The position numbers and the translations under genes were made by a program. The notes beneath the pieces are model-generated. The model saw only the letters and a program-made list of their open reading frames with translations. It ran no database searches and was not told where the DNA came from. 64,000 nt of DNA from Rhizobiales bacterium YIM 77505 (lineage in GTDB: Bacteria > Pseudomonadota > Alphaproteobacteria > Rhizobiales > Beijerinckiaceae). Below are positions 1 to 64,000 of the stretch, one piece after another (the first letter of the stretch is position 1; the number at the start of each line of letters is the position of its first letter). The stretch is taken from NCBI GenBank assembly GCA_000745135.1, contig JQNH01000001.1, positions 744,001 through 808,000 of the forward strand. Reading direction: 5' to 3'.

Positions 1-1286
1 GCGAGCTCGAGCAGGCTTTTGACGATGATGTCGCCGATGTGCTCGAGGTTGGTGGTGAAGAGGATGAGATCGAAGGCGCGCCGGCTGTCGGCGTCCGAGA
101 GGGGCTGACGCGTGAGCTTGGTGAGATAGAGCTTGATCTCCTCTTGCAAGCGGTCGACCGGGTCGTCGAGCTCGCGAATCGCATTGCGCCGCTTTTCGCC
201 GTTCTCCTCGAAGGCGAGAATGGTTTCGCGCAGCATGATCTCGACCATGTCCGCAAGGCGCATGACCTCCCGCGTCGCGCTGCCCAAGGCCAGCTTCGGG
301 CGGTCGAGAAGGCTCTCGTCCAGGTGCTCGATCGTCGGCTCCCCGGCCGACTCGGTCTCCGGCACCCAGCGTTCGAGGAGGCGCGCGGCGAGCCCGGTCA
401 AGGGCAGGAAGGCGAGGGCGAGACAGAGGTTGAAGGCGGTGTGGAAATTGGCGACCTGCCGGGCCGGGGAGGGATCGAGAGCGCCCATCGCGTCCGCGGC
501 CAGCGGCACCAGCGGCAGCGCCACCACCGCGCCAATGATGCGGAAGGCGAGATTGCCCCAGAGCACGCGGCGGGCCGGCGCGGCGGAGCGCAGCGACAGG
601 CCGATCGGAATGAGCCCCGAGCCCACATTGGCTCCGAGGACGAGGGCGAGCCCAAGTGCCGGCGAGAGCATGCCGACGGCGGTGAGCGAAATCACCAAGA
701 GGACCATCGCCACGCTGGAATGCACGATCCAGGTGAGGAGCGCGCCCATGATGACGGCGAGGATGGGATCGCCGGCAAGCCGCTCCAGGACGAGGGCGAG
801 GACCGTGCTCGCGCGCAGCTCGGCGCTCGCCCCCACCACCATGCCGAGGGACAGGATCATCAGGGCAAGCCCGATGATGATCCGCCCCACCTGCTGGACC
901 GTCGGCGACTTGAAGACCATGAAGGCGCCGACCCCGACGATCAGCAGCACCGGGATGAGGGCCGAGAGGTTGAATGAGAGCGCCTGAACGACGAGGGTCG
1001 AGCCGATATCGGCGCCGAGCATGACCGCAAGCGCCGCCGACAGCGGGATCAGGCCGCGCTCGGCGAAGGAGACGACGATCAGACCCGTCGCCGACGAGCT
1101 TTGGACGGCGGTGGCGACACCGATCCCCGCCAGGCAGGCCCGCAGCGGGTTGGCGGTCGCCTGTGCGACGGCCTTGCGGAAGCGCTCGCCGAACGCTCTG
1201 AGCACGCCGGTCTTCACCATGCGGGTCGCCCACAGCAACAGGGCGATGCCCCCCAAGAGGTTCAGGAGAATGGTGTGTCCGGCCAC
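1..1286 (-). CDS. Na/Pi cotransporter family protein with PhoU-like tail (3' end outside window)
   Basis: Inner-membrane sodium-dependent phosphate transporter of the NptA/YjbB type. Translation from a GTG at 1286 begins MAGHTILLNLLGGIALLLWA and runs to the window edge (428 codons) without a stop. The two inverted Na/Pi repeats are visible through the glutamine-serine motifs: VQSSSATGLIVVS near residue 60 and VHSSVAMVLL near residue 185, each within hydrophobic helices. The C-terminal part reads as a PhoU-like helical domain (LILFTTNLEHIGDII). GTG is chosen because an in-frame TAG lies 21 bases upstream and no other start codon intervenes. The last part of the PhoU domain is missing because the window ends. 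Family membership is clear; direction and regulation of phosphate flux are not shown. Confidence 0.9.
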   Translation of the reverse strand, partial: MAGHTILLNLLGGIALLLWATRMVKTGVLRAFGERFRKAVAQATANPLRACLAGIGVATAVQSSSATGLIVVSFAERGLIPLSAALAVMLGADIGSTLVVQALSFNLSALIPVLLIVGVGAFMVFKSPTVQQVGRIIIGLALMILSLGMVVGASAELRASTVLALVLERLAGDPILAVIMGALLTWIVHSSVAMVLLVISLTAVGMLSPALGLALVLGANVGSGLIPIGLSLRSAAPARRVLWGNLAFRIIGAVVALPLVPLAADAMGALDPSPARQVANFHTAFNLCLALAFLPLTGLAARLLERWVPETESAGEPTIEHLDESLLDRPKLALGSATREVMRLADMVEIMLRETILAFEENGEKRRNAIRELDDPVDRLQEEIKLYLTKLTRQPLSDADSRRAFDLILFTTNLEHIGDIIVKSLLEL

Positions 1287-1387
1287 GGTGCTCGTCCGAC
1301 CTCTCTATCCGGTTGTTGTCGCGGGCCTGTAAGGTCTCACCTTGCGCCTTCGGGCGCAAGAATTCGACCGAAGGGAAGGGGCGTCCC

Positions 1388-2293
1388 TCACCTCGTCCCG
1401 AGGGGCGGGGCGAGAAGCCCGGCCGCGCCAAGAAAGCGCCGCAGGTTCCGGTGTCCCATCGTGGCATAAGCCAGGGGAGGAGCCTTGTCGGGGTCCTGCT
1501 CCGCCTCAACCACCACCCACCCCGCATAGCCCGGAAGCTCGCGAAAAACAGCGGGGAAGTCGACGCAGCCGTCGCCCGGGACCGTGAACACACCGGCGAT
1601 CACTGCGTCGAGGAAGGAGAGGCGGTCCGCCTTCGCCCGGCGCATCACCTCGGCGCGCACATCCTTGGCATGGACGTGGCCGATGCGCCGCCGGTAGCGC
1701 CTCGCGAGCGCGGCTGGCTCTGCGCCCGCGAAAGTGGCGTGGCCGGTGTCGAGAAGGAGATGAACCGAGGGGCCGGTGGCTTCCATGAGGCGAGCGATGT
1801 CGTCCTCGCTCTCCACCACGGTCCCCATGTGATGGTGGTAGACGAGTGCCAACCCCTCGGCCGCCACCGCCTCCGCCACGACGGTCAGGCGGCGGCCGAA
1901 GGCGGCCCACTCGGCGGCGCCGAGGTGCGGGCGCTCGTCGAGAGGGGTGGAGCGGTCGCCATGGACCGCGTTCGACGTCTCGGCGAAGATGAGGACCGGG
2001 CAGCCCAGCGCCTTGAGCAGCTCGAGATGAGGGCGCAGGGCCGCGATCTCGGCATCGGCGGAGCGCGCAAGGAGCGCCCCGGAATACCAGCCCGAGACGA
2101 GGGCAAGGCCGAAGCGCCCCAACACCTCCCGCAGCGCCTCAGGCTCGCGCGGGAACTTGTGCCCGAGCTCCACGCCCTCGAAGCCCGCCGCCTTGGCCTC
2201 GCTCAGGCATGTCTCGAGCGGCGTTGCCCCGCCAAGCTCGCGCAAGTCGTCGTTCGACCAGCCGATGGGATTGATGCCGATGCGGATGCTCAT
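1388..2293 (-). CDS. iolE: Inosose dehydratase
   Basis: Converts 2-keto-myo-inositol (scyllo-inosose) to 3D-(3,5/4)-trihydroxycyclohexane-1,2-dione in cytoplasmic myo-inositol catabolism. The 301-residue product is a xylose-isomerase-like TIM barrel, starting MSIRIGINPIGWSNDDL, the typical IolE opening, with the expected GFEGVELGHKFP, YHHHMGT, LLLDTGHATFAG and GHVHAKDV segments that carry metal ligands. The frame is open to 2383, but the family start is the ATG at 2293, preceded by an AAAGGA ribosome binding site. It lies downstream of iolD on the same strand, separated by about 450 bases that hold two copies of a dispersed repeat. No iolB, iolC or iolA is present in this window. Confidence 0.93.
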   Translation of the reverse strand: MSIRIGINPIGWSNDDLRELGGATPLETCLSEAKAAGFEGVELGHKFPREPEALREVLGRFGLALVSGWYSGALLARSADAEIAALRPHLELLKALGCPVLIFAETSNAVHGDRSTPLDERPHLGAAEWAAFGRRLTVVAEAVAAEGLALVYHHHMGTVVESEDDIARLMEATGPSVHLLLDTGHATFAGAEPAALARRYRRRIGHVHAKDVRAEVMRRAKADRLSFLDAVIAGVFTVPGDGCVDFPAVFRELPGYAGWVVVEAEQDPDKAPPLAYATMGHRNLRRFLGAAGLLAPPLGTR

Positions 2294-2460
2294 GACGCTG
2301 GTCCTTTTGTCGTTGCGCGGCTTACCAAAACCGAGAGCCGGGGACCTATAGACAGGACGGCCTCGCCAGAGAACGGCGTCCACGCGCTGACCTCTCCGCC
2401 TTCCGTGCGGGCTGGTTCACGGTTTGGCTTCCTTCTAGGGCGCCATCCATCCATATTGTG

Positions 2461-2538
2461 CTGCTTCGCAGCAAGTTGTTGCGCTTCCGTCCCGGACGGC
2501 GTTCCGCGCCCTTCAGGCGCTCCACGCATCCGGGAAAG
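2461..2538 (+). repeat. Structured dispersed repeat, copy R1
   Basis: First of three related copies of an approximately 80-base intergenic element. It starts with the perfect hairpin GCTGC-TTC-GCAGC (2460-2472) and then has TCCCGGA pairing with TCCGGGA about 40 bases on, enclosing an inner GCGCC/GGCGC hairpin. It lies in the 450-base iolE-iolD gap (2294-2744), which holds no convincing gene. A copy in the opposite orientation follows 45 bases later, giving a paired, BIME-like arrangement. Confidence 0.75.
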
Positions 2539-2583
2539 GGGTGGAGAGCGTGAGGAGGTGCCGCCCGAACTACTCCCCTTCCT

Positions 2584-2665
2584 TCCCGGAAGCCTGCAAC
2601 GGAGCGCAAGCGCAGTGGAAGGCTGTCCGGGACGGAAACGCGATAACCTTGCCGCGAAAGCGGCG
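2584..2665 (-). repeat. Structured dispersed repeat, copy R2 (inverted)
   Basis: Read on the minus strand this copy aligns with R1 over its full length. The first hairpin has changed to CCGC-TTTC-GCGG with both arms altered together, so pairing is kept. The CGTCCCGGAC core and the closing TTCCGGGA are conserved, and the inner hairpin is GCGC/GCGC in place of GCGCC/GGCGC. The paired changes argue for selection or spread as a folded element. Confidence 0.7.
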
Positions 2666-2744
2666 CCTTCTGTGGCCGCCACCACAGCGCTGCCGCGTAG
2701 CAATCCGGTGCCGACCTGCGGCGCCAGCCTGAACGGACGACGCC

Positions 2745-4589
2745 CTAGCCTCCCGCGCTCCGCTCTCGCAGGGCCGCCTCATAAGCCGCCCGCGCCCGGC
2801 GCACCTCGGCGTTCTCCGACACCGCCGCCACGGGCACCTCCCACCAGTGGCCCCCTGCGGCGGTCGACAGGCGCGGATCGGTGTCGATCACGAGGACGGT
2901 GGTGCGGTCGGCGTTCCGCGCCCGGTGCAGCGCCTCTTCCAGTTCCGCCACGCCCTCCACCTTCTCGGCGAGCGCGCCGAGGCTTCGCGCATGGGCTGCG
3001 AAGTCGATGGCGGGCAGCCTCTCGTGGCGGGCATGGGCCATCAGGTTGTTGAAGCTCTCGGAGCCGGTGGCCCGTTGCAAGCGGTCGATGCAGCCGAACC
3101 CCCGGTTGTCGACCACCACGATGGTGAGTTTCCTGCCCAGCATCACGGAGGTCGCGATCTCCGAGTTCATCATGAGGTAGGAGCCGTCGCCCACCATCAC
3201 GATGACCTCGCGGTGAGGCTGAGCCATCTTCACGCCGAGCCCGCCCGCGATCTCATAGCCCATGCAGGAATAGCCATATTCCAGGTGATAGCCTCCGGGC
3301 GCGGAGGCGTTCCAGAGCTTGTGCAATTCGCCTGGCAGGCCGCCCGCCGCACAGACGACAACGTCGGACGGCTGGGCGACGCGCTGCACGGCGCCGATCA
3401 CCTGCGCATCGGAGGGAAGCGGGCCATGGCTCGGTGCCAGTGCGGCGGCGGCCGTCTGCGTCCAGCGCGCCTTCTCCTCGGCAGCGCGCTCGCGCCACTC
3501 TCGAGGAGCGTGGCGGCCGGCGAGGGCGGCGGAGAGACGTTCGAGCCCCACTTTCGCATCGGCGACCAGCGGCAGCGCTCCGTGCTTGCCGGCGTCGAAG
3601 AGCTGGATGTTGAGGCCGATGATCTTGAGATCCCGGTTCTTGAACAGCGCCCGCGAGCCGGTGGTGAAATCCTGCAAGCGCGTTCCCACCGCCAGCACCA
3701 CGTCGGCGTCTTGAGCGAGCGCGTTGGCGGCGCTCGTCCCCGTGACGCCGATGGCGCCGCAATTGAGCGGATGATCGTGGGGGAGGGCGCTCTTGCCGGC
3801 CTGCGTCTCGGTGGCTGGGATGCCATGCGTTTCGACGAACCGGGCGAGCGCCTCCGTCGCCTCGGCGTAATGCACGCCGCCGCCCGCGATGATGAGCGGC
3901 TTCCTGGCGCGGGCGAGAACGGCCGCCGCCTCCATGAGCTCGCGCTCGTCGGGACGGATGCGCCGCACCCGCCAGATCCGCTCGGCGAAGAAGCTCTCCG
4001 GGTAATCGAACGCCTCCGTCTGCACGTCCTGGCACAGGGCCAAGGTCACCGGTCCACACTCCGCCGCGTCGGTCAGCACGGCCATGGCGCGGGGAAGGGC
4101 CGCAAGGATCTGCTCCGGCCGGGTGATGCGGTCGAAATAGCGGGAGACCGGCCGAAAGCAGTCGTTCGCAGAGACGGTGCCGTCGGAGAAATCCTCGACC
4201 TGCTGCAGGACCGGGTCGGGGCGACGACTGACGAAAACGTCGCCGGGAAGGAGAAGCAGAGGCAGCCGGTTCACATGGGCCACGGCGGCGGCGGTCACCA
4301 TGTTGGTGGCGCCGGGGCCGATGGAGGTGGTGCAGGCCATCATCCGTCGCCGGCGCGACGCCTTGGCGAAGGCGATCGCCGCATGGGCCATGGCTTGCTC
4401 GTTATGGGCGCGAAAGGTTGGAAGCCGCTCCCGCGCGGCCCAAAGCGCCTCGCCCATCCCGGTCACGTTGCCATGGCCGAAGATGGCCCAGACCCCGGCA
4501 AAGAGCGGTTCGATCCGGCCCTCGTATTCGGTGCGCTGCGCCGCAAGGTAGCGGACGAGCGCTTGGGCCATGGTCAGGCGAAGGGTCAT
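2745..4589 (-). CDS. iolD: 3D-(3,5/4)-trihydroxycyclohexane-1,2-dione hydrolase, ThDP-dependent
   Basis: Opens the ring of the IolE product to 5-deoxy-glucuronate in myo-inositol breakdown. At 614 residues it has the family's usual length and the three acetolactate-synthase-like domains: N-terminal pyrimidine-binding (VWAIFGHGNVTGMGEAL, glutamate-containing, residues about 25-170), central (about 200-330) and C-terminal pyrophosphate-binding with the GDGSYLMMNSE ... VVDN thiamine diphosphate motif near residue 460. It starts at ATG 4589, divergent from iolG with 171 bases between them, so the two probably share a control region. The frame reads cleanly. Repeat copies R1 and R2 separate it from the downstream iolE. 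Confidence 0.95.
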   Translation of the reverse strand: MTLRLTMAQALVRYLAAQRTEYEGRIEPLFAGVWAIFGHGNVTGMGEALWAARERLPTFRAHNEQAMAHAAIAFAKASRRRRMMACTTSIGPGATNMVTAAAVAHVNRLPLLLLPGDVFVSRRPDPVLQQVEDFSDGTVSANDCFRPVSRYFDRITRPEQILAALPRAMAVLTDAAECGPVTLALCQDVQTEAFDYPESFFAERIWRVRRIRPDERELMEAAAVLARARKPLIIAGGGVHYAEATEALARFVETHGIPATETQAGKSALPHDHPLNCGAIGVTGTSAANALAQDADVVLAVGTRLQDFTTGSRALFKNRDLKIIGLNIQLFDAGKHGALPLVADAKVGLERLSAALAGRHAPREWRERAAEEKARWTQTAAAALAPSHGPLPSDAQVIGAVQRVAQPSDVVVCAAGGLPGELHKLWNASAPGGYHLEYGYSCMGYEIAGGLGVKMAQPHREVIVMVGDGSYLMMNSEIATSVMLGRKLTIVVVDNRGFGCIDRLQRATGSESFNNLMAHARHERLPAIDFAAHARSLGALAEKVEGVAELEEALHRARNADRTTVLVIDTDPRLSTAAGGHWWEVPVAAVSENAEVRRARAAYEAALRERSAGG

Positions 4590-4760
4590 CGCTCACCGAG
4601 CATCTGCGATCCTGGGCCGCCCATCAAGAGAGGAAGACATCGCGGAGCACGATCAGGGGCGGGTCGATCAGGGCTCGCCATTGCGCTGGGCGCGAAGATG
4701 GAGCATGCGCGAGGACGCCTGAGCCGTCACAGGCGCGCGCGGACTTCAGGGAGGGGCGAC

Positions 4761-5759
4761 ATGGTCAAGGCGAGCGTTGCGATCGGTCTTCTCGGCGCCG
4801 GCCGCATCGGCCGCATCCACGGCCGCAACATCGCCGCGCATCCGCGCGCCCGGCTTGCCGCCATCGCCGATTCGAGCGCCGAAGCGGCGGAGCGCCTGGC
4901 CGGCGAGACCGGGTCGCATGTGCGCGATATCGAATCGATCCTGGAGGACGGCGACATCGATGCAGTCGTCGTCTGCACGCCCACCGACACCCACGCCGAT
5001 CTCATCATGCGCGCCGCGCGCCAGGGCAAGGCGGTCTTCTGCGAAAAGCCAGTGGACCTCGACGCCGGCCGCATCCGCGCCTGCCTCGACGTGGTCGCCA
5101 CGGCCGGCACGCCGCTCATGATCGGCTTCAATCGCCGCTTCGATCCGAGCTTTGCGGCGCTCAAACGCCGCATCGAAGCCGGCGAGATCGGTGCGGTTGA
5201 ACTCGTCACCATCCTCTCCCGCGACCCCGCCCCGCCGCCCCTGGATTATGTGGCCCGCTCGGGCGGCCTGTTCCGGGACATGATGATCCACGATCTCGAC
5301 ATGGCGCGCTTCCTCCTCGGGGAGGATCCGGTCGAAGTGCATGCGGTCGGCTCCTGCCTCGTCGACCCCGCCATCGGCGAGGCAGGGGACGTGGACACGG
5401 CCGCGGTCCTTCTCAGGACGGCCTCCGGCAAGATCGCGCAGATCTCCAACTCGCGCCGCGCCACCTACGGCTATGACCAGCGCATCGAGGTGCATGGCAG
5501 CAAGGGCCTGCTTGCAGCCGGGAACCGGAGCGCCACCACGGTCGTCCGCGCCGATGCGCGCGGTTACCTGTCGGATCCTGCGCTGCCGTTCTTCCTCGAG
5601 CGCTATGGCGAGTCCTACCGGGCCGAGCTCGACGCCTTCGTGGACGCGGTCCTTCACGGCGCGCCCGTCTCGCCTGCGGGCGAGGACGGGCTGAAGGCGC
5701 AGCTCCTTGCCGATGCGGCGGATGCGGCCGCCAAGACAGGGCGCCCCATCCGCCTCTGA
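4761..5759 (+). CDS. iolG: Gfo/Idh/MocA-family inositol 2-dehydrogenase
   Basis: Probably the NAD-dependent oxidation of myo-inositol to scyllo-inosose, the first step of the pathway whose later steps are iolE and iolD next door. The 332-residue product has an N-terminal Rossmann fold (GLLGAGRIGRIHGRNIA), the CEKPVDL motif with the catalytic lysine near residue 97, and the MMIHDLDMARFLLG helix with the catalytic histidine near residue 176. The start at ATG 4761 follows a GGAGGGGCGAC ribosome binding site. The frame is open far upstream, but that part is only antisense to iolD. Scyllo-inositol or another polyol is an alternative substrate; the neighbourhood favours IolG. Confidence 0.88.
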   Translation: MVKASVAIGLLGAGRIGRIHGRNIAAHPRARLAAIADSSAEAAERLAGETGSHVRDIESILEDGDIDAVVVCTPTDTHADLIMRAARQGKAVFCEKPVDLDAGRIRACLDVVATAGTPLMIGFNRRFDPSFAALKRRIEAGEIGAVELVTILSRDPAPPPLDYVARSGGLFRDMMIHDLDMARFLLGEDPVEVHAVGSCLVDPAIGEAGDVDTAAVLLRTASGKIAQISNSRRATYGYDQRIEVHGSKGLLAAGNRSATTVVRADARGYLSDPALPFFLERYGESYRAELDAFVDAVLHGAPVSPAGEDGLKAQLLADAADAAAKTGRPIRL

Positions 5760-5930
5760 TCGTCGGGCTCCCGCCGGCGCGCCTTCAGGGGCGCTGCCGC
5801 CTTCCCTCTCTCATGTCGCGGCCGGGATGGTGCCGGCCGTCCATCCCCATGAGGCAAGGCGCCGGCTCCGGGCCGCGGATCACCCGGGAGAAGCCTGGCG
5901 GCGACACATCTCGAACCGGCGGAACTGGCT

Positions 5931-6674
5931 CTACCGGTTGGCCGTGACGATGGGCGAGGGAAGGGGTTCCAGGGAAGCCCAGGCGAGCGAGTCCTGACCC
6001 TCGCGCTTGACGAAGGCATAGCCGGTGTCGTTCCAGGGCAGGATGGCGTCGCGCTTGTTGTCGAGGATGAAGTCGCCCCGGTCGGTGCGCACCATCAGGA
6101 CGGCGTGCCCCGCCTTCTCGTCATCGATGACCACGGTCATGAGGAGCGCTCGCCGCGGCAGCCCGGCTTCGACGAGCTTGCGGCGCTTCAGGAGCTGGTA
6201 GTCTTCGCAATCGCCCATGCCGTCGTCCGGGAAATCCCAGCGGTCTTCCACATTCCAATGGGCGCGGTCGGTGAGCGGCCGGATCGTCGTGTTGACCTCC
6301 AGGTTGACACGCACGAGCGTCGCCCAGACCTCCCGTGTCAGTTCAATGACGCTGCGCTCCCGCGTATCGACGGCGCATTCCCGCGGCAGGCGGCGGCAGA
6401 ACTCCGTCCAGGCGGCGGTGGGTTGAGCCGTGCCCGTGGCCGGGATCGGCTGCGTGCCCGCCGGAAGGGCGAAGGGGCCTTTGAGGAGGTCCTGAAGGAC
6501 GGCGGGTTCGATCCGCGGCGCCTCGGCAGGGGCCGGCCGGGAGATCAAGCAGGATGCGAAGGCCAGGGCGAGGGCAGCGGTGCAGAGGCTCCCGCGAGGA
6601 AATCGCCTCGTCCGGTTGTCTGACTGAGAGCTCTTGTCGTGCGCGCCGCGCATCATTGCACCAGCCGATGTCAT
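5931..6674 (-). CDS. Transglutaminase-like cysteine peptidase (BTLCP, C93/DUF920 family), secreted
   Basis: Predicted periplasmic bacterial transglutaminase-like cysteine proteinase of 247 residues. An N-terminal hydrophobic stretch (LCTAALALAFASCL, residues about 30-45) ending in PAPAEA is a plausible signal peptide. The catalytic triad is visible: cysteine in GDCEDYQLLKRR near residue 160, histidine in AGHAVLMVRT near 194, and aspartate in FILDNKRD near 209. This family is common in alphaproteobacteria; substrates are largely unknown and some members act in LapG-like cell-surface processing. It is convergent with iolG. A candidate CtrA site lies just upstream (6699-6713). Start choice is uncertain: ATG codons at 6674, 6656 and 6653 are all possible and no strong ribosome site is seen. 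Confidence 0.85.
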   Translation of the reverse strand: MTSAGAMMRGAHDKSSQSDNRTRRFPRGSLCTAALALAFASCLISRPAPAEAPRIEPAVLQDLLKGPFALPAGTQPIPATGTAQPTAAWTEFCRRLPRECAVDTRERSVIELTREVWATLVRVNLEVNTTIRPLTDRAHWNVEDRWDFPDDGMGDCEDYQLLKRRKLVEAGLPRRALLMTVVIDDEKAGHAVLMVRTDRGDFILDNKRDAILPWNDTGYAFVKREGQDSLAWASLEPLPSPIVTANR

Positions 6675-6698
6675 CCCCGTCAGGAGAGGCTGGTATGG

Positions 6699-6713
6699 TT
6701 AACGAAAGGTTAA
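6699..6713 (-). promoter_or_regulatory. Candidate CtrA-type box TTAA-N7-TTAA
   Basis: The minus strand reads TTAACCTTTCGTTAACC, which contains TTAA, seven bases, TTAA(C), the full consensus of the alphaproteobacterial cell-cycle regulator CtrA. It sits 25 bases upstream of the C93 peptidase start at 6674, in a short AT-rich patch of otherwise GC-rich DNA. The match is seen directly; binding is inferred. Confidence 0.5.
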
Positions 6714-6794
6714 GCTCCGGGCGGTGAGAAAGCTCACAGGGCGAGCGCCGTCCTTGCGCGCCGGCACCGTTGCGGCGCCGCAACAGGTGGCGCG

Positions 6795-7826
6795 TCAGCT
6801 CGACGGGCCGGCGGACCACAGTCCGAGGAGGAGGGAGACTCCGAGGATCAGGACGAAGGCGGCGGCAAGGAGCTCCAGGCCCGCGGCGGCGGCCTCGCTC
6901 GCGATGCCGCGCCCGCCGGCGAGCTTCAGCGCCGTCGCTTTTGCGAGGACCGCGAGCGCGGCGATGGCTCCTGTGGTCAAGGCGGTGCCGAGGGCCATGG
7001 CGAAGGTGGCGGCCACCCCCGCTGCGAAGAGCCCCTGCGAGAGGGCGAACACCAGAACCACGAGCGCGCCCGCACAGGGCCGGATGCCGGCGGCGATCGC
7101 CACCCCGGCCATCTCCCGCCAGCGGCGCAGATGCGCGAACCTCTCCGGCGGGGGCAGGTGGACATGGTCGCAGGAGGCCGTTGCTGCCGCCGCGCCGGGA
7201 TCGCGGGCGAAGGCCAGGATGCCGAGGAGCTTGCCGGCCTTGCGCCAGGCGAGGGCGAGGCCAAGGACGGCGACCGCCGCGAAGCTCGCGATCTCGACCG
7301 CGTTCGTCACCTCCCTCATGGTCGCGGCGGTGGCGCGCAGGAGCGCCGCCACGATTCCGACGATGGCGATGGCGACGAGCGCCTGCACGAGCGCCGCCGC
7401 GAGGCTGAGGAGGAGGCCTTTCACGAGCGCCCGCTCGTCGGCCACCACATAGGCCGCAATGACGCCCTTACCATGCCCCGGTCCGGCAGCATGGAAGACC
7501 CCATAGGCGAAGCCGATCATCATCAGCGGCCAGAACGCGTCGCCGCTGTCCTTCAAGGCGGCAACGCCTGCCTGAAGCTGGCGGAAGAAGCTCGCCTGGA
7601 CGGCAAGGATGTAGGCGGCGAGCCCACTTCCCGACGGGGCTGCCTCGCGCATGCCCATGCCGAAGGGGCCTCGCGACGGGGGCGGCGGGGGCGGCGCGAG
7701 CCACCACGCCACAGCGCTCATCGCGCCCGCGACCAGAAGGACGGCCGCCAGCGCAAGGCCGATGCGCTGCAGGACAAGCCCGCGCCCGCCCAAGGCTGGC
7801 GCGAGGGCGCGGCCCGTTACGGACAT
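6795..7826 (-). CDS. Nickel/cobalt transporter, NicO/RcnA family
   Basis: Inner-membrane nickel or cobalt transporter. The 343-residue product begins MSVTGRALAPALGGRG with a first hydrophobic helix at about residues 20-43. It carries the NicO signature histidines in GVFHAAGPGHGKGVIAAYVV (about residues 112-131) and a second conserved segment AAGIRPCAGALVVLVFAL. A histidine-containing loop, CDHVHLPPPERFAHLRRW, separates two membrane halves. The start at ATG 7826 lies inside the end of the DUF1007 gene (10-base overlap), so the two are translationally coupled; the frame is open further upstream but that sequence belongs to the neighbour. Whether it imports or exports metal is not decided by sequence. 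Confidence 0.88.
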   Translation of the reverse strand: MSVTGRALAPALGGRGLVLQRIGLALAAVLLVAGAMSAVAWWLAPPPPPPSRGPFGMGMREAAPSGSGLAAYILAVQASFFRQLQAGVAALKDSGDAFWPLMMIGFAYGVFHAAGPGHGKGVIAAYVVADERALVKGLLLSLAAALVQALVAIAIVGIVAALLRATAATMREVTNAVEIASFAAVAVLGLALAWRKAGKLLGILAFARDPGAAAATASCDHVHLPPPERFAHLRRWREMAGVAIAAGIRPCAGALVVLVFALSQGLFAAGVAATFAMALGTALTTGAIAALAVLAKATALKLAGGRGIASEAAAAGLELLAAAFVLILGVSLLLGLWSAGPSS

Positions 7827-8476
7827 GCTACGATGGCGCGGTTGGCGAAGCCCGCCCCGAAATTCTGCGCCGCCGTCAGCGCCTCGAAGAAGGCTTCCGA
7901 GAGCTTCTGCTGCTGGGACGCATCGGGCGGCTTCGGGCGGCTGACGGTGGTGGCGCATCCCTGGGGCGCATTGGCCAGCGTGACCGCGTCCGCGCCCTCG
8001 TCCAGGCTGAAGGCGACGAAGTAGGTGGGATCGTAGATCTCCAGCGCCACCGCCTTGCCGGCCGACGCCGGAGCCTTGAGCGGCAGCAGGAATTTGAGCG
8101 TCGCCTGGCCCTTGTCGAAGGACATGCCGTAGTCGCGCGGGGCGTCGAAGGCCTGCTTGGCGCCCCCCGCCTTGAGGACGGTGAAATACCCGTAATCGAC
8201 GAGCGATTCGGTGTTCACCTTGGCGAGTTCCTGCAACTCGTCAGGGGTGAGCGCGCCGTCGTTGTTCCTGTCGAGCCCCTGCGTGACATAGGCCGAATAG
8301 GCAGGATCGAAGGTCCAGGCGTGCTGGATGCCCGTCACCTTCCCCTCGGAGGAAAACACGATCTCGGCCTTCGCGGTCACCCACACATGGGGGTGGGCGA
8401 GCGCGGGCGCGGCGGCGAGGGTGGCGGCGAGAAAGACAAAGCGGCTTAGCGACAAGGGGGGTGACATCGGGGGCAT
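7817..8476 (-). CDS. DUF1007 family periplasmic protein
   Basis: Secreted 219-residue protein with a signal peptide (FVFLAATLAAAPALA, cleavage expected before HPHVWV near residue 28). The mature N-terminus HPHVWVTAK is histidine-rich and typical of DUF1007, a family regularly found beside NicO, Znu and other metal transporters. An EF-hand-like loop DRNNDGALTPDEL lies near residues 69-81. The C-terminal stop overlaps the nicO-type start by 10 bases, which supports a shared job, probably presenting metal to or from the transporter on the periplasmic side. ATG 8476 and ATG 8467 are both possible starts. A 9-bp perfect dyad sits just upstream. Confidence 0.85.
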   Translation of the reverse strand: MPPMSPPLSLSRFVFLAATLAAAPALAHPHVWVTAKAEIVFSSEGKVTGIQHAWTFDPAYSAYVTQGLDRNNDGALTPDELQELAKVNTESLVDYGYFTVLKAGGAKQAFDAPRDYGMSFDKGQATLKFLLPLKAPASAGKAVALEIYDPTYFVAFSLDEGADAVTLANAPQGCATTVSRPKPPDASQQQKLSEAFFEALTAAQNFGAGFANRAIVACP

Positions 8477-8484
8477 CCGGCCGG

Positions 8485-8512
8485 GCGCCGTTCATCCATC
8501 CTGGAACGGCGC
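8485..8512 (-). promoter_or_regulatory. Perfect 9-bp dyad in the leader of the DUF1007-NicO operon
   Basis: GCGCCGTTC (8485-8493) and GAACGGCGC (8504-8512) form a perfect 9-bp inverted repeat with a 10-base spacer. It ends nine bases before the DUF1007 start, within the 126 bases separating this operon from the divergent short-chain dehydrogenase. It could be a metal-regulator operator or an RNA hairpin covering the ribosome site. No recognisable NikR, RcnR or cobalamin-riboswitch consensus was seen. Confidence 0.4.
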
Positions 8513-8607
8513 GCCGCAAGTTCGGTGCACAGCCTGTTGGGCGAAAGCAAGGCGGTCGTTGACGCGCCCGGCCGGGAATGCCCCAATGCCGGCCGAAAGG
8601 CATGATG

Positions 8608-9363
8608 ATGCGGCTTGCGGGCAAGGTGGCTCTCATCAGCGGCGGAGCCAGCGGGATCGGGCTGGCGACCGCGCGGCGCTTGGCCGGGGAAGGGGCGAGC
8701 GTCGTCATCGGCGACATCGATGCCGCGGCCGCGGGGCGGGCGTGCGCCGACATCGGGGGAAGCTCGTTCGAGCCCCTCGACGTGACCTTCGACGAGAGCT
8801 GGCGGAGCGCCGTCGACGCCGTGATCGCCCGGCACGGCCGGCTCGATATCCTGGTCAACTCCGCCGGCGTGGTCTCAGTCGGCTCGATCGAGGAGGTGAG
8901 CCTTGAGGAGTGGCGGCGGGTCCTCGCCGTCAATCTCGACGGCACCTTCCTCGGCTGCCGGCACGGCGTGCGGGCGATGAAGGCCAAGGGCGGCGGGGCG
9001 ATCGTCAATCTGAGCTCGGTGTCCGGGATCATCGGCGGGCATAATCTGGCCGCCTACAATGCCGCCAAGGGCGGCGTCCGGCTCCTGACCAAATCCGTCG
9101 CGCTGCACTGCGCCCGCAAGGGATACGGCATCCGCTGCAATTCGGTGCATCCGGGCTTCGTCGAAACGCCCATGCTCGACGATCTGGTGCGCGGCGCGCG
9201 CCAGCCCGAAGGAGCGCGCGCGAAGCTCGCCGCCGGCGTGCCGCTCGGCCGCCATGCCCGTCCGGAGGAGGTCGCGGCCCTTGTCGCTTACCTGGCCTCG
9301 GACGAAGCCGCTTTCGTCACCGGCGCCGAATTCGTCATCGACGGCGGCGTCACGGCCATGTGA
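8608..9363 (+). CDS. SDR family NAD(P)-dependent oxidoreductase
   Basis: Classical short-chain dehydrogenase of 251 residues, acting on an unidentified alcohol or ketone in the cytoplasm. The cofactor motif is GGASGIGLATARRL (residues about 11-24), the NAG-type motif is NSAGVVSVG, and the catalytic serine and Tyr-x-x-x-Lys are in NLSSVSGIIGGHNLAAYNAAKGG. The acidic residue in IGDIDAAAA after the second strand suggests NAD preference. The C-terminus GAEFVIDGGVTAM is typical of the FabG/cyclohexanol/3-hydroxysteroid group. Three in-frame ATGs occur at 8602, 8605 and 8608; 8608 has the best distance to GAAAGG. It stands alone, upstream of the iorAB gene and divergent from the metal operon. Confidence 0.88.
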   Translation: MRLAGKVALISGGASGIGLATARRLAGEGASVVIGDIDAAAAGRACADIGGSSFEPLDVTFDESWRSAVDAVIARHGRLDILVNSAGVVSVGSIEEVSLEEWRRVLAVNLDGTFLGCRHGVRAMKAKGGGAIVNLSSVSGIIGGHNLAAYNAAKGGVRLLTKSVALHCARKGYGIRCNSVHPGFVETPMLDDLVRGARQPEGARAKLAAGVPLGRHARPEEVAALVAYLASDEAAFVTGAEFVIDGGVTAM

Positions 9364-9459
9364 GGGGGGTGAAAGAGGGCGGCGCGACGCCCATGTTGAG
9401 GACAGGGCGCGGCTTTGCCCGTCATTTCACGCGGCTCTTCCTTGACCGCGCCCGGCAAA

Positions 9460-9480
9460 TATGTCAGTAATGTTGACATA
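9460..9480. promoter_or_regulatory. Perfect inverted repeat TATGTCA-N7-TGACATA upstream of iorAB
   Basis: Two 7-base arms, TATGTCA and TGACATA, separated by seven bases, form an exact dyad centred 77 bases before the iorAB start. The second arm overlaps a TTGACA hexamer. The spacing is typical of a dimeric regulator operator. The regulator is unknown; the LysR protein encoded downstream of iorAB is one candidate. Confidence 0.5.
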
Positions 9481-9546
9481 AATCCAAGGAACAAGACCGG
9501 ACCCAACCGGTCGGCTTGGCGTTGTTGGCTCAGGAGGAAACGGCCA

Positions 9547-12500
9547 ATGGCCGATGCTGGCGTAGCTCTCCGCAACGTCTCCCTCGACGACAAGTACGAC
9601 CTCTCGAAGGATCGGGTTTTCATCACCGGCACCCAGGCGATCATCCGCCTGCTCCTGATGCAACGGGAGCGGGACCGCCTGGCTGGGCTCAACACCGCCG
9701 GTTTCGTGTCGGGCTATCGTGGCTCGCCCATCGGCGGCCTCGACCAGAACCTCTGGCGGGCCAGGAAGTGGCTCGAGGCCTCCAACATCGTCTTCCAACC
9801 AGGGCTCAACGAGGAGCTGGCGGCCACCGCCATCTGGGGCACTCAGCAGGCGGAGCTGCGCGGGGACGGCAAGTATGACGGCGTGTTCGGCGTCTGGTAC
9901 GGCAAGGGCCCGGGCGTCGACCGCACCGGCGACGTCTTCCGCCACGCCAACATGGCCGGTTCGTCGAAATACGGCGGCGTGCTCGCCCTCATGGGCGACG
10001 ACCACACGGCGGAGTCCTCCACCGTCGCCCATCAGTCCGAATTCCACTTCGTCGACGTGATGATCCCGATCCTGAACCCGGCCGGGGTTCAGGAGATCCT
10101 CGATTACGGGCTTTACGGCTTCGCCATGAGCCGCTTCTGCGGCACCTGGGTCGCCTTCAAATGCGTCAAGGACAACATCGAGTCGACTGCCTCGGTCGAC
10201 GGCCGGCTTGATCGGGTGAAGATCGTCATTCCGGACGATTTCAAGATGCCGCCCGGCGGTCTCAACATCCGCACGCCGGACGGCATCCTCGACCAAGAGG
10301 CGCGCCTCCAGGACTACAAGCGCGACGCCATGCTCGCCTTCGTGCGGGCGAACAAGCTCAACCACATCGTCCTCTCCGGCGGGCGCAACCCGAAGATCGG
10401 CATCATCACGGTCGGCAAGAGCTATCTCGATGTCCGGCAGGCCATGGACGAGCTCGGCCTCGACGAGGTCAAGGCGAACGGCATGGGGCTTCGCCTGTAC
10501 AAGGTGGCTTGCCCCTGGCCGCTTTCGCAGCGCGAGCTCCTGGAGTTCGCGCAAGGCCTCGACATGATCATGGTGGTCGAGGAGAAGCGTTCGCTCATCG
10601 AGGTCCAGGTCCGCGAAGAGCTCTACGGCACCGCCAACCAGCCGGTCTGCATCGGCAAGAAGGACGAGGAGGGCAACTGGCTCTTCCCCGTCAAGGGCGC
10701 CCTCGATCCCAACGACATCGCCATTGCCATCGGCGAGCGGCTCCTGCGCTACCACAACAACGACGATCTGCGCGGCCGCGTGGCACGCCTCAAGGAGGCG
10801 CAGCGGGTGCTGGCGATGACGAGCGACATCGCCACCCGCGTGCCGCATTTCTGCTCGGGATGCCCGCACAACACCTCGACCCGGGTGCCCGAGGGCATGC
10901 GGGCCTATGCGGGCATCGGCTGCCATTACATGGTCCAGTGGATGGATCGCCGCACGGACGGCTTCACCCAGATGGGGGGCGAGGGGGCCAACTGGATCGG
11001 CGAGTCGAACTTCTCGAAGCGCAAGCACGTCTTCCAGAATCTCGGCGACGGCACCTACAACCACTCCGGCGTGCTGGCGCTGCGCTGGGCCGTCCACACC
11101 AAGACCAACATCACCTACAAGATCCTCTTCAACGACGCCGTCGCGATGACGGGCGGCCAGCGCCACGAGGGCGGGCTGACCGTCGACATGATCGCGCGGC
11201 AGGTGCGGGCCGAAGGAGTGGAGCGCATTGCGCTCGTCACCGACGAGCCCGGCAAGTACCCCCCGCAGATCGAGTGGCCGCGCGGCATGACCATCCACCA
11301 CCGCGACGACCTCGACGCGGTGCAGCGCGAGCTCGCCGAGGTTCCGGGCGTGTCGGTCCTCATCTACGACCAGACCTGCGCCTCCGAGAAGCGCCGCCGG
11401 CGCAAGCGCGGCGAGTTCCCGGATCCGGACAAGCGCGTCATCATCAACGAGCTCGTCTGCGAGGCCTGCGGCGACTGCTCCGTGCAGTCGAACTGCGTCG
11501 CCGTGCAGCCGGTCGAGACCGAGTTCGGTCGCAAGCGGCAGATCGACCAGTCGAACTGCAACAAGGACTTCTCCTGCGTCAAAGGCTTCTGCCCGTCCTT
11601 CGTGACGGTGCATGGGGCGAAGCCGAAGAAGGCGGCGCCGGCGAAGATCGCGACGGACGGCATGGCCTTTGCGGAGCTGCCCGAACCGCGCATCCCCGCC
11701 ATCGACCGGACCTACAACATCATCGTCACCGGCGTCGGCGGCACCGGCGTCGTCACGATCGGCGCCATCCTCGGCATGGCCGCGCATCTCGAGGGCAAGG
11801 GGCTCGGCATGATCGACATGGCCGGCCTCGCCCAGAAGGGGGGCGCCGTCTACAGCCATGTCCGCCTCGCCAATCGGCAGGACGACATTCACGCCATCCG
11901 CGTGCCGGCAGGAGCGGCGCACCTCATCCTGGGTTGCGATCTCGTGGTCACCGGCACGAAGAAGGTGCTGGCGGCCGTGGCGCAGGGCCGGACGGCGCTC
12001 GTCGTCAACACGGCGGAAGTGATGCCGGGCGACTTCACCCGCAATCCCGACTTCTCGCTGCCCGCCGAGCGGATCAAGCGCGCGATCCTGACGGCGGCGG
12101 GCCGGGAGGGGGTCGCCTTCGTGGACGCGACCGCGCTCGCGGCGGGCCTCCTCGGCAACGCCATCGCCGCCAACATGTTCATCCTCGGCTACGCCTATCA
12201 GCGCGGGCATGTGCCCCTCACCGGCGCCGCCATCCGCAAGGCGATCGAGCTCAACGGCGAAGCCGTGCGGATGAACCTGGAGGCGTTCGAATGGGGCCGC
12301 CGGGCGGCCGCAGAGCCGGAGCGGATCGCCAGCCTCCTCGAGGAGGTCAAGGCGCCGACCCCCGTCCGGCATCTCTCGAAGAGCCTCGACGAGGTCATCG
12401 CCCGCCGGGTGGCGTTCCTCACCGACTACCAGAACGCGGCCTATGCGGAGCGTTACCGCGCCCTCGTCGAACGGGTGCGGGAGGCAGAGGCGCGTACGGT

Positions 12501-13047
12501 CGCGAACTCCACGGCGCTGACGGAAGCGGTGGCCCGCTCCCTCTTCGCCCTCATGGCCTACAAGGACGAATACGAAGTGGCGCGGCTCTACGCCGACGGC
12601 CATTTCGAGAAGCAGCTCGCGGCCACCTTCGAGGGCGAGAACCTGCGCCTCGAATTCCATCTTGCGCCGCCGCTCCTGGCCCGCAAGGACCCGCAGACGG
12701 GTCTGCCGCGCAAGATGAGCTTCGGTCCCTGGATGATGTCGGCGTTCCGCATCCTCGCGCGCCTCAAAGGCCTGCGCGGAACGCCCTTCGACATTTTCGG
12801 CTATACGCACGAGCGCAAGACGGAGCGCCAGCTCATCCGCGACTACGAGGCGCTGATCGAAGAGATTATCGCCCGCCTCGCACCGCAGAACCATGCGCTC
12901 GCCGTGGGTCTCGCCGAAATCCCGAAGAAGATCCGCGGCTTCGGCCATATCAAGGCACGCAACCTCGAGGCGGCGAAGAAGGAGGAGGCCGACCTCCTCG
13001 CCCGCTTCCGCTCCGCCGAGGCGCCGCTGCCGATGGCGGCGGAGTAG
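9547..13047 (+). CDS. Fused indolepyruvate:ferredoxin oxidoreductase (IorA-IorB type)
   Basis: Large 1166-residue 2-oxoacid:acceptor oxidoreductase that should decarboxylate an aryl pyruvate or other 2-oxoacid to its acyl-CoA. The N-terminal pyruvate-flavodoxin-like domain (GYRGSPIGGLDQNLW, about residues 55-70) is followed by a ThDP pyrophosphate domain (CSGCPHNTSTRVPEG, GIGCHYM, MGGEGANWIGE, about 430-520). An iron-sulfur region follows, with cysteines in CEACGDCSVQSNC and CNKDFSCVKGFCPSF (about 635-690). A gamma domain completes the protein (GVGGTGVVTIGAILG, MAGLAQKGGAVYSHVR, about 725-780). ATG 9547 follows a strong AGGAGG site at 9532-9537. The frame is open 44 codons further up, but that stretch covers the promoter dyad. 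Substrate specificity is inferred from the family. Confidence 0.92.
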   Translation: MADAGVALRNVSLDDKYDLSKDRVFITGTQAIIRLLLMQRERDRLAGLNTAGFVSGYRGSPIGGLDQNLWRARKWLEASNIVFQPGLNEELAATAIWGTQQAELRGDGKYDGVFGVWYGKGPGVDRTGDVFRHANMAGSSKYGGVLALMGDDHTAESSTVAHQSEFHFVDVMIPILNPAGVQEILDYGLYGFAMSRFCGTWVAFKCVKDNIESTASVDGRLDRVKIVIPDDFKMPPGGLNIRTPDGILDQEARLQDYKRDAMLAFVRANKLNHIVLSGGRNPKIGIITVGKSYLDVRQAMDELGLDEVKANGMGLRLYKVACPWPLSQRELLEFAQGLDMIMVVEEKRSLIEVQVREELYGTANQPVCIGKKDEEGNWLFPVKGALDPNDIAIAIGERLLRYHNNDDLRGRVARLKEAQRVLAMTSDIATRVPHFCSGCPHNTSTRVPEGMRAYAGIGCHYMVQWMDRRTDGFTQMGGEGANWIGESNFSKRKHVFQNLGDGTYNHSGVLALRWAVHTKTNITYKILFNDAVAMTGGQRHEGGLTVDMIARQVRAEGVERIALVTDEPGKYPPQIEWPRGMTIHHRDDLDAVQRELAEVPGVSVLIYDQTCASEKRRRRKRGEFPDPDKRVIINELVCEACGDCSVQSNCVAVQPVETEFGRKRQIDQSNCNKDFSCVKGFCPSFVTVHGAKPKKAAPAKIATDGMAFAELPEPRIPAIDRTYNIIVTGVGGTGVVTIGAILGMAAHLEGKGLGMIDMAGLAQKGGAVYSHVRLANRQDDIHAIRVPAGAAHLILGCDLVVTGTKKVLAAVAQGRTALVVNTAEVMPGDFTRNPDFSLPAERIKRAILTAAGREGVAFVDATALAAGLLGNAIAANMFILGYAYQRGHVPLTGAAIRKAIELNGEAVRMNLEAFEWGRRAAAEPERIASLLEEVKAPTPVRHLSKSLDEVIARRVAFLTDYQNAAYAERYRALVERVREAEARTVANSTALTEAVARSLFALMAYKDEYEVARLYADGHFEKQLAATFEGENLRLEFHLAPPLLARKDPQTGLPRKMSFGPWMMSAFRILARLKGLRGTPFDIFGYTHERKTERQLIRDYEALIEEIIARLAPQNHALAVGLAEIPKKIRGFGHIKARNLEAAKKEEADLLARFRSAEAPLPMAAE

Positions 13048-13090
13048 GCCGGCCGGCGGTCAGGGCGATCGGCCGAGGCGCGATGCGGCG

Positions 13091-13164
13091 CTGCTTCGCA
13101 GCAAGTTGTCGCGCTTTCGTCCCGGACTGCGTTCCGCCTTCGGCGCTGCACGCATCCGGGAAAG
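13091..13164 (+). repeat. Structured dispersed repeat, copy R3
   Basis: Third copy of the iolE-iolD repeat, here between the convergent iorAB and LysR genes. It shares the GCTGC-TTC-GCAGC hairpin, the GTCCCGGAC core and the ACGCATCCGGGAAAG end with R1. The middle is four bases shorter but still forms a CGCC-TTC-GGCG hairpin. The location between two convergent genes suits a transcription-terminating or mRNA-end structure. Confidence 0.75.
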
Positions 13165-13200
13165 AGGGGGGTGGGAGAAGGGCGGAGCCTAACCAATCCC

Positions 13201-14181
13201 TCACGGTTGGCGTGTCGTCACCGATGCCCGGCCCGCCCTCAGAGCCGCCGTCGACCCGATCCGCGCCGATCTCGTCGGGTGAGGGTGTCGTCCGGACGCC
13301 GTCGCCTCCCGCATGAGCTCGATGAGGCGCTGTCCAACGGGGCCTGGCGGCCGGTCGATGTGCCAGAGGGCGCCGAAGACCCAGCGGGCGTCGGAGCGTA
13401 AGTCCGCGCAGTCGAGCCGCACGACGGCGCCCGAGGCGAGGTCCTCCCCGACCCACTCCTCGGTCGCGAAGCACCAGCCGATCCCAGCCTTCAAGAGCAT
13501 ACGGATCATCCACAGATCGCTGCCGGTCCACACGTCGGTCCCGAACACCCGGCCCATGCGCTCCACGTCCACATTGGGGGCGCCGGCGTAGTAGAGCTGG
13601 CGGTGCCGGCGCAGCTCCGACAGGGAAAAGGCGTCCTGCCGCTGCGCCAAGGGATGGCTGGCCGCTGCCACCGGCACGAGTTCCACCGTCGTCAGCGGGT
13701 GGCGCTCCACATCGGGCGGGACATCCCGCAGCGGGGCGAGGCAGAAGTCCAGGGAGCCGGTCCGAAGGTCGTTCCAGAGCCGGTTGAGGGAGCTCGTGAA
13801 GAGCTGCAGGCGCACATGGGGGTATTCGGCGGAGAAGCCCTCGAGCGCCGCCAGGAGCGGCGTGATCGGGAAGAGCACGTCGACGGCGATGCCGAGCCGG
13901 GATTCCTCGCCGCGCCCGAGCGCCCGGGCGCGGGCCTCGAAGCGGCGCGCGCCGTCGACGATCGCCTGCGCCTCGCGATAGACGGCGCGTCCTTCCGGCG
14001 TGAGCTCGGGGCGCCCGGACCCCCGGGTGAGGAGCGGGAAGCCGCAATGCTCCTCGAGCCGTGAGATCGAGTAGCTCACCGTGGAGACAGCGCGTCCGAG
14101 GCGGCGGGCGGCCGTGGAGAAGCTCGAGGACTCCACCACGGCGATGAAGGCGGTGAGATGGTCGATGAGGTTCGGGCGCAT
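13201..14181 (-). CDS. LysR-family transcriptional regulator
   Basis: A 326-residue LysR regulator. The N-terminal winged helix-turn-helix spans about residues 1-60 (FIAVVESSSFSTAARRLGRA followed by VSTVSYSISRLEEHCGFPLL). The effector-binding domain follows, with the usual AVDVLFPITPLLAALEGF opening near residue 95. It diverges from the acyl-CoA ligase with 127 bases between starts, the classic LysR layout, so it probably controls that gene and the transport operon behind it. Start is taken at ATG 14181 by family alignment; ATG 14217 is an in-frame alternative. Three TTCGA/TCGAA-type half sites lie around 14187-14228 and could be its binding region. The effector is unknown; an aromatic acid or CoA-linked metabolite is plausible. 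Confidence 0.88.
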   Translation of the reverse strand: MRPNLIDHLTAFIAVVESSSFSTAARRLGRAVSTVSYSISRLEEHCGFPLLTRGSGRPELTPEGRAVYREAQAIVDGARRFEARARALGRGEESRLGIAVDVLFPITPLLAALEGFSAEYPHVRLQLFTSSLNRLWNDLRTGSLDFCLAPLRDVPPDVERHPLTTVELVPVAAASHPLAQRQDAFSLSELRRHRQLYYAGAPNVDVERMGRVFGTDVWTGSDLWMIRMLLKAGIGWCFATEEWVGEDLASGAVVRLDCADLRSDARWVFGALWHIDRPPGPVGQRLIELMREATASGRHPHPTRSARIGSTAALRAGRASVTTRQP

Positions 14182-14308
14182 TCGAGGATTTCGAACGGAT
14201 GTTTCGATCCTTTCCATCTTATCGAACGCCCTCGTTCCTGCTAGGGTGAATCGCCACAGGCCGAGGATACGGCTGGAAGAACGACCGATATTTGGGAGGA
14301 AAAGGGTT

Positions 14309-16291
14309 GTGCTGAGCTCGGCAGACCCGAGAGGCGAACACACGTTCCCGCAGCTCATCGCGCGCAACGCGCGCGTGCGCCCGGCACGCACCGCCTTTCG
14401 GCACAAGGATCTTGGCATCTGGCAGTCCTGGACCTGGGCCGAGGTTCATGACGCTGTCCGCGCCTATGCGGTCGGCCTGCACGCCCTTGGGCTGAGGCGC
14501 GGCGGCAAGGTCGCCATCGTCGGCTACAACCGCCCGCGGCTCTATTGGACGATGGCGGCGGCACAGTGGCTCGGCGCTGTGCCGGTGCCGGTCTATGCGG
14601 ATTCCGTCGCCGAGGAGATGGCCTATGTCCTCGCCCATGCCGAGGTGACGCACGCGGTCGCGCAGGACCAGGAGCAGGTCGACAAGCTCCTGTCCGTGTC
14701 CGAGCGCGTGCCGACCCTGAAGCACATCCTCTACGACGAGCCGCGGGGCCTGCGCGACTACGACCACAGCCGCCTGCACCCCATCGACGAGGTGATCGAC
14801 GAGGGCCGCAAGCGCCTGGCGGACGGCCCCGAGGCCGCCGACCTCTTGGCGCGCGAACTTGAGGCCACGCAGCCGGCGGACCTTGCCATCATCCTCTACA
14901 CCTCGGGCACGACTGGTCGGCCCAAGGGGGTGATGCTCACTTACGAGAACGTGCTGAGGGCGGCCGAGATCGGCTGCGCCTTCGACAAGCTGAACGAGAG
15001 CGACGAGATCATCGCCTATCTGCCCATCGCCTGGGTCGGCGACCACATCTTCTCCTACGCCCAGGCGATCGTGGCGGGATTGTGCGTCAACTGCCCCGAG
15101 AGCCCGGATACCGTGGTCGAAGACCGCCGCGAGATCGGCACAACCTACGCCTTCGCGCCGCCGCGCGTGTTCGAGAACATGCTCACCCTCACCATGGTGC
15201 GCATGGAGGACGCCGGCGCGCTGAAGCGGCGGATGTTCAAGTTCTTCATCGACCACGCGAACAAGGTCGGCGAGAAGATCCTCAACCGCGAGCGCGGCGT
15301 GTCCCTGTGGGATCGCCTGCTCTGGAGGCTTGGCGATCTTCTGGTCTATGGCCCGCTCAAGAACCGCTTCGGGCTCACCCGGATCAAGGTCGGCTACACG
15401 GCCGGGGAGGCGATCGGGCCCGAGATCTTCAAGTTCTACCGCTCGATCGGCGTCAACCTGAAGCAGCTCTATGGGCAGACAGAGGCCTCGGTCTACGTGA
15501 CCATGCAGCCCGACGGGGAGATCCGCGCTGACACCGTTGGCCGCCCGGCGCCTCAGGTCGAGATCAGGATCGACGAGAACGGCGAAGTCCTCTACCGCTC
15601 GCCCGGCGTCTTCCTCGGCTACTACAAGGACCCGGAGAAGACCGCGGAGACGAAGACGCCCGACGGCTTCGTGCGGTCCGGGGATGCCGGCTTCTTCGAC
15701 CAGACGGGGCACTTGAGGATCATCGACCGCGCCAAGGATGTGGGGCGCCTGCGGGACGGCTCCCTGTTCCCGCCGAAATATGTCGAGAACAAGCTGAAGT
15801 TCTATCCTAACATCAAGGAGGCGGTGGCCTTCGGCGACGGCCGCGAGTACGTGGCCTGCTTCATCAACATCGATCTCGTCGCCGTCGGCAACTGGGCGGA
15901 GCGCCATGGCGTCACTTACGGCTCCTACCAGGAGCTCGCTGGGCACCCCCTGGTCTACGACATGATCGAGAAGCATGTGGACGAGGTGAACCGTTCGCTT
16001 GCGAGCGAGCCGCGCATGGGCGGCGCTCAGATCAAGCGCTTCCTCATCCTGCACAAGGAGCTCGATGCGGACGACGGCGAGCTCACGCGCACGCAGAAGG
16101 TGCGGCGCGGCTTCATCGCGGAGCGCTACGCGCCCTTGATCAAGGCGCTCTACGACGGTTCGACGGAGGCCGATATCTCGACGGAGGTCACCTTCGAGGA
16201 CGGCCGCAAGGGGGTGATCGCGGCGCGCGTCAAGATCCGCGACATGAAGACCTATCCGGTCGAGGCCCCAGCGCTGGAGATGGCGGCGTGA
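14309..16291 (+). CDS. AMP-dependent long-chain acyl-CoA ligase family protein
   Basis: Adenylate-forming enzyme of 660 residues that activates a carboxylic acid to its CoA thioester. The ATP motif YTSGTTGRPKGVMLTYENV is near residues 200-218, GQTEAS near 390, and the hinge region RSGDAGFFDQTGHLRIIDRAKD near 452-473. Length and layout resemble long-chain acyl-CoA synthetases of the FadD15/AAE15 kind. The GTG at 14309 is chosen because GGAGGA lies eight bases upstream; the frame is open earlier but that overlaps the LysR gene. It heads a plus-strand run with the liv genes, a pairing often seen where a transported carboxylate or aromatic acid is activated on entry. The true substrate is not shown. 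Confidence 0.88.
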   Translation: MLSSADPRGEHTFPQLIARNARVRPARTAFRHKDLGIWQSWTWAEVHDAVRAYAVGLHALGLRRGGKVAIVGYNRPRLYWTMAAAQWLGAVPVPVYADSVAEEMAYVLAHAEVTHAVAQDQEQVDKLLSVSERVPTLKHILYDEPRGLRDYDHSRLHPIDEVIDEGRKRLADGPEAADLLARELEATQPADLAIILYTSGTTGRPKGVMLTYENVLRAAEIGCAFDKLNESDEIIAYLPIAWVGDHIFSYAQAIVAGLCVNCPESPDTVVEDRREIGTTYAFAPPRVFENMLTLTMVRMEDAGALKRRMFKFFIDHANKVGEKILNRERGVSLWDRLLWRLGDLLVYGPLKNRFGLTRIKVGYTAGEAIGPEIFKFYRSIGVNLKQLYGQTEASVYVTMQPDGEIRADTVGRPAPQVEIRIDENGEVLYRSPGVFLGYYKDPEKTAETKTPDGFVRSGDAGFFDQTGHLRIIDRAKDVGRLRDGSLFPPKYVENKLKFYPNIKEAVAFGDGREYVACFINIDLVAVGNWAERHGVTYGSYQELAGHPLVYDMIEKHVDEVNRSLASEPRMGGAQIKRFLILHKELDADDGELTRTQKVRRGFIAERYAPLIKALYDGSTEADISTEVTFEDGRKGVIAARVKIRDMKTYPVEAPALEMAA

Positions 16292-16308
16292 GGATGGACT
16301 CACTCAGT

Positions 16309-16440
16309 CGGCAAGGTCGGAGGCCCGCCGCGGAAGGCGAGGCGCGCCGCTTCAACGACGCGTCTTCTGAACCGCCGGTGCTTCATGCCCGACAGCCCCC
16401 CTCTCCAACTCTCCCCTGCAAGGGGGGAGAGGGCGCGCGG
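16309..16440 (+). repeat. Dispersed 130-bp repeat with CTCTCCCC hairpin, copy 1
   Basis: This stretch between the acyl-CoA ligase and livG aligns with 63012-63146. Both begin GTCGGCAA(G/A)GTCGGAG, share GCCGCTTC in the middle, and end in a CTCTCC(A)(A/G)CTCTCCCC hairpin followed by GGGAGAGGGCGCG. The hairpin arms here are CTCTCCCC (16409-16416) and GGGGAGAG (16424-16431). It contains no convincing gene. Confidence 0.6.
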
Positions 16441-16460
16441 GGAGCGCGAAAGGGGAGCAG

Positions 16461-17261
16461 ATGAGGGCGCCCGACACACCCATCCTCGCCAAGGGCGACG
16501 TGCTGCTCGCCGTCGAGAACGTGTCGCTTTCTTTCGGCGGCGTGAAGGCCCTGACCGACGTCTCCTTCGACATCCGCAAGGGCGAGATCCGCGCCATCAT
16601 CGGCCCGAACGGGGCCGGCAAGACCTCGATGCTCAACTGCATCAACGGCTTCTACCATCCCACGGAGGGGCGGATCACCTTCAAGGGCGCGACGCGGCGG
16701 CGGATGCGCCCCTACGAGGCGGCGCGCGGCGGCATCGCCCGCACCTTCCAGAACGTCGCCCTGTTCAAGGGCATGACGACCCTCGACAACATCATGGCCG
16801 GACGCTCCCTCAAGATGCGCCGCGGCTTCTTCTGGCAGGCCCTGCGCCAGGGGCCGGCCCTGCAGGAGGAGGTGGAGCACCGGCGGGTCGTGGAAGACAT
16901 CATCGACTTCCTCGAGATCCAGGCCATCCGCAAGGTGCCGGTGGGCAAGCTGCCTTACGGCTTGCAGAAGCGCGTCGAACTCGGTCGGGCGCTCGCCATG
17001 GAGCCGGAACTGCTCCTGCTCGACGAACCGATGGCCGGCATGAACCTCGAGGAGAAGGAGGACATGAGCCGCTTCATCCTCGACGTGAACCAGCAGTTCG
17101 GCACCACCATCGCCCTGATCGAGCACGATATGGGGGTGGTGATGGACCTGTCGGACCGGGTGGTGGTGCTCGAATACGGCCGCAAGATCGCCGACGGCAA
17201 ACCGGAGGAGATCAAGCGCGACCAGCGGGTGATCGACGCCTATTTGGGGGTGGCGCATTGA
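16461..17261 (+). CDS. livG: Branched-chain-type ABC transporter ATP-binding protein (LivG)
   Basis: One of two ATPases of a HAAT-family importer encoded here. The 266-residue protein has Walker A GPNGAGKTS near residue 50, Q-loop ARTFQNVALFKGMT, signature-like LPYGLQKRVELGRAL near 168, Walker B LLLLDEP and the switch histidine in ALIEHDMGVVMD. The insertion between Q-loop and signature is typical of LivG. An AAAGGGGAGCAG ribosome site precedes ATG 16461. It is followed by livH, livM, the binding protein and livF, a complete transporter. Neighbouring CoA ligases suggest the cargo is an organic or aromatic acid rather than leucine, which is an inference. Confidence 0.94.
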   Translation: MRAPDTPILAKGDVLLAVENVSLSFGGVKALTDVSFDIRKGEIRAIIGPNGAGKTSMLNCINGFYHPTEGRITFKGATRRRMRPYEAARGGIARTFQNVALFKGMTTLDNIMAGRSLKMRRGFFWQALRQGPALQEEVEHRRVVEDIIDFLEIQAIRKVPVGKLPYGLQKRVELGRALAMEPELLLLDEPMAGMNLEEKEDMSRFILDVNQQFGTTIALIEHDMGVVMDLSDRVVVLEYGRKIADGKPEEIKRDQRVIDAYLGVAH

Positions 17262-17313
17262 TGCGTGCAACGGGCATGCCTCTCCCGAAGGGAGATGAGG
17301 GGAGGGCTCGCTG

Positions 17314-18270
17314 ATGGACCTCCTCTTCAAGATCTTCGTCGAGCCCTTCGCGCTCATGGTCTCGGCGCCCGACCTTCTGGCGCAGACCCTGTGGGAAGGG
17401 CTCGTCGGCGGCGTGCTCTACGCGCTGATCGCCCTCGGCTTCGTGCTCATCTTCAAGGCCTCGGGCGTGTTCAACTTCGCCCAAGGGATCATGGTGGTGT
17501 TCGCGGCGCTGACCCTCGTCGGCCTGCACGAAAAGGGCGTTCCGGCCGTCCTCGCCCTCCTGCTCACGATCGCGGTCATGTTCGTGCTCGCGGTCGCGGT
17601 CGAGCGGGTTGTGCTCAAGCCCCTCGTGAACCAGCCCGACATCATCCTGTTCATGGCCACCTTCGGGCTGACCTATTTCCTCGTCGGCCTGGGGGAGTTG
17701 ATCTTCGGGGGCGAGCCGAAGGTGATGATCACGCGCGAGCTGTTCCTGCCCCAGGGAGCGACCGATCTCCAGCTGTTCGGCGGGGTCGTCCGCATCCAGC
17801 ACATCGACGTCGCGGCGGCCGTTGTCGCCTCCTTGATGATCGCCGCGCTGGCCGTGTTCTTCTCCAAGACGCGGATCGGGCGGGCGCTCCGGGCGGTGGC
17901 GGACAGTCACAAGGCCGCCCTGTCGGTCGGCATCTCCCTCGACCAGATCTGGATCATCGTGTGGTTCACGGCCGGCATCGTCGCGCTGGTCACCGGCATC
18001 ATGTGGGGCGCGCGCTCGGATGTATCCTTCGCGCTCCAGATCATCGCGCTGAAAGCGCTTCCCGTGCTGATCCTCGGCGGCTTCACCTCGATTCCCGGCG
18101 CGATCGTCGGCGGGCTCATCATCGGCGTCGGCGAGAAGATTGGCGAGTTCTATTGGGGTCCGCTCATCGGGGGCGGCATCGAGACTTGGCTCGCCTATGT
18201 GATCGCCCTGTTGTTCCTGCTCTACAGGCCGCAAGGGCTGTTCGGCGAGAAGATCATCGAAAGGATCTGA
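17314..18270 (+). CDS. livH: Branched-chain-type ABC transporter permease (LivH)
   Basis: Inner-membrane permease of 318 residues with about eight hydrophobic helices. The family motif is visible in GLVGGVLYALIALGFVLIFK and ASGVFNFAQGIMVVFAALT (about residues 28-70), the segment that normally contacts the substrate path. A GGAGGG ribosome site lies eight bases before ATG 17314. The gap to livG (52 bases) contains a short CTCTCCC palindrome. It pairs with LivM as the second permease of the same transporter. Confidence 0.93.
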   Translation: MDLLFKIFVEPFALMVSAPDLLAQTLWEGLVGGVLYALIALGFVLIFKASGVFNFAQGIMVVFAALTLVGLHEKGVPAVLALLLTIAVMFVLAVAVERVVLKPLVNQPDIILFMATFGLTYFLVGLGELIFGGEPKVMITRELFLPQGATDLQLFGGVVRIQHIDVAAAVVASLMIAALAVFFSKTRIGRALRAVADSHKAALSVGISLDQIWIIVWFTAGIVALVTGIMWGARSDVSFALQIIALKALPVLILGGFTSIPGAIVGGLIIGVGEKIGEFYWGPLIGGGIETWLAYVIALLFLLYRPQGLFGEKIIERI

Positions 18271-18366
18271 CGATGAAGCGGCCGTCGGCAACCGGCATCT
18301 GGCAGTCGGACGCGCATCCCGGCTGCCCCTGGCCGACGGCCGATGGCGAAGCTTGAGGCATAAGCG

Positions 18367-19452
18367 ATGTTCTACCGCGAGGCCGGCCAATACAAGACGA
18401 GCTATGCCGCCGATATGGCCGTCTTCCCGCTGCGGGAAGACCGGATCGGGCTCGCCGTCATCATCCTTGCCGCTTACGCCCTGGCGTTCACCAGGAACGA
18501 CTTCCTCCTCCAGGCGGTGATGATCCCGTTCCTGATCTTCTCCCTTGCCGCCATCGGGCTCAATCTCCTCACCGGCTATGCGGGCCTGCTCTCGCTCGGC
18601 ACCGGCGGCTTCATGGGGGTGGGAGCCTATGCCTGCTACAAGCTGATGACGGCCTTCCCCGAGGTGAATGTCCTCGTCTGGATCCTCCTGTCCGGCTTCT
18701 TCTCCGCCGCGGTCGGGGTGCTGTTCGGCCTGCCGTCGCTGCGCATCAAGGGATTCTATCTCGCGGTCGCGACGCTGGCGGCGCAGTTCTTCCTGCAATG
18801 GGCCTTCAACCGCATCCCGTGGCTCTACAACTACAACCTGTCCGGCGCCATCGAGGCGCCCTTGCGCACCCTGTTCGGGGTCCCGATCATCGGCCCCACC
18901 GCCACGGCCGAGGTGCGCTACCTGGTGGTGCTCACCCTCGTGATCGGATTGACCTGGGTCGCCTCGAACCTGGTGCACGGACGCATCGGACGGGAATGGA
19001 TGGCGATCCGCGACATGGACATCGCCGCCGAGCTCATGGGCATCAAGCTGTTCCAGACGAAGCTCCTCGCCTTCGCCGTGTCGTCCTATTACTGTGGGGT
19101 GGCCGGGGCGATGCTGGTGTTCCTCTGGTACGGCGGTGCCGAATACACCGTGTTCGACATCAACCAGTCCTTCTTCATCCTGTTCATGGTGATCATCGGC
19201 GGGCTCGGCAGTCTGATCGGATCGTTCTTCGGCGCGGCGCTCATCTTCATCATGCCGATCGGGCTCGGCATCGCGCTGCCGGCGCTGCTCGGGCCGTTCG
19301 GCATCAACGTGGGCGCCGAGGTGATCGAGCAGTTGCGCTTCATGATCGTGGGCGCCCTGATCATCTTCTTCCTGATCGTCGAGCCGCATGGGCTGGCGCG
19401 GCTCTGGCAGATCGCAAAGCAGAAGCTTCGGGTCTGGCCGTTCCCCTATTGA
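18367..19452 (+). CDS. livM: Branched-chain-type ABC transporter permease (LivM)
   Basis: Second permease, 361 residues, with a soluble N-terminal tail of about 30 residues (MFYREAGQYKTSYAADMAVF) then multiple membrane helices. The LivM-type motif GLNLLTGYAGLLSLGTGGFM is at about residues 68-87, and the EAA-like loop GRIGREWMAIRDMDIAAELM is near 205-224. The gap of 96 bases to livH holds no gene. The 55 bases before the binding-protein gene end in a strong GGGAGGAAAGAGGAA site. Confidence 0.93.
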   Translation: MFYREAGQYKTSYAADMAVFPLREDRIGLAVIILAAYALAFTRNDFLLQAVMIPFLIFSLAAIGLNLLTGYAGLLSLGTGGFMGVGAYACYKLMTAFPEVNVLVWILLSGFFSAAVGVLFGLPSLRIKGFYLAVATLAAQFFLQWAFNRIPWLYNYNLSGAIEAPLRTLFGVPIIGPTATAEVRYLVVLTLVIGLTWVASNLVHGRIGREWMAIRDMDIAAELMGIKLFQTKLLAFAVSSYYCGVAGAMLVFLWYGGAEYTVFDINQSFFILFMVIIGGLGSLIGSFFGAALIFIMPIGLGIALPALLGPFGINVGAEVIEQLRFMIVGALIIFFLIVEPHGLARLWQIAKQKLRVWPFPY

Positions 19453-19507
19453 GCGGCCAGGCGTGCAACCCGGCTCGGCGAGCCGGCAACTCGGGAGGAA
19501 AGAGGAA

Positions 19508-20839
19508 ATGGCGTTTCGGAAACTCTGTCTCGGCGCCTTGACGGCCGCCCTGGCGGGAGCGGCGAGCCTGCCGCTGCCAGCGATCGCCCAGGAGACGATC
19601 TACGTGCCCCTGTTTACCTACCGGACCGGCCCCTTCGCGGGCTCGGGCATTCCGGTCGCGAACGGAAAGCACGATTATCTCATGATGCTCAACGAGCGCG
19701 ACGGCGGCATCGGCGGCGTCAAGCTCGTCATCGAGGAATGCGAGACGGGCTACGACACCAAGAAGGGCGTCGAGTGCTATGAGGCGGTGAAGAGCAAAGG
19801 GCCGGTGATGATCAATCCCTGGTCCACCGGCATCACCCTGCAGCTCATCCCCAAGGCCGGGGTCGACAAGATCCCGATCCTGTCCATGGCCTATGGCCTC
19901 TCGGCGGCGGCCGACGGTAACGTGTTCCCTTGGGTGTTCTATCCGCCCGCGACCTATTGGGACGGCGCCTCCGTCTTCCTCAAGCACGTGGCTGCGACCG
20001 AGGGCGGCTTCGACAAGCTGAAGGGCAAGACAATCGGTCTCATCCATCTTGATGCGCCCTACGGCAAGGAGCCGATCCCCTTCCTCGAGACCCAGGCCAA
20101 GGAGCATGGCTTCAACTTGAAGCTCTATCCTGTCGCGGCCCAGGACATGCAGAACCAGAGCTCCATCTGGCTCAACATCCGCCGTGACCGGCCGGACTGG
20201 CTCTACATCCAGGGCTGGGGCGCCATGAACCCAACCGCGGTGAAAGAGGCCGCCCGCACCGGCTTCCCGATGGATCGCCTCGTCGGCGTCTGGTTCGCCG
20301 GCGGCGAGGACGACGCGCGGGCCGGCGGTGCCGGCGCCAAGGGCTACAAGTCCCTTAACTGGCACGCGGTCGGCGCTGACTTCCCCGCGCTGCAGGACAT
20401 CATCAAGCACGTGGTGGACAAGGGCAAGTCGCAGACGCCCAAGGACAAGGTCGGCGAGAACTACTACAACCGGGGCGTCTATAACGCGATGCTCATCGCC
20501 GAAGGGATCCGCAACGCCCAGAAGATCACGGGCAAGAAGGTCGTCAACGGCGAGGATGTGCGGCGCGGGCTCGAGAGCCTGAACATCGACGAGGCGCGCC
20601 TGAAGGAGCTCGGCCTTGCGGGCTTCGCCGCACCCGTGAAGGTGACCTGCTCGGACCATAGCGGCCATCACGCGATCTACATCCAGCAATGGGACGGGAC
20701 GAAATGGGTCCGCGCCTCGGATTGGATCGAGCCGATGCGCGACAAGGTTCGCCCGATGCTCGAGGCGGCGGCCAAGGACTACGCCGAGAAGAACACCGGC
20801 TGGCCGAAGCGCACCGAGCCCTGCGACAAGTCCTCGTGA
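19508..20839 (+). CDS. ABC transporter substrate-binding protein, Leu/Ile/Val-binding family
   Basis: Periplasmic ligand-binding component of the Liv-type importer, 443 residues. The signal peptide is MAFRKLCLGALTAALAGAA ... LPAIAQ, with cleavage before ETIYVPL near residue 29. The type I periplasmic fold is seen in LFTYRTGPFAGSGIPVANG, IEECETGYDTKKGVECYE and IGLIHLDAPYGKEPI. Four cysteines are present in the mature part, including ECETGYDTKKGVEC. ATG 19508 has an excellent GGAGG/GAGGAA ribosome site. This subgroup (PF13458) is often found with aromatic-acid or unknown carboxylate transporters rather than strict amino-acid uptake. Confidence 0.9.
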   Translation: MAFRKLCLGALTAALAGAASLPLPAIAQETIYVPLFTYRTGPFAGSGIPVANGKHDYLMMLNERDGGIGGVKLVIEECETGYDTKKGVECYEAVKSKGPVMINPWSTGITLQLIPKAGVDKIPILSMAYGLSAAADGNVFPWVFYPPATYWDGASVFLKHVAATEGGFDKLKGKTIGLIHLDAPYGKEPIPFLETQAKEHGFNLKLYPVAAQDMQNQSSIWLNIRRDRPDWLYIQGWGAMNPTAVKEAARTGFPMDRLVGVWFAGGEDDARAGGAGAKGYKSLNWHAVGADFPALQDIIKHVVDKGKSQTPKDKVGENYYNRGVYNAMLIAEGIRNAQKITGKKVVNGEDVRRGLESLNIDEARLKELGLAGFAAPVKVTCSDHSGHHAIYIQQWDGTKWVRASDWIEPMRDKVRPMLEAAAKDYAEKNTGWPKRTEPCDKSS

Positions 20840-20840
20840 A

Positions 20841-20957
20841 CAACGCCTCTCCCGCGTCGCGGGAGAGGTCGAGTCGGCGAAGCCGACCGGGTGAGGGCGA
20901 ACCACATGCGTCGGCATTGCCCTCGCCCTGACCCTCTCCGCCAGCAGGAGAGGGAGT
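20841..20957 (+). repeat. CTCTCCC-type palindromic intergenic repeat
   Basis: Between the binding-protein gene and livF. It opens with the hairpin CTCTCCCGC-GTC-GCGGGAGAG (20845-20865), continues with GTCGGCGAAGCCGAC and GGGTGAGGGC, and closes with a second CCCTCTCC/GGAGAGGG hairpin. It is the same modular family as 28558-28735, 49156-49240 and 51178-51350. Confidence 0.65.
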
Positions 20958-20968
20958 ATGGAGCCACC

Positions 20969-21814
20969 ATGTCCACCGCCGCATCCAAGATCACGGCCGC
21001 CGCCAACGCCGCGCAGACGATCCTCTCGGTGAACAACATCGAGGTGATCTACGACCACGTCATCCTCGTCCTGAAGGGCGTGTCGCTCACCGTCCCCCGC
21101 GGCGGCATCGTCGCGCTGCTTGGGGCGAACGGAGCGGGCAAGACCACCACGCTCAAGGCGATCTCCAACCTGCTGCGCGCCGAACGGGGCGAAGTCACCA
21201 AGGGAACGATCGAGTTCGAGGGCGAGCGCGTCGACAAGATGACGCCGAACGATCTCGTGCGACGCGGCTGCATCCAGGTGATGGAGGGGCGCCACTGCTT
21301 CGGCCATCTCACGATCGAGGAGAACCTCCTCACCGGCGCCTTCACCCGGCGCGACGGCAACGCGGCCATCCGGCGCGACCTCGAGCTGGTCTACACCTAT
21401 TTCCCGCGCCTCAAGCAGCGGCGCAGCTCCATGGCCGGCTACACCTCCGGCGGCGAGCAGCAGATGTGCGCCATCGGCCGCGCCCTCATGTCCCGTCCGA
21501 AGATGATCCTGCTCGACGAGCCCTCGATGGGCCTTGCGCCCCAGATCGTGGAGGAAATCTTCGAGATCGTGAAGAGCCTCAACGATCAGGAAGGCGTGTC
21601 CTTCCTACTGGCCGAACAGAACACCAACATGGCGCTCAAATACGCCAACTATGGCTACATCCTCGAAACCGGTCGCGTCGTCATGGACGGCCCGGCGCAG
21701 TCCCTGCGCGAGAACGAGGACGTGAAGGAGTTCTATCTTGGCATCGCCGAAGGCAACAGGAAGAGCTTCCGAGAAGTGAAGAGCTACAAGCGCCGGAAGC
21801 GGTGGCTGGCCTAG
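20969..21814 (+). CDS. livF: Branched-chain-type ABC transporter ATP-binding protein (LivF)
   Basis: Second ATPase of the importer, 281 residues. Walker A is LGANGAGKTTT near residue 49, signature YTSGGEQQMCAIGRALM near 160, Walker B MILLDEPSMGL near 181, and the switch region LAEQNTNMALKYAN. ATG 20969 is used; an overlapping ATG at 20958 is in another frame. The stop codon TAG (21812-21814) lies inside the CCTAGA target site of the IS481-family element, so the insertion abuts the gene without shortening the protein. Transcription into the CoA ligase downstream is probably disturbed by the insertion. Confidence 0.93.
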   Translation: MSTAASKITAAANAAQTILSVNNIEVIYDHVILVLKGVSLTVPRGGIVALLGANGAGKTTTLKAISNLLRAERGEVTKGTIEFEGERVDKMTPNDLVRRGCIQVMEGRHCFGHLTIEENLLTGAFTRRDGNAAIRRDLELVYTYFPRLKQRRSSMAGYTSGGEQQMCAIGRALMSRPKMILLDEPSMGLAPQIVEEIFEIVKSLNDQEGVSFLLAEQNTNMALKYANYGYILETGRVVMDGPAQSLRENEDVKEFYLGIAEGNRKSFREVKSYKRRKRWLA

Positions 21815-21815
21815 A

Positions 21816-22834
21816 TGTCGAAGCTATGAAGGTTGTTCATCCGGGGCTGAGGTGTGAGGCTGGGGTTGCGAAGCCAACCAACCCCGACCGGAGCACCCGG
21901 ATGAACGTTCACCAGCATGCCCGCATGACGGTCCATGGTCGAGCCCTTCTCGTGTCGCGCATCCGCCAGGAGGGCTGGCGCGTGAGGGATGCGGCTGGCG
22001 CCGCCGGCGTCTCGGAGCGAACTGCCTACAAATGGCTGGCGCGCTTTCGGGCCGGCGGCGAGCGGATGCTTCACGACAGGAGCTCGGCGCCGGCCCGGCC
22101 GCGTCGTCGCCTGTCGCCCGAGACCCTCGCCGCCATCGAGCGGCTGCGCCGCCAGCGCCTCTCCGGCCCGGCGATCGCCCGCCAGCTCGGCCAGCCGCGC
22201 TCCACGGTCGGCGCCGTGCTGCGCCGCCTCGGGCTCGGGCGCCGCGCGGCCATTGAGCCCAAGCCCCCGGTTGTGCGTTACGAGCGGGAGCGGCCCGGCG
22301 AACTCATCCATCTCGACACCAAGAAGCTTGGACGCATCGCCAGGCCAAGCCATCGCGTCACCGGCAACCGACGCGATCGGGTCGCCGGCACAGGGTGGGA
22401 GCACCTGCACGTCGCCGTGGATGACGCCTCGCGCCTCGCCTACACCGAGGTGCTGCCGAGCGAGCGCAAGGAGGACGCCGTGGCCTTCCTGTCCCGGGCG
22501 CTCGCCTTCTTCGCAGCCCACGGCGTCCGCGTCGAGCGCGTCATGACCGACAACGGCTCGGCCTACAAAAGCTTCGCCTTCCGCAACCGCCTGGCCGAGG
22601 CAGGCCTGCGCCATATCCGCACCAAGCCCTACACGCCCAGGACCAACGGAAAAGCCGAACGCTTCATCCAGACCAGCCTCCGCGAGTGGGCCTACGCCCG
22701 AACCTACCAGACCTCTGCCGAGCGAGCCCACGCCATGCAGCCCTGGATCACCGCCTACAACTCCACCCGACCCCACTCAGCCCTCGGCGGAAAACCACCC
22801 CTCAGCCGCCTGAACAACGTGCTTGGATTCGACA
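21816..22834 (+). mobile_element. IS481-family insertion sequence, complete, with CCTAGA target duplication
   Basis: A 1019-bp element. Left end TGTCGAAGCTATGAAGGTTG and right end (reverse complement) TGTCGAATCCAAGCACGTTG match at TGTCGAA, GTTGTTCA and CTGAGG over about 37 bases. It is flanked on both sides by CCTAGA (21810-21815 and 22835-22840), a perfect 6-bp duplication that fits the NCTAGN target known for Bordetella IS481. Ends, duplication and transposase are all intact, so insertion looks recent. It lies between livF and a phenylacetate-CoA-ligase-like gene. Confidence 0.93.
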
Positions 22835-22839
22835 CCTAG
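21901..22839 (+). CDS. IS481-family transposase
   Basis: DDE transposase of 312 residues. N-terminal helix-turn-helix region (VRDAAGAAGVSERTAYKWLA, about residues 28-47) is followed by a second DNA-binding helix set and the RNase-H-like core: HLDTKKLGR with the first aspartate near 132, VMTDNGSAYKS with the second near 216, and PYTPRTNGKAERFIQTSLRE with the glutamate near 250. ATG 21901 is preceded by GGAG. The stop codon TAG (22837-22839) is not within the element: it comes from the right-hand CCTAGA target copy, so termination depends on insertion at CTAG. Confidence 0.93.
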   Translation: MNVHQHARMTVHGRALLVSRIRQEGWRVRDAAGAAGVSERTAYKWLARFRAGGERMLHDRSSAPARPRRRLSPETLAAIERLRRQRLSGPAIARQLGQPRSTVGAVLRRLGLGRRAAIEPKPPVVRYERERPGELIHLDTKKLGRIARPSHRVTGNRRDRVAGTGWEHLHVAVDDASRLAYTEVLPSERKEDAVAFLSRALAFFAAHGVRVERVMTDNGSAYKSFAFRNRLAEAGLRHIRTKPYTPRTNGKAERFIQTSLREWAYARTYQTSAERAHAMQPWITAYNSTRPHSALGGKPPLSRLNNVLGFDT

Positions 22840-22930
22840 AGCAATGCGGCCGGCCGCGTTCATGCGTCTGCGGTTCTCTCGGACGCATCGTGACCGACGG
22901 CCCTGACCGACCCAACAATCGCCTTCAACG

Positions 22931-24172
22931 ATGGCTGCGATGACAGAGTTCTTCGACCCACGCGAGACGCAGGATCCGGCCGCGCGCGAGGCCGACCTCT
23001 TCCGACGTCTGCCCGCCGTGATCGCAGCCGCGCTGAAGGCGCCCGCCTATGCGGAGCGGCTGAGGGGCGTCGATCCGCAGGACATCACGTCGCGCGAGGC
23101 CCTGGCGAGCTTGCCTGTGCTCAGGAAGGCGGAGCTGCCGGCCCTGCAGAAGGCCGATCCGCCCTTTGCCGGCTTCGTGCCGGCGCCGCTCTCCAGCTTC
23201 GGCCGGCTCTTCGCATCCCCGGGCCCCATCTTCGAGCCGGAAGGGCTCGATCCTGACCCCTGGGGATCGGCGCGCGCCCTTTACGCCATGGGCTTCCGCA
23301 AAGGGGAGGTGGTGCTCAACACCTTCAGCTATCACCTCGTCCCCGGCGGCTTCATCATGGACCTCGGCGCGCGGGCGCTCGGCTGCGTCGTCATTCCGGC
23401 CGGGCCGGGCCAGACGGAGCAGCAGCTCGACGTGATCGCCGCCTTCCGGCCCGCCGCCTATTGCGGGACGCCGGATTTCCTCAAGATCCTGCTCGATGCC
23501 GCCGAGAGGGCCGGGCGCGACGCCACCTCGATCAAGAAGGCGCTCGTCTCCGGCGCGGCGTTCCCGAAATCCCTGCAGGAGGAGATCAAGGCGCGCGGCA
23601 TCCATGCCTATCAGGCCTATGCCACCGCCGACATCGGCGTGATCGCCTACGAGACCCCGGCGCGGGAAGGGATGGTCGTCAACGAAAACCTCATCGTCGA
23701 GATCGTGCGGCCTGGGACCGGCGAGCCCGTTCCCGTCGGCGAGGTGGGGGAAATCGTGGTGACCAACCTCGATCCGCATCACCCGCAGATTCGGCTCGCC
23801 CTTGGCGATCTGACGGCCGCGATGCCTGGCGCCAGCCCGTGCGGCCGCACCAATATGCGCATCCGCGGATGGATGGGCCGCGCGGACCAGACCACCAAGG
23901 TCAAGGGCATGTTCGTGCGGCCGGAACAGGTGGCCGAGGTCGGGCGGCGGCATCCGGAGCTGAAGCGCCTGCGCCTCGTCGTCACGCGGTCAGGGGAGGT
24001 GGACGCGATGACGCTGGCGGCCGAGGCCGCCCACCCGACGGACGCCCTGCGGGCGGCGGTCGCGGCCACGCTCCAGGAGGTGACCAAGCTCAAGGGGGCC
24101 GTCGATCTCGTGGCGCCCGGCAGCCTGCCCAATGACGGCAAGGTGATTGCCGACGAGCGCCAATACGACTGA
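22931..24172 (+). CDS. Phenylacetate--CoA ligase family protein (PaaK-like)
   Basis: Adenylate-forming enzyme of 413 residues, the length of PaaK-type aryl-CoA ligases (about 410-440). The family's ATP-binding region is altered: in place of the usual SSGTTG it reads LFASPGPIFEPEG near residue 95. Other landmarks are GPGQTEQQL, YCGTPDFL, SGAAFPKSLQEEI, AYATADIGVIAYE (in the position of the tyrosine/glutamate motif) and the C-terminal GRADQTTKVKGMFVRPEQV. Together with fused IorAB upstream it suggests conversion of an aryl acetate, or of the IorAB product, to or from its CoA form. ATG 22931 and 22940 are both possible. The upstream IS element may reduce its expression. Confidence 0.85.
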   Translation: MAAMTEFFDPRETQDPAAREADLFRRLPAVIAAALKAPAYAERLRGVDPQDITSREALASLPVLRKAELPALQKADPPFAGFVPAPLSSFGRLFASPGPIFEPEGLDPDPWGSARALYAMGFRKGEVVLNTFSYHLVPGGFIMDLGARALGCVVIPAGPGQTEQQLDVIAAFRPAAYCGTPDFLKILLDAAERAGRDATSIKKALVSGAAFPKSLQEEIKARGIHAYQAYATADIGVIAYETPAREGMVVNENLIVEIVRPGTGEPVPVGEVGEIVVTNLDPHHPQIRLALGDLTAAMPGASPCGRTNMRIRGWMGRADQTTKVKGMFVRPEQVAEVGRRHPELKRLRLVVTRSGEVDAMTLAAEAAHPTDALRAAVAATLQEVTKLKGAVDLVAPGSLPNDGKVIADERQYD

Positions 24173-24181
24173 TCGCGCGGC

Positions 24182-24436
24182 TCACGTCGTCCATCGGAGC
24201 CGCCGCTCGAACTGGGCGCGGAAGCGTCGGAGGAAGCGCACCACCTCGTCCTCCTCGCCCTTGCTCTCGGCCTGCTCCAGCTCGGCGACTTCAAGCGCGA
24301 GGGCGATGGCCTGGCCGCTTGTGGCGTCGAGCGAGGCGATCGCCTTGCACAGGCACTGGAGCACGATTTCCTGCGCGCGCAGCCGCGCCTCAAGGAGCGC
24401 CAGCGCGCCGTCGCTGTCGATCGTCATCTGTGCCAT
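24182..24436 (-). CDS. Small hypothetical protein, helical
   Basis: An 84-residue protein starting MAQMTIDSDGALALLEARLR, with no recognised domain. It is predicted largely alpha-helical (LEARLRAQEIVLQCLCKAIA, ALALEVAELEQAESKGEEDE) and ends in a basic segment FLRRFRAQFERRLRWTT. A weak GGGAAAG ribosome site lies upstream of ATG 24436. It is convergent with the CoA ligase gene, whose stop lies nine bases away, and divergent from dapD. The frame continues upstream to 24871 but that portion is antisense to dapD. Function unknown; support rests on codon pattern, position and plausible start. Confidence 0.6.
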   Translation of the reverse strand: MAQMTIDSDGALALLEARLRAQEIVLQCLCKAIASLDATSGQAIALALEVAELEQAESKGEEDEVVRFLRRFRAQFERRLRWTT

Positions 24437-24596
24437 CGCTGGGCTTTCCCGCACCCGGAGTCCCATTCTGGATCGGCGTTTCGCCGCTGTCAGCCGATTT
24501 TCCCCGGCCGGTGGCGGAAGGGTGAATCCCGACAGAGGATGACAGTCCCCGGCGCGGTTGATAAGCACGCGGCGACCACAGAAGCCGAGTTCATCG

Positions 24597-25439
24597 ATGC
24601 AGCACGCCGATCTCGCCCGCACCATCGACGCCGCCTGGGAGGACCGGGCGAATGTGACTCTCGCCACCAGGGGACCCGTTCGCGAGGCCGTAGAGGAGGC
24701 GCTGAACCTCCTCGATACGGGAGCCGCCCGCGTCGCCGAGCGGACGGGGGAGGGCTGGCAGGTCAACCAGTGGCTGAAGAAGGCCGTGCTCCTCTCCTTT
24801 CGCCTCAATGATATGACAGTCATCAGGGGCGGTCCCGGCGAAGCGGCGTGGTGGGACAAGGTGCCCTCCAAGTTCGAGGGCTGGGGCGAGAGCCGGTTCC
24901 GCGCGGCGGGCTTCCGCGCCGTGCCGAACTGCGTGGTGCGCCGCGGCGCCTATATCGCGCCGGGCGTCGTGCTGATGCCGTCCTTCGTCAACCTCGGCGC
25001 CTATGTGGACGAGAACACCATGGTCGACACCTGGGCGACGGTCGGCTCCTGCGCCCAGATCGGCAAGAACGTGCACCTGTCCGGGGGCGTCGGCATCGGC
25101 GGCGTCCTCGAGCCGCTCCAGGCCAACCCCACCATCATCGAGGACAACTGCTTCATCGGGGCGCGCTCGGAGGTGGTCGAGGGCGTCGTCGTGGGCGAGG
25201 GGTCCGTGCTCGCCATGGGCGTCTTTCTTTCGGCCTCCACCAAGATCATCGACCGGGAGACCGGCGAAGTGTTCCGGGGCCGCGTGCCGCCCTACTCCGT
25301 CGTGGTGCCCGGAACGCTGCCGGGCAAGCCGCTGCCCGACGGCTCGCCGGGTCCGTCGCTCGCCTGCGCCGTCATCGTCAAGCGGGTCGACGCGCAGACC
25401 CGCGCCAAGACCAGCATCAACGAGCTGCTCAGGGACTGA
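24597..25439 (+). CDS. dapD: 2,3,4,5-tetrahydropyridine-2,6-dicarboxylate N-succinyltransferase
   Basis: Succinylates tetrahydrodipicolinate in lysine and meso-diaminopimelate synthesis. The 280-residue protein matches DapD in length. It has an N-terminal helical domain (ending [13 protein letters not shown]), the [19 protein letters not shown] linker, and a left-handed beta-helix of hexapeptide repeats ([60 protein letters not shown]). Start at ATG 24597 gives the family N-terminus [20 protein letters not shown]. dapE follows 247 bases downstream on the same strand. Confidence 0.96.
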
Positions 25440-25686
25440 GGACCGCCACACCGCTTGCCGGGTAGATACGAAGAACATATCTCCCCACGCGGGTGCGCCC
25501 GTTTCCCTCAAGCGTCGTGCTGCCTCCAGGCCTTCCGATCGCCGGGGAGGTCCTGACGAGCCCCATCCGCACCATCGATGCCGTGGCCCGCCCCTTCGGT
25601 CGGCGCGCGCGAGGGTGCACGCTGAAACGCTTGCCGAAATGCGGGTGACGCTTGCGGTCCTGGCCGGCATCGACAAGGAATAGGCC

Positions 25687-26856
25687 ATGATGGACACCTC
25701 CCCCCTGAGCCTCGCCCAGGCCCTCATCCGCTGCCCGTCGGTGACGCCCGAGGAGGGCGGAGCGCTCACCGTTGTGGCCGAGGTTTTGGGCGACGCCGGG
25801 TTCGAGGTGCACCGGCCGGTCTTTTCCGCACCCGGCACACCGGATGTGGAGAACCTCTACGCGCGCTTTGGCGTCGGCCGCCCCTTTCTCCTGTTCGCCG
25901 GCCACACCGACGTGGTCCCTCCCGGGGACCCCGCCCGGTGGCGCCATGATCCTTTCGGCGGCATCGTGGAGGACGGGGAGCTCTTCGGCCGCGGCGCGGT
26001 CGACATGAAGGGCGCCGTCGCCTGCATGATGGCGGCGGCGCTACGGTTCCTCGACGCCCATCCGCAATTTGCCGGCTCGATCGGCTTCCTTCTCACCGGC
26101 GATGAGGAGGGGCCGGCGGTCAACGGGACGGTGAAGCTCCTCGAATGGGCGCATGAGCGCGGCGAGCGCTTCGACCATTGCATCCTGGGCGAGCCGACCA
26201 ACCCCGAATCCCTCGGCGACATGGTCAAGATCGGCCGGCGCGGCTCGCTCACGGGTCACATCACGGTCCAAGGCAAGCAGGGTCACGTGGCCTATCCGCA
26301 CCTGGCCGACAACCCCATCGATGGCATGGTGAGGCTGCTTGCTGCGCTCAAGGGCGAGCCGCTCGATCACGGCACCCAGCATTTCGATGCCTCGAACCTG
26401 GAGGTCACCACCGTCGACGTGGGCAACAAGGCGGCCAACGTCATCCCGGATCAGGCGCGCGCCACCTTCAACATCCGCTTCAACGATCGCTGGACGCCGG
26501 CGACGCTCGAGGCCGAGCTGCGGCGCCGTCTTGCTGCCGCGGCAGGCGAGCGGGTGCGCTACACGCTCTGCCTCGAGCCGACCAACGCCGTTGCCTTCCT
26601 CACGGCCCCCGACAGCTTCGGCTTCCTGATGGAGGCCATCGCCGCCGAGACGGGCCGCCGGCCCAAGCTCTCGACGACCGGCGGCACCTCGGATGCGCGC
26701 TTCATCAAGGCCTACTGCCCGGTGGTGGAGTTCGGGCTCGTGGGGCAGACCATGCACCAGATCGACGAGCGCGTGGCCGTGACCGACCTCGACCGCCTCA
26801 CGGCGATCTATCGGCGGGCGCTCGGGCTCTATTTCTCAGGAGACTCGGCCTCGTAG
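25687..26856 (+). CDS. dapE: Succinyl-diaminopimelate desuccinylase
   Basis: Zinc M20-family amidohydrolase, 389 residues, removing succinate from N-succinyl-LL-diaminopimelate, two steps after DapD. Metal and catalytic motifs are present: [10 protein letters not shown] near residue 73 (His, Asp), [12 protein letters not shown] near 100, DEEGPAVNG near 139 (catalytic Glu), GEPTN near 170 and the C-terminal metal histidine in [14 protein letters not shown] near 361. ATG 25687 or 25690 can serve as start. Its 3' end overlaps the convergent truA by 28 bases. Confidence 0.96.
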
Positions 26857-27587
26857 TCGACGCCCACCAGGTAGAGGCCGGCGGCCGGCGCCATGGGGCC
26901 GCAGCGCGCCCGGTCGCGGGCGTCGAGGGCCGCGCGCAGGTCGGCCGCGCTCCAGCGGCCGCAGCCGACGAGCATGAGCGTGCCGACCATCGAGCGGACC
27001 TGGTGATGGAGGAAGGAGCGCGCGGACGCGGCCACGCGGATCTCCTCGCCGTGCCGGTCGACGTCCAGGCGGTCGAGGGTGCGAAGCGGGCTCTTCGCCT
27101 GGCACTCGGCGGCGCGGAAGGTGGTGAAGTCGTGCCGGCCGACGAGGATCTGGGCGGCTTCGTGCATGGCGACGGCATCGAGCGGCCAGGGCACGTGCCA
27201 GACGCGGTTGACGTCAAGTCCAGGGGGCGGGCGGCGGTTGAGGATGCGGTAGAGGTAGTGCCGCCTCAGGGCCGAGCGGCGGGCATCGAAGCTCTCCGGC
27301 ACGACCTCCACCGCGAGGACGGACACCGGTTGCGGCCTGAGGTGGGCATTGGCGGCGTCGCGCACGGTGTCGGCGCGCCAAACCCGTTCAAGCGTCACAT
27401 GCGCCACTTGGTGGGCGGCGTGGACGCCCGCATCGGTGCGCCCGGCGCAGTGGAGACGCACCGGATGGCCGGCGAAACGCTCGATCGCCTCTTCCAGCGC
27501 CTGCTGCACCGACGGGCCGTTGGCCTGCCGCTGCCAGCCGGAAAAGGGGGTGCCATCATATTCGATGACGAGCTTGTAGCGGGGCAT
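26829..27587 (-). CDS. truA: tRNA pseudouridine(38-40) synthase
   Basis: Modifies positions 38-40 in the tRNA anticodon stem. The 252-residue product begins [20 protein letters not shown] and contains the catalytic aspartate in [17 protein letters not shown] (about residue 52), YLYRILNR, and [18 protein letters not shown] in the second half. Normal length. It is downstream of fmt with only three bases between, so fmt-truA (and probably def) are co-transcribed, an arrangement common in alphaproteobacteria. The 3' ends of truA and dapE overlap by 28 bases. Confidence 0.96.
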
Positions 27588-27590
27588 AGG

Positions 27591-28523
27591 TCACGTGAGC
27601 GTCGTGCCCGAGGCGACGCGCCGGCCGCGCAGGAAGTCGGCCCCGCCCATCACCGGCTTTCCGGCCGGCTGCACTTGCACAAGTCGCACCGCGCCCTCGC
27701 CGCAGGCGATGGTCCCCTGCCCATCGAGCAGCGTGCCGGGGGCGCCCGCACCCTTGGCCTGCGCCGTGCGCAGCACTTTCACCCGCTCCCGGCCCTTGCC
27801 GAAATCCGCCTCGAAGAAGGCGCCGGGAAAAGGGGAGAGCCCGCGCACCTGGTTGTGGATGTGGGACGCGGCGCGCGTCCAGTCGATCCGCGCCTCGTCG
27901 TTGGTGATCTTGGGGGCGTAGGTGACGCCCTCGAAAGGTTGCGGGGTGAAGGCGAGGGCGCCGCGGGAGAGCGCCGCAAGCGCCCGCGCCATGAGGTCGG
28001 CGCCAAGGCGCATGAGCTCGTCGTGCAGCTCGCCCGCCGTCATGTCGGGGCGGATAGGGACGCGCTCGCACATGGCCACGGGCCCGGTGTCGAGCCCTTC
28101 CTCCATCCGCATGACGCACACGCCGCTCTCCTCATCCCCTGCCATGATGGCGCGCTGGATGGGGGCGGCGCCGCGCCAGCGCGGCAGAAGGGAGGCATGC
28201 AGGTTGAGGCAGCCCAGGCGCGGCGCCTCGAGGATGGGCTTCGGGAGGATGAGGCCATAGGCCACCACCACCGCCACATCGGCGTCGTGGGAGCGGAAGA
28301 GATCCGCCGCTTCCTCGCTGCGCAGGGTCTTCGGCGTGTGCACGGGCACGCCGAACCGTTCGGCCAGCCGATGCACAGGAGAGGGCTTGAGCTCCAGGCC
28401 GCGGCCCGCCGCTGCGGGCGGGCGGGTGTAGACGGCCACGACCTCGTGCCCGTGTCCCGCGATCTCGGACAGGGTCGGCACGGCGAAGTCGGGGGTGCCC
28501 ATGAAGACGACGCGCAAGGTCAT
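27591..28523 (-). CDS. fmt: Methionyl-tRNA formyltransferase
   Basis: Formylates initiator Met-tRNA. The 310-residue protein has the N-terminal formyltransferase domain with [11 protein letters not shown] at the start, [20 protein letters not shown] (Asn and His of the active site, near residues 107-126) and EGLDTGPV, and a C-terminal tRNA-binding domain ([28 protein letters not shown]). The start at ATG 28523 gives [13 protein letters not shown]; the frame is open 16 codons further but this is repeat DNA. It follows def on the same strand, with a 229-base gap filled by a palindromic repeat. Confidence 0.96.
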
Positions 28524-28557
28524 GGGCGGAACCCCGGGCCGAGCCCCGGCGCGATTC

Positions 28558-28735
28558 TCCTCTCCCCCCATGCGGGGAGAGGCCGACTCGGCGAAGCCGA
28601 GCGGGTGAGGGGGCGTTTCCGGATGCGCTCCATCCTGAAACGCCCCCTCACCCTCGCTTCGCTGTCGCTCCGCTCGCTCCGTCCGCCAGTCCGCGGACGG
28701 AGCCCTCTCCCCGCGCGCGGGGAGAGGAGGTGGGA
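28558..28735 (-). repeat. Composite palindromic repeat between def and fmt
   Basis: Three hairpins in a row: CTCTCCCC/GGGGAGAG at the left edge (around 28560-28582) followed by GACTCGGCGAAGCCGAG; a central hairpin GGGGGCGTTTC (28609-28619) pairing exactly with GAAACGCCCCC (28637-28647), extended by inner GGATG/CATCC arms; and at the right CTCTCCCCGCG/CGCGGGGAGAG (around 28705-28727). The central module recurs at 51268-51303. It lies inside a presumed operon and may affect mRNA stability or partial termination. Confidence 0.7.
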
Positions 28736-28752
28736 GCGCTGCGGCGATGGCC

Positions 28753-29271
28753 TCACCCTGCCGCCTCGCGCTTGGCCGCCTTGGCGAACTTCTTCGTCAC
28801 CCGCTCGCGCTTCAACCGCGAGAGGCGATCGATGAACAGCACGCCGTCGAGATGGTCGATCTCGTGCTGGACGCAGGTGGCGAAAAGCCCGTCCGCCTCG
28901 CGCTCGACCGTCTCGCCCTCCAGCGTCTGGTACGCCACCCGCACCCGCGCCGGCCGCTCGACCTCCTCGTAATAGTCGGGGATCGACAGGCAGCCCTCTT
29001 CGTAGACGCTCGTCTCCTCCGACGCCCAGGTGATCCGCGGGTTGATGAGGACGAGGGGCTGCCGCTCCTCGTCCTTCTTGGCGAGATCCATGACGACCAC
29101 GCGCTTCATCACACCGATCTGCACCGCCGCGAGGCCGATCCCCGGCGCATCATACATGGTGTCGAGCATGTCCTGCGCGAGCGCGCGGATGTCATCCGTG
29201 ATGGCGTCGACGGGCTCCGATTTCTCGCGCAGGCGCGGGTCGGGAAGGATGACGAGGGGTCGGATGGCCAT
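28753..29271 (-). CDS. def: Peptide deformylase
   Basis: Iron-dependent removal of the N-formyl group from new proteins. At 172 residues it is of normal length and shows all three class I motifs: [10 protein letters not shown] near residue 45, [13 protein letters not shown] near 93 (Cys metal ligand) and [14 protein letters not shown] near 137 (two His ligands and the catalytic Glu). It is the first gene of the def-fmt-truA group. The tail [19 protein letters not shown] is basic, as is usual. Confidence 0.96.
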
Positions 29272-29367
29272 GGCGCGCTGGAGATAGGGGAGAGCGGGGA
29301 AGGGGTCAAATGGGTCGCGCTTCGTTCGTGGACGAGCGCGCGGCCGCTCTCTTGGCCCTAACGCGCC

Positions 29368-30216
29368 TCAATCGCCGGCGTCATCCGGGCCGGACGCGCC
29401 CGGTGCCTGACCTGCGCCAAGCACCGTGAGAGCAACCCTGCGCTCCTCCTCGCCGCCCATGGCAAGAACACGCTCGAGATCTTCGAGGATGTCTCCTCGA
29501 GCGAAGGGGCGCACGCAGCGCCACAGTTCGGGGCTCACCGGCCGCCCCGCCGCCCAGCGCTCCCGGGCATAGTCCAGGAGCACGCGGGCAAGGTCGGCAT
29601 TCGCCCGCTCGTCGAGCCCCTGGATCGGCGCGAGCTCGGACCCGATGAAGAGAGCCTTCAGGACCATCTGGTTCCAGGACGCCTCACCAAACATCTCGCG
29701 CGGATACGGGTTTCGGTGCGCAACCGCCTCGAAGATCGGCCTCACCGCGGAGCGCACGCCCTCGGCGGCGAGGGGCAAGAGTTCGCGACCGGCCGCGAAC
29801 AGCGCCAGACCCCGCAGGAAGGCGATGCTTTCGCTCAGTTCGGCGGTTCGGTGGAGATCGAGCAGCCGCCGCGGAAATCCCGCCGGGTCCGCGGCCTCGG
29901 AGGCGAGGAGGAAGGCGATGCGGGCGGCCTGGTCCACGGTCAGTCCCGTCGGATCGAAGCCGGGGCGGAGCGCCGCCGCGCGCGCAAGATCCTCGTCCGT
30001 CAGGGAAAGATCGTTCTTGCCGAGCCGGCGGGAGGCAAGGCCGATCGCCCGCGCGAGGCTTCCGGCGTTGCTGCGCAGCTCGGCAAGGGTCTGCATGAAC
30101 CAGGCCGCGGGCTCCGGACCGGCCGCGCGGCGGACCCATTCGACGAGGAGCGCGACCCGTTCGGCCGATGGCGCGAGGGAGCTCTTCAGGGAGGCTGGGT
30201 GCATCCTCGGCCTCAT
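29368..30216 (-). CDS. eboA: EboA-like protein
   Basis: Helical protein of 282 residues resembling EboA of the ebo cluster known from cyanobacteria (scytonemin export locus), pseudomonads and eustigmatophyte plastids. No enzymatic motif is visible. Recognisable segments are FMQTLAELRSNAGSLARAIG, EMFGEASWNQMVLKALFIGS near residue 188 and LDERANADLARVLLDYARER, with the conserved NQMVLKALF helix. Its biochemical role is unknown. The start ATG 30216 overlaps the eboC stop (ATGA), so it is the last gene of the minus-strand arm eboD-eboE-eboC-eboA. Identification rests on family resemblance plus the surrounding five ebo homologues. Confidence 0.82.
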   Translation of the reverse strand: MRPRMHPASLKSSLAPSAERVALLVEWVRRAAGPEPAAWFMQTLAELRSNAGSLARAIGLASRRLGKNDLSLTDEDLARAAALRPGFDPTGLTVDQAARIAFLLASEAADPAGFPRRLLDLHRTAELSESIAFLRGLALFAAGRELLPLAAEGVRSAVRPIFEAVAHRNPYPREMFGEASWNQMVLKALFIGSELAPIQGLDERANADLARVLLDYARERWAAGRPVSPELWRCVRPFARGDILEDLERVLAMGGEEERRVALTVLGAGQAPGASGPDDAGD

Positions 30217-31085
30217 GTGCCGGGCACGAAGCGTTGCGCGACCCGGGTGGCGATATAGCCGCAGACGCACAGCGCCGCTGCACCGAGCGATGCCGGCGCA
30301 ACCATGAGCGCATCGACGAGACAGATGCCGGCGATCAGCGCGGCGACGCCCGCGGGCACCGCGTCGGGGCGGGCGCGGCGGCGCAGCGTGTCGACGGCAA
30401 GCCCATCCGCGATGGCGAGCGCCAGCCACAACAGGGCCGCCGGCCAGGAATGGGGAAGGGCTGCGGCTCCGACGAACAGGGGCACGGCGAGCACCGCAAG
30501 CGGCCAGAGCCGCTCGATCCGGTTGAGGCTCTCCTGCTTCGCTGCATAGGTGAGGCCGATCACATGCGCGGCGAGGGCAATCCCGGCAACCCACACCGCC
30601 GCCGGCACCGAGCCGACGCTCGCCGCCGCCGCGCCCACATAGACCAGGAGGCGGCACAAGCTCATCACGACCGGGCTCAAGGGATTGCCCTTGTGATGCA
30701 GATCGTAGAACACGATCACGCCGCAGAGCGCGAGCCCCGCGACCAAAGCGGGAGGGCCGCAGAGCGCCGTCAGCACGAGCCCGGCGCCCAGAAGGCCGAA
30801 GCCGATCGCGAACACTGTCGCCGCAGCGATCGCGCCTGCGGGGATCGGGCGGCTCGGCCGCTCGCGAGCGTCGATCTTACGATCGAAGGCGTCGTTGAGA
30901 TACATGCCGCCCACATAGAAGAGCGTCATCGCGAGCAGCGCGAGGGCGGCGCGCGGGCTGAGCGGATCGCCGCCCGCGAGCGCCGTCGCGGCGATGACGT
31001 TCGTCCACACGGTGGGGAGATTCGAGACCCGCCCGAGCCTAAGCAGCGTCCCGAGCGGCGCGGGCCCCGTCACGGTGGCGCTCAT
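30213..31085 (-). CDS. eboC: UbiA-family prenyltransferase EboC
   Basis: Integral membrane prenyltransferase, 290 residues, with about eight or nine helices. The two aspartate motifs of the UbiA superfamily are seen: NDAFDRKIDARERPSRPIPAG near residue 66 (NDxxDxxxD) and YDLHHKGNP near 126. It would transfer an isoprenoid chain to an unknown acceptor. ATG 31085 has a GGAGGAA site eight bases upstream and lies within the end of eboE (47-base overlap); its stop overlaps the eboA start. The close ties place it firmly in the ebo operon. The isopentenyl-diphosphate isomerase at 38661-39212 could supply prenyl precursor. Confidence 0.88.
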   Translation of the reverse strand: MSATVTGPAPLGTLLRLGRVSNLPTVWTNVIAATALAGGDPLSPRAALALLAMTLFYVGGMYLNDAFDRKIDARERPSRPIPAGAIAAATVFAIGFGLLGAGLVLTALCGPPALVAGLALCGVIVFYDLHHKGNPLSPVVMSLCRLLVYVGAAAASVGSVPAAVWVAGIALAAHVIGLTYAAKQESLNRIERLWPLAVLAVPLFVGAAALPHSWPAALLWLALAIADGLAVDTLRRRARPDAVPAGVAALIAGICLVDALMVAPASLGAAALCVCGYIATRVAQRFVPGT

Positions 31086-32283
31086 GGCGAAGTTCCTCCA
31101 GCACGAAAGACAGCTCGCGGGCGATATCATCGGCCTTGGAGCCGGTCTTGAGATCCTCGGGCAGCACGTCCCAGGTATAGGTCTCGACCTCCAGATGCGG
31201 CGCGAGCGGCGCCTCGCGCAGCGCCCGCAAGGTGGCCAGAAGCGTGTCCTGCGTCGTGCCGAGGGCGCCGAGCTCGGCGAGAAACACCGGCACGTGGCAA
31301 TGAATGCGCCACTCGCCTTGCGCCTCGCCCCTGCGGAAGGCGTCGAAGGCTTCGGGCAGGTCCGCGTAGCGGGTCAGCCGCTCCCCCGCGCTGGCGACGA
31401 CCTGGTGCAGGTAGATGCCGGTATCGAACGCCGCGAGGCGTGAGACGAGGGCGCCGGAGACCTGCGGCACGCGCAGGGCGGCGGAGAGCTGGATCTTGAA
31501 CGTGGCGATGCCGGCGCGCCGCAGGCTCTCGATCGCGGCAACCGGGTCCTCGTATTCGACCGCGCCGTGACAGACATCGTAGCAGACGCCGAGATGGCGC
31601 CGCAGCGCCGGCTCCGCCTCGCCGTGCGAGAGCCCTGCCAGCTGCGCGAAGCGGGCGAGCGAGGCGGCCGTCAGCAGGTGCCGCTCGAAGAACGCCATCG
31701 TCTCGTCGACCGTCTCGAGGAGGCAGCAGGGCTCCGGCTCGAGGGCGAGCGCGACATGCCGTCCGTTCTCGCGCTGCAGGGCGACGAGATGCGCCGCCGC
31801 CCGAAGGAGATGTTCGACGACACGAGCGACCGCGCGCGGGTCGCGCGCGACGGGCTTGAAGCCGCCAGGCACCGTCGAGACGCTGCCGAAGCCGCCCTCC
31901 GGCAACAGGGCGGCGAGCACGTCCGCGGCATCCCGCGTGAAGCGGAAACGCGCGTGGCTGCTCCAGTCCGGCTCGTACACCTGCTCCTTGACGCGCGTGC
32001 CGTGGAAGGGGCCGAACGGAAAGGCGTTGAGCGTGAACACATGGGCGTTGAGCCGCGCGAGCTCATCCTTGAAGCGCGCCAGCGCCGCCGGCCGGCGAAG
32101 CTCCGCGGCGGCCATGCCGGAGAGGCGCAGCCCAAGGCCGAACGGGGCGTCGGGAGAGACCTTCGCCTTGATGCGCGGCACATGCTCGTCGAGGCTCGCG
32201 CGGATCTCGTCCCAGGTCTCGCCCGCATGGATGTTGGTGCAGTAGGTGAGCTCGGGCGCGCCGGGAAGCTCGGCTAAGCGCAT
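31039..32283 (-). CDS. eboE: EboE, xylose-isomerase-like TIM-barrel protein
   Basis: A 414-residue TIM-barrel protein matching EboE ('metabolite traffic protein'). The hallmark N-terminal YCTNIHAGETWDEI is at residues 14-27, and further barrel segments are FTLNAFPFGPFHG, ALEPEPCCLLETVDETMAFF (probable metal glutamate), LGVCYDVCHGAVEY (Asp, His) and HCHVPVFLAELGALGTTQ. The substrate is unknown. It starts nine bases after the eboD stop and overlaps eboC, so it is translated as part of the same transcript. In cyanobacteria this gene set is needed to move a scytonemin precursor to the periplasm. Confidence 0.88.
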   Translation of the reverse strand: MRLAELPGAPELTYCTNIHAGETWDEIRASLDEHVPRIKAKVSPDAPFGLGLRLSGMAAAELRRPAALARFKDELARLNAHVFTLNAFPFGPFHGTRVKEQVYEPDWSSHARFRFTRDAADVLAALLPEGGFGSVSTVPGGFKPVARDPRAVARVVEHLLRAAAHLVALQRENGRHVALALEPEPCCLLETVDETMAFFERHLLTAASLARFAQLAGLSHGEAEPALRRHLGVCYDVCHGAVEYEDPVAAIESLRRAGIATFKIQLSAALRVPQVSGALVSRLAAFDTGIYLHQVVASAGERLTRYADLPEAFDAFRRGEAQGEWRIHCHVPVFLAELGALGTTQDTLLATLRALREAPLAPHLEVETYTWDVLPEDLKTGSKADDIARELSFVLEELRHERHRDGARAARDAA

Positions 32284-32292
32284 GGCAAGGCC

Positions 32293-33483
32293 CTACGCCC
32301 GCCGCTCGGCGAGCCAGCCGACCGCATCCGCGATCAGCGCGTGATCCATGCGGTTCACTTCGACTCCATGCCCGATCGCGTCGATGAGGGTGACGGTGAG
32401 CTCGCCGCCGAGATGCTCCTGGAACTCGCGCAGGCCCTTGAGGATCGCGAGCTGTCCGTCGGCGTCGCGCCGCGCCAGCGCCTCCGACCACAGGTCGAAT
32501 CCGAGCCGCCGCAGGAGGCGGTGCACGCGCTCATCCTCGCCGTCGGGCAGAAGCCCGCACAGCACCGCGTACCGGGTGTCGAGCGCGATGCCGATCGCCA
32601 CCGCCTCGCCGTGGCTGACCTGATGGTCTGTGAGACTCTCGAGCTTGTGCGCCGACCAATGGCCGTAATCGAGCGGCCGCGCGGAGCCCGTCTCGAAGGG
32701 ATCGCCGCCCTCTCCGATCTGGCGCATGTGAAGCCGTGCAGAGCGCTCGATCAGCCGATCGAGCGTGTTCGGGTGGAAGCGCGCCAGCGCGTCGGCGTTG
32801 GCCTCGATCCAGGCGAAGAACGCGCCATCGCGGATGAGTCCCACCTTCACCGCCTCGGCCATGCCGCCGCGCTTGTCGCGCGGAGCGAGGTGGTCGATGA
32901 AGGCCCCGTCGTTGATGATGGCAAAGGGCGGCGCGAAGGTGCCGACGAGGTTCTTCATGCCGAAGGCGTTGACCGCGTTCTTCACGCCGACCCCGCTGTC
33001 GGCCTGGGCCAGCACGGTCGTCGGCAGCCGCACATGCCGCACGCCCCGATGGAAGATCGCGGCGGCATAGCCGACGGCGTCGAGCACGGCGCCGCCGCCG
33101 ATCGCGACAGCGAAGGAATGGCGGTCGATGGCGCGCGCCGCAAGGGCGGCGAGAAGCCGCTCGACGAGCTCGGGCCGCCTCTTCGCTTCCTCCCCGCCCG
33201 GCACGACGACGAGGTCGCCCTCGATCCTCAAGGCATCCGCGTGGGCGGCCGCATAGCGCTGGATCGCGCGCTGAAGGCCAGGCATCGCCGCCAGAACGCC
33301 GCTGTCGATGAAGAGCGCGAGACGGTGGCGCTTCGTCCCTTCGCGGCGGCGCAAGGCGTCGACGAAGGTCGGGTTCTCCGGGTCGAAGGCGTTGCGCGTA
33401 AAGACGACCGGGAAATCATACGCCACGGCGAAGCGCTGGACGTAGGCTTCGCCCCAGGCTGCTCGCCGACTGCGGTCAAGCAA
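32293..33483 (-). CDS. eboD: EboD, 3-dehydroquinate-synthase-like protein
   Basis: Cyclase-like enzyme of 396 residues from the sugar-phosphate cyclase superfamily. NAD and metal motifs of dehydroquinate synthase are kept in modified form: GDLVVVPGGEEAKRR near residue 89, IGGGAVLDAVGYAAAIFHRG near 126, LPTTVLAQADSGVGVKNAVN near 153, and the zinc histidines in GHWSAHKLE and VSHGEAVAIG. It is longer than AroB because of an N-terminal extension (FAVAYDFPVVFTRNAFDPEN) typical of EboD. It is the first gene of the minus arm; 165 bases separate it from divergent eboF. It is unlikely to be the shikimate-pathway AroB given its neighbours. Confidence 0.9.
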   Translation of the reverse strand: MLDRSRRAAWGEAYVQRFAVAYDFPVVFTRNAFDPENPTFVDALRRREGTKRHRLALFIDSGVLAAMPGLQRAIQRYAAAHADALRIEGDLVVVPGGEEAKRRPELVERLLAALAARAIDRHSFAVAIGGGAVLDAVGYAAAIFHRGVRHVRLPTTVLAQADSGVGVKNAVNAFGMKNLVGTFAPPFAIINDGAFIDHLAPRDKRGGMAEAVKVGLIRDGAFFAWIEANADALARFHPNTLDRLIERSARLHMRQIGEGGDPFETGSARPLDYGHWSAHKLESLTDHQVSHGEAVAIGIALDTRYAVLCGLLPDGEDERVHRLLRRLGFDLWSEALARRDADGQLAILKGLREFQEHLGGELTVTLIDAIGHGVEVNRMDHALIADAVGWLAERRA

Positions 33484-33548
33484 GACGCACCCCCGGCTAC
33501 GGACGGCATCGACGCCGAACCTTTAACGATCTTGCCCCTGAACGGAAG

Positions 33549-33575
33549 GCGCCGTCAATCGGTGCGACGGCGCCG
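33549..33575. promoter_or_regulatory. Perfect 9-bp dyad between the two ebo arms
   Basis: GGCGCCGTC (33549-33557) and GACGGCGCC (33567-33575) are exact inverse complements around a nine-base loop. The site is in the middle of the 165-base divergent region between eboD and eboF, where a shared operator would be expected. An RNA hairpin in the eboF leader is the alternative. Confidence 0.4.
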
Positions 33576-33648
33576 CGGCGCCCCGCATTGACGCCTTGCC
33601 GAGCGGTCACAAGAATGTGCGTGAGGAAGGGCGCCCTCGCGACCAGTC

Positions 33649-35031
33649 ATGCAACCCACCCTCGTGCTGCTCGCGGTCGGGCTGACGCCTCGCCATCTCG
33701 GCCCTCACACGCCGGCGCTGTCGCGCCTCGCCGCTTCAGGCGGCATGCGTCCGCTCGACACCATCACGCCGGCCGTCACTTGCAGCGTCCAGGCCAGCTT
33801 CATGACGGGGCTTGCGCCGGCCGAGCACGGCATCGTCGGGAATGGCTGGCTCTTCCGCGATCTGATGGAGATCTGGTTCTGGCGGCAGTCGAACCGGCTC
33901 GTCCGTGGCGAGAGGATCTGGGAGGCGGGCAAGGCGCGCGAGCCCGCCTTCACCTGCGCCAACCTGTTCTGGTGGTACAACATGGCCGCGAGCTTCGATA
34001 TCGGAGCAACGCCGCGGCCGATCTACAAGGCCGATGGCCGCAAGCTGCCCGACTGCTACACCAAGCCGGCCGCCTTGCGCGACGACCTCACCGCGGAACT
34101 TGGCGCCTTCCCTCTGTTCCAGTTCTGGGGACCGGGCACCTCGATCGCCTCGAGCCGCTGGATCGGCGAGGCCGCCAAGCACGTGCTGGCGAAGCACCGG
34201 CCGACGCTGACGCTCGTCTACCTCCCGCATCTCGACTACGACCTGCAGCGCCATGGGCCGGACGACGCCCATCCGGCCGTCGCGCGCTCCCTGCGCGAAC
34301 TCGACGACGTGGCGGGCGAGCTCATCGCTGCCGCGGAGCGGCAGGGCCTCGCGGTGATGGTGCTGTCGGAATACGGGATCATGGCGGTGGATACGCCAGT
34401 CCACCTCAACCGGGTCCTGCGCGAGGCAGGGTTCCTCGCCGTGCGCGAGGAGGATGGCGCCGAGCTTCTCGACCCGGTCGCGTCCCGCGCCTTCGCGGTC
34501 TGCGACCATCAGATCGCCCATGTCTATGTCGCCGACCAGGCCCTCAAGAAGCCGGTCGCGAAGCTCCTCGAAGCGGTCGGCGGCGTCGACGAGGTCCTGG
34601 ACGAGGCGGGCAAGCGCGCCTACGGCCTCGACCATCCGCGGGCGGGCGATCTCGTGGTGCTCGCCGAGCGGAACGCCTGGTTCAGCTATTACTATTGGCT
34701 CGACGACAAGCGCGCCCCTGACTTCGCCCGCACGGTCGAGATCCACCGCAAGCCCGGCTACGACCCGGTCGAGCTGTTTCTCGATCCCGCGATCCGTTTC
34801 CCGAAGCTCGCCGTCGGCGCGCGGCTTGCGCGGCGGGCGCTCGGCTTCCGCACGCTCATGGACGTGATCCCGCTCGACGCCTCGCTCGTGAAAGGCTCGC
34901 ATGGGCGCGTCACGGCGCGCGCAGAGGATGGTCCCCTCCTCGTCAGCTCGCGGCCGGCGCTCCTTCCGGAAGGAGCGGTGGCGGCGACCGCCGTCAAGCA
35001 GCTCATCCTCGATCACGTCTTCAGCCCGTGA
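33649..35031 (+). CDS. eboF: EboF, alkaline phosphatase / nucleotide pyrophosphatase family protein
   Basis: A 460-residue member of the alkaline phosphatase superfamily (type I phosphodiesterase/nucleotide pyrophosphatase branch). The opening LVLLAVGLTPRHLGPHTPAL lies where the first metal site normally is, TPAVTCSVQASFMTGLAPAEHG at about residues 42-63 carries the threonine nucleophile region, YLPHLDYDLQRHGPD near 193 the Asp/His metal ligands, and VMVLSEYGIMAVDTPVHLN near 240 corresponds to the DHG site, here changed to EYG. It should release a phosphate or phosphonucleotide group from an unknown substrate. It begins the plus arm of the ebo locus. Confidence 0.87.
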   Translation: MQPTLVLLAVGLTPRHLGPHTPALSRLAASGGMRPLDTITPAVTCSVQASFMTGLAPAEHGIVGNGWLFRDLMEIWFWRQSNRLVRGERIWEAGKAREPAFTCANLFWWYNMAASFDIGATPRPIYKADGRKLPDCYTKPAALRDDLTAELGAFPLFQFWGPGTSIASSRWIGEAAKHVLAKHRPTLTLVYLPHLDYDLQRHGPDDAHPAVARSLRELDDVAGELIAAAERQGLAVMVLSEYGIMAVDTPVHLNRVLREAGFLAVREEDGAELLDPVASRAFAVCDHQIAHVYVADQALKKPVAKLLEAVGGVDEVLDEAGKRAYGLDHPRAGDLVVLAERNAWFSYYYWLDDKRAPDFARTVEIHRKPGYDPVELFLDPAIRFPKLAVGARLARRALGFRTLMDVIPLDASLVKGSHGRVTARAEDGPLLVSSRPALLPEGAVAATAVKQLILDHVFSP

Positions 35032-35185
35032 GACGACGCATCGATGATCGCGCTCGCAATCGCGTGAAGCCGCTTTCAACTGCCGTAGAGGAAGCCTAGG
35101 ATGCTTGCGGACCTTCGTCCCTTGCCGCCTCCCAGGCCACGCCTCTTTTTGGAGGCGGCCGAAGGTTCGAAAGGGAGGTACGCAG

Positions 35186-36601
35186 ATGCACGCTCGATGG
35201 CTTGCCGCAGTGCTTGCGGGAACGGTGCTGAGTGCGGTTCCGGCGGTCGCTCAAAAGATTCCGGAGACACCGGCGGAGGTCGCCCGGCCGGGCGGCACCA
35301 TCCCGGGCGCGCAGAAGATCGCGCTCGTCAAGGTGGCCGACGGTTTCAACGATCCGGTCGGAGTGTCGGTCGCCAATGACGGGTCGGGCCGCATCTTCGT
35401 CGTCGAGCGCGTCGGCCGCGTGAAGGTGGTGAAGGACGGGAAGGTGCTGCCCGAGCCCTTCCTCGACCTCACCAATTTCAACCCGCTCGGCACCGACGTG
35501 CAGACCGGCTTCGTCGAGCAGGGCTTATGGTCGATCGCCTTCCATCCGAAGTTCAAGGAGAACGGGCACTTCTTCGTCCACTATTCCTCGCTGCCGTTCA
35601 ACGGCGCCTCGCTCGTCGTCCGCTTCACGGTCGATCCGAGGAGCCCGGACGCGCTCTCGCCCGAGCAGGTGACCAAGACCGGCAAGGTCCTGATGAACAT
35701 CCCGCAACCCTACTACAACCACTATGGCGGCATGATCGCCTTCGGGCCCGACGGCAAGCTCTACATCGGCAAGGGCGACGGCGGCTGGGAGGGCGATCCG
35801 CTCGATGCCGGCCAGCGCCTCGACACGCACCTCGGCAAGCTTCTGCGCATCGACGTCGACGCGCCGGATGACGTCGCCTACACCGTGCCGAAGGACAACC
35901 CCTTCGCCCAGGCCGACAGGCCGCAGCTCATGTCGTTGTTCGGCATCTCGGAGCGGGACTTCGCGAAGATCAGGATCGGCGCCAAGCCCGAGATCTGGGC
36001 CTACGGCCTGCGCAATCCTTACCTGTTCCACTTCGACAAGCGGTCGGGCGACCTGTTCATCGCCGATGTGGGCCAGAACCATTGGGAGGAGATCAACTGG
36101 CAGCCCGCCTCCTCCAAGGGCGGCGAGAACTATGGCTGGCGCCACAACCAGGCCTCCCATTGCCATCCGACGACCGGGCCTGGCGAGAAATGCCCCGTCG
36201 TGGGCATTCTCCCCATCGCCGAGTACCCGCATGAGCAGCCCTATCCCGACGCTCCGAAGATGAAGGACGGGTTCGGCTGCTCGGCGCAGGGCCTCGGCGT
36301 CGCCAATTACGCCGGCTTCGACAAGGCGTATCTCGTCGGCGACTGGTGCACCGGACGGCTGTGGGGGATCGCCTGGGACAAGGGCGCCAACAAGTGGCAG
36401 ATGCAGGAGCTGCTCCAGGCCCAGCTGCAATTCACGGCGGGCCAGGTGGACGAGGACGGCACGATCCTCGCCACGAACTGCTACTGCTTCTACACCGACG
36501 ACAAGGGGCCGACGGCGAACCCGCCCGGCGCCCTCTGGCGCGTCGTTCCGGCCGACAAGGTGCCAAGTGGCGCCGAGGTCGCCAAGGTCGTCGCGAAGTA
36601 A
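35186..36601 (+). CDS. Secreted PQQ-dependent sugar (sorbosone/aldose) dehydrogenase
   Basis: Periplasmic quinoprotein of 471 residues. The signal peptide is MHARWLAAVLAGTVLSAVPA with cleavage after AVAQ (residue about 23). The six-bladed soluble-glucose-dehydrogenase-like propeller (GSDH, PF07995) shows DGFNDPVGVSVANDGSGRIF, GLWSIAFHPKFKENGHFFVH, NHYGGMIAFGPDGKLYIGKG (PQQ-site histidine), IWAYGLRNPYLFHFD (PQQ arginine) and IADVGQNHWEEINW. Extra cysteines (HCHP...KCPV, FGCS, NCYCF) suggest disulfides. ATG 35186 follows AAGGGAGG. A cytochrome c gene follows 63 bases on, giving a dehydrogenase-electron acceptor pair inside the ebo locus. The substrate is unknown. Confidence 0.88.
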   Translation: MHARWLAAVLAGTVLSAVPAVAQKIPETPAEVARPGGTIPGAQKIALVKVADGFNDPVGVSVANDGSGRIFVVERVGRVKVVKDGKVLPEPFLDLTNFNPLGTDVQTGFVEQGLWSIAFHPKFKENGHFFVHYSSLPFNGASLVVRFTVDPRSPDALSPEQVTKTGKVLMNIPQPYYNHYGGMIAFGPDGKLYIGKGDGGWEGDPLDAGQRLDTHLGKLLRIDVDAPDDVAYTVPKDNPFAQADRPQLMSLFGISERDFAKIRIGAKPEIWAYGLRNPYLFHFDKRSGDLFIADVGQNHWEEINWQPASSKGGENYGWRHNQASHCHPTTGPGEKCPVVGILPIAEYPHEQPYPDAPKMKDGFGCSAQGLGVANYAGFDKAYLVGDWCTGRLWGIAWDKGANKWQMQELLQAQLQFTAGQVDEDGTILATNCYCFYTDDKGPTANPPGALWRVVPADKVPSGAEVAKVVAK

Positions 36602-36664
36602 GGGGACGCAGGAGGCGGAGCCGCGCGGCTCCGCCTCCGCTTTTTCCAAGAGAATGGGTGGGCG

Positions 36665-37120
36665 ATGAGGGCAGGCGGGGCCGCGCTGTTCGGGTTGTGG
36701 GCCGCGTGCGTCGTGGCTGCGCCCGAGGCAAGATCCGACCCGGTCGTGTTCCGGCATGTCCTCGACAACTCGCCCCTGGAGGTGAAGCCGCGGCCGAACG
36801 AGGTCGAGACCGAGGCGGTGAAGCGCTTCAAGGAGACCGGGCAGAACCCCTACGCGGGCGAGGAGGCAGCGCTCGCCGAGGGCAAGAAGCTCTACCAGAC
36901 GAACTGCCAGGCCTGCCATCTGCCCGACGGATCGGGCCGGATCGGGCCGAGCCTGATCGACGGGAGCTGGAAATACGAACGCGTCGCGACGGATGTGGGG
37001 ATGTTCGAGATCATCTATGGCGGTGCCTCGGGCGCCATGCAGTCCTTCTCCCGTCGCGGCATGACGCAGGACCAGATCCTCAAGGTGATGGCCTATGTGC
37101 GGAGCCTGAAGAAGTCATGA
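36665..37120 (+). CDS. Cytochrome c, MxaG/XoxG (cytochrome cL) type
   Basis: Periplasmic mono-haem cytochrome of 151 residues with a signal peptide (GAALFGLWAACVVAAPEARS). The haem site is CQACH near residue 81. The flanking TGQNPYAGEEAALAEGKKLY, LPDGSGRIGPSLIDGSWKY and TDVGMFEIIYGGASGAMQSF are characteristic of cytochrome cL, the electron acceptor of PQQ methanol dehydrogenases. The likely methionine ligand is in AMQSF or RRGMTQ. Here the only PQQ enzyme nearby is the sugar-dehydrogenase-like protein just upstream, so this is probably its acceptor. The stop overlaps the eboB start (ATGA), tying it to the ebo transcript. Confidence 0.9.
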   Translation: MRAGGAALFGLWAACVVAAPEARSDPVVFRHVLDNSPLEVKPRPNEVETEAVKRFKETGQNPYAGEEAALAEGKKLYQTNCQACHLPDGSGRIGPSLIDGSWKYERVATDVGMFEIIYGGASGAMQSFSRRGMTQDQILKVMAYVRSLKKS

Positions 37121-38229
37121 CCAGCCAAGCGAACGGAAACGGCGGCTTCGCCTGCGAGCCGGCCCCATCGAGCGAGACGTCCATCCCCTGCCCCTGCTGC
37201 GGGGGCATGCTCACGCCGGCGATGGTGCGCGAGATCGTCAGGGCGGCGCGCGAGGCCGAGGCAGAGCCCAAGGGGGAGGGCGCGGCGCCGTCGGCGCGGC
37301 TTGCGGCGGGCGCGATGGTCATCGATCCCCATGCGCATATGATCTCCCGCACCACCGACGACTACGAGGCCATGGCGCGGGCGGGCGTGGTGGCCGTGAT
37401 CGAGCCGGCCTTCTGGCTCGGGCAGCCGCGCACGAGCGCGGGCACCTATCTCGATTACCTCTCGCTGATCGCCGGCTTCGAGCGCTTCCGCGCCGGGCAG
37501 TTCGGCATCCGCCACTACTGCACGATCGGGCTCAACCCGAAGGAGGCCAACAACGAGGAGCTTGCCGAGGCGGTGATGGAGATTCTGCCGCGCTTCGCCG
37601 TCAAGGAGGGCGTCGTGGCGGTGGGCGAGCTCGGCTATGACGAGCAGACCGCCCTCGAGGATCGCTATTTGCGCGCCCAGATCGAGCTCGCGAAGGACTA
37701 CGAGCTGCCGATCATGGTCCACACGCCCCATCGCGACAAGAAGCGCGGAACGCTGCGCACCATGGACGTGCTCGCGGAGCACGGCTTCGATCCGGGGCGC
37801 TGCGTCATCGACCACAACAACGAGGAGACGGTCGAGGACGTGCTCGAGCGCGGCTACTGGGTCGCCTTCTCGATCTATCCCGAGACCAAGATGGGCAACG
37901 AGCGCATGACCGAGATCGTGCGGCGCTACGGTCCGGAGCGCCTGATCGTCGACTCGGCCTGCGACTGGGGCGTCTCCGACCCGCTCGCCGTGCCCAAGAC
38001 CGCGCGCCTCATGGCCGAGCGCGGCATCGACCCGGAGGCGATCCGCGCCGTCACCTACGCCAACGCGCTTTCGGCCTATGGCCTCAACGGGGAGATGCGC
38101 GAGGAGCACTGGCTCGATCCGGCCCCCATCGATCAGCGCACGCTCTACCAGGGGAACTCGGTCCTGCGCGGCGGGCAGACGCCCGTGATCCGCACCCCCG
38201 GCCGTCCGGCCGACCTGCGCATCACCTGA
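37117..38229 (+). CDS. eboB: EboB, TatD-like metal-dependent hydrolase
   Basis: A 370-residue amidohydrolase-fold protein of the TatD group. The core begins MVIDPHAHMISRTTDDYEAM near residue 67 (HxH metal site) and continues with IEPAFWLGQPRTSAGTYLDY, GLNPKEANNEEL, VGELGYDEQTALEDRY (Glu ligand), PIMVHTPHRDKKRGT (His), VIDHNNEET (His) and DSACDWGVSDPLAV (Asp). An N-terminal extension of about 65 residues contains CPCCGGML, a possible zinc-binding knuckle. The start ATG 37117 overlaps the cytochrome stop. With this gene all six ebo homologues are present. The 3' end overlaps the convergent small secreted protein by eight bases. Confidence 0.88.
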   Translation: MTSQANGNGGFACEPAPSSETSIPCPCCGGMLTPAMVREIVRAAREAEAEPKGEGAAPSARLAAGAMVIDPHAHMISRTTDDYEAMARAGVVAVIEPAFWLGQPRTSAGTYLDYLSLIAGFERFRAGQFGIRHYCTIGLNPKEANNEELAEAVMEILPRFAVKEGVVAVGELGYDEQTALEDRYLRAQIELAKDYELPIMVHTPHRDKKRGTLRTMDVLAEHGFDPGRCVIDHNNEETVEDVLERGYWVAFSIYPETKMGNERMTEIVRRYGPERLIVDSACDWGVSDPLAVPKTARLMAERGIDPEAIRAVTYANALSAYGLNGEMREEHWLDPAPIDQRTLYQGNSVLRGGQTPVIRTPGRPADLRIT

Positions 38230-38650
38230 GGGAGGGCCGCCCGGCCGTGCGCCGGCAGGGATACATGTCGGCGAGCACATCCTCGAGCACGGCGGGGACC
38301 GGCCGCCCCGCCGATCCAATGCGCGCCGCCGACAGGCGCAGCAGCACATAGTCGAGGAAGGCGACCGGGTAGCTCGTCATCGGCATGGGGCTGGGGATCA
38401 GGGTCATCGGCATGCAGACGGTGCGCCCATCCGCCATGCGACGCACGATCTTGATCTCGGCCTCGATGCGCTCGAAGCACTCCCGGACCGGCGCGGCCTT
38501 GCAGGACACGACGAAGTCATAGAGCGGCTCCGCGCGCGCAGGCGCGGCGCTGGCGACGAACATGAGGGCTGCGAGGAGGCGCCTCGAACGCGGGTCGCGC
38601 CTCCCGTGTCGGCGGGCTGGCGCGAGGGCGGACCGTTGCGATGGGTCCAT
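38222..38650 (-). CDS. Small secreted protein, possibly Rap1a/Tai-like
   Basis: A 142-residue protein. The first 30 residues are basic (MDPSQRSALAPARRHGRRDP), followed by a hydrophobic signal LLAALMFVASAAPARA. The mature part LYDFVVSCKAAPVRECFERI, the internal ADGRTVCMPM, and the closing LADMYPC have the cysteine spacing and the '...yPC' end seen in Rap1a/Tai-type proteins, but the match is loose. It lies ten bases after idi on the same strand and may be co-transcribed. Its stop overlaps eboB by eight bases. Start ATG 38650 is the last one before the signal; the frame is open further up into idi. Confidence 0.6.
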   Translation of the reverse strand: MDPSQRSALAPARRHGRRDPRSRRLLAALMFVASAAPARAEPLYDFVVSCKAAPVRECFERIEAEIKIVRRMADGRTVCMPMTLIPSPMPMTSYPVAFLDYVLLRLSAARIGSAGRPVPAVLEDVLADMYPCRRTAGRPSLR

Positions 38651-38660
38651 GGCCGCTTGT

Positions 38661-39212
38661 TCACGGCGCGGCGCGGCGCGCGCTCGCCAGGGCCTGTTCG
38701 AGGACCGGGCGATGGTGCCGCAGATAGTGGTGAACCCAATAGGCGAAGGTCTCCGGCTCCCGGTCCAGCCTGCAAGCGAGCTCATCGAGGGTCATCGCGG
38801 CAAGGTCGACGATCTCGCGCGGGTTCGGCCGCGGCTCGCCCACGAGCCGGCCCACATACACGGAGACGATCTCGTTCTCCGCCATGTCGTTGTCGAACCG
38901 CGCCGCGTAGGCGGCCTGGAAGGCGCGGGCAAGCTTGGCGCGCACCCCCATCTCCTCGAACAAGCGCCGCTCGGCGCCCTTGATCGTCGCCTCGCCAGGG
39001 CGGGGATGGCCGCAGCAGGTGTTCGCCCACAGGCTGCCGGAATGATATTTCTCCGGGTGCCGCCTCTGGAGAAGGAGGCCGCCCTCGCTGTCCACGAGAA
39101 AGATCGAGAAGGCCCGATGAAGCAGGCCCTCGCGATGGACGTGCAACTTCTCCCCGGTGCCGATCCGGCGATTTCGCGGGTCGACGAGGATGACCCTTTC
39201 AAGATCCGCCAT
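38661..39212 (-). CDS. idi: Isopentenyl-diphosphate delta-isomerase, type I
   Basis: Nudix-fold enzyme of 183 residues that interconverts isopentenyl and dimethylallyl diphosphate. Visible motifs are LHREGLLHRAFSIFLVD (metal histidines), LQRRHPEKYHSGSLWANTCC (catalytic cysteine in NTCCGHPRPGE, near residue 71), and the Nudix-like AERRLFEEMGV with EENEIV-type AENEIVSVYVG. Normal length. Most alphaproteobacteria make both isomers through the DXP pathway, so this gene is dispensable and its place beside the ebo locus with a UbiA prenyltransferase may be functional. Start ATG 39212 gives MADLERVILVDPRNRRIGTG. Confidence 0.93.
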   Translation of the reverse strand: MADLERVILVDPRNRRIGTGEKLHVHREGLLHRAFSIFLVDSEGGLLLQRRHPEKYHSGSLWANTCCGHPRPGEATIKGAERRLFEEMGVRAKLARAFQAAYAARFDNDMAENEIVSVYVGRLVGEPRPNPREIVDLAAMTLDELACRLDREPETFAYWVHHYLRHHRPVLEQALASARRAAP

Positions 39213-39312
39213 CGCTCCACCGTAGCACACCGCGCGGGCGGGCGACATCGGCCTGGCCCGTGAGGCGGGCAAGGTAGAGGCATCGCGCCGCCTTCGTGCG
39301 AACCGCTCGTCC

Positions 39313-42204
39313 TCATCGGCCCCGCCGTTCAGCCTCTTCTGCCGCGTCGATGTGGGGCGATGCGGCAGGGCGATCCTCGTTGGCGGCCCGCACCACCCCC
39401 TCGACCGGCAGGCTGATGGCGCAGCGAAGTCCGTCGGGTTCGTAGCGCAAGGAGGCTTCCCCGCCGAGGTCGTAGGCGAGGGTCCGTTCGAGGAGTTCGG
39501 TTCCGAAGCCGCGCCGTCGGGGGCCCGGGTTCGGAAGCTTCACGCCCGTCTCCGTCCAATGGATGAGGAGCCGTGGGCCGTGCGGGGCGGCGTCCTCGAC
39601 GGTCCAGTGCACCTCGAGGCGTCCGCTCTTCGTGGAGAGCGCCCCGTATTTCACCGCATTGGTCGCGAGCTCGTGGAAGGCGAGTCCGAGCGTCTCCGCG
39701 GCCTGGGGCTGCAGGCGCACCTTGGGGCCGCCAAGGGCTCTCACCTGGTCGCCCTCATGGGCGCCATGTCCCAGGAGCTCGTCGGCGATCAGCATCTCCA
39801 GGTCGATCCCGGCCGTGGGGTCGCGGGTCGCCGCGGCCTGCACGCGGGCGAAGGCGTCGATCCGTCCGTCGAGATTCATGGCGTAGTCCTCGACGGACTC
39901 GCTCGTCGCGGCCGTCCGGCGGGCAATGGAGCGCACGATGCCGAGCGTGTTGCGCACGCGATGCTGCAGCTCCGCCAGCAGCACCCGCGCCTGGGCCTCG
40001 CTGCGGCGGAGCGCTTCCTGGGCGCGCGTCACGGCCGTGATGTCCGTGAAGGTCATGACCGCGCCGCCGATGTAGTTGTCGACGCTCCGATAGGGCAGGA
40101 CACGAACCATGTAGCGCGTCTGGGACGTCGGATTCCTCACTTCCCGCTCGACCGCGCCGAGCGTTCGCAGCACGCGCTTCACGTCCTCCTGCAGCTCGTC
40201 ATAGGCCACGCGCGACTTGATGTGGGCGATCGGACGGCCGATGTCGCTCTCGATGAGGTGGAAGACCTCCGTGACGGCCGGGGTGAAGTTCATCACGCGC
40301 AGGTCATTGTCGAGGAAGATCGTCGCGATCTGCGTGCTTTCCAGAAGGTTCTTCAGGTCGCTGTTCGCCCGCCCGAGCTCCTGGACGCGGTGGGCCAGCT
40401 CCCCGTTGACGGTGGTCAGCTCTTCGTTGACGGACTGCAATTCCTCCTTCGAGGTCTCGAGCTCCTCATTGGCCGACTGCAGCTCCTCGTTCAGGGACTG
40501 GTATTCCTCGTTCGAGGATTTCAGCTCCTCATTGGTGCTCTCCAGCTCCTCCACCGTCGCCTGCAGGCGCTCATTGGTCGTGCGCAGCTCCATTTCGAGC
40601 TGCTGGATCCGTTCGTCCTGGATAAGGGATGCGTCCGACGTCCCGCTGCCATTGGGGTCGGGCAGGGTCGGGCCGTCCTTGAAGAGGACGAGGAAGCTGC
40701 GTGCCTGTCCCGAGCTCTCGGGAATCGGTTCAACCACGATGTCCACCAGCATGCGGTGCCCGTTTAGGCTCAGGCGGAGATTGCTGGCCTGCTCCGCCGC
40801 GTTGTGCTCGACCGCCCTGGCGAGGGTCGAGCGCAGGTCGAGACGCAGATCGGGATGGACGAGGTTGAGCAGGTTCAGGCTCGCCACGCCGCCCGACGGC
40901 TCGAGAAAGCGCCCGGTCCGTCCCGAGAAGTGCAGCACGTTGAACGCTTCATCGACAATGACATAGGCGGGAGCGTAGCGCTCGACGATCCTCTCGGCGC
41001 GAAGGGCGAGCGCCGACTCCACGGCACGGGGCCGAACCGGCAGGGCTTGCGTATCGGCGACCTTGCGGTCCACCGCGGTGAACGGAAGGTCGGGAAGAAT
41101 GCGAGTGCCCACATCCAGCCGCTGGAAGATCCGCGACCGGCTCTCGACGGGAGCGAAGAGGGCAGGGTGCCGGGACACGTTCTCGGCGTTGCCGAGGAAC
41201 AGGAAGCCTCCCGGCTTCAACGCGAAATGGAACAGAGGGATGACCCGGCTTTGAAGGTCTGTGTCAAGATAGATCAGCAGGTTGCGGCAGGAGATGAGGT
41301 CGAGCCGGGAGAAGGGGGCGTCCTTGACGATGCTGTGCTGGGAGAAGATGCACATCTCGCGCAGCTCCTTGGCCACGCAGTAGGTGTTCCCTTCCTTGAT
41401 GAACCAGCGGGCGAGCCGCTCCGGCGAGACGTCCTTGGCGATCGCCGCCGGGTAGCGGCCGGCACGCGCGATTGCGAGAGCACGGCCGTCGAGATCGGTC
41501 GCGAAGATCTGCACCTGGGGCACCTGGTCGAGGAGCGCCATGCGCTCGCGCAGGAGGATGGCGAGGGAATAGGCTTCTTCGCCCGTGGAGCAGCCGATGA
41601 CCCAGATCCGGACCGAGTCGGCCCGTCCCTTGCCCTCGAAGATGCGCGGGATCACCTCGCGTTCGAGGACTTCGAATTCGCGCGCGTCGCGAAAGAACTG
41701 GGTAACGCCGATGAGGAGGTCGTTGAAGAGCAGCTGGGTCTCGTCTGCGCGATGGCGGAGGACATCCACGTATTGTTCAAGGGAATCGACCTCCATCACC
41801 TGCATGCGGCGCTGCACGCGCCTCAGGAAGGTGCCTCGCTTGTAGCCGTGGAAGTCGTGGCCGGTCCTGTTGCGCAGGATCGTCGCGATCCCGGCGAGCG
41901 CAGCCGCCACGTCCGGCGCATCGGGATCGAGCGCGCGGCTCGGGTGCCGGGCAAGCTTCGCGACGTAGAGGGCCGTCCGCTCCGCGAGCTCCTCGGGTGG
42001 AAGGAAGAAATCGGCAATGGCGGCTGGGCTGCTGCTCGCCGCCAGATCGTCCAGGTGGCCGTCGACCCGTCCGGCGAGGGTAAGCCCGCCGGCCTCCTTG
42101 ATGGCGGCGACGCCGAGCGTTCCGTCGCCTCCGACGAGGGGGAACAGGACGACGATCGCACGGCTGTCCTCCTGCCGCGCCAGGGACAGGAGGAAGCTGT
42201 CCAC
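39313..42204 (-). CDS. CheR-PAS-HWE histidine kinase hybrid (truncated CheB part)
   Basis: Downstream part of a CheB-CheR-PAS-HWE kinase gene split by a nonsense codon at 42307-42309. If restarted at GTG 42204 it gives 963 residues. A CheB remnant (GGDGTLGVAAIKEAGGLT) is followed by a CheR N-domain and SAM domain (WVIGCSTGEEAYSLAILLRE near 200; LISCRNLLIYLD near 300), a PAS segment, and a long heptad-rich coiled coil (NEELKSSNEEYQSLNEELQ, about 545-640). A second PAS (FLDNDLRVMNFTPAVTEV) leads to an HWE kinase (LLAELQHRVRNTLGIV near 763, ELATNAVKYGALS near 860, HWTETG). Whether the shortened product is made is unclear; no strong ribosome site precedes GTG 42204. Confidence 0.8.
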   Translation of the reverse strand: MDSFLLSLARQEDSRAIVVLFPLVGGDGTLGVAAIKEAGGLTLAGRVDGHLDDLAASSSPAAIADFFLPPEELAERTALYVAKLARHPSRALDPDAPDVAAALAGIATILRNRTGHDFHGYKRGTFLRRVQRRMQVMEVDSLEQYVDVLRHRADETQLLFNDLLIGVTQFFRDAREFEVLEREVIPRIFEGKGRADSVRIWVIGCSTGEEAYSLAILLRERMALLDQVPQVQIFATDLDGRALAIARAGRYPAAIAKDVSPERLARWFIKEGNTYCVAKELREMCIFSQHSIVKDAPFSRLDLISCRNLLIYLDTDLQSRVIPLFHFALKPGGFLFLGNAENVSRHPALFAPVESRSRIFQRLDVGTRILPDLPFTAVDRKVADTQALPVRPRAVESALALRAERIVERYAPAYVIVDEAFNVLHFSGRTGRFLEPSGGVASLNLLNLVHPDLRLDLRSTLARAVEHNAAEQASNLRLSLNGHRMLVDIVVEPIPESSGQARSFLVLFKDGPTLPDPNGSGTSDASLIQDERIQQLEMELRTTNERLQATVEELESTNEELKSSNEEYQSLNEELQSANEELETSKEELQSVNEELTTVNGELAHRVQELGRANSDLKNLLESTQIATIFLDNDLRVMNFTPAVTEVFHLIESDIGRPIAHIKSRVAYDELQEDVKRVLRTLGAVEREVRNPTSQTRYMVRVLPYRSVDNYIGGAVMTFTDITAVTRAQEALRRSEAQARVLLAELQHRVRNTLGIVRSIARRTAATSESVEDYAMNLDGRIDAFARVQAAATRDPTAGIDLEMLIADELLGHGAHEGDQVRALGGPKVRLQPQAAETLGLAFHELATNAVKYGALSTKSGRLEVHWTVEDAAPHGPRLLIHWTETGVKLPNPGPRRRGFGTELLERTLAYDLGGEASLRYEPDGLRCAISLPVEGVVRAANEDRPAASPHIDAAEEAERRGR

Positions 42205-42306
42205 CGTTCCGCGCTCGCCCGGGGCTTGCTCCGCCGGACGGGTCTGGAAGCGGCCGCCTTCGACTGTGACGATGGCGTTCGCGGCGGGCAGGTAGACGCG
42301 ACCGGC

Positions 42307-42549
42307 TTAGAGGGGCGCGCCATCCGCAATCGGGGTGAGGTCGCGGCCGGCCCCTCTGAGCTTCTCGCGGAAGTGCTCCTCGTCCAGCGCCTCTCGGTTC
42401 TGGAGGATGATCACCACGCAGCACTGTTCGCCGAGGTGGAACGCCTCGAGGAACCGCTCCACGGGGTCCGCATCGGCTGCCGACGCGCCGACGGCGACCA
42501 CCACGCCCGGCGCTGTCGTCTTGTGGTCAGGCATGCCCTTGTCTCGCAT
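42307..42549 (-). pseudogene. N-terminal CheB-domain fragment of the hybrid kinase, cut by in-frame TAA
   Basis: Reads MRDKGMPDHKTTAPGVVVAV and ends ...TPIADGAPL followed by TAA (42309-42307). The same frame then continues AGRVYLPAANAIVTVEGGRF straight into the CheR-kinase gene, which is exactly how intact family members proceed (DGxPLxxGxVYL). A single base change from a sense codon would explain it. The ATG at 42549 overlaps the stop of the preceding cheB gene (TAATG), the coupling expected of an originally intact gene. The CheB site is also degenerate: GASA keeps the serine, but the usual QHL histidine motif reads ILQN. Confidence 0.8.
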
Positions 42550-43571
42550 TACTCATCCTGTCCGCCCTCGTTGCCCGAGGGCTGGGGAGGCGCCATCGAG
42601 AGGAGGACGGCCCGCCGGATCGTTTCGGCGTAGTGTCGATACTCCTTCGCGCGCTCCTCGTACATTTCGGCGACGGCCTGCCTGCCGGCGGCCCGCCCGT
42701 CCCTGGACAAGCGCTCGACCAGCTCCGCGCGCTCCTCGATGATCCGCAGGGCGACACGCAGGGCCTCGTCCACCGCATGCTCCTGCTCCTTCGCCAGGAC
42801 GTCGGCGGTCATCGCGTGCCCGACCTGGCAGCGGAAGCGAGGCGGCTTGCTGCCGCGAATGGCGGAGAGAGCCCCGCCGCAACTCGGGCAGGTGAGCACC
42901 GCAGGATCGGCGAAGGCGCCGATCACGTTGCTGTCGACCCGTTCGCCGGCGGCGATGGCGACCTCGAGCTTGATGTCCGGCGGCACCGGCAGGCCGGGGC
43001 CCGCCGGCTCCCGGACGAGGTCCGACAGGAGATCGCCGATGCGCGCGCTCGGCATGGCCATGTCGATGCTCACGGTCGTCATGGCGCTGCGCGGCATCTC
43101 GTCCGCGACCGCCTCGGCCGGGTCCTGGACGAGGGCAAGGCCGCCACAGCGCTTGATCGCGTCGAGGCCCGAGACGCCGTCGTTCATGAGCCCGCTCAGC
43201 AGGACGCCGATCACCCGCGGCCCGTAGACCGCCGCCGCCGAGCGGAAGAGAGGATCGATGGCGGGCCGGGCCATGTTCTCGCGGGGGCCGCGCCCGAGCC
43301 GGATCCGGCCCTCCGAGACGATCAGGTGATGGTCGGGAACGGCGAGATAGACATTGCCCTTGGCGATGGGCATGCCGTCGGCGGCCGGGTGGACCGGCAG
43401 GGAGGAGGAGGCCGAGGCGACGGTGGTCAGGAGGCCGAGGCTGCGCGCCGGGATGTGAAGGACGATGAAGACGGCGGCCGGCAGATCGGCCGGCAGCGCC
43501 CCTAGGATGGCCTTGAGCGGCGCGGTCGCCCCTGAAGACCCGCCGATGACGACGATGTCGCGATTGCTCAT
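42549..43571 (-). CDS. CheB-type methylesterase with C-terminal zinc-finger-like extension
   Basis: A 340-residue CheB catalytic domain without a receiver domain. The triad is intact: serine in VVIGGSSGATAPLKAIL (about residue 12), histidine in FIVLHIPARSLG (about 39) and aspartate in LLSGLMNDGVSGLDAIKRCG (about 135). The second half holds LTCPSCGGAL and RFRCQVGHAM, a CxxC...C...H set resembling a zinc ribbon, then a helical tail rich in Glu/Arg. ATG 43571 follows AAGGAG. It is translationally coupled to the hybrid kinase gene. Proteins of this type usually work with CheR/HWE kinases in stress or adaptation signalling rather than classic chemotaxis. Confidence 0.88.
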   Translation of the reverse strand: MSNRDIVVIGGSSGATAPLKAILGALPADLPAAVFIVLHIPARSLGLLTTVASASSSLPVHPAADGMPIAKGNVYLAVPDHHLIVSEGRIRLGRGPRENMARPAIDPLFRSAAAVYGPRVIGVLLSGLMNDGVSGLDAIKRCGGLALVQDPAEAVADEMPRSAMTTVSIDMAMPSARIGDLLSDLVREPAGPGLPVPPDIKLEVAIAAGERVDSNVIGAFADPAVLTCPSCGGALSAIRGSKPPRFRCQVGHAMTADVLAKEQEHAVDEALRVALRIIEERAELVERLSRDGRAAGRQAVAEMYEERAKEYRHYAETIRRAVLLSMAPPQPSGNEGGQDE

Positions 43572-43700
43572 CAGAGCTACTCCTTGCGCGAGACCCCGCA
43601 GGAACAACAGGCAGGCCTTCGCGTTCCCTTCGGCACGACCCGGGTCCCGGACAACGCGCGGAGGGCGGCTCGGGTGCCGCCGAGGGCCGATCGCGGCTCT

Positions 43701-44396
43701 TCATGCGGCCCTCAGGGCGACGTTCCTGAGCGCTTCGAAATCAGGAATGGCGAGGTTCCTGCCCTTCCAGACAATGAGGCCCTGGTCGCGAATCGCCTGG
43801 ACGGTGCGGTTCACATGCACCGTGGTGAGGCCGGTGGCGTCGCCGAGCTGCTCCTGGGTGACGGGGCAGTCGAAGGAGGCGCCGTTGGTCAGCCCGACGG
43901 CGGCGAGCCGAACGTAAAGCTCGCACAGAAGATGGGAGATGCGCTCGATCGCCTGCCGCCGGCCGAGGTTGGTGATCCATTCCCGCGCGATCGCCTCCTC
44001 CACGATGGCATTCCAGGCGAGCGCCCGCTCCAGGCGCGCGCTGTTCGCGATGAGCTCCGCCAGCGAATCGCCCGGGATCTCGGCGACGCGCAGGGGCGTG
44101 AGGGCGGCGATGGAATGGTCCATCTCGCGGACGATGGTCATGCGCAGGTCGCACATGTCGCCCGGGATGAGGAAGGCGCTGATCTGGCGCCGCCCGTCGG
44201 GCAAGGACTTGTAGCGATAGGCCCAGCCGTCGAGGATGAGGTTGAGGTGGCGGGGCGGGTCGCCCTCGTGGACGATGTCTTCCTTCGGCGACAACAAACG
44301 GATCTGGCGGCTGGCCACCTGCTCCAAGGCCCGCTTGTCGTCCGTCGAGAGCTCGGTGAACTGCTCCAGTTTGCGGATCAGGTGTATGGCCATCAT
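43701..44396 (-). CDS. Crp/Fnr family transcriptional regulator
   Basis: A 231-residue regulator with an N-terminal cyclic-nucleotide-binding-like beta roll (about residues 20-140; EDIVHEGDPPRHLNLILDGW, GRRQISAFLIPGDMCDLRMT) and a C-terminal helix-turn-helix (TQEQLGDATGLTTVHVNRTV near residue 183). No FNR-type cysteine cluster is present in the N-terminus, so oxygen sensing through Fe-S is unlikely. It precedes the CheB gene on the same strand by 129 bases and diverges from the response regulator. This subgroup is widespread in Hyphomicrobiales beside HWE kinases. Confidence 0.9.
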   Translation of the reverse strand: MMAIHLIRKLEQFTELSTDDKRALEQVASRQIRLLSPKEDIVHEGDPPRHLNLILDGWAYRYKSLPDGRRQISAFLIPGDMCDLRMTIVREMDHSIAALTPLRVAEIPGDSLAELIANSARLERALAWNAIVEEAIAREWITNLGRRQAIERISHLLCELYVRLAAVGLTNGASFDCPVTQEQLGDATGLTTVHVNRTVQAIRDQGLIVWKGRNLAIPDFEALRNVALRAA

Positions 44397-44410
44397 TCCC
44401 CCGCGGGAGC

Positions 44411-44416
44411 ATTATA
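44411..44416 (-). promoter_or_regulatory. Candidate -10 element TATAAT for the Crp/Fnr gene
   Basis: The minus strand carries GTATAATGC, an exact TATAAT, 15 bases before the ATG at 44396. No matching TTGACA is found at 16-18 bases upstream. If used, transcription would begin only about eight bases before the start codon, giving a nearly leaderless message. Confidence 0.35.
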
Positions 44417-44507
44417 CATGCTTTCGACACCACTCCTTAACCTGGGTTGTTTGCGGATCCTCAAAGGCAAGCCTAACAAGGGGACGGAGCGTCACCGGGA
44501 GGTCGTG

Positions 44508-44900
44508 ATGCGCGATGCGGAAGGCGAAAGGGCGCTCGCCGAGCGCCGTGTGCTGATCGTCGAGGACGAATACTTCCTCGCCGACGACATGGCGCAGGCG
44601 CTGGCCGGGCTCGGCGCCGAGGTGGTGGGGCCGGTGCCGACCGAGGACAAGGCGCTGGCGCTCATCACGGGAAACGAGCCGCTCGATCTTGCCGTGCTCG
44701 ACATCAACCTCAAGGGCAAGACCGTCTTTCCCGTCGCCGAGGCGCTGCGGGCGCGCGGCGTGCCCTTCGTCTTCGCGACGGGCTACGCCGCCGTGAGCGT
44801 GCCGGCCGAATTCAGGAACGTGCCGCGCTGGGAGAAGCCCTTCGACCCAGAGGATCTGGCCGAGGCCCTGTCCGGGATGATCACGACGCCCACCGCCTGA
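44508..44900 (+). CDS. Single-domain response regulator
   Basis: A 130-residue receiver domain with no output domain. The acidic pair is in VLIVEDEYFLADDMAQAL (residues about 15-32), the phospho-aspartate in LAVLDINLKGK near residue 65, the threonine-type switch in FVFATGYAA near 90, and the lysine in WEKPFDPEDL near 110. Such proteins act by protein contact, here probably with the HWE hybrid kinase encoded nearby. ATG 44508 follows CGGGAGG. It diverges from the Crp/Fnr gene (111 bases) and is followed immediately by the IS5-family element. Confidence 0.9.
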   Translation: MRDAEGERALAERRVLIVEDEYFLADDMAQALAGLGAEVVGPVPTEDKALALITGNEPLDLAVLDINLKGKTVFPVAEALRARGVPFVFATGYAAVSVPAEFRNVPRWEKPFDPEDLAEALSGMITTPTA

Positions 44901-44910
44901 CAGTGACCTA

Positions 44911-45756
44911 GAGTCTGTTATGGACTGAGGGTGCGGCTATGGTGCGGGCATGATTGCTCGCAAGTCTTATCCCTCGGACGTTTCGGATGACGAATGGGCG
45001 CTGGTTGCGCCCTATCTTGCGCTCTTGCCTGAGGCGGCGGGGCAGCGGGAGCACTCGTTGCGCGAGGTGTTCAACGGGCTGCGCTATGTTGTCCGCAACG
45101 GCATTGCCTGGCGGGCGATGCCGAATGATCTGCCGCCTTGGGCGGCCGTGTATCAGCAGGCGCAGCGCTGGCTGCGGGCCGGTTCGTTCGAGGCGCTCGC
45201 CCACGACCTGCGCGTGCTGTTGCGGGTGGCGGCCGGGCGCCCGCCCGCACCCTCGGCCGCCATCCTCGACAGCCGGACGCTGCGCTCCACGCCCGAGAGC
45301 GGCCACCGCGCCGGCTATGACAGCGCCAAGCGCAAGAAGGGCTCCAAGCTGCACCTGGCGGTCGACACGCTCGGCCACCTCCTGGCCCTCCACGTCACCC
45401 CCGCCACGGCGGACGACCGCGCCGAGGTCGGGCGCCTGGCCGCCGCCGTGCAGCAGGCCACCGGCAACAGCGTCGAGATCGCCTTCGTTGACCAGGGCTA
45501 TACCGGCGACAAGCCGGCCGCGGCCGCCAGCGAACACGGCATCGCCCTGGAGGTCGTGCGCCTGCCCGAGGCCAAGCGCGGCTTCGTCCTCCTGCCCCGG
45601 CGCTGGGTCGTCGAGCGATCCTTCGCTTGGGCCACCCGCTGCCGCCGCCTCGTCAAAGACTACGAGCGCCTGCACACAACCCTCGCAGGCCTCCACGTCG
45701 TCGCCTTCGCTTGCCTCATGCTCCGTCAAGCCGCAGAACTGGTCCATAACAGACTC
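44911..45756 (+). mobile_element. IS5-family insertion sequence, complete
   Basis: An 846-bp element. The terminal repeats are GAGTCTGTTATGGAC at 44911-44925 and its exact complement at 45742-45756, a perfect 15-bp match. Each end is flanked by TA (44909-44910 and 45757-45758), a likely TA target duplication; because both sides read CTAGAGTC when viewed outward-in, a CTAG target is the alternative. One intact transposase frame fills the interior. Size and GAG termini resemble the IS1031/IS427 side of the IS5 family. Confidence 0.9.
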
Positions 45757-45759
45757 TAG
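44950..45759 (+). CDS. IS5-family transposase
   Basis: A 269-residue DDE transposase in a single uninterrupted frame. An N-terminal DUF4096-like domain (YPSDVSDDEWALVAPYL, LREVFNGLRYVVRNGIAWRA) is followed by the catalytic core: first aspartate in AAILDSRTLRS near residue 100, second in AFVDQGYTGDKP near 180, and the glutamate in RRWVVERSFAWATRCRRLVK near 220. The stop codon TAG (45757-45759) lies just outside the terminal repeat; its TA is the flanking dinucleotide, so the target site completes the gene. Confidence 0.92.
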   Translation: MIARKSYPSDVSDDEWALVAPYLALLPEAAGQREHSLREVFNGLRYVVRNGIAWRAMPNDLPPWAAVYQQAQRWLRAGSFEALAHDLRVLLRVAAGRPPAPSAAILDSRTLRSTPESGHRAGYDSAKRKKGSKLHLAVDTLGHLLALHVTPATADDRAEVGRLAAAVQQATGNSVEIAFVDQGYTGDKPAAAASEHGIALEVVRLPEAKRGFVLLPRRWVVERSFAWATRCRRLVKDYERLHTTLAGLHVVAFACLMLRQAAELVHNRL

Positions 45760-46073
45760 TGGAGGGAGAGCCTCCCCGCTGCGTTCCACCCCCGCCAGCC
45801 GGCGGTGCGCAGGCCGCCCTCGCCCGCGAAATCGGCAAGCTCCTGGAGGGCGATGCGGGCGCGCTCGGTGTTCTCCGGGCTCGGATCGAGCAGGGCGCGG
45901 GACACCTCGTGGAATGCCCGGTGCCATTCCGGCGCGTCGAGGCAGTAGCCTTCGAGGCCCCGGTTCAACGCCTGCAGGCCCTCGCGCAAGGTCCTCACCT
46001 CCCGCCGGCTGATCACCCCGTCCGAGGTGAGGACGCAGAACACCACCGGCTGTGCAAAACGACCATCCTGCAT
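45756..46073 (-). CDS. Hypothetical protein, DUF982-like
   Basis: A 105-residue soluble protein (MQDGRFAQPVVFCVLTSDGV). The order of a short beta part (PVVFCVLTSDGVISRREVRT), a helix (LREGLQALNRGLEG), a W/H-containing helix (EWHRAFHEVSRALL) and a final helix (TERARIALQELADFAGEGGL) recalls the DUF982 family of Rhizobiales, but this is only a resemblance. ATG 46073 is preceded by GGGAGG. The stop TAG sits at the edge of the IS5-family element; the site without the insertion would still read TAG, so the protein was not shortened by it. Confidence 0.6.
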   Translation of the reverse strand: MQDGRFAQPVVFCVLTSDGVISRREVRTLREGLQALNRGLEGYCLDAPEWHRAFHEVSRALLDPSPENTERARIALQELADFAGEGGLRTAGWRGWNAAGRLSLH

Positions 46074-46159
46074 GGCAGCGGCCTCCCGACGCCCGTTAAC
46101 GTATGTTAACGGCGACGGTTCCGAGGGGGCTGGCTGGCCGCAGGGGTCGGCGCACCGGG

Positions 46160-46369
46160 TCAGCGCTTGAGCGACTGCTCGATCGCGTTCAGGTGGTCCA
46201 ACATCAGGCTCAGCGTGACGCGCATGGTCGCCAACGCCCGCTCCGCCAGCTCGGTCGACTGGCCCCGCGCCTTGGCGCGGCTGATGTTCTGTTCGAGCGC
46301 GGTGATCCGCCGCTCGCCGTCGCGGGCGTGCCAGCGGGCAAGCCGCAGGTCGGATGGGGTGTAGGTCAT
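46160..46369 (-). CDS. Small hypothetical protein
   Basis: A 69-residue, probably all-helical protein: MTYTPSDLRLARWHARDGER ... ALEQNISRAKARGQS ... ALATMRVTLSLMLDHLNAIE. No domain is recognised. The length, helical pattern and codon-position GC bias are consistent with a real small gene; the frame extends upstream to 46480 but that part is of low-complexity character. It has the same orientation as the DUF982-like gene, whose start lies 86 bases downstream. Confidence 0.5.
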   Translation of the reverse strand: MTYTPSDLRLARWHARDGERRITALEQNISRAKARGQSTELAERALATMRVTLSLMLDHLNAIEQSLKR

Positions 46370-46696
46370 GGGATTGGCCTGGCAGGCGGCAGTCGGCAGG
46401 GCGCCGGCCGTCCTCTCCGTGCGTGCGGCAACGCTTTCACGGCGGCATGGTTCCGGCTCGCCTGTCGCCCTCCCGCGCAAGGCCGTCCGTGCGGCGGCAG
46501 GGAATCTCGCGCTACGCTCAATCCAGGTGAATGAGGTGCCGACGGAGCCGGGTTAAGGTGGCGCGTCGCATGGGCGATGGCGCTCCCATGGTCTTCCTCC
46601 AGGCTGATGAGCGCCTCTCGCTGATGATCCGATGCTCCTCGCTCCTCGCCCCTGCGCATCCTGGCCGGCGTTCTCCCTTTCGGCCGGCCAGGAAGG
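46370..46696. other. Intergenic stretch without a convincing gene
   Basis: Together with the hairpin beyond it this makes a gap of about 450 bases between a small hypothetical gene and the sugar-lactonase operon. Open frames here are short, arginine- and proline-rich and lack ribosome sites. No RNA gene or repeat copy was recognised. Confidence 0.5.
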
Positions 46697-46724
46697 AGGC
46701 CCCGCCGGACACCCGGCGGGGCCT
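46697..46724. terminator. Perfect 12-bp hairpin, likely terminator of the sugar-lactonase operon
   Basis: AGGCCCCGCCGG (46697-46708) pairs exactly with CCGGCGGGGCCT (46713-46724) around the loop ACAC. It lies about 100 bases beyond the stop of the minus-strand lactonase gene. Neither side has a long T run, so it may be a factor-assisted or mRNA-protecting stem rather than a strict intrinsic terminator. Confidence 0.5.
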
Positions 46725-46822
46725 CTTCCCATTGCGGCGATGCTCCAGCGCGTTCCAGGAGTCGGGAGGCGAGGAGGGGGTCAGCCGTTCGGCGATCAAG
46801 ACGGACGAGGTCATCGCGGGCC

Positions 46823-47695
46823 TTAGACCATGACCGGGCGCTCCTCCCGGGGTGGGGCGAGACCGTAGAAGCGCGCGGCGGCGCCGCCGAACAGGGCGGA
46901 CTTGTCGGGTGGAGCGAGAGCGGCGACGAGGCGCGCGCTCGCCTCCCGCCAGGCGTCGTAGCCGCCCGCGAGAAGGACGACCGGCCAATCGGAGCCCCAC
47001 ATCAGCCGATCGGGGCCGAAGGCCTCGAGGAGGACGGCGACGTAAGGCCTGAGCCTGGCCTCGTCCCAGTCCGGACCGGCCTCGGTGACGAGGCCCGAGA
47101 GCTTGGCGAAAGCGCCCGCGGCGGCGAGCGCCAGCATATGGGCGGCCCAGTCCCGGAAGTCCGCGTCGCCCGGCGACCACGCCCCGATGTGTGGCTTCGC
47201 CCCATGGTCGATCACGATCGGCAGGCCGGGATGGCGCTCCACGAGCCGGAGGAGCACGGGCAGATGCCGCGGCTTGACGAGGGCGTCAAAGCGAAGGCCG
47301 CATTCCGTCACGGCCCTGAGCGCCGGCGCCACGTCGGCGCGCAGGATCCAGGCGTCGTCGGCAAGGTCCTGGAGCATCGGCCGCAGGCCCTTGACCAGCG
47401 GCTCCTCGGCGCGGGCCGCGATCCGGTCGGGAGCGTCTTGGGCGGCAAGGTCCACCCAGCCGACGACGCCGGCGACGAAGCCGCATCGCCTGGCGACGGC
47501 GAGCATGTAGTCGGTCTCCGCTTCCGTCGGGGCCGCCTGCACGAGGACGGTCCGCGCGATCCCGTGCCGGGACAGATGCGGGAGGAGGTCCGCCTCCTCG
47601 AAGTCGCGATGGATCGGTGCGAGCTCCGGGGTCAGCCAGCCGTAGTCGGCGCGTTCGAGACGCCAGAAATGCTGATGGGCGTCGATCATCGTCAT
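46823..47695 (-). CDS. Amidohydrolase family lactonase (L-fuconolactonase-like)
   Basis: Hydrolyses a sugar lactone, probably L-fucono-1,5- or 1,4-lactone. The 290-residue protein shows the amidohydrolase-2 pattern: MIDAHQHFWRLERADYGWLT at the start (HxH metal site), LVQAAPTEAETDYML, GVVGWVDLAA, PIVIDHGAKPHIGAW near residue 160 (His), and RLMWGSDWPVVLLAGGYDAW near 237 (Asp). The HFW...YGWL opening is characteristic of the fuconolactonase/rhamnonolactonase subgroup. Its ATG (47695) overlaps the stop of the aldo/keto reductase gene by four bases. It is the last gene of a run fucU - reductase - lactonase. Confidence 0.85.
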   Translation of the reverse strand: MTMIDAHQHFWRLERADYGWLTPELAPIHRDFEEADLLPHLSRHGIARTVLVQAAPTEAETDYMLAVARRCGFVAGVVGWVDLAAQDAPDRIAARAEEPLVKGLRPMLQDLADDAWILRADVAPALRAVTECGLRFDALVKPRHLPVLLRLVERHPGLPIVIDHGAKPHIGAWSPGDADFRDWAAHMLALAAAGAFAKLSGLVTEAGPDWDEARLRPYVAVLLEAFGPDRLMWGSDWPVVLLAGGYDAWREASARLVAALAPPDKSALFGGAAARFYGLAPPREERPVMV

Positions 47696-48705
47696 GGCGT
47701 CGGCGCCTCGGGATCGAGCAGCCCTTCCGCCTTGAGGTCGGCCCAGAAGGTCGCCGGCACTACGGTCGCAAAAAGCCTCATGGTCGCCTCCACCTCCGCG
47801 GCCGCCCGTGCGCCCACGATCACGGACGCCACGGCGGGATGGGCGAGGGGGAACTGGAGCGCGGCCGCCGCGAGCGGGAGGTGGTGGCGCGCGGCGACCG
47901 CCGCCAGTGCCGACACACGCTCCAGGATGGGAGCAGGGGCCGGCTTGTAGTTGTAGGTGGCGCCGGGAACGGGCCCCGTCGCGAGGATGCCGGAGTTGAA
48001 GGCGCCGCCGACGATCAGCGAAACGCCGCGTCGCTCGCACGCGGCGAGGAGGCCGCCCGCCAGCGGCTCCTGCTCGAGCAGCGTGTAGCGGCCGGCGAGG
48101 AGGAAGCAGTCGGGATCGGCATCGCGCAGGAAGTCGGCGCAGACGCGCCAGTCGTTGACGCCAAGGCCGATGGCGCGCACGACCCCTTGCGCGCGCAAGT
48201 CCGCCAGCGCCGGATAGGCCCCTTCCAGGGCCTCGCGATAGCGGCGCGGCTGCTCGGCCGCGTGCGTATCGACGCCGATGTCATGGATGTAGACGATGTC
48301 GACCCGGTCGAGCTTAAGCCGCGTCAGGCTCTCCTCAAGCGAGCGCCGCGCCCCGTCGGAGGAATAGTCGTAGGCGATGGCGTAGGGCAGCACGTCCGCA
48401 TAGGCGCCGCCGTCGACGGGTCCCTCCGTCGGGACGAGCCGCCGGCCGACCTTGGTGCAGAGGACGAAGGACGCGCGCGGCTTCTCCCGCAGGAAGGCGC
48501 CCATGCGCTGCTCGGAGCGCCCGTGCCCGTAGAAGGGGGCGGTGTCGAAGAGGCGAAGGCCCGCCGCCCACGCCGCTTCGAGCGTGCTTTCGGCCTCCCC
48601 CTCGGAGACGGCCGAGAAGAGATTGCCGAGGGGCGCGCCGCCGAGCCCAAGCGTGGTGACAGCGAGGCCCGTCCGTCCGAGCGGCCTGGTGGCGAGCGGA
48701 GTCAT
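47692..48705 (-). CDS. Aldo/keto reductase (L-fucose / D-threo-aldose 1-dehydrogenase-like)
   Basis: A 337-residue NAD(P)-dependent aldose dehydrogenase that would oxidise L-fucose or a related aldose to its lactone. Catalytic tetrad positions can be seen: aspartate and tyrosine in RLFDTAPFYGHGRSEQRMG near residues 51-70, lysine in VLCTKVGRRL near 82, and histidine in DIVYIHDIGVDTHAAE near 135. The cofactor region is VASVIVGARAAAEVEATMRL near 295. It overlaps fucU upstream and the lactonase downstream by four bases each, so the three are tightly coupled. The order matches the first steps of the non-phosphorylative L-fucose route. Confidence 0.87.
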   Translation of the reverse strand: MTPLATRPLGRTGLAVTTLGLGGAPLGNLFSAVSEGEAESTLEAAWAAGLRLFDTAPFYGHGRSEQRMGAFLREKPRASFVLCTKVGRRLVPTEGPVDGGAYADVLPYAIAYDYSSDGARRSLEESLTRLKLDRVDIVYIHDIGVDTHAAEQPRRYREALEGAYPALADLRAQGVVRAIGLGVNDWRVCADFLRDADPDCFLLAGRYTLLEQEPLAGGLLAACERRGVSLIVGGAFNSGILATGPVPGATYNYKPAPAPILERVSALAAVAARHHLPLAAAALQFPLAHPAVASVIVGARAAAEVEATMRLFATVVPATFWADLKAEGLLDPEAPTP

Positions 48706-49142
48706 GGGGAGAGGATCACGCCCTTCTTCAGAATGATGTTGCCGTAGGCGCGGGGTTCGCCCGTCGCCACCACCGCGAAGGCGCCTCGCGCGCGCTCGTA
48801 GAAGGCAAAGCGCTCGAGGCTCTCGATCGGCACGGCGCGTCCCTCCGCGCGATCGAGAACCATCTGGAAGTCGCGCACGGGAGGCGGAACGGCGTCCGGA
48901 TCGCCCACGACCTGCATGACGGCTGCGGGCTTGCCGACGAAGCTGTCGAGCGGCAGGACGGAGAGGATCGCTTCCAGCGCCCGCGGCCCCGGCACGCCGG
49001 GCAGCCGCAGGAGCGGCCGGGATCCGGCGACGGCCTCGGCGGGGAAATTCGCATCGGCGAGACAGATCTCGTCCCCGTGCCCCATGGCGGCGAGCACGCG
49101 CAGGAGGTCCGGCGCGAGGAGGGGATCGATGCCCTTCAGCAC
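48702..49142 (-). CDS. fucU: RbsD/FucU family L-fucose mutarotase
   Basis: Interconverts anomers of L-fucose or a related sugar. The 146-residue protein matches FucU length and begins MLKGIDPLLAPDLLRVLAAM followed by GHGDEICLADANFPAEA, which holds the catalytic histidine near residue 22, and ends AYGNIILKKGVI, with the conserved tyrosine and asparagine. It is the first gene of the three-gene catabolic run and lies 220 bases downstream of a sugar ABC permease gene; that gap is filled with palindromic repeats. Confidence 0.9.
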   Translation of the reverse strand: MLKGIDPLLAPDLLRVLAAMGHGDEICLADANFPAEAVAGSRPLLRLPGVPGPRALEAILSVLPLDSFVGKPAAVMQVVGDPDAVPPPVRDFQMVLDRAEGRAVPIESLERFAFYERARGAFAVVATGEPRAYGNIILKKGVILSP

Positions 49143-49155
49143 GGCGCGCGCTCTA

Positions 49156-49335
49156 CCCTCCCCCCGGAGGGGAGGGCCGACTCGGCCGAAGGCCGAGCGG
49201 GGCGAGGGGCGTCGGCATAGGGCTCTCCGACGAAGAATAGCGCGCTGTACACGAGTCGCAGAGCCGTGATGCGGGATGGTACCTCGACCTTTCGACCCCC
49301 ACCCCCAGCCCCTCCCCTCAAGGGGGAGGGGAGAT
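49156..49335. repeat. Palindromic intergenic repeats upstream of fucU
   Basis: Two modules: CCCTCCCC/GGGGAGGG at about 49157-49176 followed by GACTCGGCCGAAGGCCGAG, and CCCCTCCCCT-CA-AGGGGGAGGGG at about 49309-49332. They belong to the same loose family as the repeats at 20841, 28558, 51178 and 55466. No gene is seen in this 220-base gap. Confidence 0.55.
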
Positions 49336-49362
49336 GCGGCGCCTCGCGGATTGCGCCCATCC

Positions 49363-50184
49363 TCATCCTCCCTTCACCGCGCCGGCGGTGAGCCCGGCCA
49401 CGATCTGGCGTTGCGCGAGCACTGTGAGGATCAGCACCGGGGCGGTGACGATGAGCGCCGCCGCCGCGAGCGGCCCCCAGCTCAGCTGCTCGAAGGACAG
49501 CATGTTGTAGACCGCGACCGGCAGGGTGCGCGTCTCGCGGCCGGCCAGCACCACGCCGAAGACGAAGTTGTTCCAGGAGAAGATCACGGCGAGGATGAAG
49601 GCCACCGTGATGCCCGGCCGCGCGATGGGCAGCGCCACGTGGCGGAACACCTGCCAGCGGTTGGCACCGTCGATCACCGCCGCTTCCTCGAGCTCCATCG
49701 GCGTCGTCTCGAAGGCCCCGATCATCACCCAGATCACGATCGGCACGGTGATGACGAGGTGGGTGATGATCTGCGGTACGAGAGTGCCCATGAGGCCGAG
49801 CCATTGGAAGAGCAGGAAGAGGGGGATGAGGTAGGAGAGACCGGGCGTCATCCGGGCGATGAGGATCACCACCGCCGCCTTCGTCGCCTTCATCCGCGCG
49901 ATGCCGTAGCCCGCCGGCACGCCGATGGCGAGGGCCAGCGCCGTCGCCGCGCCCGTCACGATCAGGCTGTTCATGAAGAACAGGCCGAAGCGGTTCGACT
50001 CGAACACGCCGACATAGTTCTTCCAGGCGAAGCGCTCGGGGATGAGGATCGGCGGATAGGCGGCGTTGTCGACCTCGAACTTCAGCGACAGCGACAGCAT
50101 CCAGAGGAAGAACAGGATCGCCGGCGAGACCATGAGTGCCACCGCGAAGGCGAGCCCGACGTTCTGGAGGGCGCTGCGCCGCAT
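49363..50184 (-). CDS. Carbohydrate ABC transporter permease (MalG-type)
   Basis: Inner-membrane permease of 273 residues with six hydrophobic segments. The cytoplasmic EAA loop is EEAAVIDGANRWQVFRHVAL followed by PIARPG, near residue 180. It begins MRRSALQNVGLAFAVALMVS and the ATG overlaps the preceding permease stop (TGATG), so the pair is translationally coupled. The ATP-binding subunit is not encoded in this window; such importers often use a shared MsmK/UgpC-type ATPase elsewhere. The adjacent fucU group suggests an L-fucose-like cargo. Confidence 0.92.
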   Translation of the reverse strand: MRRSALQNVGLAFAVALMVSPAILFFLWMLSLSLKFEVDNAAYPPILIPERFAWKNYVGVFESNRFGLFFMNSLIVTGAATALALAIGVPAGYGIARMKATKAAVVILIARMTPGLSYLIPLFLLFQWLGLMGTLVPQIITHLVITVPIVIWVMIGAFETTPMELEEAAVIDGANRWQVFRHVALPIARPGITVAFILAVIFSWNNFVFGVVLAGRETRTLPVAVYNMLSFEQLSWGPLAAAALIVTAPVLILTVLAQRQIVAGLTAGAVKGG

Positions 50185-51128
50185 CACACGCCTACCCCGA
50201 TGTCGGCCCACTTCGAGCGCTGGCGGAGATAGAGGAGCAGGAGCGAAAGCACGATGATCAGGGCGAAGAAGACGACGGCGATCGCCGAGCCGTAGCCGAC
50301 GTCGTAATAGGCGAAGGCGACGCTGTAGAGATAGAGGTTGATGGTCTCCGACGCCGTGCCCGGCCCGCCTTGCGTGATGGCGTAGATGATGTCGAAGCTC
50401 TTGAGCGCATCGATGGTGCGGATGATGACGGCGACCATGAGGAAGGGCGCGATCATCGGCAGCGTGATGTAGCGGAACTTCTGGAAGGCACCGGCGCCGT
50501 CGATCTCGGCGCTCTCGTAAGGTTCGAGCGGAATGGCCGCGAGGCCGCCGAGCACGATGAGCATCACGAGCGGCGTCCACTGCCAGGTCTCGACGAGCAC
50601 CAGAGACGGGATGACCGAGGCCGGATGGAAGACCCAGGCCTGGGGTCCGATGCCGACAAGCGAAAGGAGATAGTTCAGCACCCCGAGCTGCGGGTGGAAC
50701 ATCATCGTCCACACGAGCGCGATGGCGACCGGCGTCGCCATCATCGGCATGACGAAGACGCCGCGCATCAGCCCGCGCAAGGGGAAGCGCTGGTTGAAGA
50801 TCAGCGCCGCGAGGGTGCCGAGCAGCAGCGGCGCGACGACGGCGAGGGCCGTGTAGAGGAGCGTGTGCCAGGCGGCTTCGGCGAAGCGCGGGTCCGTCCC
50901 GAGGCGGAGGTAATTCTGCAGGCCGACGAAGCTGTGCGCGCCGCCGATGCGCCACTCGTGCAGGCTCATCCACAGGGTAAAGGCCCAGGGGAAGACAATC
51001 ACCGATCCCACCACGACGATCGCGGGCAGGACGAAGGGCCAATAGGAGACGCGCGCAATGTCCCGCGCCGGCGGCGCGGCGTTCGCATCAGCGATGAGCG
51101 CAGGCTGTTGCTCGACGAGGATGGTCAC
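50184..51128 (-). CDS. Carbohydrate ABC transporter permease (MalF/UgpA-type)
   Basis: First permease of the sugar importer, 314 residues, with a short cytoplasmic tail and six predicted helices starting at WPFVLPAIVVVGSVIVFPWA (about residues 30-49). The EAA loop is YESAEIDGAGAFQKFRYITL near residue 208. The PFAM-type segment FVGLQNYLRLGTDPRFAEAA is typical of this permease class. It follows the binding-protein gene with a 228-base gap filled by a palindromic repeat, and overlaps the next permease by one base. Confidence 0.92.
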   Translation of the reverse strand: MTILVEQQPALIADANAAPPARDIARVSYWPFVLPAIVVVGSVIVFPWAFTLWMSLHEWRIGGAHSFVGLQNYLRLGTDPRFAEAAWHTLLYTALAVVAPLLLGTLAALIFNQRFPLRGLMRGVFVMPMMATPVAIALVWTMMFHPQLGVLNYLLSLVGIGPQAWVFHPASVIPSLVLVETWQWTPLVMLIVLGGLAAIPLEPYESAEIDGAGAFQKFRYITLPMIAPFLMVAVIIRTIDALKSFDIIYAITQGGPGTASETINLYLYSVAFAYYDVGYGSAIAVVFFALIIVLSLLLLYLRQRSKWADIGVGV

Positions 51129-51177
51129 GTGTTCTCAGTCTCGTGTCACAGGGAATGAGCGGTTCAAGCTGCACATC

Positions 51178-51350
51178 TCCTCTCCCCGCGTGCGGGGAGA
51201 GGGTCGAGGACCCTTGTCGGGTCCGAAGCAAGCGAAGCCGAAGGCGAAGCGGCGGTGAGAGGGCGTGTCCGGTTGCGCTCCATCCTGAAACGCACCCTCA
51301 CCCGGCCGCCGCTACCGCGGCGATGAGACCTCTCCCCGCGGCGGGAGAGG
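51178..51350. repeat. Composite palindromic repeat between binding-protein and permease genes
   Basis: Starts with CTCTCCCCGC-GT-GCGGGGAGAG, ends with CCTCTCCCCGC/GCGGGAGAGG, and in the middle carries GCGCTCCATCCTGAAACGCA followed by CCCTCACC, the same module as in 28609-28650. Lying inside the operon, it could lower downstream permease expression relative to the abundant binding protein, a role known for REP-type elements. Confidence 0.65.
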
Positions 51351-51356
51351 GGAAGC

Positions 51357-52688
51357 TCACGCCTTCTCGCTGCGCTCCAGCACCGGCTTGAACTGCTCGG
51401 TCGCCTTCTTGAGCTCCGCGGCTGGGTCGGCGCCCGAGAGGGTGTTGGTGAGTGCGATGCCGATGATGTCGCGGAACTCCGTGACCGGGATGACCACCGG
51501 CAGCCCGAGCTTCGAAATCTTCGCGGATTCGGCGACCGCCTCGGTCCAGGCGGCCGGCATCTTCACGCCCTTGCGCACCTCCGGATCGCCCAGCACCGAA
51601 TGGCGGAAAGGCACGCCGCCGCCGGCTTGAAGCAGGCGCGCGCCCATGAGCTTCGACACCGCCCACTGGCAATAGAGATAGGCCGCTTCCTTGTTCTTGC
51701 TCGCGGCGGTGACGCCGATGCCGTCGCCGAAGGTGGCCGAGGCTTGGGCCTTGGGGCCCTTCGGCATCACGCCGTAGCCGACCTTGCCGACGACGCGCGA
51801 CTTCTCCGGATCCTCGAGCGGCGGGGCGAAGCCGACGCCGTCGAGCCACATGCCGATGCGGCCCTGCAGGAAAGCCGACTGGCACTCCGACCAGTTGAAG
51901 CCCGCGACGCCGGGAGGCGCGGCCTTCGTGAGCAGCCGCTGATAGAGCTTCGCCGCCTCGACAGCCTCGGGCGAGTCGGTCAGGAGATTGCCACTCGCGT
52001 CGAGGAAGTCGCCGCCAAAGCCGTGCAGGAAGCTCGACCACACGGGCACATTGGCGTTCTTCAACCCGCGCGCCACGAACCCGTAGATGCCTTCCTTGGG
52101 ATCGGTGAGCGCCTCCGCGGCCTTGACCAGATCCTCGAAGGTCTCGGGATAGGAGAGTCCCTTCTTCGCGAAGAGGTCCTTGTTCCAGTAGATGATCCAA
52201 TAGTCGACCGAGAAGGGCAGGGACAGCATGCGGCCCTTCTCGTCCTTGGCGTATTGCAGCCCGGCGGCGGAGAAATCGCTTTCCACGAGTGAGGCTTCCG
52301 TGAGGCTCGGGTCCTTCATGAAGCCGGAGAGATCGGCGAGCCAGCCCGCCTTCTCGAACTGCCGCTTCTGCACGTGATAGCTCATGTGGATCACGTCGAA
52401 GCTCGGGCGGCCGGAGGTGAGCTCGATGACCGCCTTCTGGCGCTGCTGCTGCTCGGGCGTCGCTTCGGAGGAGACTTGGATGCCGGTGAGCTCCGTGAAC
52501 TCCTTCTCGTATTTCTGCAGGTTCTCGGAGCGCGGGCTCTTGGTGAGGTTCACCTCGAGCTTAGTGCCGGCGTACTTCTTCCAGTTCACGTTGGCGAAGG
52601 CGGGCCGGCCGGAAAGGCCGAGCGCGGCGGCCGCGGTTGTTCCGGCGAGGAAGGCGCGGCGCGAGGGATGCCTGAAGACGTCGAACAT
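51357..52688 (-). CDS. Sugar ABC transporter substrate-binding protein
   Basis: Periplasmic binding protein of 443 residues (family 1 extracellular solute-binding). A Tat-like signal is present: HPSRRAFLAGTTAAAALGLS, cleavage after RPAFA near residue 32. Recognisable parts are TELTGIQVSSEATPEQQQRQ, FDVIHMSYHVQKRQFEKAGW, LPFSVDYWIIYWNKDLFAKK and GRIGMWLDGVGFAPPL. ATG 52688 follows GGAGGAAACCGC. It is the first gene of the ABC operon and diverges from the aldolase-GntR-TRAP set, with about 150 bases between them containing a TAACATGTTA palindrome. Confidence 0.92.
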   Translation of the reverse strand: MFDVFRHPSRRAFLAGTTAAAALGLSGRPAFANVNWKKYAGTKLEVNLTKSPRSENLQKYEKEFTELTGIQVSSEATPEQQQRQKAVIELTSGRPSFDVIHMSYHVQKRQFEKAGWLADLSGFMKDPSLTEASLVESDFSAAGLQYAKDEKGRMLSLPFSVDYWIIYWNKDLFAKKGLSYPETFEDLVKAAEALTDPKEGIYGFVARGLKNANVPVWSSFLHGFGGDFLDASGNLLTDSPEAVEAAKLYQRLLTKAAPPGVAGFNWSECQSAFLQGRIGMWLDGVGFAPPLEDPEKSRVVGKVGYGVMPKGPKAQASATFGDGIGVTAASKNKEAAYLYCQWAVSKLMGARLLQAGGGVPFRHSVLGDPEVRKGVKMPAAWTEAVAESAKISKLGLPVVIPVTEFRDIIGIALTNTLSGADPAAELKKATEQFKPVLERSEKA

Positions 52689-52789
52689 GCGGTTTCCTCC
52701 CGAAGCGGCTTGGTCTTGCCGCGATGCTAGCGCTGCCGCGGGGCAGCGTCCACGACCGCGCGGCCACTTGCAACGCATTAATTGCGGAG

Positions 52790-52799
52790 TAACATGTTA
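52790..52799. promoter_or_regulatory. Palindrome TAACATGTTA in the divergent sugar-operon control region
   Basis: A perfect 10-base palindrome between the binding-protein gene (minus) and the aldolase gene (plus), in a short AT-rich patch that also contains GCAA-N8-TTGC. The GntR regulator encoded in the plus operon is the obvious candidate to bind here. A site here would control both transport systems together. Confidence 0.4.
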
Positions 52800-52838
52800 G
52801 TGTCAACGCGGGACACCGCCCGCCCCGAGGAGCCTCGC

Positions 52839-53744
52839 TTGGCCCAACGCATCTGTGCAAGCACATCCCGCTTCGGCATCAGCCCAGCCCTCGTCACGCC
52901 TCTCAAGGACGACGGCGCCATCGACGTGCAGCGCTTGGCGGCTCACGCGGACGATCTCCTGGAGCGCGGCTGTTCCTCCGTCACCCTTTTCGGCACCACC
53001 GGCGAGGGGCCGTCCTTTTCCCTTGCGGAGCGTGACGCGACCGCGTCTGCGCTCGTCGCGGCGGGCCTGCCGGCGGAGCGGCTGGTGGAGGGCGTCATCG
53101 CCTGCTCGATCGACGAGGCCGCGGAGAGCGTCGGGCGGGCGCTGAAGCGGGGGATGCGCGCCGTGCTCCTGGCGCCGCCCTTCTACTTCCGCGACGCGCC
53201 GGACGAGGCGATCGTCGCCTGGTACGGCGCCGTCTTCGCCAAGGTCGGGCCGGGCCTGCGCGACGTCATCCTCTACCACATCCCCGGGATGACGGGCGTG
53301 CCCCTGTCGCTGGAGGCGATCGCGCGGCTGAAGCGCGCCTATCCGGGCGCCCTTCTCGGGGTCAAGGACAGCGCCTGCGATCCCGAGGCGACCATGCACC
53401 TCATCGAGGCTCATGGAGACCTCACCATCCTCGTCGGCGATGAGACCTATCTCGGGCGCGCCTGCGCCGCCGGCGGGCAGGGCTCCATCTGCGGGCTCGC
53501 CAATATCGTGCCCGAAGCCGTCATGTCCGTCATGGAGAAGGGCCGCGACGACCCGCGCATCAAGGCTCTCGTCGACGCCATCGCCCGCCATCCCGTCATC
53601 CCAATGGTGAAGGCGCTCGTCGGCGATGTGCGCAACGACCCGGCCTGGGCGCGCGCCTGCCCGCCCCTGCCGACCGTCGGTCCGGCGGCGGTGCGGGAGG
53701 TGGCACCCTTCGTTGAGGCCCTGCGGCGAAGGGCGGCGGCATGA
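52839..53744 (+). CDS. DHDPS/N-acetylneuraminate-lyase family aldolase
   Basis: Class I pyruvate-type aldolase, 301 residues from TTG 52839. The fold motifs are GISPALVTPLKDDGAIDVQR, the GTTGEGPSFSLAERDA phosphate/carboxylate loop near residue 50, the tyrosine in DVILYHIPGMTGVPLS near 137, and the Schiff-base lysine in LLGVKDSACDPEATM near 166. In this setting it probably cleaves a 2-keto-3-deoxy sugar acid such as 2-keto-3-deoxy-L-fuconate; it is unlikely to be the lysine-pathway DapA. The start is uncertain: TTG 52839 has GAGGAG eight bases upstream, while ATG 52794 is inside the control palindrome. Its stop overlaps the GntR gene by four bases. Confidence 0.87.
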   Translation: MAQRICASTSRFGISPALVTPLKDDGAIDVQRLAAHADDLLERGCSSVTLFGTTGEGPSFSLAERDATASALVAAGLPAERLVEGVIACSIDEAAESVGRALKRGMRAVLLAPPFYFRDAPDEAIVAWYGAVFAKVGPGLRDVILYHIPGMTGVPLSLEAIARLKRAYPGALLGVKDSACDPEATMHLIEAHGDLTILVGDETYLGRACAAGGQGSICGLANIVPEAVMSVMEKGRDDPRIKALVDAIARHPVIPMVKALVGDVRNDPAWARACPPLPTVGPAAVREVAPFVEALRRRAAA

Positions 53745-54409
53745 CGGCGACGCGCGCGCCCCGCTCCGAGATGAAGCTGCGCGAGCGCGCCTACGACGCC
53801 TTCACGCGTCATCTCCTGAAGCGCGACATCAAGCCGGGGCAGTTCGTGAGCCAGCGCGAGCTCGTCGCCCTCACCGGCCTTCCGCTCGGCGCCATCCGCG
53901 AGCTCATCCCGCGGCTCGAGGCGGAGGGGCTGATCACCACCGTGCCGCAGCGCGGCATGCAGGTGGCGCAGGCGGACGTGACCATGATCCGCAACGCCTT
54001 CCAGTTCCGGCTGATCCTGGAGCGGGAGGCGGTGGCGCAGTTCGCGCGGGAGGCGAACGAGGCGCTTGTCGACCGCCTTGCCGCCTCGCACCAGGCGATC
54101 GTCGCGCGTGCGAAGAAGGGCGTGACGCCGAAGCTGATCGAAGAGGCGCAGGCGGTCGACCGCAGCTTCCACGAGACGGTGATCGACCATCTCGGCAACG
54201 ACATCATCTCGCAGGCCTACCGTATCAACTGGCTGAAAGTGCGCCTCATCCGCCACGGCGAGACGAGCCTCTACGACACGCTCGTCGTGCCGGTCATGCA
54301 CGAGCACCTCGCCATCATCGAGGCGATGAAGGCGCGGGACGTGGAGCGGGCGGTGGAGGCGGCGTCGGCGCACGTCACCAACGCCCGCAACCGCGCGCTC
54401 AGGCTTTGA
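53741..54409 (+). CDS. GntR family regulator, FCD (FadR-type) domain
   Basis: A 222-residue regulator. The winged helix-turn-helix is at about residues 15-75 (FVSQRELVALTGLPLGAIRE). The all-helical FCD ligand domain follows, with conserved metal or ligand residues in VDRSFHETVIDHLGN (Asp, His) and PVMHEHLAIIEAMKARDVER (His) and the last histidine in AASAHVTNARNR. It is coupled to the aldolase by an ATGA overlap and followed by the TRAP genes, so it most likely senses a sugar acid and represses the divergent operons. Confidence 0.9.
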   Translation: MTATRAPRSEMKLRERAYDAFTRHLLKRDIKPGQFVSQRELVALTGLPLGAIRELIPRLEAEGLITTVPQRGMQVAQADVTMIRNAFQFRLILEREAVAQFAREANEALVDRLAASHQAIVARAKKGVTPKLIEEAQAVDRSFHETVIDHLGNDIISQAYRINWLKVRLIRHGETSLYDTLVVPVMHEHLAIIEAMKARDVERAVEAASAHVTNARNRALRL

Positions 54410-54466
54410 GATCGGCCGGAAGACCAGGCCGCGGGAAGCAAGGTCAAGGAGATAAGGGAGGAGACC

Positions 54467-55462
54467 ATGGGCATCAGAGATCCCTCGCGGCGCGGCGTCC
54501 TCGCCGGCGGAGCGGCGCTCGTCGCCGCGGCGCTGCCGCGCCGCGCCGCCGCGCAGGCGACGGTGCTGCGCTGGGCCGAGAACCAGGCCGCGAGCCACCC
54601 CGCCGCGCAGATGATCGAGCGCGTGGCGAAGGAGGTGAAGGAGAAGGCCGGCGGCCGCCTCGAGGTGCAGGGCTTCCCGGGCGGGCAGCTCGGCGGCTCG
54701 CGGGACGTGGTCGAGGCGGTCTCCTCCGGCGCCATCACGATGACCACGGAGGGGGCGGCGCTGCTCGGCCAGTTCGTGCCGCAGCTCTCGATCATCGAGG
54801 CGCCCTATATCTGGAAGGACGCCGCGCACATGCAGCGGGCGCTCAATTCGCCGCTTCTGGAGGAGCTCAACAAGCTCCTGGTCGAGCGCCGCGGCCTGCG
54901 CATGGTCGGCGTCACCTACTATGGCCAGCGGCATCTGACGACCGGCAACAAGGCAGTGAAGACCGCCGCCGACATGCAGGGCTTCAAGCTGCGCGTGCCG
55001 GAGGTCGACACCTTCAAGGCCATGGCCGAGGCCTGGGGCGCGCGGGCGACGCCCCTCAATTTCAACGAACTCTACCTCGCCCTCTCGCAAGGCGCCGTCG
55101 ACGGGCAGGAGAACCCGCTGCCGACCATCGCCTCCGGCAAGCTCAACGAGGTGCAGAAGTACCTCGTCCTCACCGGCCACATCATCACGCCGCGGCTCGT
55201 GGTGGTGAACGAGCGCGCCTGGCGCGCCATCCCCGAGGCCGACCGGGCGATCCTGAAGGCGGCGATCGACTCGGCTGCCGCCTGGCAGGACAAGGAGATC
55301 GCCAGCCAGGAGGCGACCTTGGTCGAGACCTTCAGGAAGGGCGGCATGACGGTGATCGAGCCCGATGTGGAGAGCTTCCGGAAGCCCGTTCTTGCCAGCG
55401 TGCCGGCCAAGTTCGAGTCGAAATGGGGCAAGGGCCTCTGGGAGCGCATCCAGGAGATGTGA
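54467..55462 (+). CDS. TRAP transporter substrate-binding protein, DctP family
   Basis: Periplasmic binding component of a TRAP importer for a carboxylate such as a sugar acid. The 331-residue protein has a Tat-like signal (DPSRRGVLAGGAALVAAALP, cleavage after AAAQA near residue 31). DctP motifs include GGRLEVQGFPGGQLGGSRDV, SSGAITMTTEGAALLGQFVP, GFKLRVPEVDTF (arginine that binds the ligand carboxylate, near 177) and NFNELYLALSQGAVDGQENP. A sugar-acid ligand would fit the neighbouring aldolase. The membrane subunits follow after a repeat-filled gap. Confidence 0.93.
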   Translation: MGIRDPSRRGVLAGGAALVAAALPRRAAAQATVLRWAENQAASHPAAQMIERVAKEVKEKAGGRLEVQGFPGGQLGGSRDVVEAVSSGAITMTTEGAALLGQFVPQLSIIEAPYIWKDAAHMQRALNSPLLEELNKLLVERRGLRMVGVTYYGQRHLTTGNKAVKTAADMQGFKLRVPEVDTFKAMAEAWGARATPLNFNELYLALSQGAVDGQENPLPTIASGKLNEVQKYLVLTGHIITPRLVVVNERAWRAIPEADRAILKAAIDSAAAWQDKEIASQEATLVETFRKGGMTVIEPDVESFRKPVLASVPAKFESKWGKGLWERIQEM

Positions 55463-55465
55463 ATC

Positions 55466-55597
55466 CCTCCCATCCTTCCCCGCGAGGGGAAGGTGGCGAA
55501 GGCCGACGGAAGGGGCGGCGGCGCGACGTCTCCGAAGGAGCATTGCCGCCCCGCCCTGGTCGGCTTTACCGACTCGGCCCTCCCCGCAAGGGGAGGG
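55466..55597. repeat. Palindromic repeat between dctP and dctQ genes
   Basis: CCTTCCCC-GCGA-GGGGAAGG near 55480 and CCCTCCCC-GCAA-GGGGAGGG near 55579 bracket a region with GGCGAAGGCC and GACTCGGCC. The position between a binding-protein gene and its permease genes repeats the arrangement seen in the ABC operon at 51178. Confidence 0.55.
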
Positions 55598-55625
55598 ATG
55601 ATCGCTCACCGCGCACGCAGAGCCC

Positions 55626-56126
55626 ATGCTCGTCCTCCGCCGTCTCGCCGATCGATTGACCGAAGCCGCTGCCGTCCTCGTGCTGCTGGCGCTGCTGTTC
55701 AGCGTCGTGCTCGGCGTCGTCTCGCGCGCCATGAACGAGCCGGTCGTGTGGTCGGACGAGCTGGCGCGCTACCTCATGGTGTGGCTGGCGCTCATCGGCT
55801 GGATGCTCGCCAGCCGCCGGCGGGCGCATATCCGCATCACCGTCATCCTCGATCTCCTGCCCGGCACGGGCCGGCGGGCGGTCGAGGCGCTGATCCAGGC
55901 GGGCCTCGTGGTCTTCGGCGCGCTCCTCACGATCGACGGCTTGACGCTCGTCGAGCGCAACCTTGACATCGAGGCGGTCAGCATGCCGGTTCCGGCGGCG
56001 CTCCTTTATGTGCCGATCGTTCTCGCCGGCATCGCGACAGGCGTCCAGGGGCTCGTGCAGATTCTGGAGCTCGTCCTCCGGGACGGCGCGCCCACGCCGG
56101 CGGAAGGCGGCGAGGCCATCCTATGA
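55626..56126 (+). CDS. TRAP transporter small permease, DctQ family
   Basis: A 166-residue membrane protein with four predicted helices: AAVLVLLALLFSVVLGVVSR (about residues 16-35), DELARYLMVWLALIGWMLAS (about 45-64, with the conserved WxDELxR start), a third near 92-112 and a fourth near 130-150. It overlaps the large permease by four bases (ATGA), so both are coupled. Confidence 0.92.
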   Translation: MLVLRRLADRLTEAAAVLVLLALLFSVVLGVVSRAMNEPVVWSDELARYLMVWLALIGWMLASRRRAHIRITVILDLLPGTGRRAVEALIQAGLVVFGALLTIDGLTLVERNLDIEAVSMPVPAALLYVPIVLAGIATGVQGLVQILELVLRDGAPTPAEGGEAIL

Positions 56127-57409
56127 CGACGCTCATGTTCCAGGTCGGCGGGGCGTGGCTCCTCGCCATGGCCCTCGGCGTGCCGCTCTTCGCCGCCATG
56201 GGGCTTGCGGCCTATGCCTTCGTCCTGCTCGGCGGGCTGTCCTCCGACATCGTCCCGCAGAAGATCGCGCAATCCGCCAATTCCTTCCCGATCCTGGCCG
56301 CGCCGCTGTTCATCCTGATGGGCAACGTCATGAACTCGGCCGGGATCACGCAGCGCATCTTCGCCTTCGCGACGGCGCTCGTCGGCTGGCTGCGCGGCGG
56401 GCTGTGCCACGCCAACATCCTCGCCTCCGTCATCTTCGCCGGCATGTCGGGCTCGGCGGTGGCGGATGCGGCCGGGGTCGGCACCCTCGAGATCAAGGCC
56501 ATGCGCGACGAGGGCTACGACCCCGAGACCGCGGCCGCCATCACCGCGGCCTCGGCCACCATCGGCCCGATCATCCCCCCGAGCCTGCCCATGGTGATCT
56601 ACGGCGTCTCGGCGGATGTTTCGATCGGCGGGCTCTTCCTCGCCGGCGTCATCCCGGGACTCCTGATGGCCGGTTCGCTGATGCTGATGGTCGCCGAGGT
56701 GGCGCGGCGGCGGAACCTGCCGCGTCATCCCTTCCCGACCACGCGGATCGTGTGGACCGCCTTCCGCGACGCCTTCTGGGCGCTGATGACGCCAGTGGTG
56801 CTCTTCGGCGGCATGATCACCGGCTATTTCACGCCGACCGAGGCGGCCGCGGTCGCCGCCTGCTACGCCCTCTTCCTCGGCCTCGTCATCTACCGCGACT
56901 TCGACCTGCGCCATCTGCCCAGGATCATCGTCGACACGGTGGAGACGACCGGCGTCGTGCTCGCCCTCGTCATGACCGCCGGCGCGCTCGGCTGGTGCAT
57001 GTCGCTCTCGCGCATCCCGCAGGTGATCGGTCCGGCCCTCGTCGAGGCGATCGGCAATCCGCTCCTCTTCCTTCTCGCGGTCAACCTCATCCTGCTCGTC
57101 GTCGGCTGCTTCATGGAAGCGCTCGCCGCCATGCTGATCCTCATTCCGATTCTGTCGCCGGCGGCGGCGCAGCTCGGCATCGATCCGATCCAGTTCGGGC
57201 TCGTCTTCGTCCTGAACCTGATGATCGGCACCATCACGCCCCCGGTGGGCGTGGTGATCTTCGTCACCTCGAAGATCGCCGGCATCAGCTTCGAGGCGAT
57301 GTCGCGGGCGATCCTGCCCTGGCTCGTGCCTCTTATCGCCGTCCTCGCGGCCGTCACCTTTTGGCCGCCGCTCACCACCTGGCTGCCGAATCTTGTCATG
57401 GGACGGTGA
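56123..57409 (+). CDS. TRAP transporter large permease, DctM family
   Basis: Main translocating subunit of the TRAP importer, 428 residues and about twelve helices. Family motifs are LMGNVMNSAGITQRIFAFAT, ASVIFAGMSGSAVADAAGVG near residue 100, ITAASATIGPIIPPSLPMVI near 140, and the matching second-half segment VLNLMIGTITPPVGVVIFVT near 370. It forms the sodium-driven importer with the DctQ and DctP proteins encoded upstream, and closes the sugar operon. Confidence 0.94.
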   Translation: MTTLMFQVGGAWLLAMALGVPLFAAMGLAAYAFVLLGGLSSDIVPQKIAQSANSFPILAAPLFILMGNVMNSAGITQRIFAFATALVGWLRGGLCHANILASVIFAGMSGSAVADAAGVGTLEIKAMRDEGYDPETAAAITAASATIGPIIPPSLPMVIYGVSADVSIGGLFLAGVIPGLLMAGSLMLMVAEVARRRNLPRHPFPTTRIVWTAFRDAFWALMTPVVLFGGMITGYFTPTEAAAVAACYALFLGLVIYRDFDLRHLPRIIVDTVETTGVVLALVMTAGALGWCMSLSRIPQVIGPALVEAIGNPLLFLLAVNLILLVVGCFMEALAAMLILIPILSPAAAQLGIDPIQFGLVFVLNLMIGTITPPVGVVIFVTSKIAGISFEAMSRAILPWLVPLIAVLAAVTFWPPLTTWLPNLVMGR

Positions 57410-57793
57410 GACGCGGCGTTGGTGGAACGTCGTCGACCGCAGCGTCAGCGCCCACCTCTTCCCTCACAGGATGCAAGTGCTACAGCATCGCTGCGATAGG
57501 GCGCGGCCTCGGGCCGGGCCCGCCGGCGAGGAGTTCGTGACAATCCGCGCAGCTCCTGTAAGGCCGTGCTGCGCCGCGCGGACGGCTCGCTCCTGGGCGA
57601 CATCTTCGAGGCGTGGGCTTCGTGCGCGGCCAGCCGACGCGGTAGCCGGCGTGGAAGACGCCGCCGTTTCCGTCAACGAGAACCACGCCGGGACGAGCTC
57701 TGGGGCGCGCGCTGCGGGTTATGGTCAAAATGCAAATTGCCCATAACGGAATGCGAGGGTAAGTTAAGGCGGTCCAGAAAGGACCTCTAGCCA
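57410..57793. other. Intergenic region before the nucleotidyltransferase gene
   Basis: A 384-base gap with no convincing gene. The last 80 bases are clearly richer in A and T than the surroundings. They include a 7-bp inverted repeat GTTATGG (57718-57724) / CCATAAC (57741-57747) enclosing GCAA-A-TTGC, likely control signals for the next gene. The remaining part has only short arginine-rich frames. Confidence 0.5.
57718..57747. promoter_or_regulatory. Inverted repeat GTTATGG-N16-CCATAAC
   Basis: Exact 7-base arms 47-76 bases upstream of the nucleotidyltransferase start, in an AT-rich patch with a smaller nested palindrome GCAAATTGC. It could be a dimeric repressor operator, possibly autoregulation by the encoded protein or by an unidentified partner. 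Confidence 0.4.
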
Positions 57794-58855
57794 ATGGCCA
57801 AGCCGGTCTCGCTCCCCCTCCAGACCCTTTACGCCGAGTTGCTCGATCGCGCTCACATGGCCCGGTTGAGCACCGATTTTCCGATAGGCGGATCATTCTT
57901 CGTCAACACCCTCAAGGGGCGTCGCTATTGGTACTTCCAGGAATCCAACGCCGGGGCGTCGACCGGCCCGCGCCGGAAGCGGTATGTCGGCCCTGACACG
58001 CCCGAGCTTCGCCGGCTGATCGAGGCTCATCGAGAGGCGAAGGACGACTTCCGCCAGCGTCGTGAGATGGTGACGGCCCTGTTGCGCGCGGGTTTCAAAG
58101 GGCCCGACCCGATAACGGGACGCGTGCTCGAGGCCATGGCCGACGGCGGTGTATTTCGGATGCGCGCGGTCGTGGTCGGAACCGTCGCCTACCAGACCTA
58201 TTCCGGCCTCCTCGGCCTGAAGCTCGCGGACACCAGCGCGAGCACCAACGATCTTGATCTCGCGCAGTTCGCTGCCGTGTCCATTGCTGTCGAAGACACC
58301 ATCGATCTGCCCATGGAGGAGCTTCTCAAGTCGGTGGACCCGGGGTTCAGGGCGATCCCTCACGCCAGCCATCGCCAACGCGTGACGCAATATGCGCTCG
58401 GTAACCATTACCGCGTGGATGTGCTGGTCCCTAACCGCGGGCCGGACCGAGAGGATCCCGTGCGCCTGCCCGCTTTACAGGCCGACGGGCTGCCACTCCG
58501 CTTCCTCGACTATCTCATCTATCAAGAGGTTAGGGCGGTGGTTCTGTATGGCGGCGGCATCGTCATCAACGTGCCGGCTCCTGAGCGGTATGCCCTTCAT
58601 AAGCTGATCGTGAGCCGGGTCCGCCTGGAGTCTGCCGAAAGCCAGGCGAAAGCAGTCAAGGACCGCAGGCAGGCGGCGGAGCTGATCTCGGTGCTCTCAA
58701 ACCAGCGCCCTTATGAACTTCGAGAAGCGTGGGAGCAGATGCTCTCGAGGGGACCCGGGTGGCGCCGCCGAGCCATCGAAGGGGCCAAGACGTTGCCGCT
58801 CGAGAGCTTGTCGGCGCTTGAACGCACAGTGGGCCGGATCCCGGATCCGGCTTAA
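57794..58855 (+). CDS. GSU2403-family nucleotidyltransferase-fold protein
   Basis: A 353-residue protein matching the nucleotidyltransferase family often labelled GSU2403 (NTP_transf_8). The N-terminus has the typical SFFVNTLKGRRYWYFQE and KRYVGPDTPELRRLIE (about residues 33-80). The nucleotidyltransferase-like core follows: VVVGTVAYQTYSGLLGLKL near 128, then TSASTNDLDLAQF, where NDLDLA supplies the DxD-type metal acids, and YRVDVLVPNRG with a third acid. A helical C-terminal half contains YALHKLIVSRVR. AAAGGA precedes ATG 57794. Members appear in accessory DNA and related folds include MenT-type toxins; no antitoxin-like gene is seen next to it. Substrate unknown. Confidence 0.8.
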   Translation: MAKPVSLPLQTLYAELLDRAHMARLSTDFPIGGSFFVNTLKGRRYWYFQESNAGASTGPRRKRYVGPDTPELRRLIEAHREAKDDFRQRREMVTALLRAGFKGPDPITGRVLEAMADGGVFRMRAVVVGTVAYQTYSGLLGLKLADTSASTNDLDLAQFAAVSIAVEDTIDLPMEELLKSVDPGFRAIPHASHRQRVTQYALGNHYRVDVLVPNRGPDREDPVRLPALQADGLPLRFLDYLIYQEVRAVVLYGGGIVINVPAPERYALHKLIVSRVRLESAESQAKAVKDRRQAAELISVLSNQRPYELREAWEQMLSRGPGWRRRAIEGAKTLPLESLSALERTVGRIPDPA

Positions 58856-58954
58856 GCCACGCGCTCGCGGCTCACTCCTGCGCGGGGCGGCGAGCCGCCT
58901 TACGCCGGCCGCGTGCGGAAGGAGAAGGCACCGCTTTCGCGGCTGTGGCGGGCT

Positions 58955-59590
58955 TCAAGCCGTCGGCTGGGCGGTGAGGCGCAGGTAGGGCTTCAGCGCC
59001 GTCCAGCCCTGGGGGAACCTCTCCTTCGCCTGCTCGTCGCTCAGCGAGGGCACGATGATGACGTCCTCCCCCTGGCGCCAGTCGGCCGGGGTGGCGACGC
59101 TGAAGCGGTCGGTGAGCTGCAAGGAATCGATCACCCGCAACAGCTCCTCGAAGTTGCGCCCCGTGGAGGCGGGATAGGTGAGGGTGAGGCGGATCTTCTT
59201 GTTGGGGTCGATCACGAACACCGAGCGCACCGTCAGCGTGTCGTTCGCGTTCGGATGGATCATGCCGTAGAGGTCCGACACGGTGCGGTCGGCGTCGGCG
59301 AGAAGGGGGAAGTTGAGCGCCGCCCCTTGCGTCTCCGCAATGTCGGCGGCCCATCTGCCATGGGCGTCGAGAGGGTCGACGGACAGGCCGATCACCTTCA
59401 CGTTGCGCTTGTCGAACTCCGGCTTCAGCTTGGCGAGGGCGCCAAGCTCGGTGGTGCACACGGGCGTGAAGTTCTTCGGGTGCGAGAACAGCACGACCCA
59501 GCTGTTCCCCGCCCATTCGTGGAAGCGGATCGTGCCTTCCGTGGAGTCCTGGGTGAAGTCCGGCGCGATGTCGCCAAGGCGGATGGTCAT
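58955..59590 (-). CDS. Peroxiredoxin, 1-Cys (PRDX6) type
   Basis: Thiol peroxidase of 211 residues. The active site is NFTPVCTTELG with the peroxidatic cysteine near residue 46; it is the only cysteine in the protein, so no resolving cysteine exists. The long C-terminal part (FSVATPADWRQGEDVIIVPS, FPQGWTALKPYLRL) is that of the PRDX6 subgroup. The start at ATG 59590 follows AAGGAGAG; the open frame extends upstream to 59683 into the cysG end, which is probably not used. It is 28 bases downstream of cysG on the same strand, so likely co-transcribed with sulfite-reduction genes. Confidence 0.92.
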   Translation of the reverse strand: MTIRLGDIAPDFTQDSTEGTIRFHEWAGNSWVVLFSHPKNFTPVCTTELGALAKLKPEFDKRNVKVIGLSVDPLDAHGRWAADIAETQGAALNFPLLADADRTVSDLYGMIHPNANDTLTVRSVFVIDPNKKIRLTLTYPASTGRNFEELLRVIDSLQLTDRFSVATPADWRQGEDVIIVPSLSDEQAKERFPQGWTALKPYLRLTAQPTA

Positions 59591-59618
59591 GGGTGCTCTC
59601 CTTTGGTTGGGTTGAGGG

Positions 59619-61103
59619 CTAGGCGGCCAGCACCGCGGGTCCCGCGGGGCTGGCGGAAGCGGCGGGCTCGTCACCACACGCAAGCCGCGCCTGGTCCAAG
59701 GCTTGGCCGATGAGAAGGATCATGGGCGCGTCGGGGAGCGCGGGGCCGCGCGCGAGCGCTCCGAGGCTCGTCGCCCGCGCCTCCTGGTTCTGCCGCGAGA
59801 CGTTGCTCAGGGCGACGGCCGGGGTGCGGGGGCTGAGCCCCTCGGCGATGAGGCGGCGCGCGAGCTCGGCCGCCGTGCGCCGGCCCATATAGACGCAGGT
59901 CGTCGCGCGGGGGTCGGCAAGGGCGGAAAGGTCGAGGTCCGGCGGCAGGGCGCCGTCGCGGTCATGGCCCGTGACGAACTGCACGCGCCGCGAGACCTCG
60001 CGATGGGTGAGGGAGAGGTTGAGCGCCGCCGCGGCGGCGGTCGCCGCGGTCACCCCCGGCACCATGATCACCGGAACGCCCGCGGCGCGGCAGGCCGCGA
60101 TCTCCTCCCCGGCGCGTCCGAAGATCGAGGGATCGCCGCCCTTGAGGCGCACCACGCGCTTGCCCTTGTGGGCCAGCGACAGGATGAGGGCGTTGATGTC
60201 CTCCTGGCGGCAGGCGGGGCCGTGGCCCTCCTTGCCCACGGCGATGCGCCGCGCCTCGCGCCGGGCTAGCTCCAGCACCTGCGGCGTCACCAGCCGGTCA
60301 TGGAGGATGACGTCGGCCGCCTGCAACTCGCGCATGGCCCGCAAGGTGAGGAGCTCCGGATCGCCGGGCCCGGCGCCGACAATCACCACGGTCCCCACGG
60401 AAGGGGTCGGCGTTGTCTCCGCCAGCGTTTCCCGGGCGAGCCGTTCGATCTCGGCAAGCTGCGCGTCCTCCTCGTTCTGGGAGATGAAGGTGACGTCGAC
60501 GAACTTCTCCCAGAAGCGCCGGCGGTCCGCCTTGCCCGGCAGCGTCGCCGCAAGCCGCTCGCGGAAGCCCTTGGCGAGGGCGCTCCAGGCGCCAAGCGAG
60601 CGCGGCAGCACAGCCTCGATGCGGCGGCGGATGGCCTGGGCGAGAACCGGTGCGGCGCCATCCGTCGAGATGCCGATCACCACCGGCGAGCGGTTGACGA
60701 TGGCGCCGAACTGAAAGTCGCAGAAGGCGGGCCGGTCGATGACGTTGACGAGCACGCCGCGGCTGCGCGCGGCCGCCGCGAAGCGGGCCGCCTCCCCATC
60801 CTCCTCCGCCTCCGCCACGGCGAGCGCGGCACCGTCGAGGTCGGCCTCGCGCCAGGGCCGGCGCTGAAGCTCGATCGCCCCGGCCTTCGCCTCCACGAGC
60901 GCCGCGAGCTCCGGCCCCGGATCGGGATGAAGCACCGTCACCCGCGCTCCGGCCGCCGCCAGGAGCTCGGCCTTCCAGGCGACGGCGTCGCCGCCGCCCG
61001 CGACCAGCACGCGCTGGCGCGCAAGATCGAGGAAGACCGGCAGCGTGGTGAGCGGCTGAAGACGCGCCGGGCGCGCGCGGGTCGGCAGGAGAGGGCGGCT
61101 CAT
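59619..61103 (-). CDS. cysG: Siroheme synthase (fused precorrin-2 dehydrogenase/ferrochelatase and uroporphyrinogen-III methyltransferase)
   Basis: Makes siroheme, the cofactor of the sulfite reductase encoded just upstream. At 494 residues it has both halves of CysG. The N-terminal Rossmann domain (VLVAGGGDAVAWKAELLAAA, residues about 31-50) with ISTDGAAPVLAQAIRRRIEA is followed by a C-terminal methyltransferase (VGAGPGDPELLTLRAMRELQ near 242, HDRLV, VRLKGGDPSIFGRAGEEIAA near 320, PGVTAATAAAAALNLSLTHR). Residues SDG of the usual dehydrogenase site read STDGAAP here, as in the family. The ATG at 61103 overlaps the cysI stop by one base (TGATG). Confidence 0.95.
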   Translation of the reverse strand: MSRPLLPTRARPARLQPLTTLPVFLDLARQRVLVAGGGDAVAWKAELLAAAGARVTVLHPDPGPELAALVEAKAGAIELQRRPWREADLDGAALAVAEAEEDGEAARFAAAARSRGVLVNVIDRPAFCDFQFGAIVNRSPVVIGISTDGAAPVLAQAIRRRIEAVLPRSLGAWSALAKGFRERLAATLPGKADRRRFWEKFVDVTFISQNEEDAQLAEIERLARETLAETTPTPSVGTVVIVGAGPGDPELLTLRAMRELQAADVILHDRLVTPQVLELARREARRIAVGKEGHGPACRQEDINALILSLAHKGKRVVRLKGGDPSIFGRAGEEIAACRAAGVPVIMVPGVTAATAAAAALNLSLTHREVSRRVQFVTGHDRDGALPPDLDLSALADPRATTCVYMGRRTAAELARRLIAEGLSPRTPAVALSNVSRQNQEARATSLGALARGPALPDAPMILLIGQALDQARLACGDEPAASASPAGPAVLAA

Positions 61104-62845
61104 CAGGCGGGCTCCCGCGTCGGCGCCGCAAGGGGACCGGTGTCGGCGTGGAAGTCGCGGCCGTTGGCGGTGGCCGCCACCCGCCCGCTGCGGATCAGGA
61201 AGTCGCTGAAGCGCTCGCCGGCGCGGCGCTCGCCGGCGAAGGCGGCAAAAAGCGGATCGAGCGTCGCCACGATGCGGTCGTGGTCGAGGTCCTCCGCATA
61301 GAGCTTCGACAGGCGCGAGCCGTCGAAGGCGCCGCCCAGATAAAGGTTGTAGCGGTCCGGCCCTTTGCCCACGAGGCCGATCTCGGCGATGTAGGGCCTC
61401 GCGCAGCCGTTCGGGCAGCCGGTCATGCGGATGGTGATCTCGTCCTCGGCAAGCCCGTGGGCGGCGAGGCGTTGCTCCAGGGCCGTGACAAGGTGCGGCA
61501 GGTAGCGTTCGCTCTCGGCAAGGGCGAGGCCGCAGGTGGGCAGGGCCACGCAGGCCATGGCATTGCGGCGCAGCGCGCTCGCATAAGCGGCAAGGCCGTG
61601 CTCGGCCATGATCGCCTCCACGGCGGCGCGGCGTTCCGGCCGGACATTGGCGATGATCACGTTCTGGTTGGCGGTGCAGCGGAACTCCCCGTCATGGATC
61701 TGTGCGATCCGCCGCAGGCCCGTGAGGAGTTGCGCCCCGCCGGGAACGTCCCGCAGCCGGCCGTTCTCGATGAAGAGGGTCAGGTGCCAGCGTCCGTTCT
61801 CGCCCTCGACCCAGCCATAGCGGTCGCCGTTGCCGGTGAAGGCGAAGGGGCGCGGCTCCTCGAGGCGCCGGCCGACGCGCCGCTCCACCTCGGCGCGGAA
61901 GGCGGCCAGACCGCGGTTTTCGATCGTGTATTTGAGCCTTGCGTGCTTGCGGTTGGTGCGGTCGCCCCAATCGCGCTGGACGGTGACGACGGCCTCTGCG
62001 ACGGCAAGCGCATCCTCGGGGCGGCAGAAGCCCATCACATCCGCCGTTCGGGGATAGGTGTCGGGCTCTCCATGGGTCATGCCCATGCCGCCGCCGACCG
62101 CCACGTTCCAGCCCTCGACGTCGCCGGCCTCGTCGAGGACGGCGATGAAGCCGAGGTCCTGCGCGAACACATCCACGTCGTTGTCGGGCGGCACCGCCAC
62201 CACCGTCTTGAACTTCCGCGGCAGGTAGGTGCGGCCGTAGATCGGCTCGACGACCTCCTCCTCGCCGCCGGCGATCCTTTCGCCGTCGAGCCAGATCTCC
62301 CGGTAGGCGGGGGTGCGCGGCAGCAGATGGTCGGAGAGGCGTTTGGCAAGGTCGTACGCCGCCGCATGCGCCCGCGAGCGGTGCGGGTTCGCGGCGGCGA
62401 GCACGTTGCGGTTGACGTCGCCGCAGGCGGCGAGGGTGTCGAGAAGGGCGGCGTCGATCGCCTGCATGGTGCGCTTGAGGTTCGCCTTGATGACGCCGTG
62501 GAACTGGAAGGTCTGGCGCGTGGTGAGGCGCAAGGTGCCGTTGGCGTAGTCGCGGGCGATGCGGTCGAGCTGCAGCCACTGCGCCGGCGTCACCACGCCG
62601 CCCGGGATGCGCAGGCGGACCATGAAGGAGAAGGCCTTCTCCATCTTCTTCCTGGTGCGCTCGGGGCGCAGGTCCCGGTCGTCCTGCAGGTACATGCCGT
62701 GGAATTTCACGAGCTGCTGGTCGTCCTCGCCGATGGCGCCGGTCGCCGTTCGCGCGAGCCCCTCCTTGAGGGTGCCGCGCAGGTAAGCGCTCGCCTCCTT
62801 GATGCGCTCATTGCGCGAGAGCTGGCCGGTCATGGCGTCATCCAT
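61103..62845 (-). CDS. cysI: Sulfite reductase hemoprotein subunit
   Basis: Reduces sulfite to sulfide with siroheme and a 4Fe-4S cluster. The 580-residue protein has the duplicated ferredoxin-like and siroheme-binding repeats. Visible parts are LRLTTRQTFQFHGVIKANLK near residue 110, CGDVNRNVLAAANP near 142, LPRKFKTVVAVPPDNDVDVF near 205, and the cluster ligands C-x5-C in ACVALPTCGLALAESERYLP and C-x3-C in MTGCPNGCARPYIAEIGLVG (about 430-490). Length fits CysI rather than the ferredoxin-type enzyme, agreeing with the flavoprotein gene upstream. Confidence 0.94.
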   Translation of the reverse strand: MDDAMTGQLSRNERIKEASAYLRGTLKEGLARTATGAIGEDDQQLVKFHGMYLQDDRDLRPERTRKKMEKAFSFMVRLRIPGGVVTPAQWLQLDRIARDYANGTLRLTTRQTFQFHGVIKANLKRTMQAIDAALLDTLAACGDVNRNVLAAANPHRSRAHAAAYDLAKRLSDHLLPRTPAYREIWLDGERIAGGEEEVVEPIYGRTYLPRKFKTVVAVPPDNDVDVFAQDLGFIAVLDEAGDVEGWNVAVGGGMGMTHGEPDTYPRTADVMGFCRPEDALAVAEAVVTVQRDWGDRTNRKHARLKYTIENRGLAAFRAEVERRVGRRLEEPRPFAFTGNGDRYGWVEGENGRWHLTLFIENGRLRDVPGGAQLLTGLRRIAQIHDGEFRCTANQNVIIANVRPERRAAVEAIMAEHGLAAYASALRRNAMACVALPTCGLALAESERYLPHLVTALEQRLAAHGLAEDEITIRMTGCPNGCARPYIAEIGLVGKGPDRYNLYLGGAFDGSRLSKLYAEDLDHDRIVATLDPLFAAFAGERRAGERFSDFLIRSGRVAATANGRDFHADTGPLAAPTREPA

Positions 62846-63011
62846 CGAGAGAACGTCTCGCCGCTGTCCGTGGCGAGGCGGGATCGGGCGAGAGGGCGGC
62901 GCTGCTCGACACGCCGCAGCAGGACGGAGGCGCGCGGCGTCCTTGCGCCGTCCACATGGCTTGGCGCCCCGCCTTCCCCTCCCCCCTTGTGGGGGAGGGC
63001 AGGGAGGGGGG

Positions 63012-63146
63012 TCGGCAAAGTCGGAGCGCCTTCTGGGAAGGTGAAGCGGGCCGCTTCTACGACCAGCCCATTCCTGCTCGGCCGACGCTCGATGCCCGGC
63101 GACCCTCCTCTCCAGCTCTCCCCCGCAAGGAGGGAGAGGGCGCGTC
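63012..63146 (+). repeat. Dispersed 130-bp repeat with CTCTCCCC hairpin, copy 2
   Basis: Homologous to 16309-16440: GTCGGCAAAGTCGGAG, GCCGCTTCTACGAC, ATGCCCGGCGACCCTCCTCT and the hairpin region CTCTCCCCCGCAAGGAGGGA occur in the same order. It lies in the 465-base gap between the flavoprotein gene and cysI (62846-63310), which holds no convincing gene. Confidence 0.6.
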
Positions 63147-63236
63147 GAGGCTCGACGAGTGGGAGCCCGAGATCGGCGGGGGAGAGGGTGCGCCGAGCCT
63201 CGACCGGTAGGAGCCCGAGATCAGTGGGGGAGAGGG
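63132..63236 (+). repeat. 48-bp tandem repeat, about 2.2 copies
   Basis: Units start with GGGAGAGGG at 63132, 63180 and 63228, an exact 48-base period. Each full unit continues GCG(T/C)CGAG(G/C)CTCGAC and ends GAGCCCGAGATC(G/A)G(C/T)GG. The first unit begins within the hairpin of the neighbouring dispersed repeat. It precedes cysI on the minus strand, so it is transcribed in the message leader or spacer. Confidence 0.65.
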
Positions 63237-63310
63237 TCGGGCGATGGTGCCCTGCGGTCCTTGCTCCTCCGCCGGGAGGGGAGGGGCGATGGGTCGGCGC
63301 TCTGCTCATC

Positions 63311-64000
63311 TCAGTACACGTCCTGCAGGTAGCGCCTGGCGCGCTCGAGATCGGCCACGAAGGCGTCGGCGGCCTCGGGGGAGAGGGCCTTCACGTCGGC
63401 GACGGCGGCGACGAGCATGGCGCGCACGTCCTTCGCCATCGCCGTGGCGTCGCCGCACACATAGAAGCGGGCGCCGTTGTCGAGCCAGTCGACGAGGTCG
63501 CGCCGCTGCTCCCACAGCCGGTGCTGCACGTAGGTCTTCTCGGGCGTGTCCCGGGAGAAGGCGAGGTCGAGGCGGGTGAGGGAGCCGTCGGCGAGGGCGT
63601 CCTGCCATTCGAGCTGATAGAGGAAGTCGTGGGTGAAGCGGCGATCGCCGAAAAACAGCCAGTTGCGGCCCGACGCGCCGACGGCGCGGCGCTCCTGCAC
63701 GAAGGCGCGAAACGGGGCGACGCCGGTGCCGGGCCCCACCATGACGATGTCGGTGCCGGGATCGGGCAGGCGGAAATGCTTGTTCGCCTTCAGCCGCACC
63801 TTCACCGCCGCGCCTCGCTTCAGGCGGTCCGCCACATAGGTCGAGGCGACGCCGGCGCGGGCGCGGCCGTGGCTGACGTAACGGACCGCCGCGACGAGGA
63901 GATGCGCTTCCTCGCCCACCTCCTTGCGGGAGGAGGCGATGGAATAGGCCCGGGGCGGGAGCGGGCGGGTGAGGGCGAGGAGCTGGTCCGGCGTGAGGGG
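63311..64000 (-). CDS. cysJ: Sulfite reductase flavoprotein (CysJ-like), C-terminal part
   Basis: The last 229 residues of an NADPH-flavin reductase; the start lies beyond the window. The FAD-binding motif RAYSIASSRKE is followed by YVSHGRARAGVASTYVADRL and VRLKANKHFRLPDPGTDIVM. The NADPH site is GPGTGVAPFRAFVQERRAVG, and then come LFFGDRRFTHDFLYQLEWQD and the C-terminal FYVCGDATAMAKDVRAML ... RYLQDVY. This is the CysJ/cytochrome-P450-reductase layout, and with cysI downstream it should supply electrons to sulfite reduction. A 465-base repeat-bearing gap separates it from cysI. Confidence 0.9.
   Translation of the reverse strand, partial: PLTPDQLLALTRPLPPRAYSIASSRKEVGEEAHLLVAAVRYVSHGRARAGVASTYVADRLKRGAAVKVRLKANKHFRLPDPGTDIVMVGPGTGVAPFRAFVQERRAVGASGRNWLFFGDRRFTHDFLYQLEWQDALADGSLTRLDLAFSRDTPEKTYVQHRLWEQRRDLVDWLDNGARFYVCGDATAMAKDVRAMLVAAVADVKALSPEAADAFVADLERARRYLQDVY

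Follow-up and report, generated by a model that had tools for sequence, protein, structure and literature searches.

The window, i.e., the whole stretch of 64,000 nucleotides considered here, carries an ebo gene cluster together with two further genes, which are both encoded on the plus strand and sit between eboF and eboB. The first of these (35186..36601, +) specifies a protein of 471 amino acids with an ATG start, an upstream GGAGGT ribosome-binding site and an N terminus which, judged by eye, resembles a signal peptide. The ORF call, a match to the Pfam family PF07995 (GSDH), the orthologs and the fold of an orthologous fused protein mark it as a propeller of the GSDH fold and a candidate periplasmic dehydrogenase. 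The second gene (36665..37120, +) codes for a cytochrome cL-like c-type cytochrome of 151 amino acids, which features a single CxxCH motif as well as an invariant methionine (Met125) and represents a candidate dedicated electron acceptor. Its stop overlaps the start of eboB by 4 bp (ATGA). This arrangement had been described in the earlier note and is borne out by the ORFs, the Pfam match and the ATGA overlap. The downstream eboB (37117..38229, +) encodes a TatD-like hydrolase with an N-terminal CPCC extension, and the product of the upstream eboF (33649..35031, +) belongs to the type I phosphodiesterase/nucleotide pyrophosphatase family (PF01663, 208.2 bits). The remaining ebo genes are located on the minus strand and comprise eboD (32293..33483; AroB-like, i.e., DHQ-synthase-like sugar phosphate cyclase), eboE (31039..32283; NF035939, 451.8 bits, cut-off 250), eboC (30213..31130; UbiA-like prenyltransferase, PF01040 80.1 bits, NF035940 93.6 bits and thus under the cut-off of 250) and eboA (29368..30177). 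The latter matches the EboA domain model NF035938 with 150.7 bits (cut-off 50) and the whole-length EboA model NF035937 with 202.6 bits, under the cut-off of 320. With EboE and the EboA domain above their cut-offs and homologs of EboB, EboC, EboD and EboF adjoining, the locus is an ebo cluster. A gene for isopentenyl-diphosphate isomerase (38661..39272, −; NF002995, 147.1 bits, cut-off 127) lies farther downstream. Such genes are recurrent neighbors of ebo loci, which is compatible with a prenylated ebo product.

The earlier note had regarded a shared transcript as likely on account of the stop-start overlap. This holds for the cytochrome and eboB, as the coupling of both genes is well supported by the ATGA overlap in the window and its retention in the related loci L064, L067 and L070 (it is absent in L131). 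The continuity of GSDH and cytochrome is uncertain, however, with the gap between them containing a GC hairpin of 12 pairs (36611..36638, +) and five consecutive T directly behind it (GCTTTTTCCA). Accordingly, a single operon from eboF to eboB, in which eboF and GSDH would be separated by 154 bp, was not accepted. The hairpin is the longest of five terminator-like sites in the region 28600–39400, for which shuffled sequences yield 4.0 on average. Gaps between GSDH and cytochrome are frequently structured: among the 39 foldable ones of unfused relatives and the window, 29 gave z < −2, while three others were too short. Under a slightly different start rule and with the window left aside, the same was found for 29/35 of these gaps vs. 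2/15 of the other gaps at the same loci. Since a T tail behind the hairpin was seen by eye in just a handful of relatives, an intercistronic stabilizer which sets the protein ratio is as likely as a terminator.

The window GSDH reaches 108.5 bits against PF07995 (cut-off 25) and is therefore a member of the Pfam family, as are all 66 sequences of the family alignment (E 0.01). Against TIGR03606, the model of PQQ-dependent glucose/sorbosone dehydrogenases, it scores 39.3 bits only and remains far under the cut-off of 434.55. Its closest named relative originates from a Microvirga MAG (L064, 89% identity), so that kinship of the host with Microvirga is probable. The structure was assessed by means of an orthologous protein of the locus L141, in which propeller and cytochrome are fused and whose GSDH part is 63–65% identical to that of the window. 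Its prediction from the 66-row alignment attained a pLDDT of 86.1 and a pTM of 0.88, compared to a pLDDT of only 62.8 for the window protein's own model from a 10-row alignment. The human protein HHIP is the top PDB match of the propeller by sequence as well as by Foldseek, where it (TMt 0.64) is followed by 2ism, 3a9g, 3das and sGDH. In VIA-align comparisons, with matches mostly covering residues 39–466 of the model, 2ism (Z 36.5, rmsd 2.6, 321 aligned), HHIP 7pgm (Z 36.1, rmsd 2.8, 341 aligned) and 3a9g (Z 36.0, rmsd 2.9, 330 aligned) are ties. The propeller may be a catalytic dehydrogenase and, judged by eye from its N terminus, would be a secreted one. The C-terminal part of the same model matches cytochrome cL 7c90 (TMt 0.73–0.75, 37–38% identity) and also 2d0w (both Foldseek).

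Regarding the cytochrome itself, the best NCBIfam match is TIGR03872 (cytochrome_MoxG) with 123.6–126.3 bits, under the cut-off of 147.8, and the best PDB matches are cytochromes cL. Cys81, Cys84, His85 and Met125 are invariant in all ten cytochromes next to the orthologs of the order, with Met125 presumably acting as the axial heme ligand. Together with the cL-type fold, seen in the orthologous fused domain, the CxxCH motif and the methionine assign the protein to the cytochrome cL fold. It is the sole TIGR03872 match of the genome at E 1e-8. A partner of the MxaF/XoxF type was searched for in the same genome via TIGR03075 with zero matches at E 1e-60 and no candidates at first look, so that a methanol dehydrogenase was ruled out as the partner and a role of the cytochrome in serving such an enzyme here is unlikely. 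The pairing that the earlier note had called uncommon, a cytochrome cL beside an enzyme of the sugar dehydrogenase type instead of a methanol dehydrogenase, is supported by this result and by the gene fusions described below.

The recurrence of the pair at other ebo loci, on which the earlier note had made its reading depend, was found within the order. Out of 297 genomes, 21 matched the window GSDH at E 1e-20, and ten of these, including the window's own, hold orthologs (at least 613 bits, the next match scoring 169). The nine others are 60–69% identical to the window GSDH, and in all ten genomes the cytochrome is directly downstream. EboE exceeds its cut-off in 14 of the 297 genomes; all ten ortholog carriers belong to them, vs. 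none of the 283 genomes devoid of eboE (Fisher p 8e-16, relatedness ignored). A chance adjacency of pair and ebo genes was ruled out by this association. Nine of the ten pairs adjoin ebo genes despite a variable gene order, the exception being G098 with pair and ebo genes on different contigs. Besides, a second pair was encountered, which consists of a distant GSDH-fold gene (roughly 26–37% tblastn identity with the window GSDH) and a cytochrome c differing from that of the window and featuring the motif CxxCHGxxAYPGKAP. It is situated beside ebo genes in G098, G013, G181 and G283, where the first pair is absent, and G108 and G157 harbor both pairs there. Consequently, one or both pairs occur at the ebo locus in 13 of the 14 genomes of the order with eboE, and the remaining one (G102) shows neither within 10.5 kb. 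In the class sample, EboE was detected in 11/385 genomes, one being the window's own. Among the ten others, eight feature the second GSDH at the ebo locus, seven of them with the second cytochrome detected, and L180 and L186 have neither pair at this site. Taking the order and class samples together, a GSDH-fold gene of either kind accompanies the ebo locus in 21 of 24 alphaproteobacterial eboE genomes. The phylum sample contained EboE in 3/398 genomes, the window's own included, and the two other loci, both outside the class, lack either pair.

When genome contigs were searched by means of the GSDH alignment, 145 places were confirmed, of which the best 80 were analyzed. At least one ebo gene was present in the flanks (<1 kb to 10 kb) of 36 of these 80 loci. 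As to the 44 others, 39 showed no eboE match in the whole genome, and five encode EboE elsewhere, i.e., two Burkholderiales (L068, L072), two Planctomycetota (L126, L132) and a MAG of the Rhizobiaceae group (L127). The ebo loci of L068, L072 and L127 carry the second pair, and the two planctomycete stretches contain EboE only and neither pair. No eboE match was obtained for any of the 33 acidobacterial carriers, most of which are MAGs and possibly incomplete. Thus, the first pair occurs independently of ebo, which counts against an ebo product as its universal substrate, and an endogenous ebo product is unlikely to be the substrate in carriers without eboE.

The position of the cytochrome was assessed in 73 of the best 80 loci (seven were left out). 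In 69 of them it is located downstream of the GSDH gene on the same strand, and 29 of these have both joined in a single ORF of 571–626 codons (27 acidobacterial and two planctomycete loci). As both proteins are fused in 29 loci, GSDH and cytochrome form one unit. The four deviating loci comprise a contig ending there (L133), a cytochrome upstream on the same strand (L138), a cytochrome about 2.7 kb away on the opposite strand (L135) and a locus at which no cytochrome was found (L143). Cytochrome_CBB3 (PF13442) is recognized by Pfam in 29/66 members of the family alignment. In a tree of 77 rows, rooted at the midpoint, all fused rows fall on one side of a single branch (99/97). Five Burkholderiales rows cluster with three ebo-linked alphaproteobacterial rows (100/96), and this cluster lies inside a ten-row set including the window sequence (99/95), which suggests a transfer of the pair without its linkage to ebo. 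Directly downstream of the pair, L066 and L071 encode a TonB-dependent receptor (Pfam), and the downstream stretch in L065 is 33% identical to the L071 receptor, resulting in a receptor-like gene in three of the five Burkholderiales loci. ORF clustering was applied to the non-ebo loci with regard to a conserved third gene; it delivered one family of large proteins, TonB-like by eye, in at least 14 of the 44 loci among the matches listed, which was disregarded as its position is not fixed.

The cofactor of the propeller was approached by mapping the PQQ site, for which the family profile was aligned with YliI of E. coli and related proteins, including 11 canonical rows. We take Arg406 and the Arg228-Asn229 pair of sGDH to belong to the site residues of PQQ enzymes. 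Roles of Lys377, Arg408 and His144 in sGDH have been described (PMC6881789). The places of Arg406 and Arg408 are both occupied by arginine in 11/11 canonical relatives, vs. 0/66 in the family alignment, which features glutamine or methionine, and threonine, instead (Gln415 and Thr417 in the window GSDH). The equivalents of the catalytic histidine and of the Arg-Asn pair (His179, Arg276, Asn277) are kept in 66/66, and a set of His, Arg, Asn, Gln, Trp, Glu and Asp positions is identical in all 66 sequences. At the place of Lys377, 65/66 sequences show a cysteine (Cys388), adjoining the invariant Trp387, and a further cysteine (Cys365) is likewise found in 65/66. The lost lysine was dropped as an argument against PQQ, since this place is variable in the canonical relatives, too (Lys in two and Arg in one of the 11).

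Moreover, the genome, a complete single contig, revealed no match for PqqC or PqqE, and it also encodes a canonical GSDH in which both arginines are retained (L001). Within the order, PqqC is present in 102/297 genomes. It was detected in 6/10 pair genomes vs. 96/287 others (Fisher p 0.10) and is missing in four of the ten, the window's own among them; PqqE exceeds its cut-off in the same six genomes among the 14 eboE genomes. PQQ alcohol dehydrogenases of TIGR03075 occur in the six PqqC-positive pair genomes and in none of the other four, and these enzymes could be the cause of the slightly higher PqqC share. In a further set of 41 genomes, corresponding to 43 of the 80 loci chosen by hand with Hyphomicrobium rows omitted, so that the share is not representative, eight contain PqqC and 33 do not. 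Based on the loss of two arginines and the missing PqqC and PqqE, the dependence of the window GSDH on PQQ appears doubtful from sequence, while the somewhat higher PqqC share of pair genomes counts against this doubt. The PQQ label given in the earlier note is therefore not established, although the catalytic histidine and the Arg-Asn pair speak for it.

In comparison with known systems, the window family shares the six-bladed propeller, the catalytic histidine and the Arg-Asn pair with sGDH and YliI/Asd of PF07995. It differs from them by the loss of both C-terminal PQQ-site arginines and by the addition of a dedicated cytochrome, which is fused in some phyla. The fungal AA12 enzymes CcPDH and CcSDH likewise combine a propeller dehydrogenase with a cytochrome and altered PQQ ligands, but the cytochrome is of type b there and of type c here, and the aligned regions are just 10–12% identical. 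As in MxaF/MxaG and XoxF/XoxG, a cytochrome of the cL fold is the likely acceptor for a periplasmic dehydrogenase, whereas the partner here exhibits the GSDH fold and the window cytochrome stays under the TIGR03872 cut-off. Human HHIP offers the nearest solved structure and is also short of several PQQ ligands; unlike the bacterial pair, it is a human signaling protein, and the likeness concerns fold and sequence. We know of no cytochrome partner of HHIP. In the scytonemin system, ebo exports a metabolite, for whose oxidation the periplasmic protein ScyE has been proposed, with ScyE being a different protein from the GSDH propeller. It is the scytonemin monomer that is exported by ebo and that ScyE is proposed to oxidize in the periplasm (PMC6282210); the word cytochrome is absent from the main text of this study. 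The ebo operon has been reported for 148 taxa with a mention of inserted non-ebo genes (PMC5133447), and the main text of that study contains none of the words glucose, cytochrome and PQQ. Titles and abstract openings listed from an open-access library disclosed no link of ebo to GSDH or a cytochrome.

The observation of the earlier note is thus sound and broader than first stated, and its interpretation is partly supported. It concerns a dehydrogenase-like propeller which is equipped with a cytochrome of its own and was apparently recruited to ebo. We give about an even chance to the explanation that this pair is a periplasmic dehydrogenase-cytochrome module recruited to oxidize a product exported by ebo. 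The propeller would act as a secreted dehydrogenase in the periplasm and would reduce its dedicated cytochrome cL, which would presumably hand the electrons on to the respiratory chain. Either this unit or the distant second propeller-cytochrome pair may have been recruited into the ebo cluster of Alphaproteobacteria, and the substrate would most likely be a compound which ebo synthesizes or translocates through the inner membrane, by analogy with the scytonemin precedent. The fusions, the linkage to ebo, the sole TIGR03872 match and the lack of a TIGR03075 match count for this explanation. Against it count the 39 of 44 non-ebo pairs in genomes without eboE, the split locus of G098 and the ebo loci without either pair, and the propeller could moreover be a binding protein like HHIP. 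The oxidation of the ebo product in the periplasm, as suggested in the earlier note, can lean on the proposed function of ScyE and is unlikely to extend to the many carriers without eboE. The cofactor may, in this explanation, be PQQ bound in an unusual manner or a compound different from PQQ.

Alternatively, the unit may consist of a conventional sugar or alcohol dehydrogenase and its cytochrome acceptor, which uses PQQ made by the cell or scavenged and whose adjacency to ebo is regulatory or historical. This was dropped as a secure assignment and kept as a rival that is possible, yet on the unlikely side. It was kept since PQQ is used by a known enzyme despite altered ligands: CcSDH of Coprinopsis lacks several of the usual ones and is nevertheless PQQ-dependent (PMC4133262). 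The GSDH fold with its conserved histidine and Arg-Asn pair, the structures 2ism, 3a9g and 3das aligning at Z 35.1–36.5, the somewhat commoner PqqC in pair genomes and the variability of the Lys377 place in canonical relatives point in the same direction. To our knowledge, E. coli also encodes YliI without synthesizing PQQ, which resembles the situation of L001 in the present genome. The two arginine places, conserved in every canonical relative and substituted throughout the family, argue against an ordinary PQQ enzyme, as do the pair genomes without PqqC in the order and in the hand-picked set, the low TIGR03606 score and the retention of the ebo linkage through many rearrangements. The same loss of arginines in 66/66 would suit a propeller with a non-PQQ cofactor, e.g., a protein-derived quinone or the ebo product, from which electrons reach the cytochrome; Cys388 next to the invariant tryptophan, the conserved Cys365 and the redox center that a dedicated cytochrome would imply are in line with it. 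Still, the cysteines may be plain disulfides and the acidobacterial carriers lack eboE, and we consider such a cofactor improbable. Even less probable is a propeller that merely binds a substrate or serves as a scaffold without redox chemistry, similar to HHIP, with the cytochrome having another partner. HHIP, its top PDB match by both approaches, also misses several PQQ ligands (PMC4133262), whereas the 29 loci with a propeller-cytochrome fusion and the identical residues in all 66 sequences count against such a role. Finally, a more far-reaching proposal, to which we attach little probability, is that proteobacterial ebo constitutes a periplasmic redox pathway. An exported cyclitol-prenyl compound would then be the substrate or cofactor of a PQQ-free, HHIP-like propeller, with electrons passing via cytochrome cL to the respiratory chain, and Burkholderiales, with the pair off ebo and by a TonB-dependent receptor, would scavenge this compound.

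The conserved pair may provide a lead to what the widespread ebo cluster produces and what it serves for. At alphaproteobacterial ebo loci, it would offer a measurable output, i.e., the electron transfer to cytochrome c, and cultured genera such as Hyphomicrobium, Sulfitobacter and Bradyrhizobium are available for tests of the ebo-linked pair. In addition, a subgroup of GSDH proteins is marked whose label, PQQ-dependent sugar dehydrogenase, may mislead.

The EboB protein encoded in the window features an N-terminal extension of about 66 residues (37117-37314), which carries a CPCC motif and gave no match in Pfam. Extensions of a similar kind, likewise bearing CPCC, were also found in the Microvirga MAG locus L064 and in three other loci of GSDH relatives (L067, L070 and L131). 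Additionally, a 187-aa ORF on the minus strand (38222-38785) overlaps the IPP isomerase ORF and gave no Pfam match either; a part of this ORF recurs next to several ebo loci with an identity of 31-40%. Further along the window, an ORF on the plus strand (44950-45759) resembles an IS5-type transposase by eye.

In the Burkholderiales loci L066 and L071, which are devoid of ebo genes, the pair is directly followed on its 3' side by genes for TonB-dependent receptors (6493-8370 and 3185-5086, respectively).

Besides, the window genome (G000) encodes a canonical, aldose-sugar-dehydrogenase-like GSDH (L001, C1:2651035-2652021), and neither PqqC nor PqqE was detected over the cut-off in this genome. 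The second GSDH of L064 (2413-3698) was matched as two adjoining pieces located in different ORFs, and none of this kind was found in the window genome. Accordingly, the second pair may be decaying in this lineage, or else the split may reflect an error in the L064 MAG.
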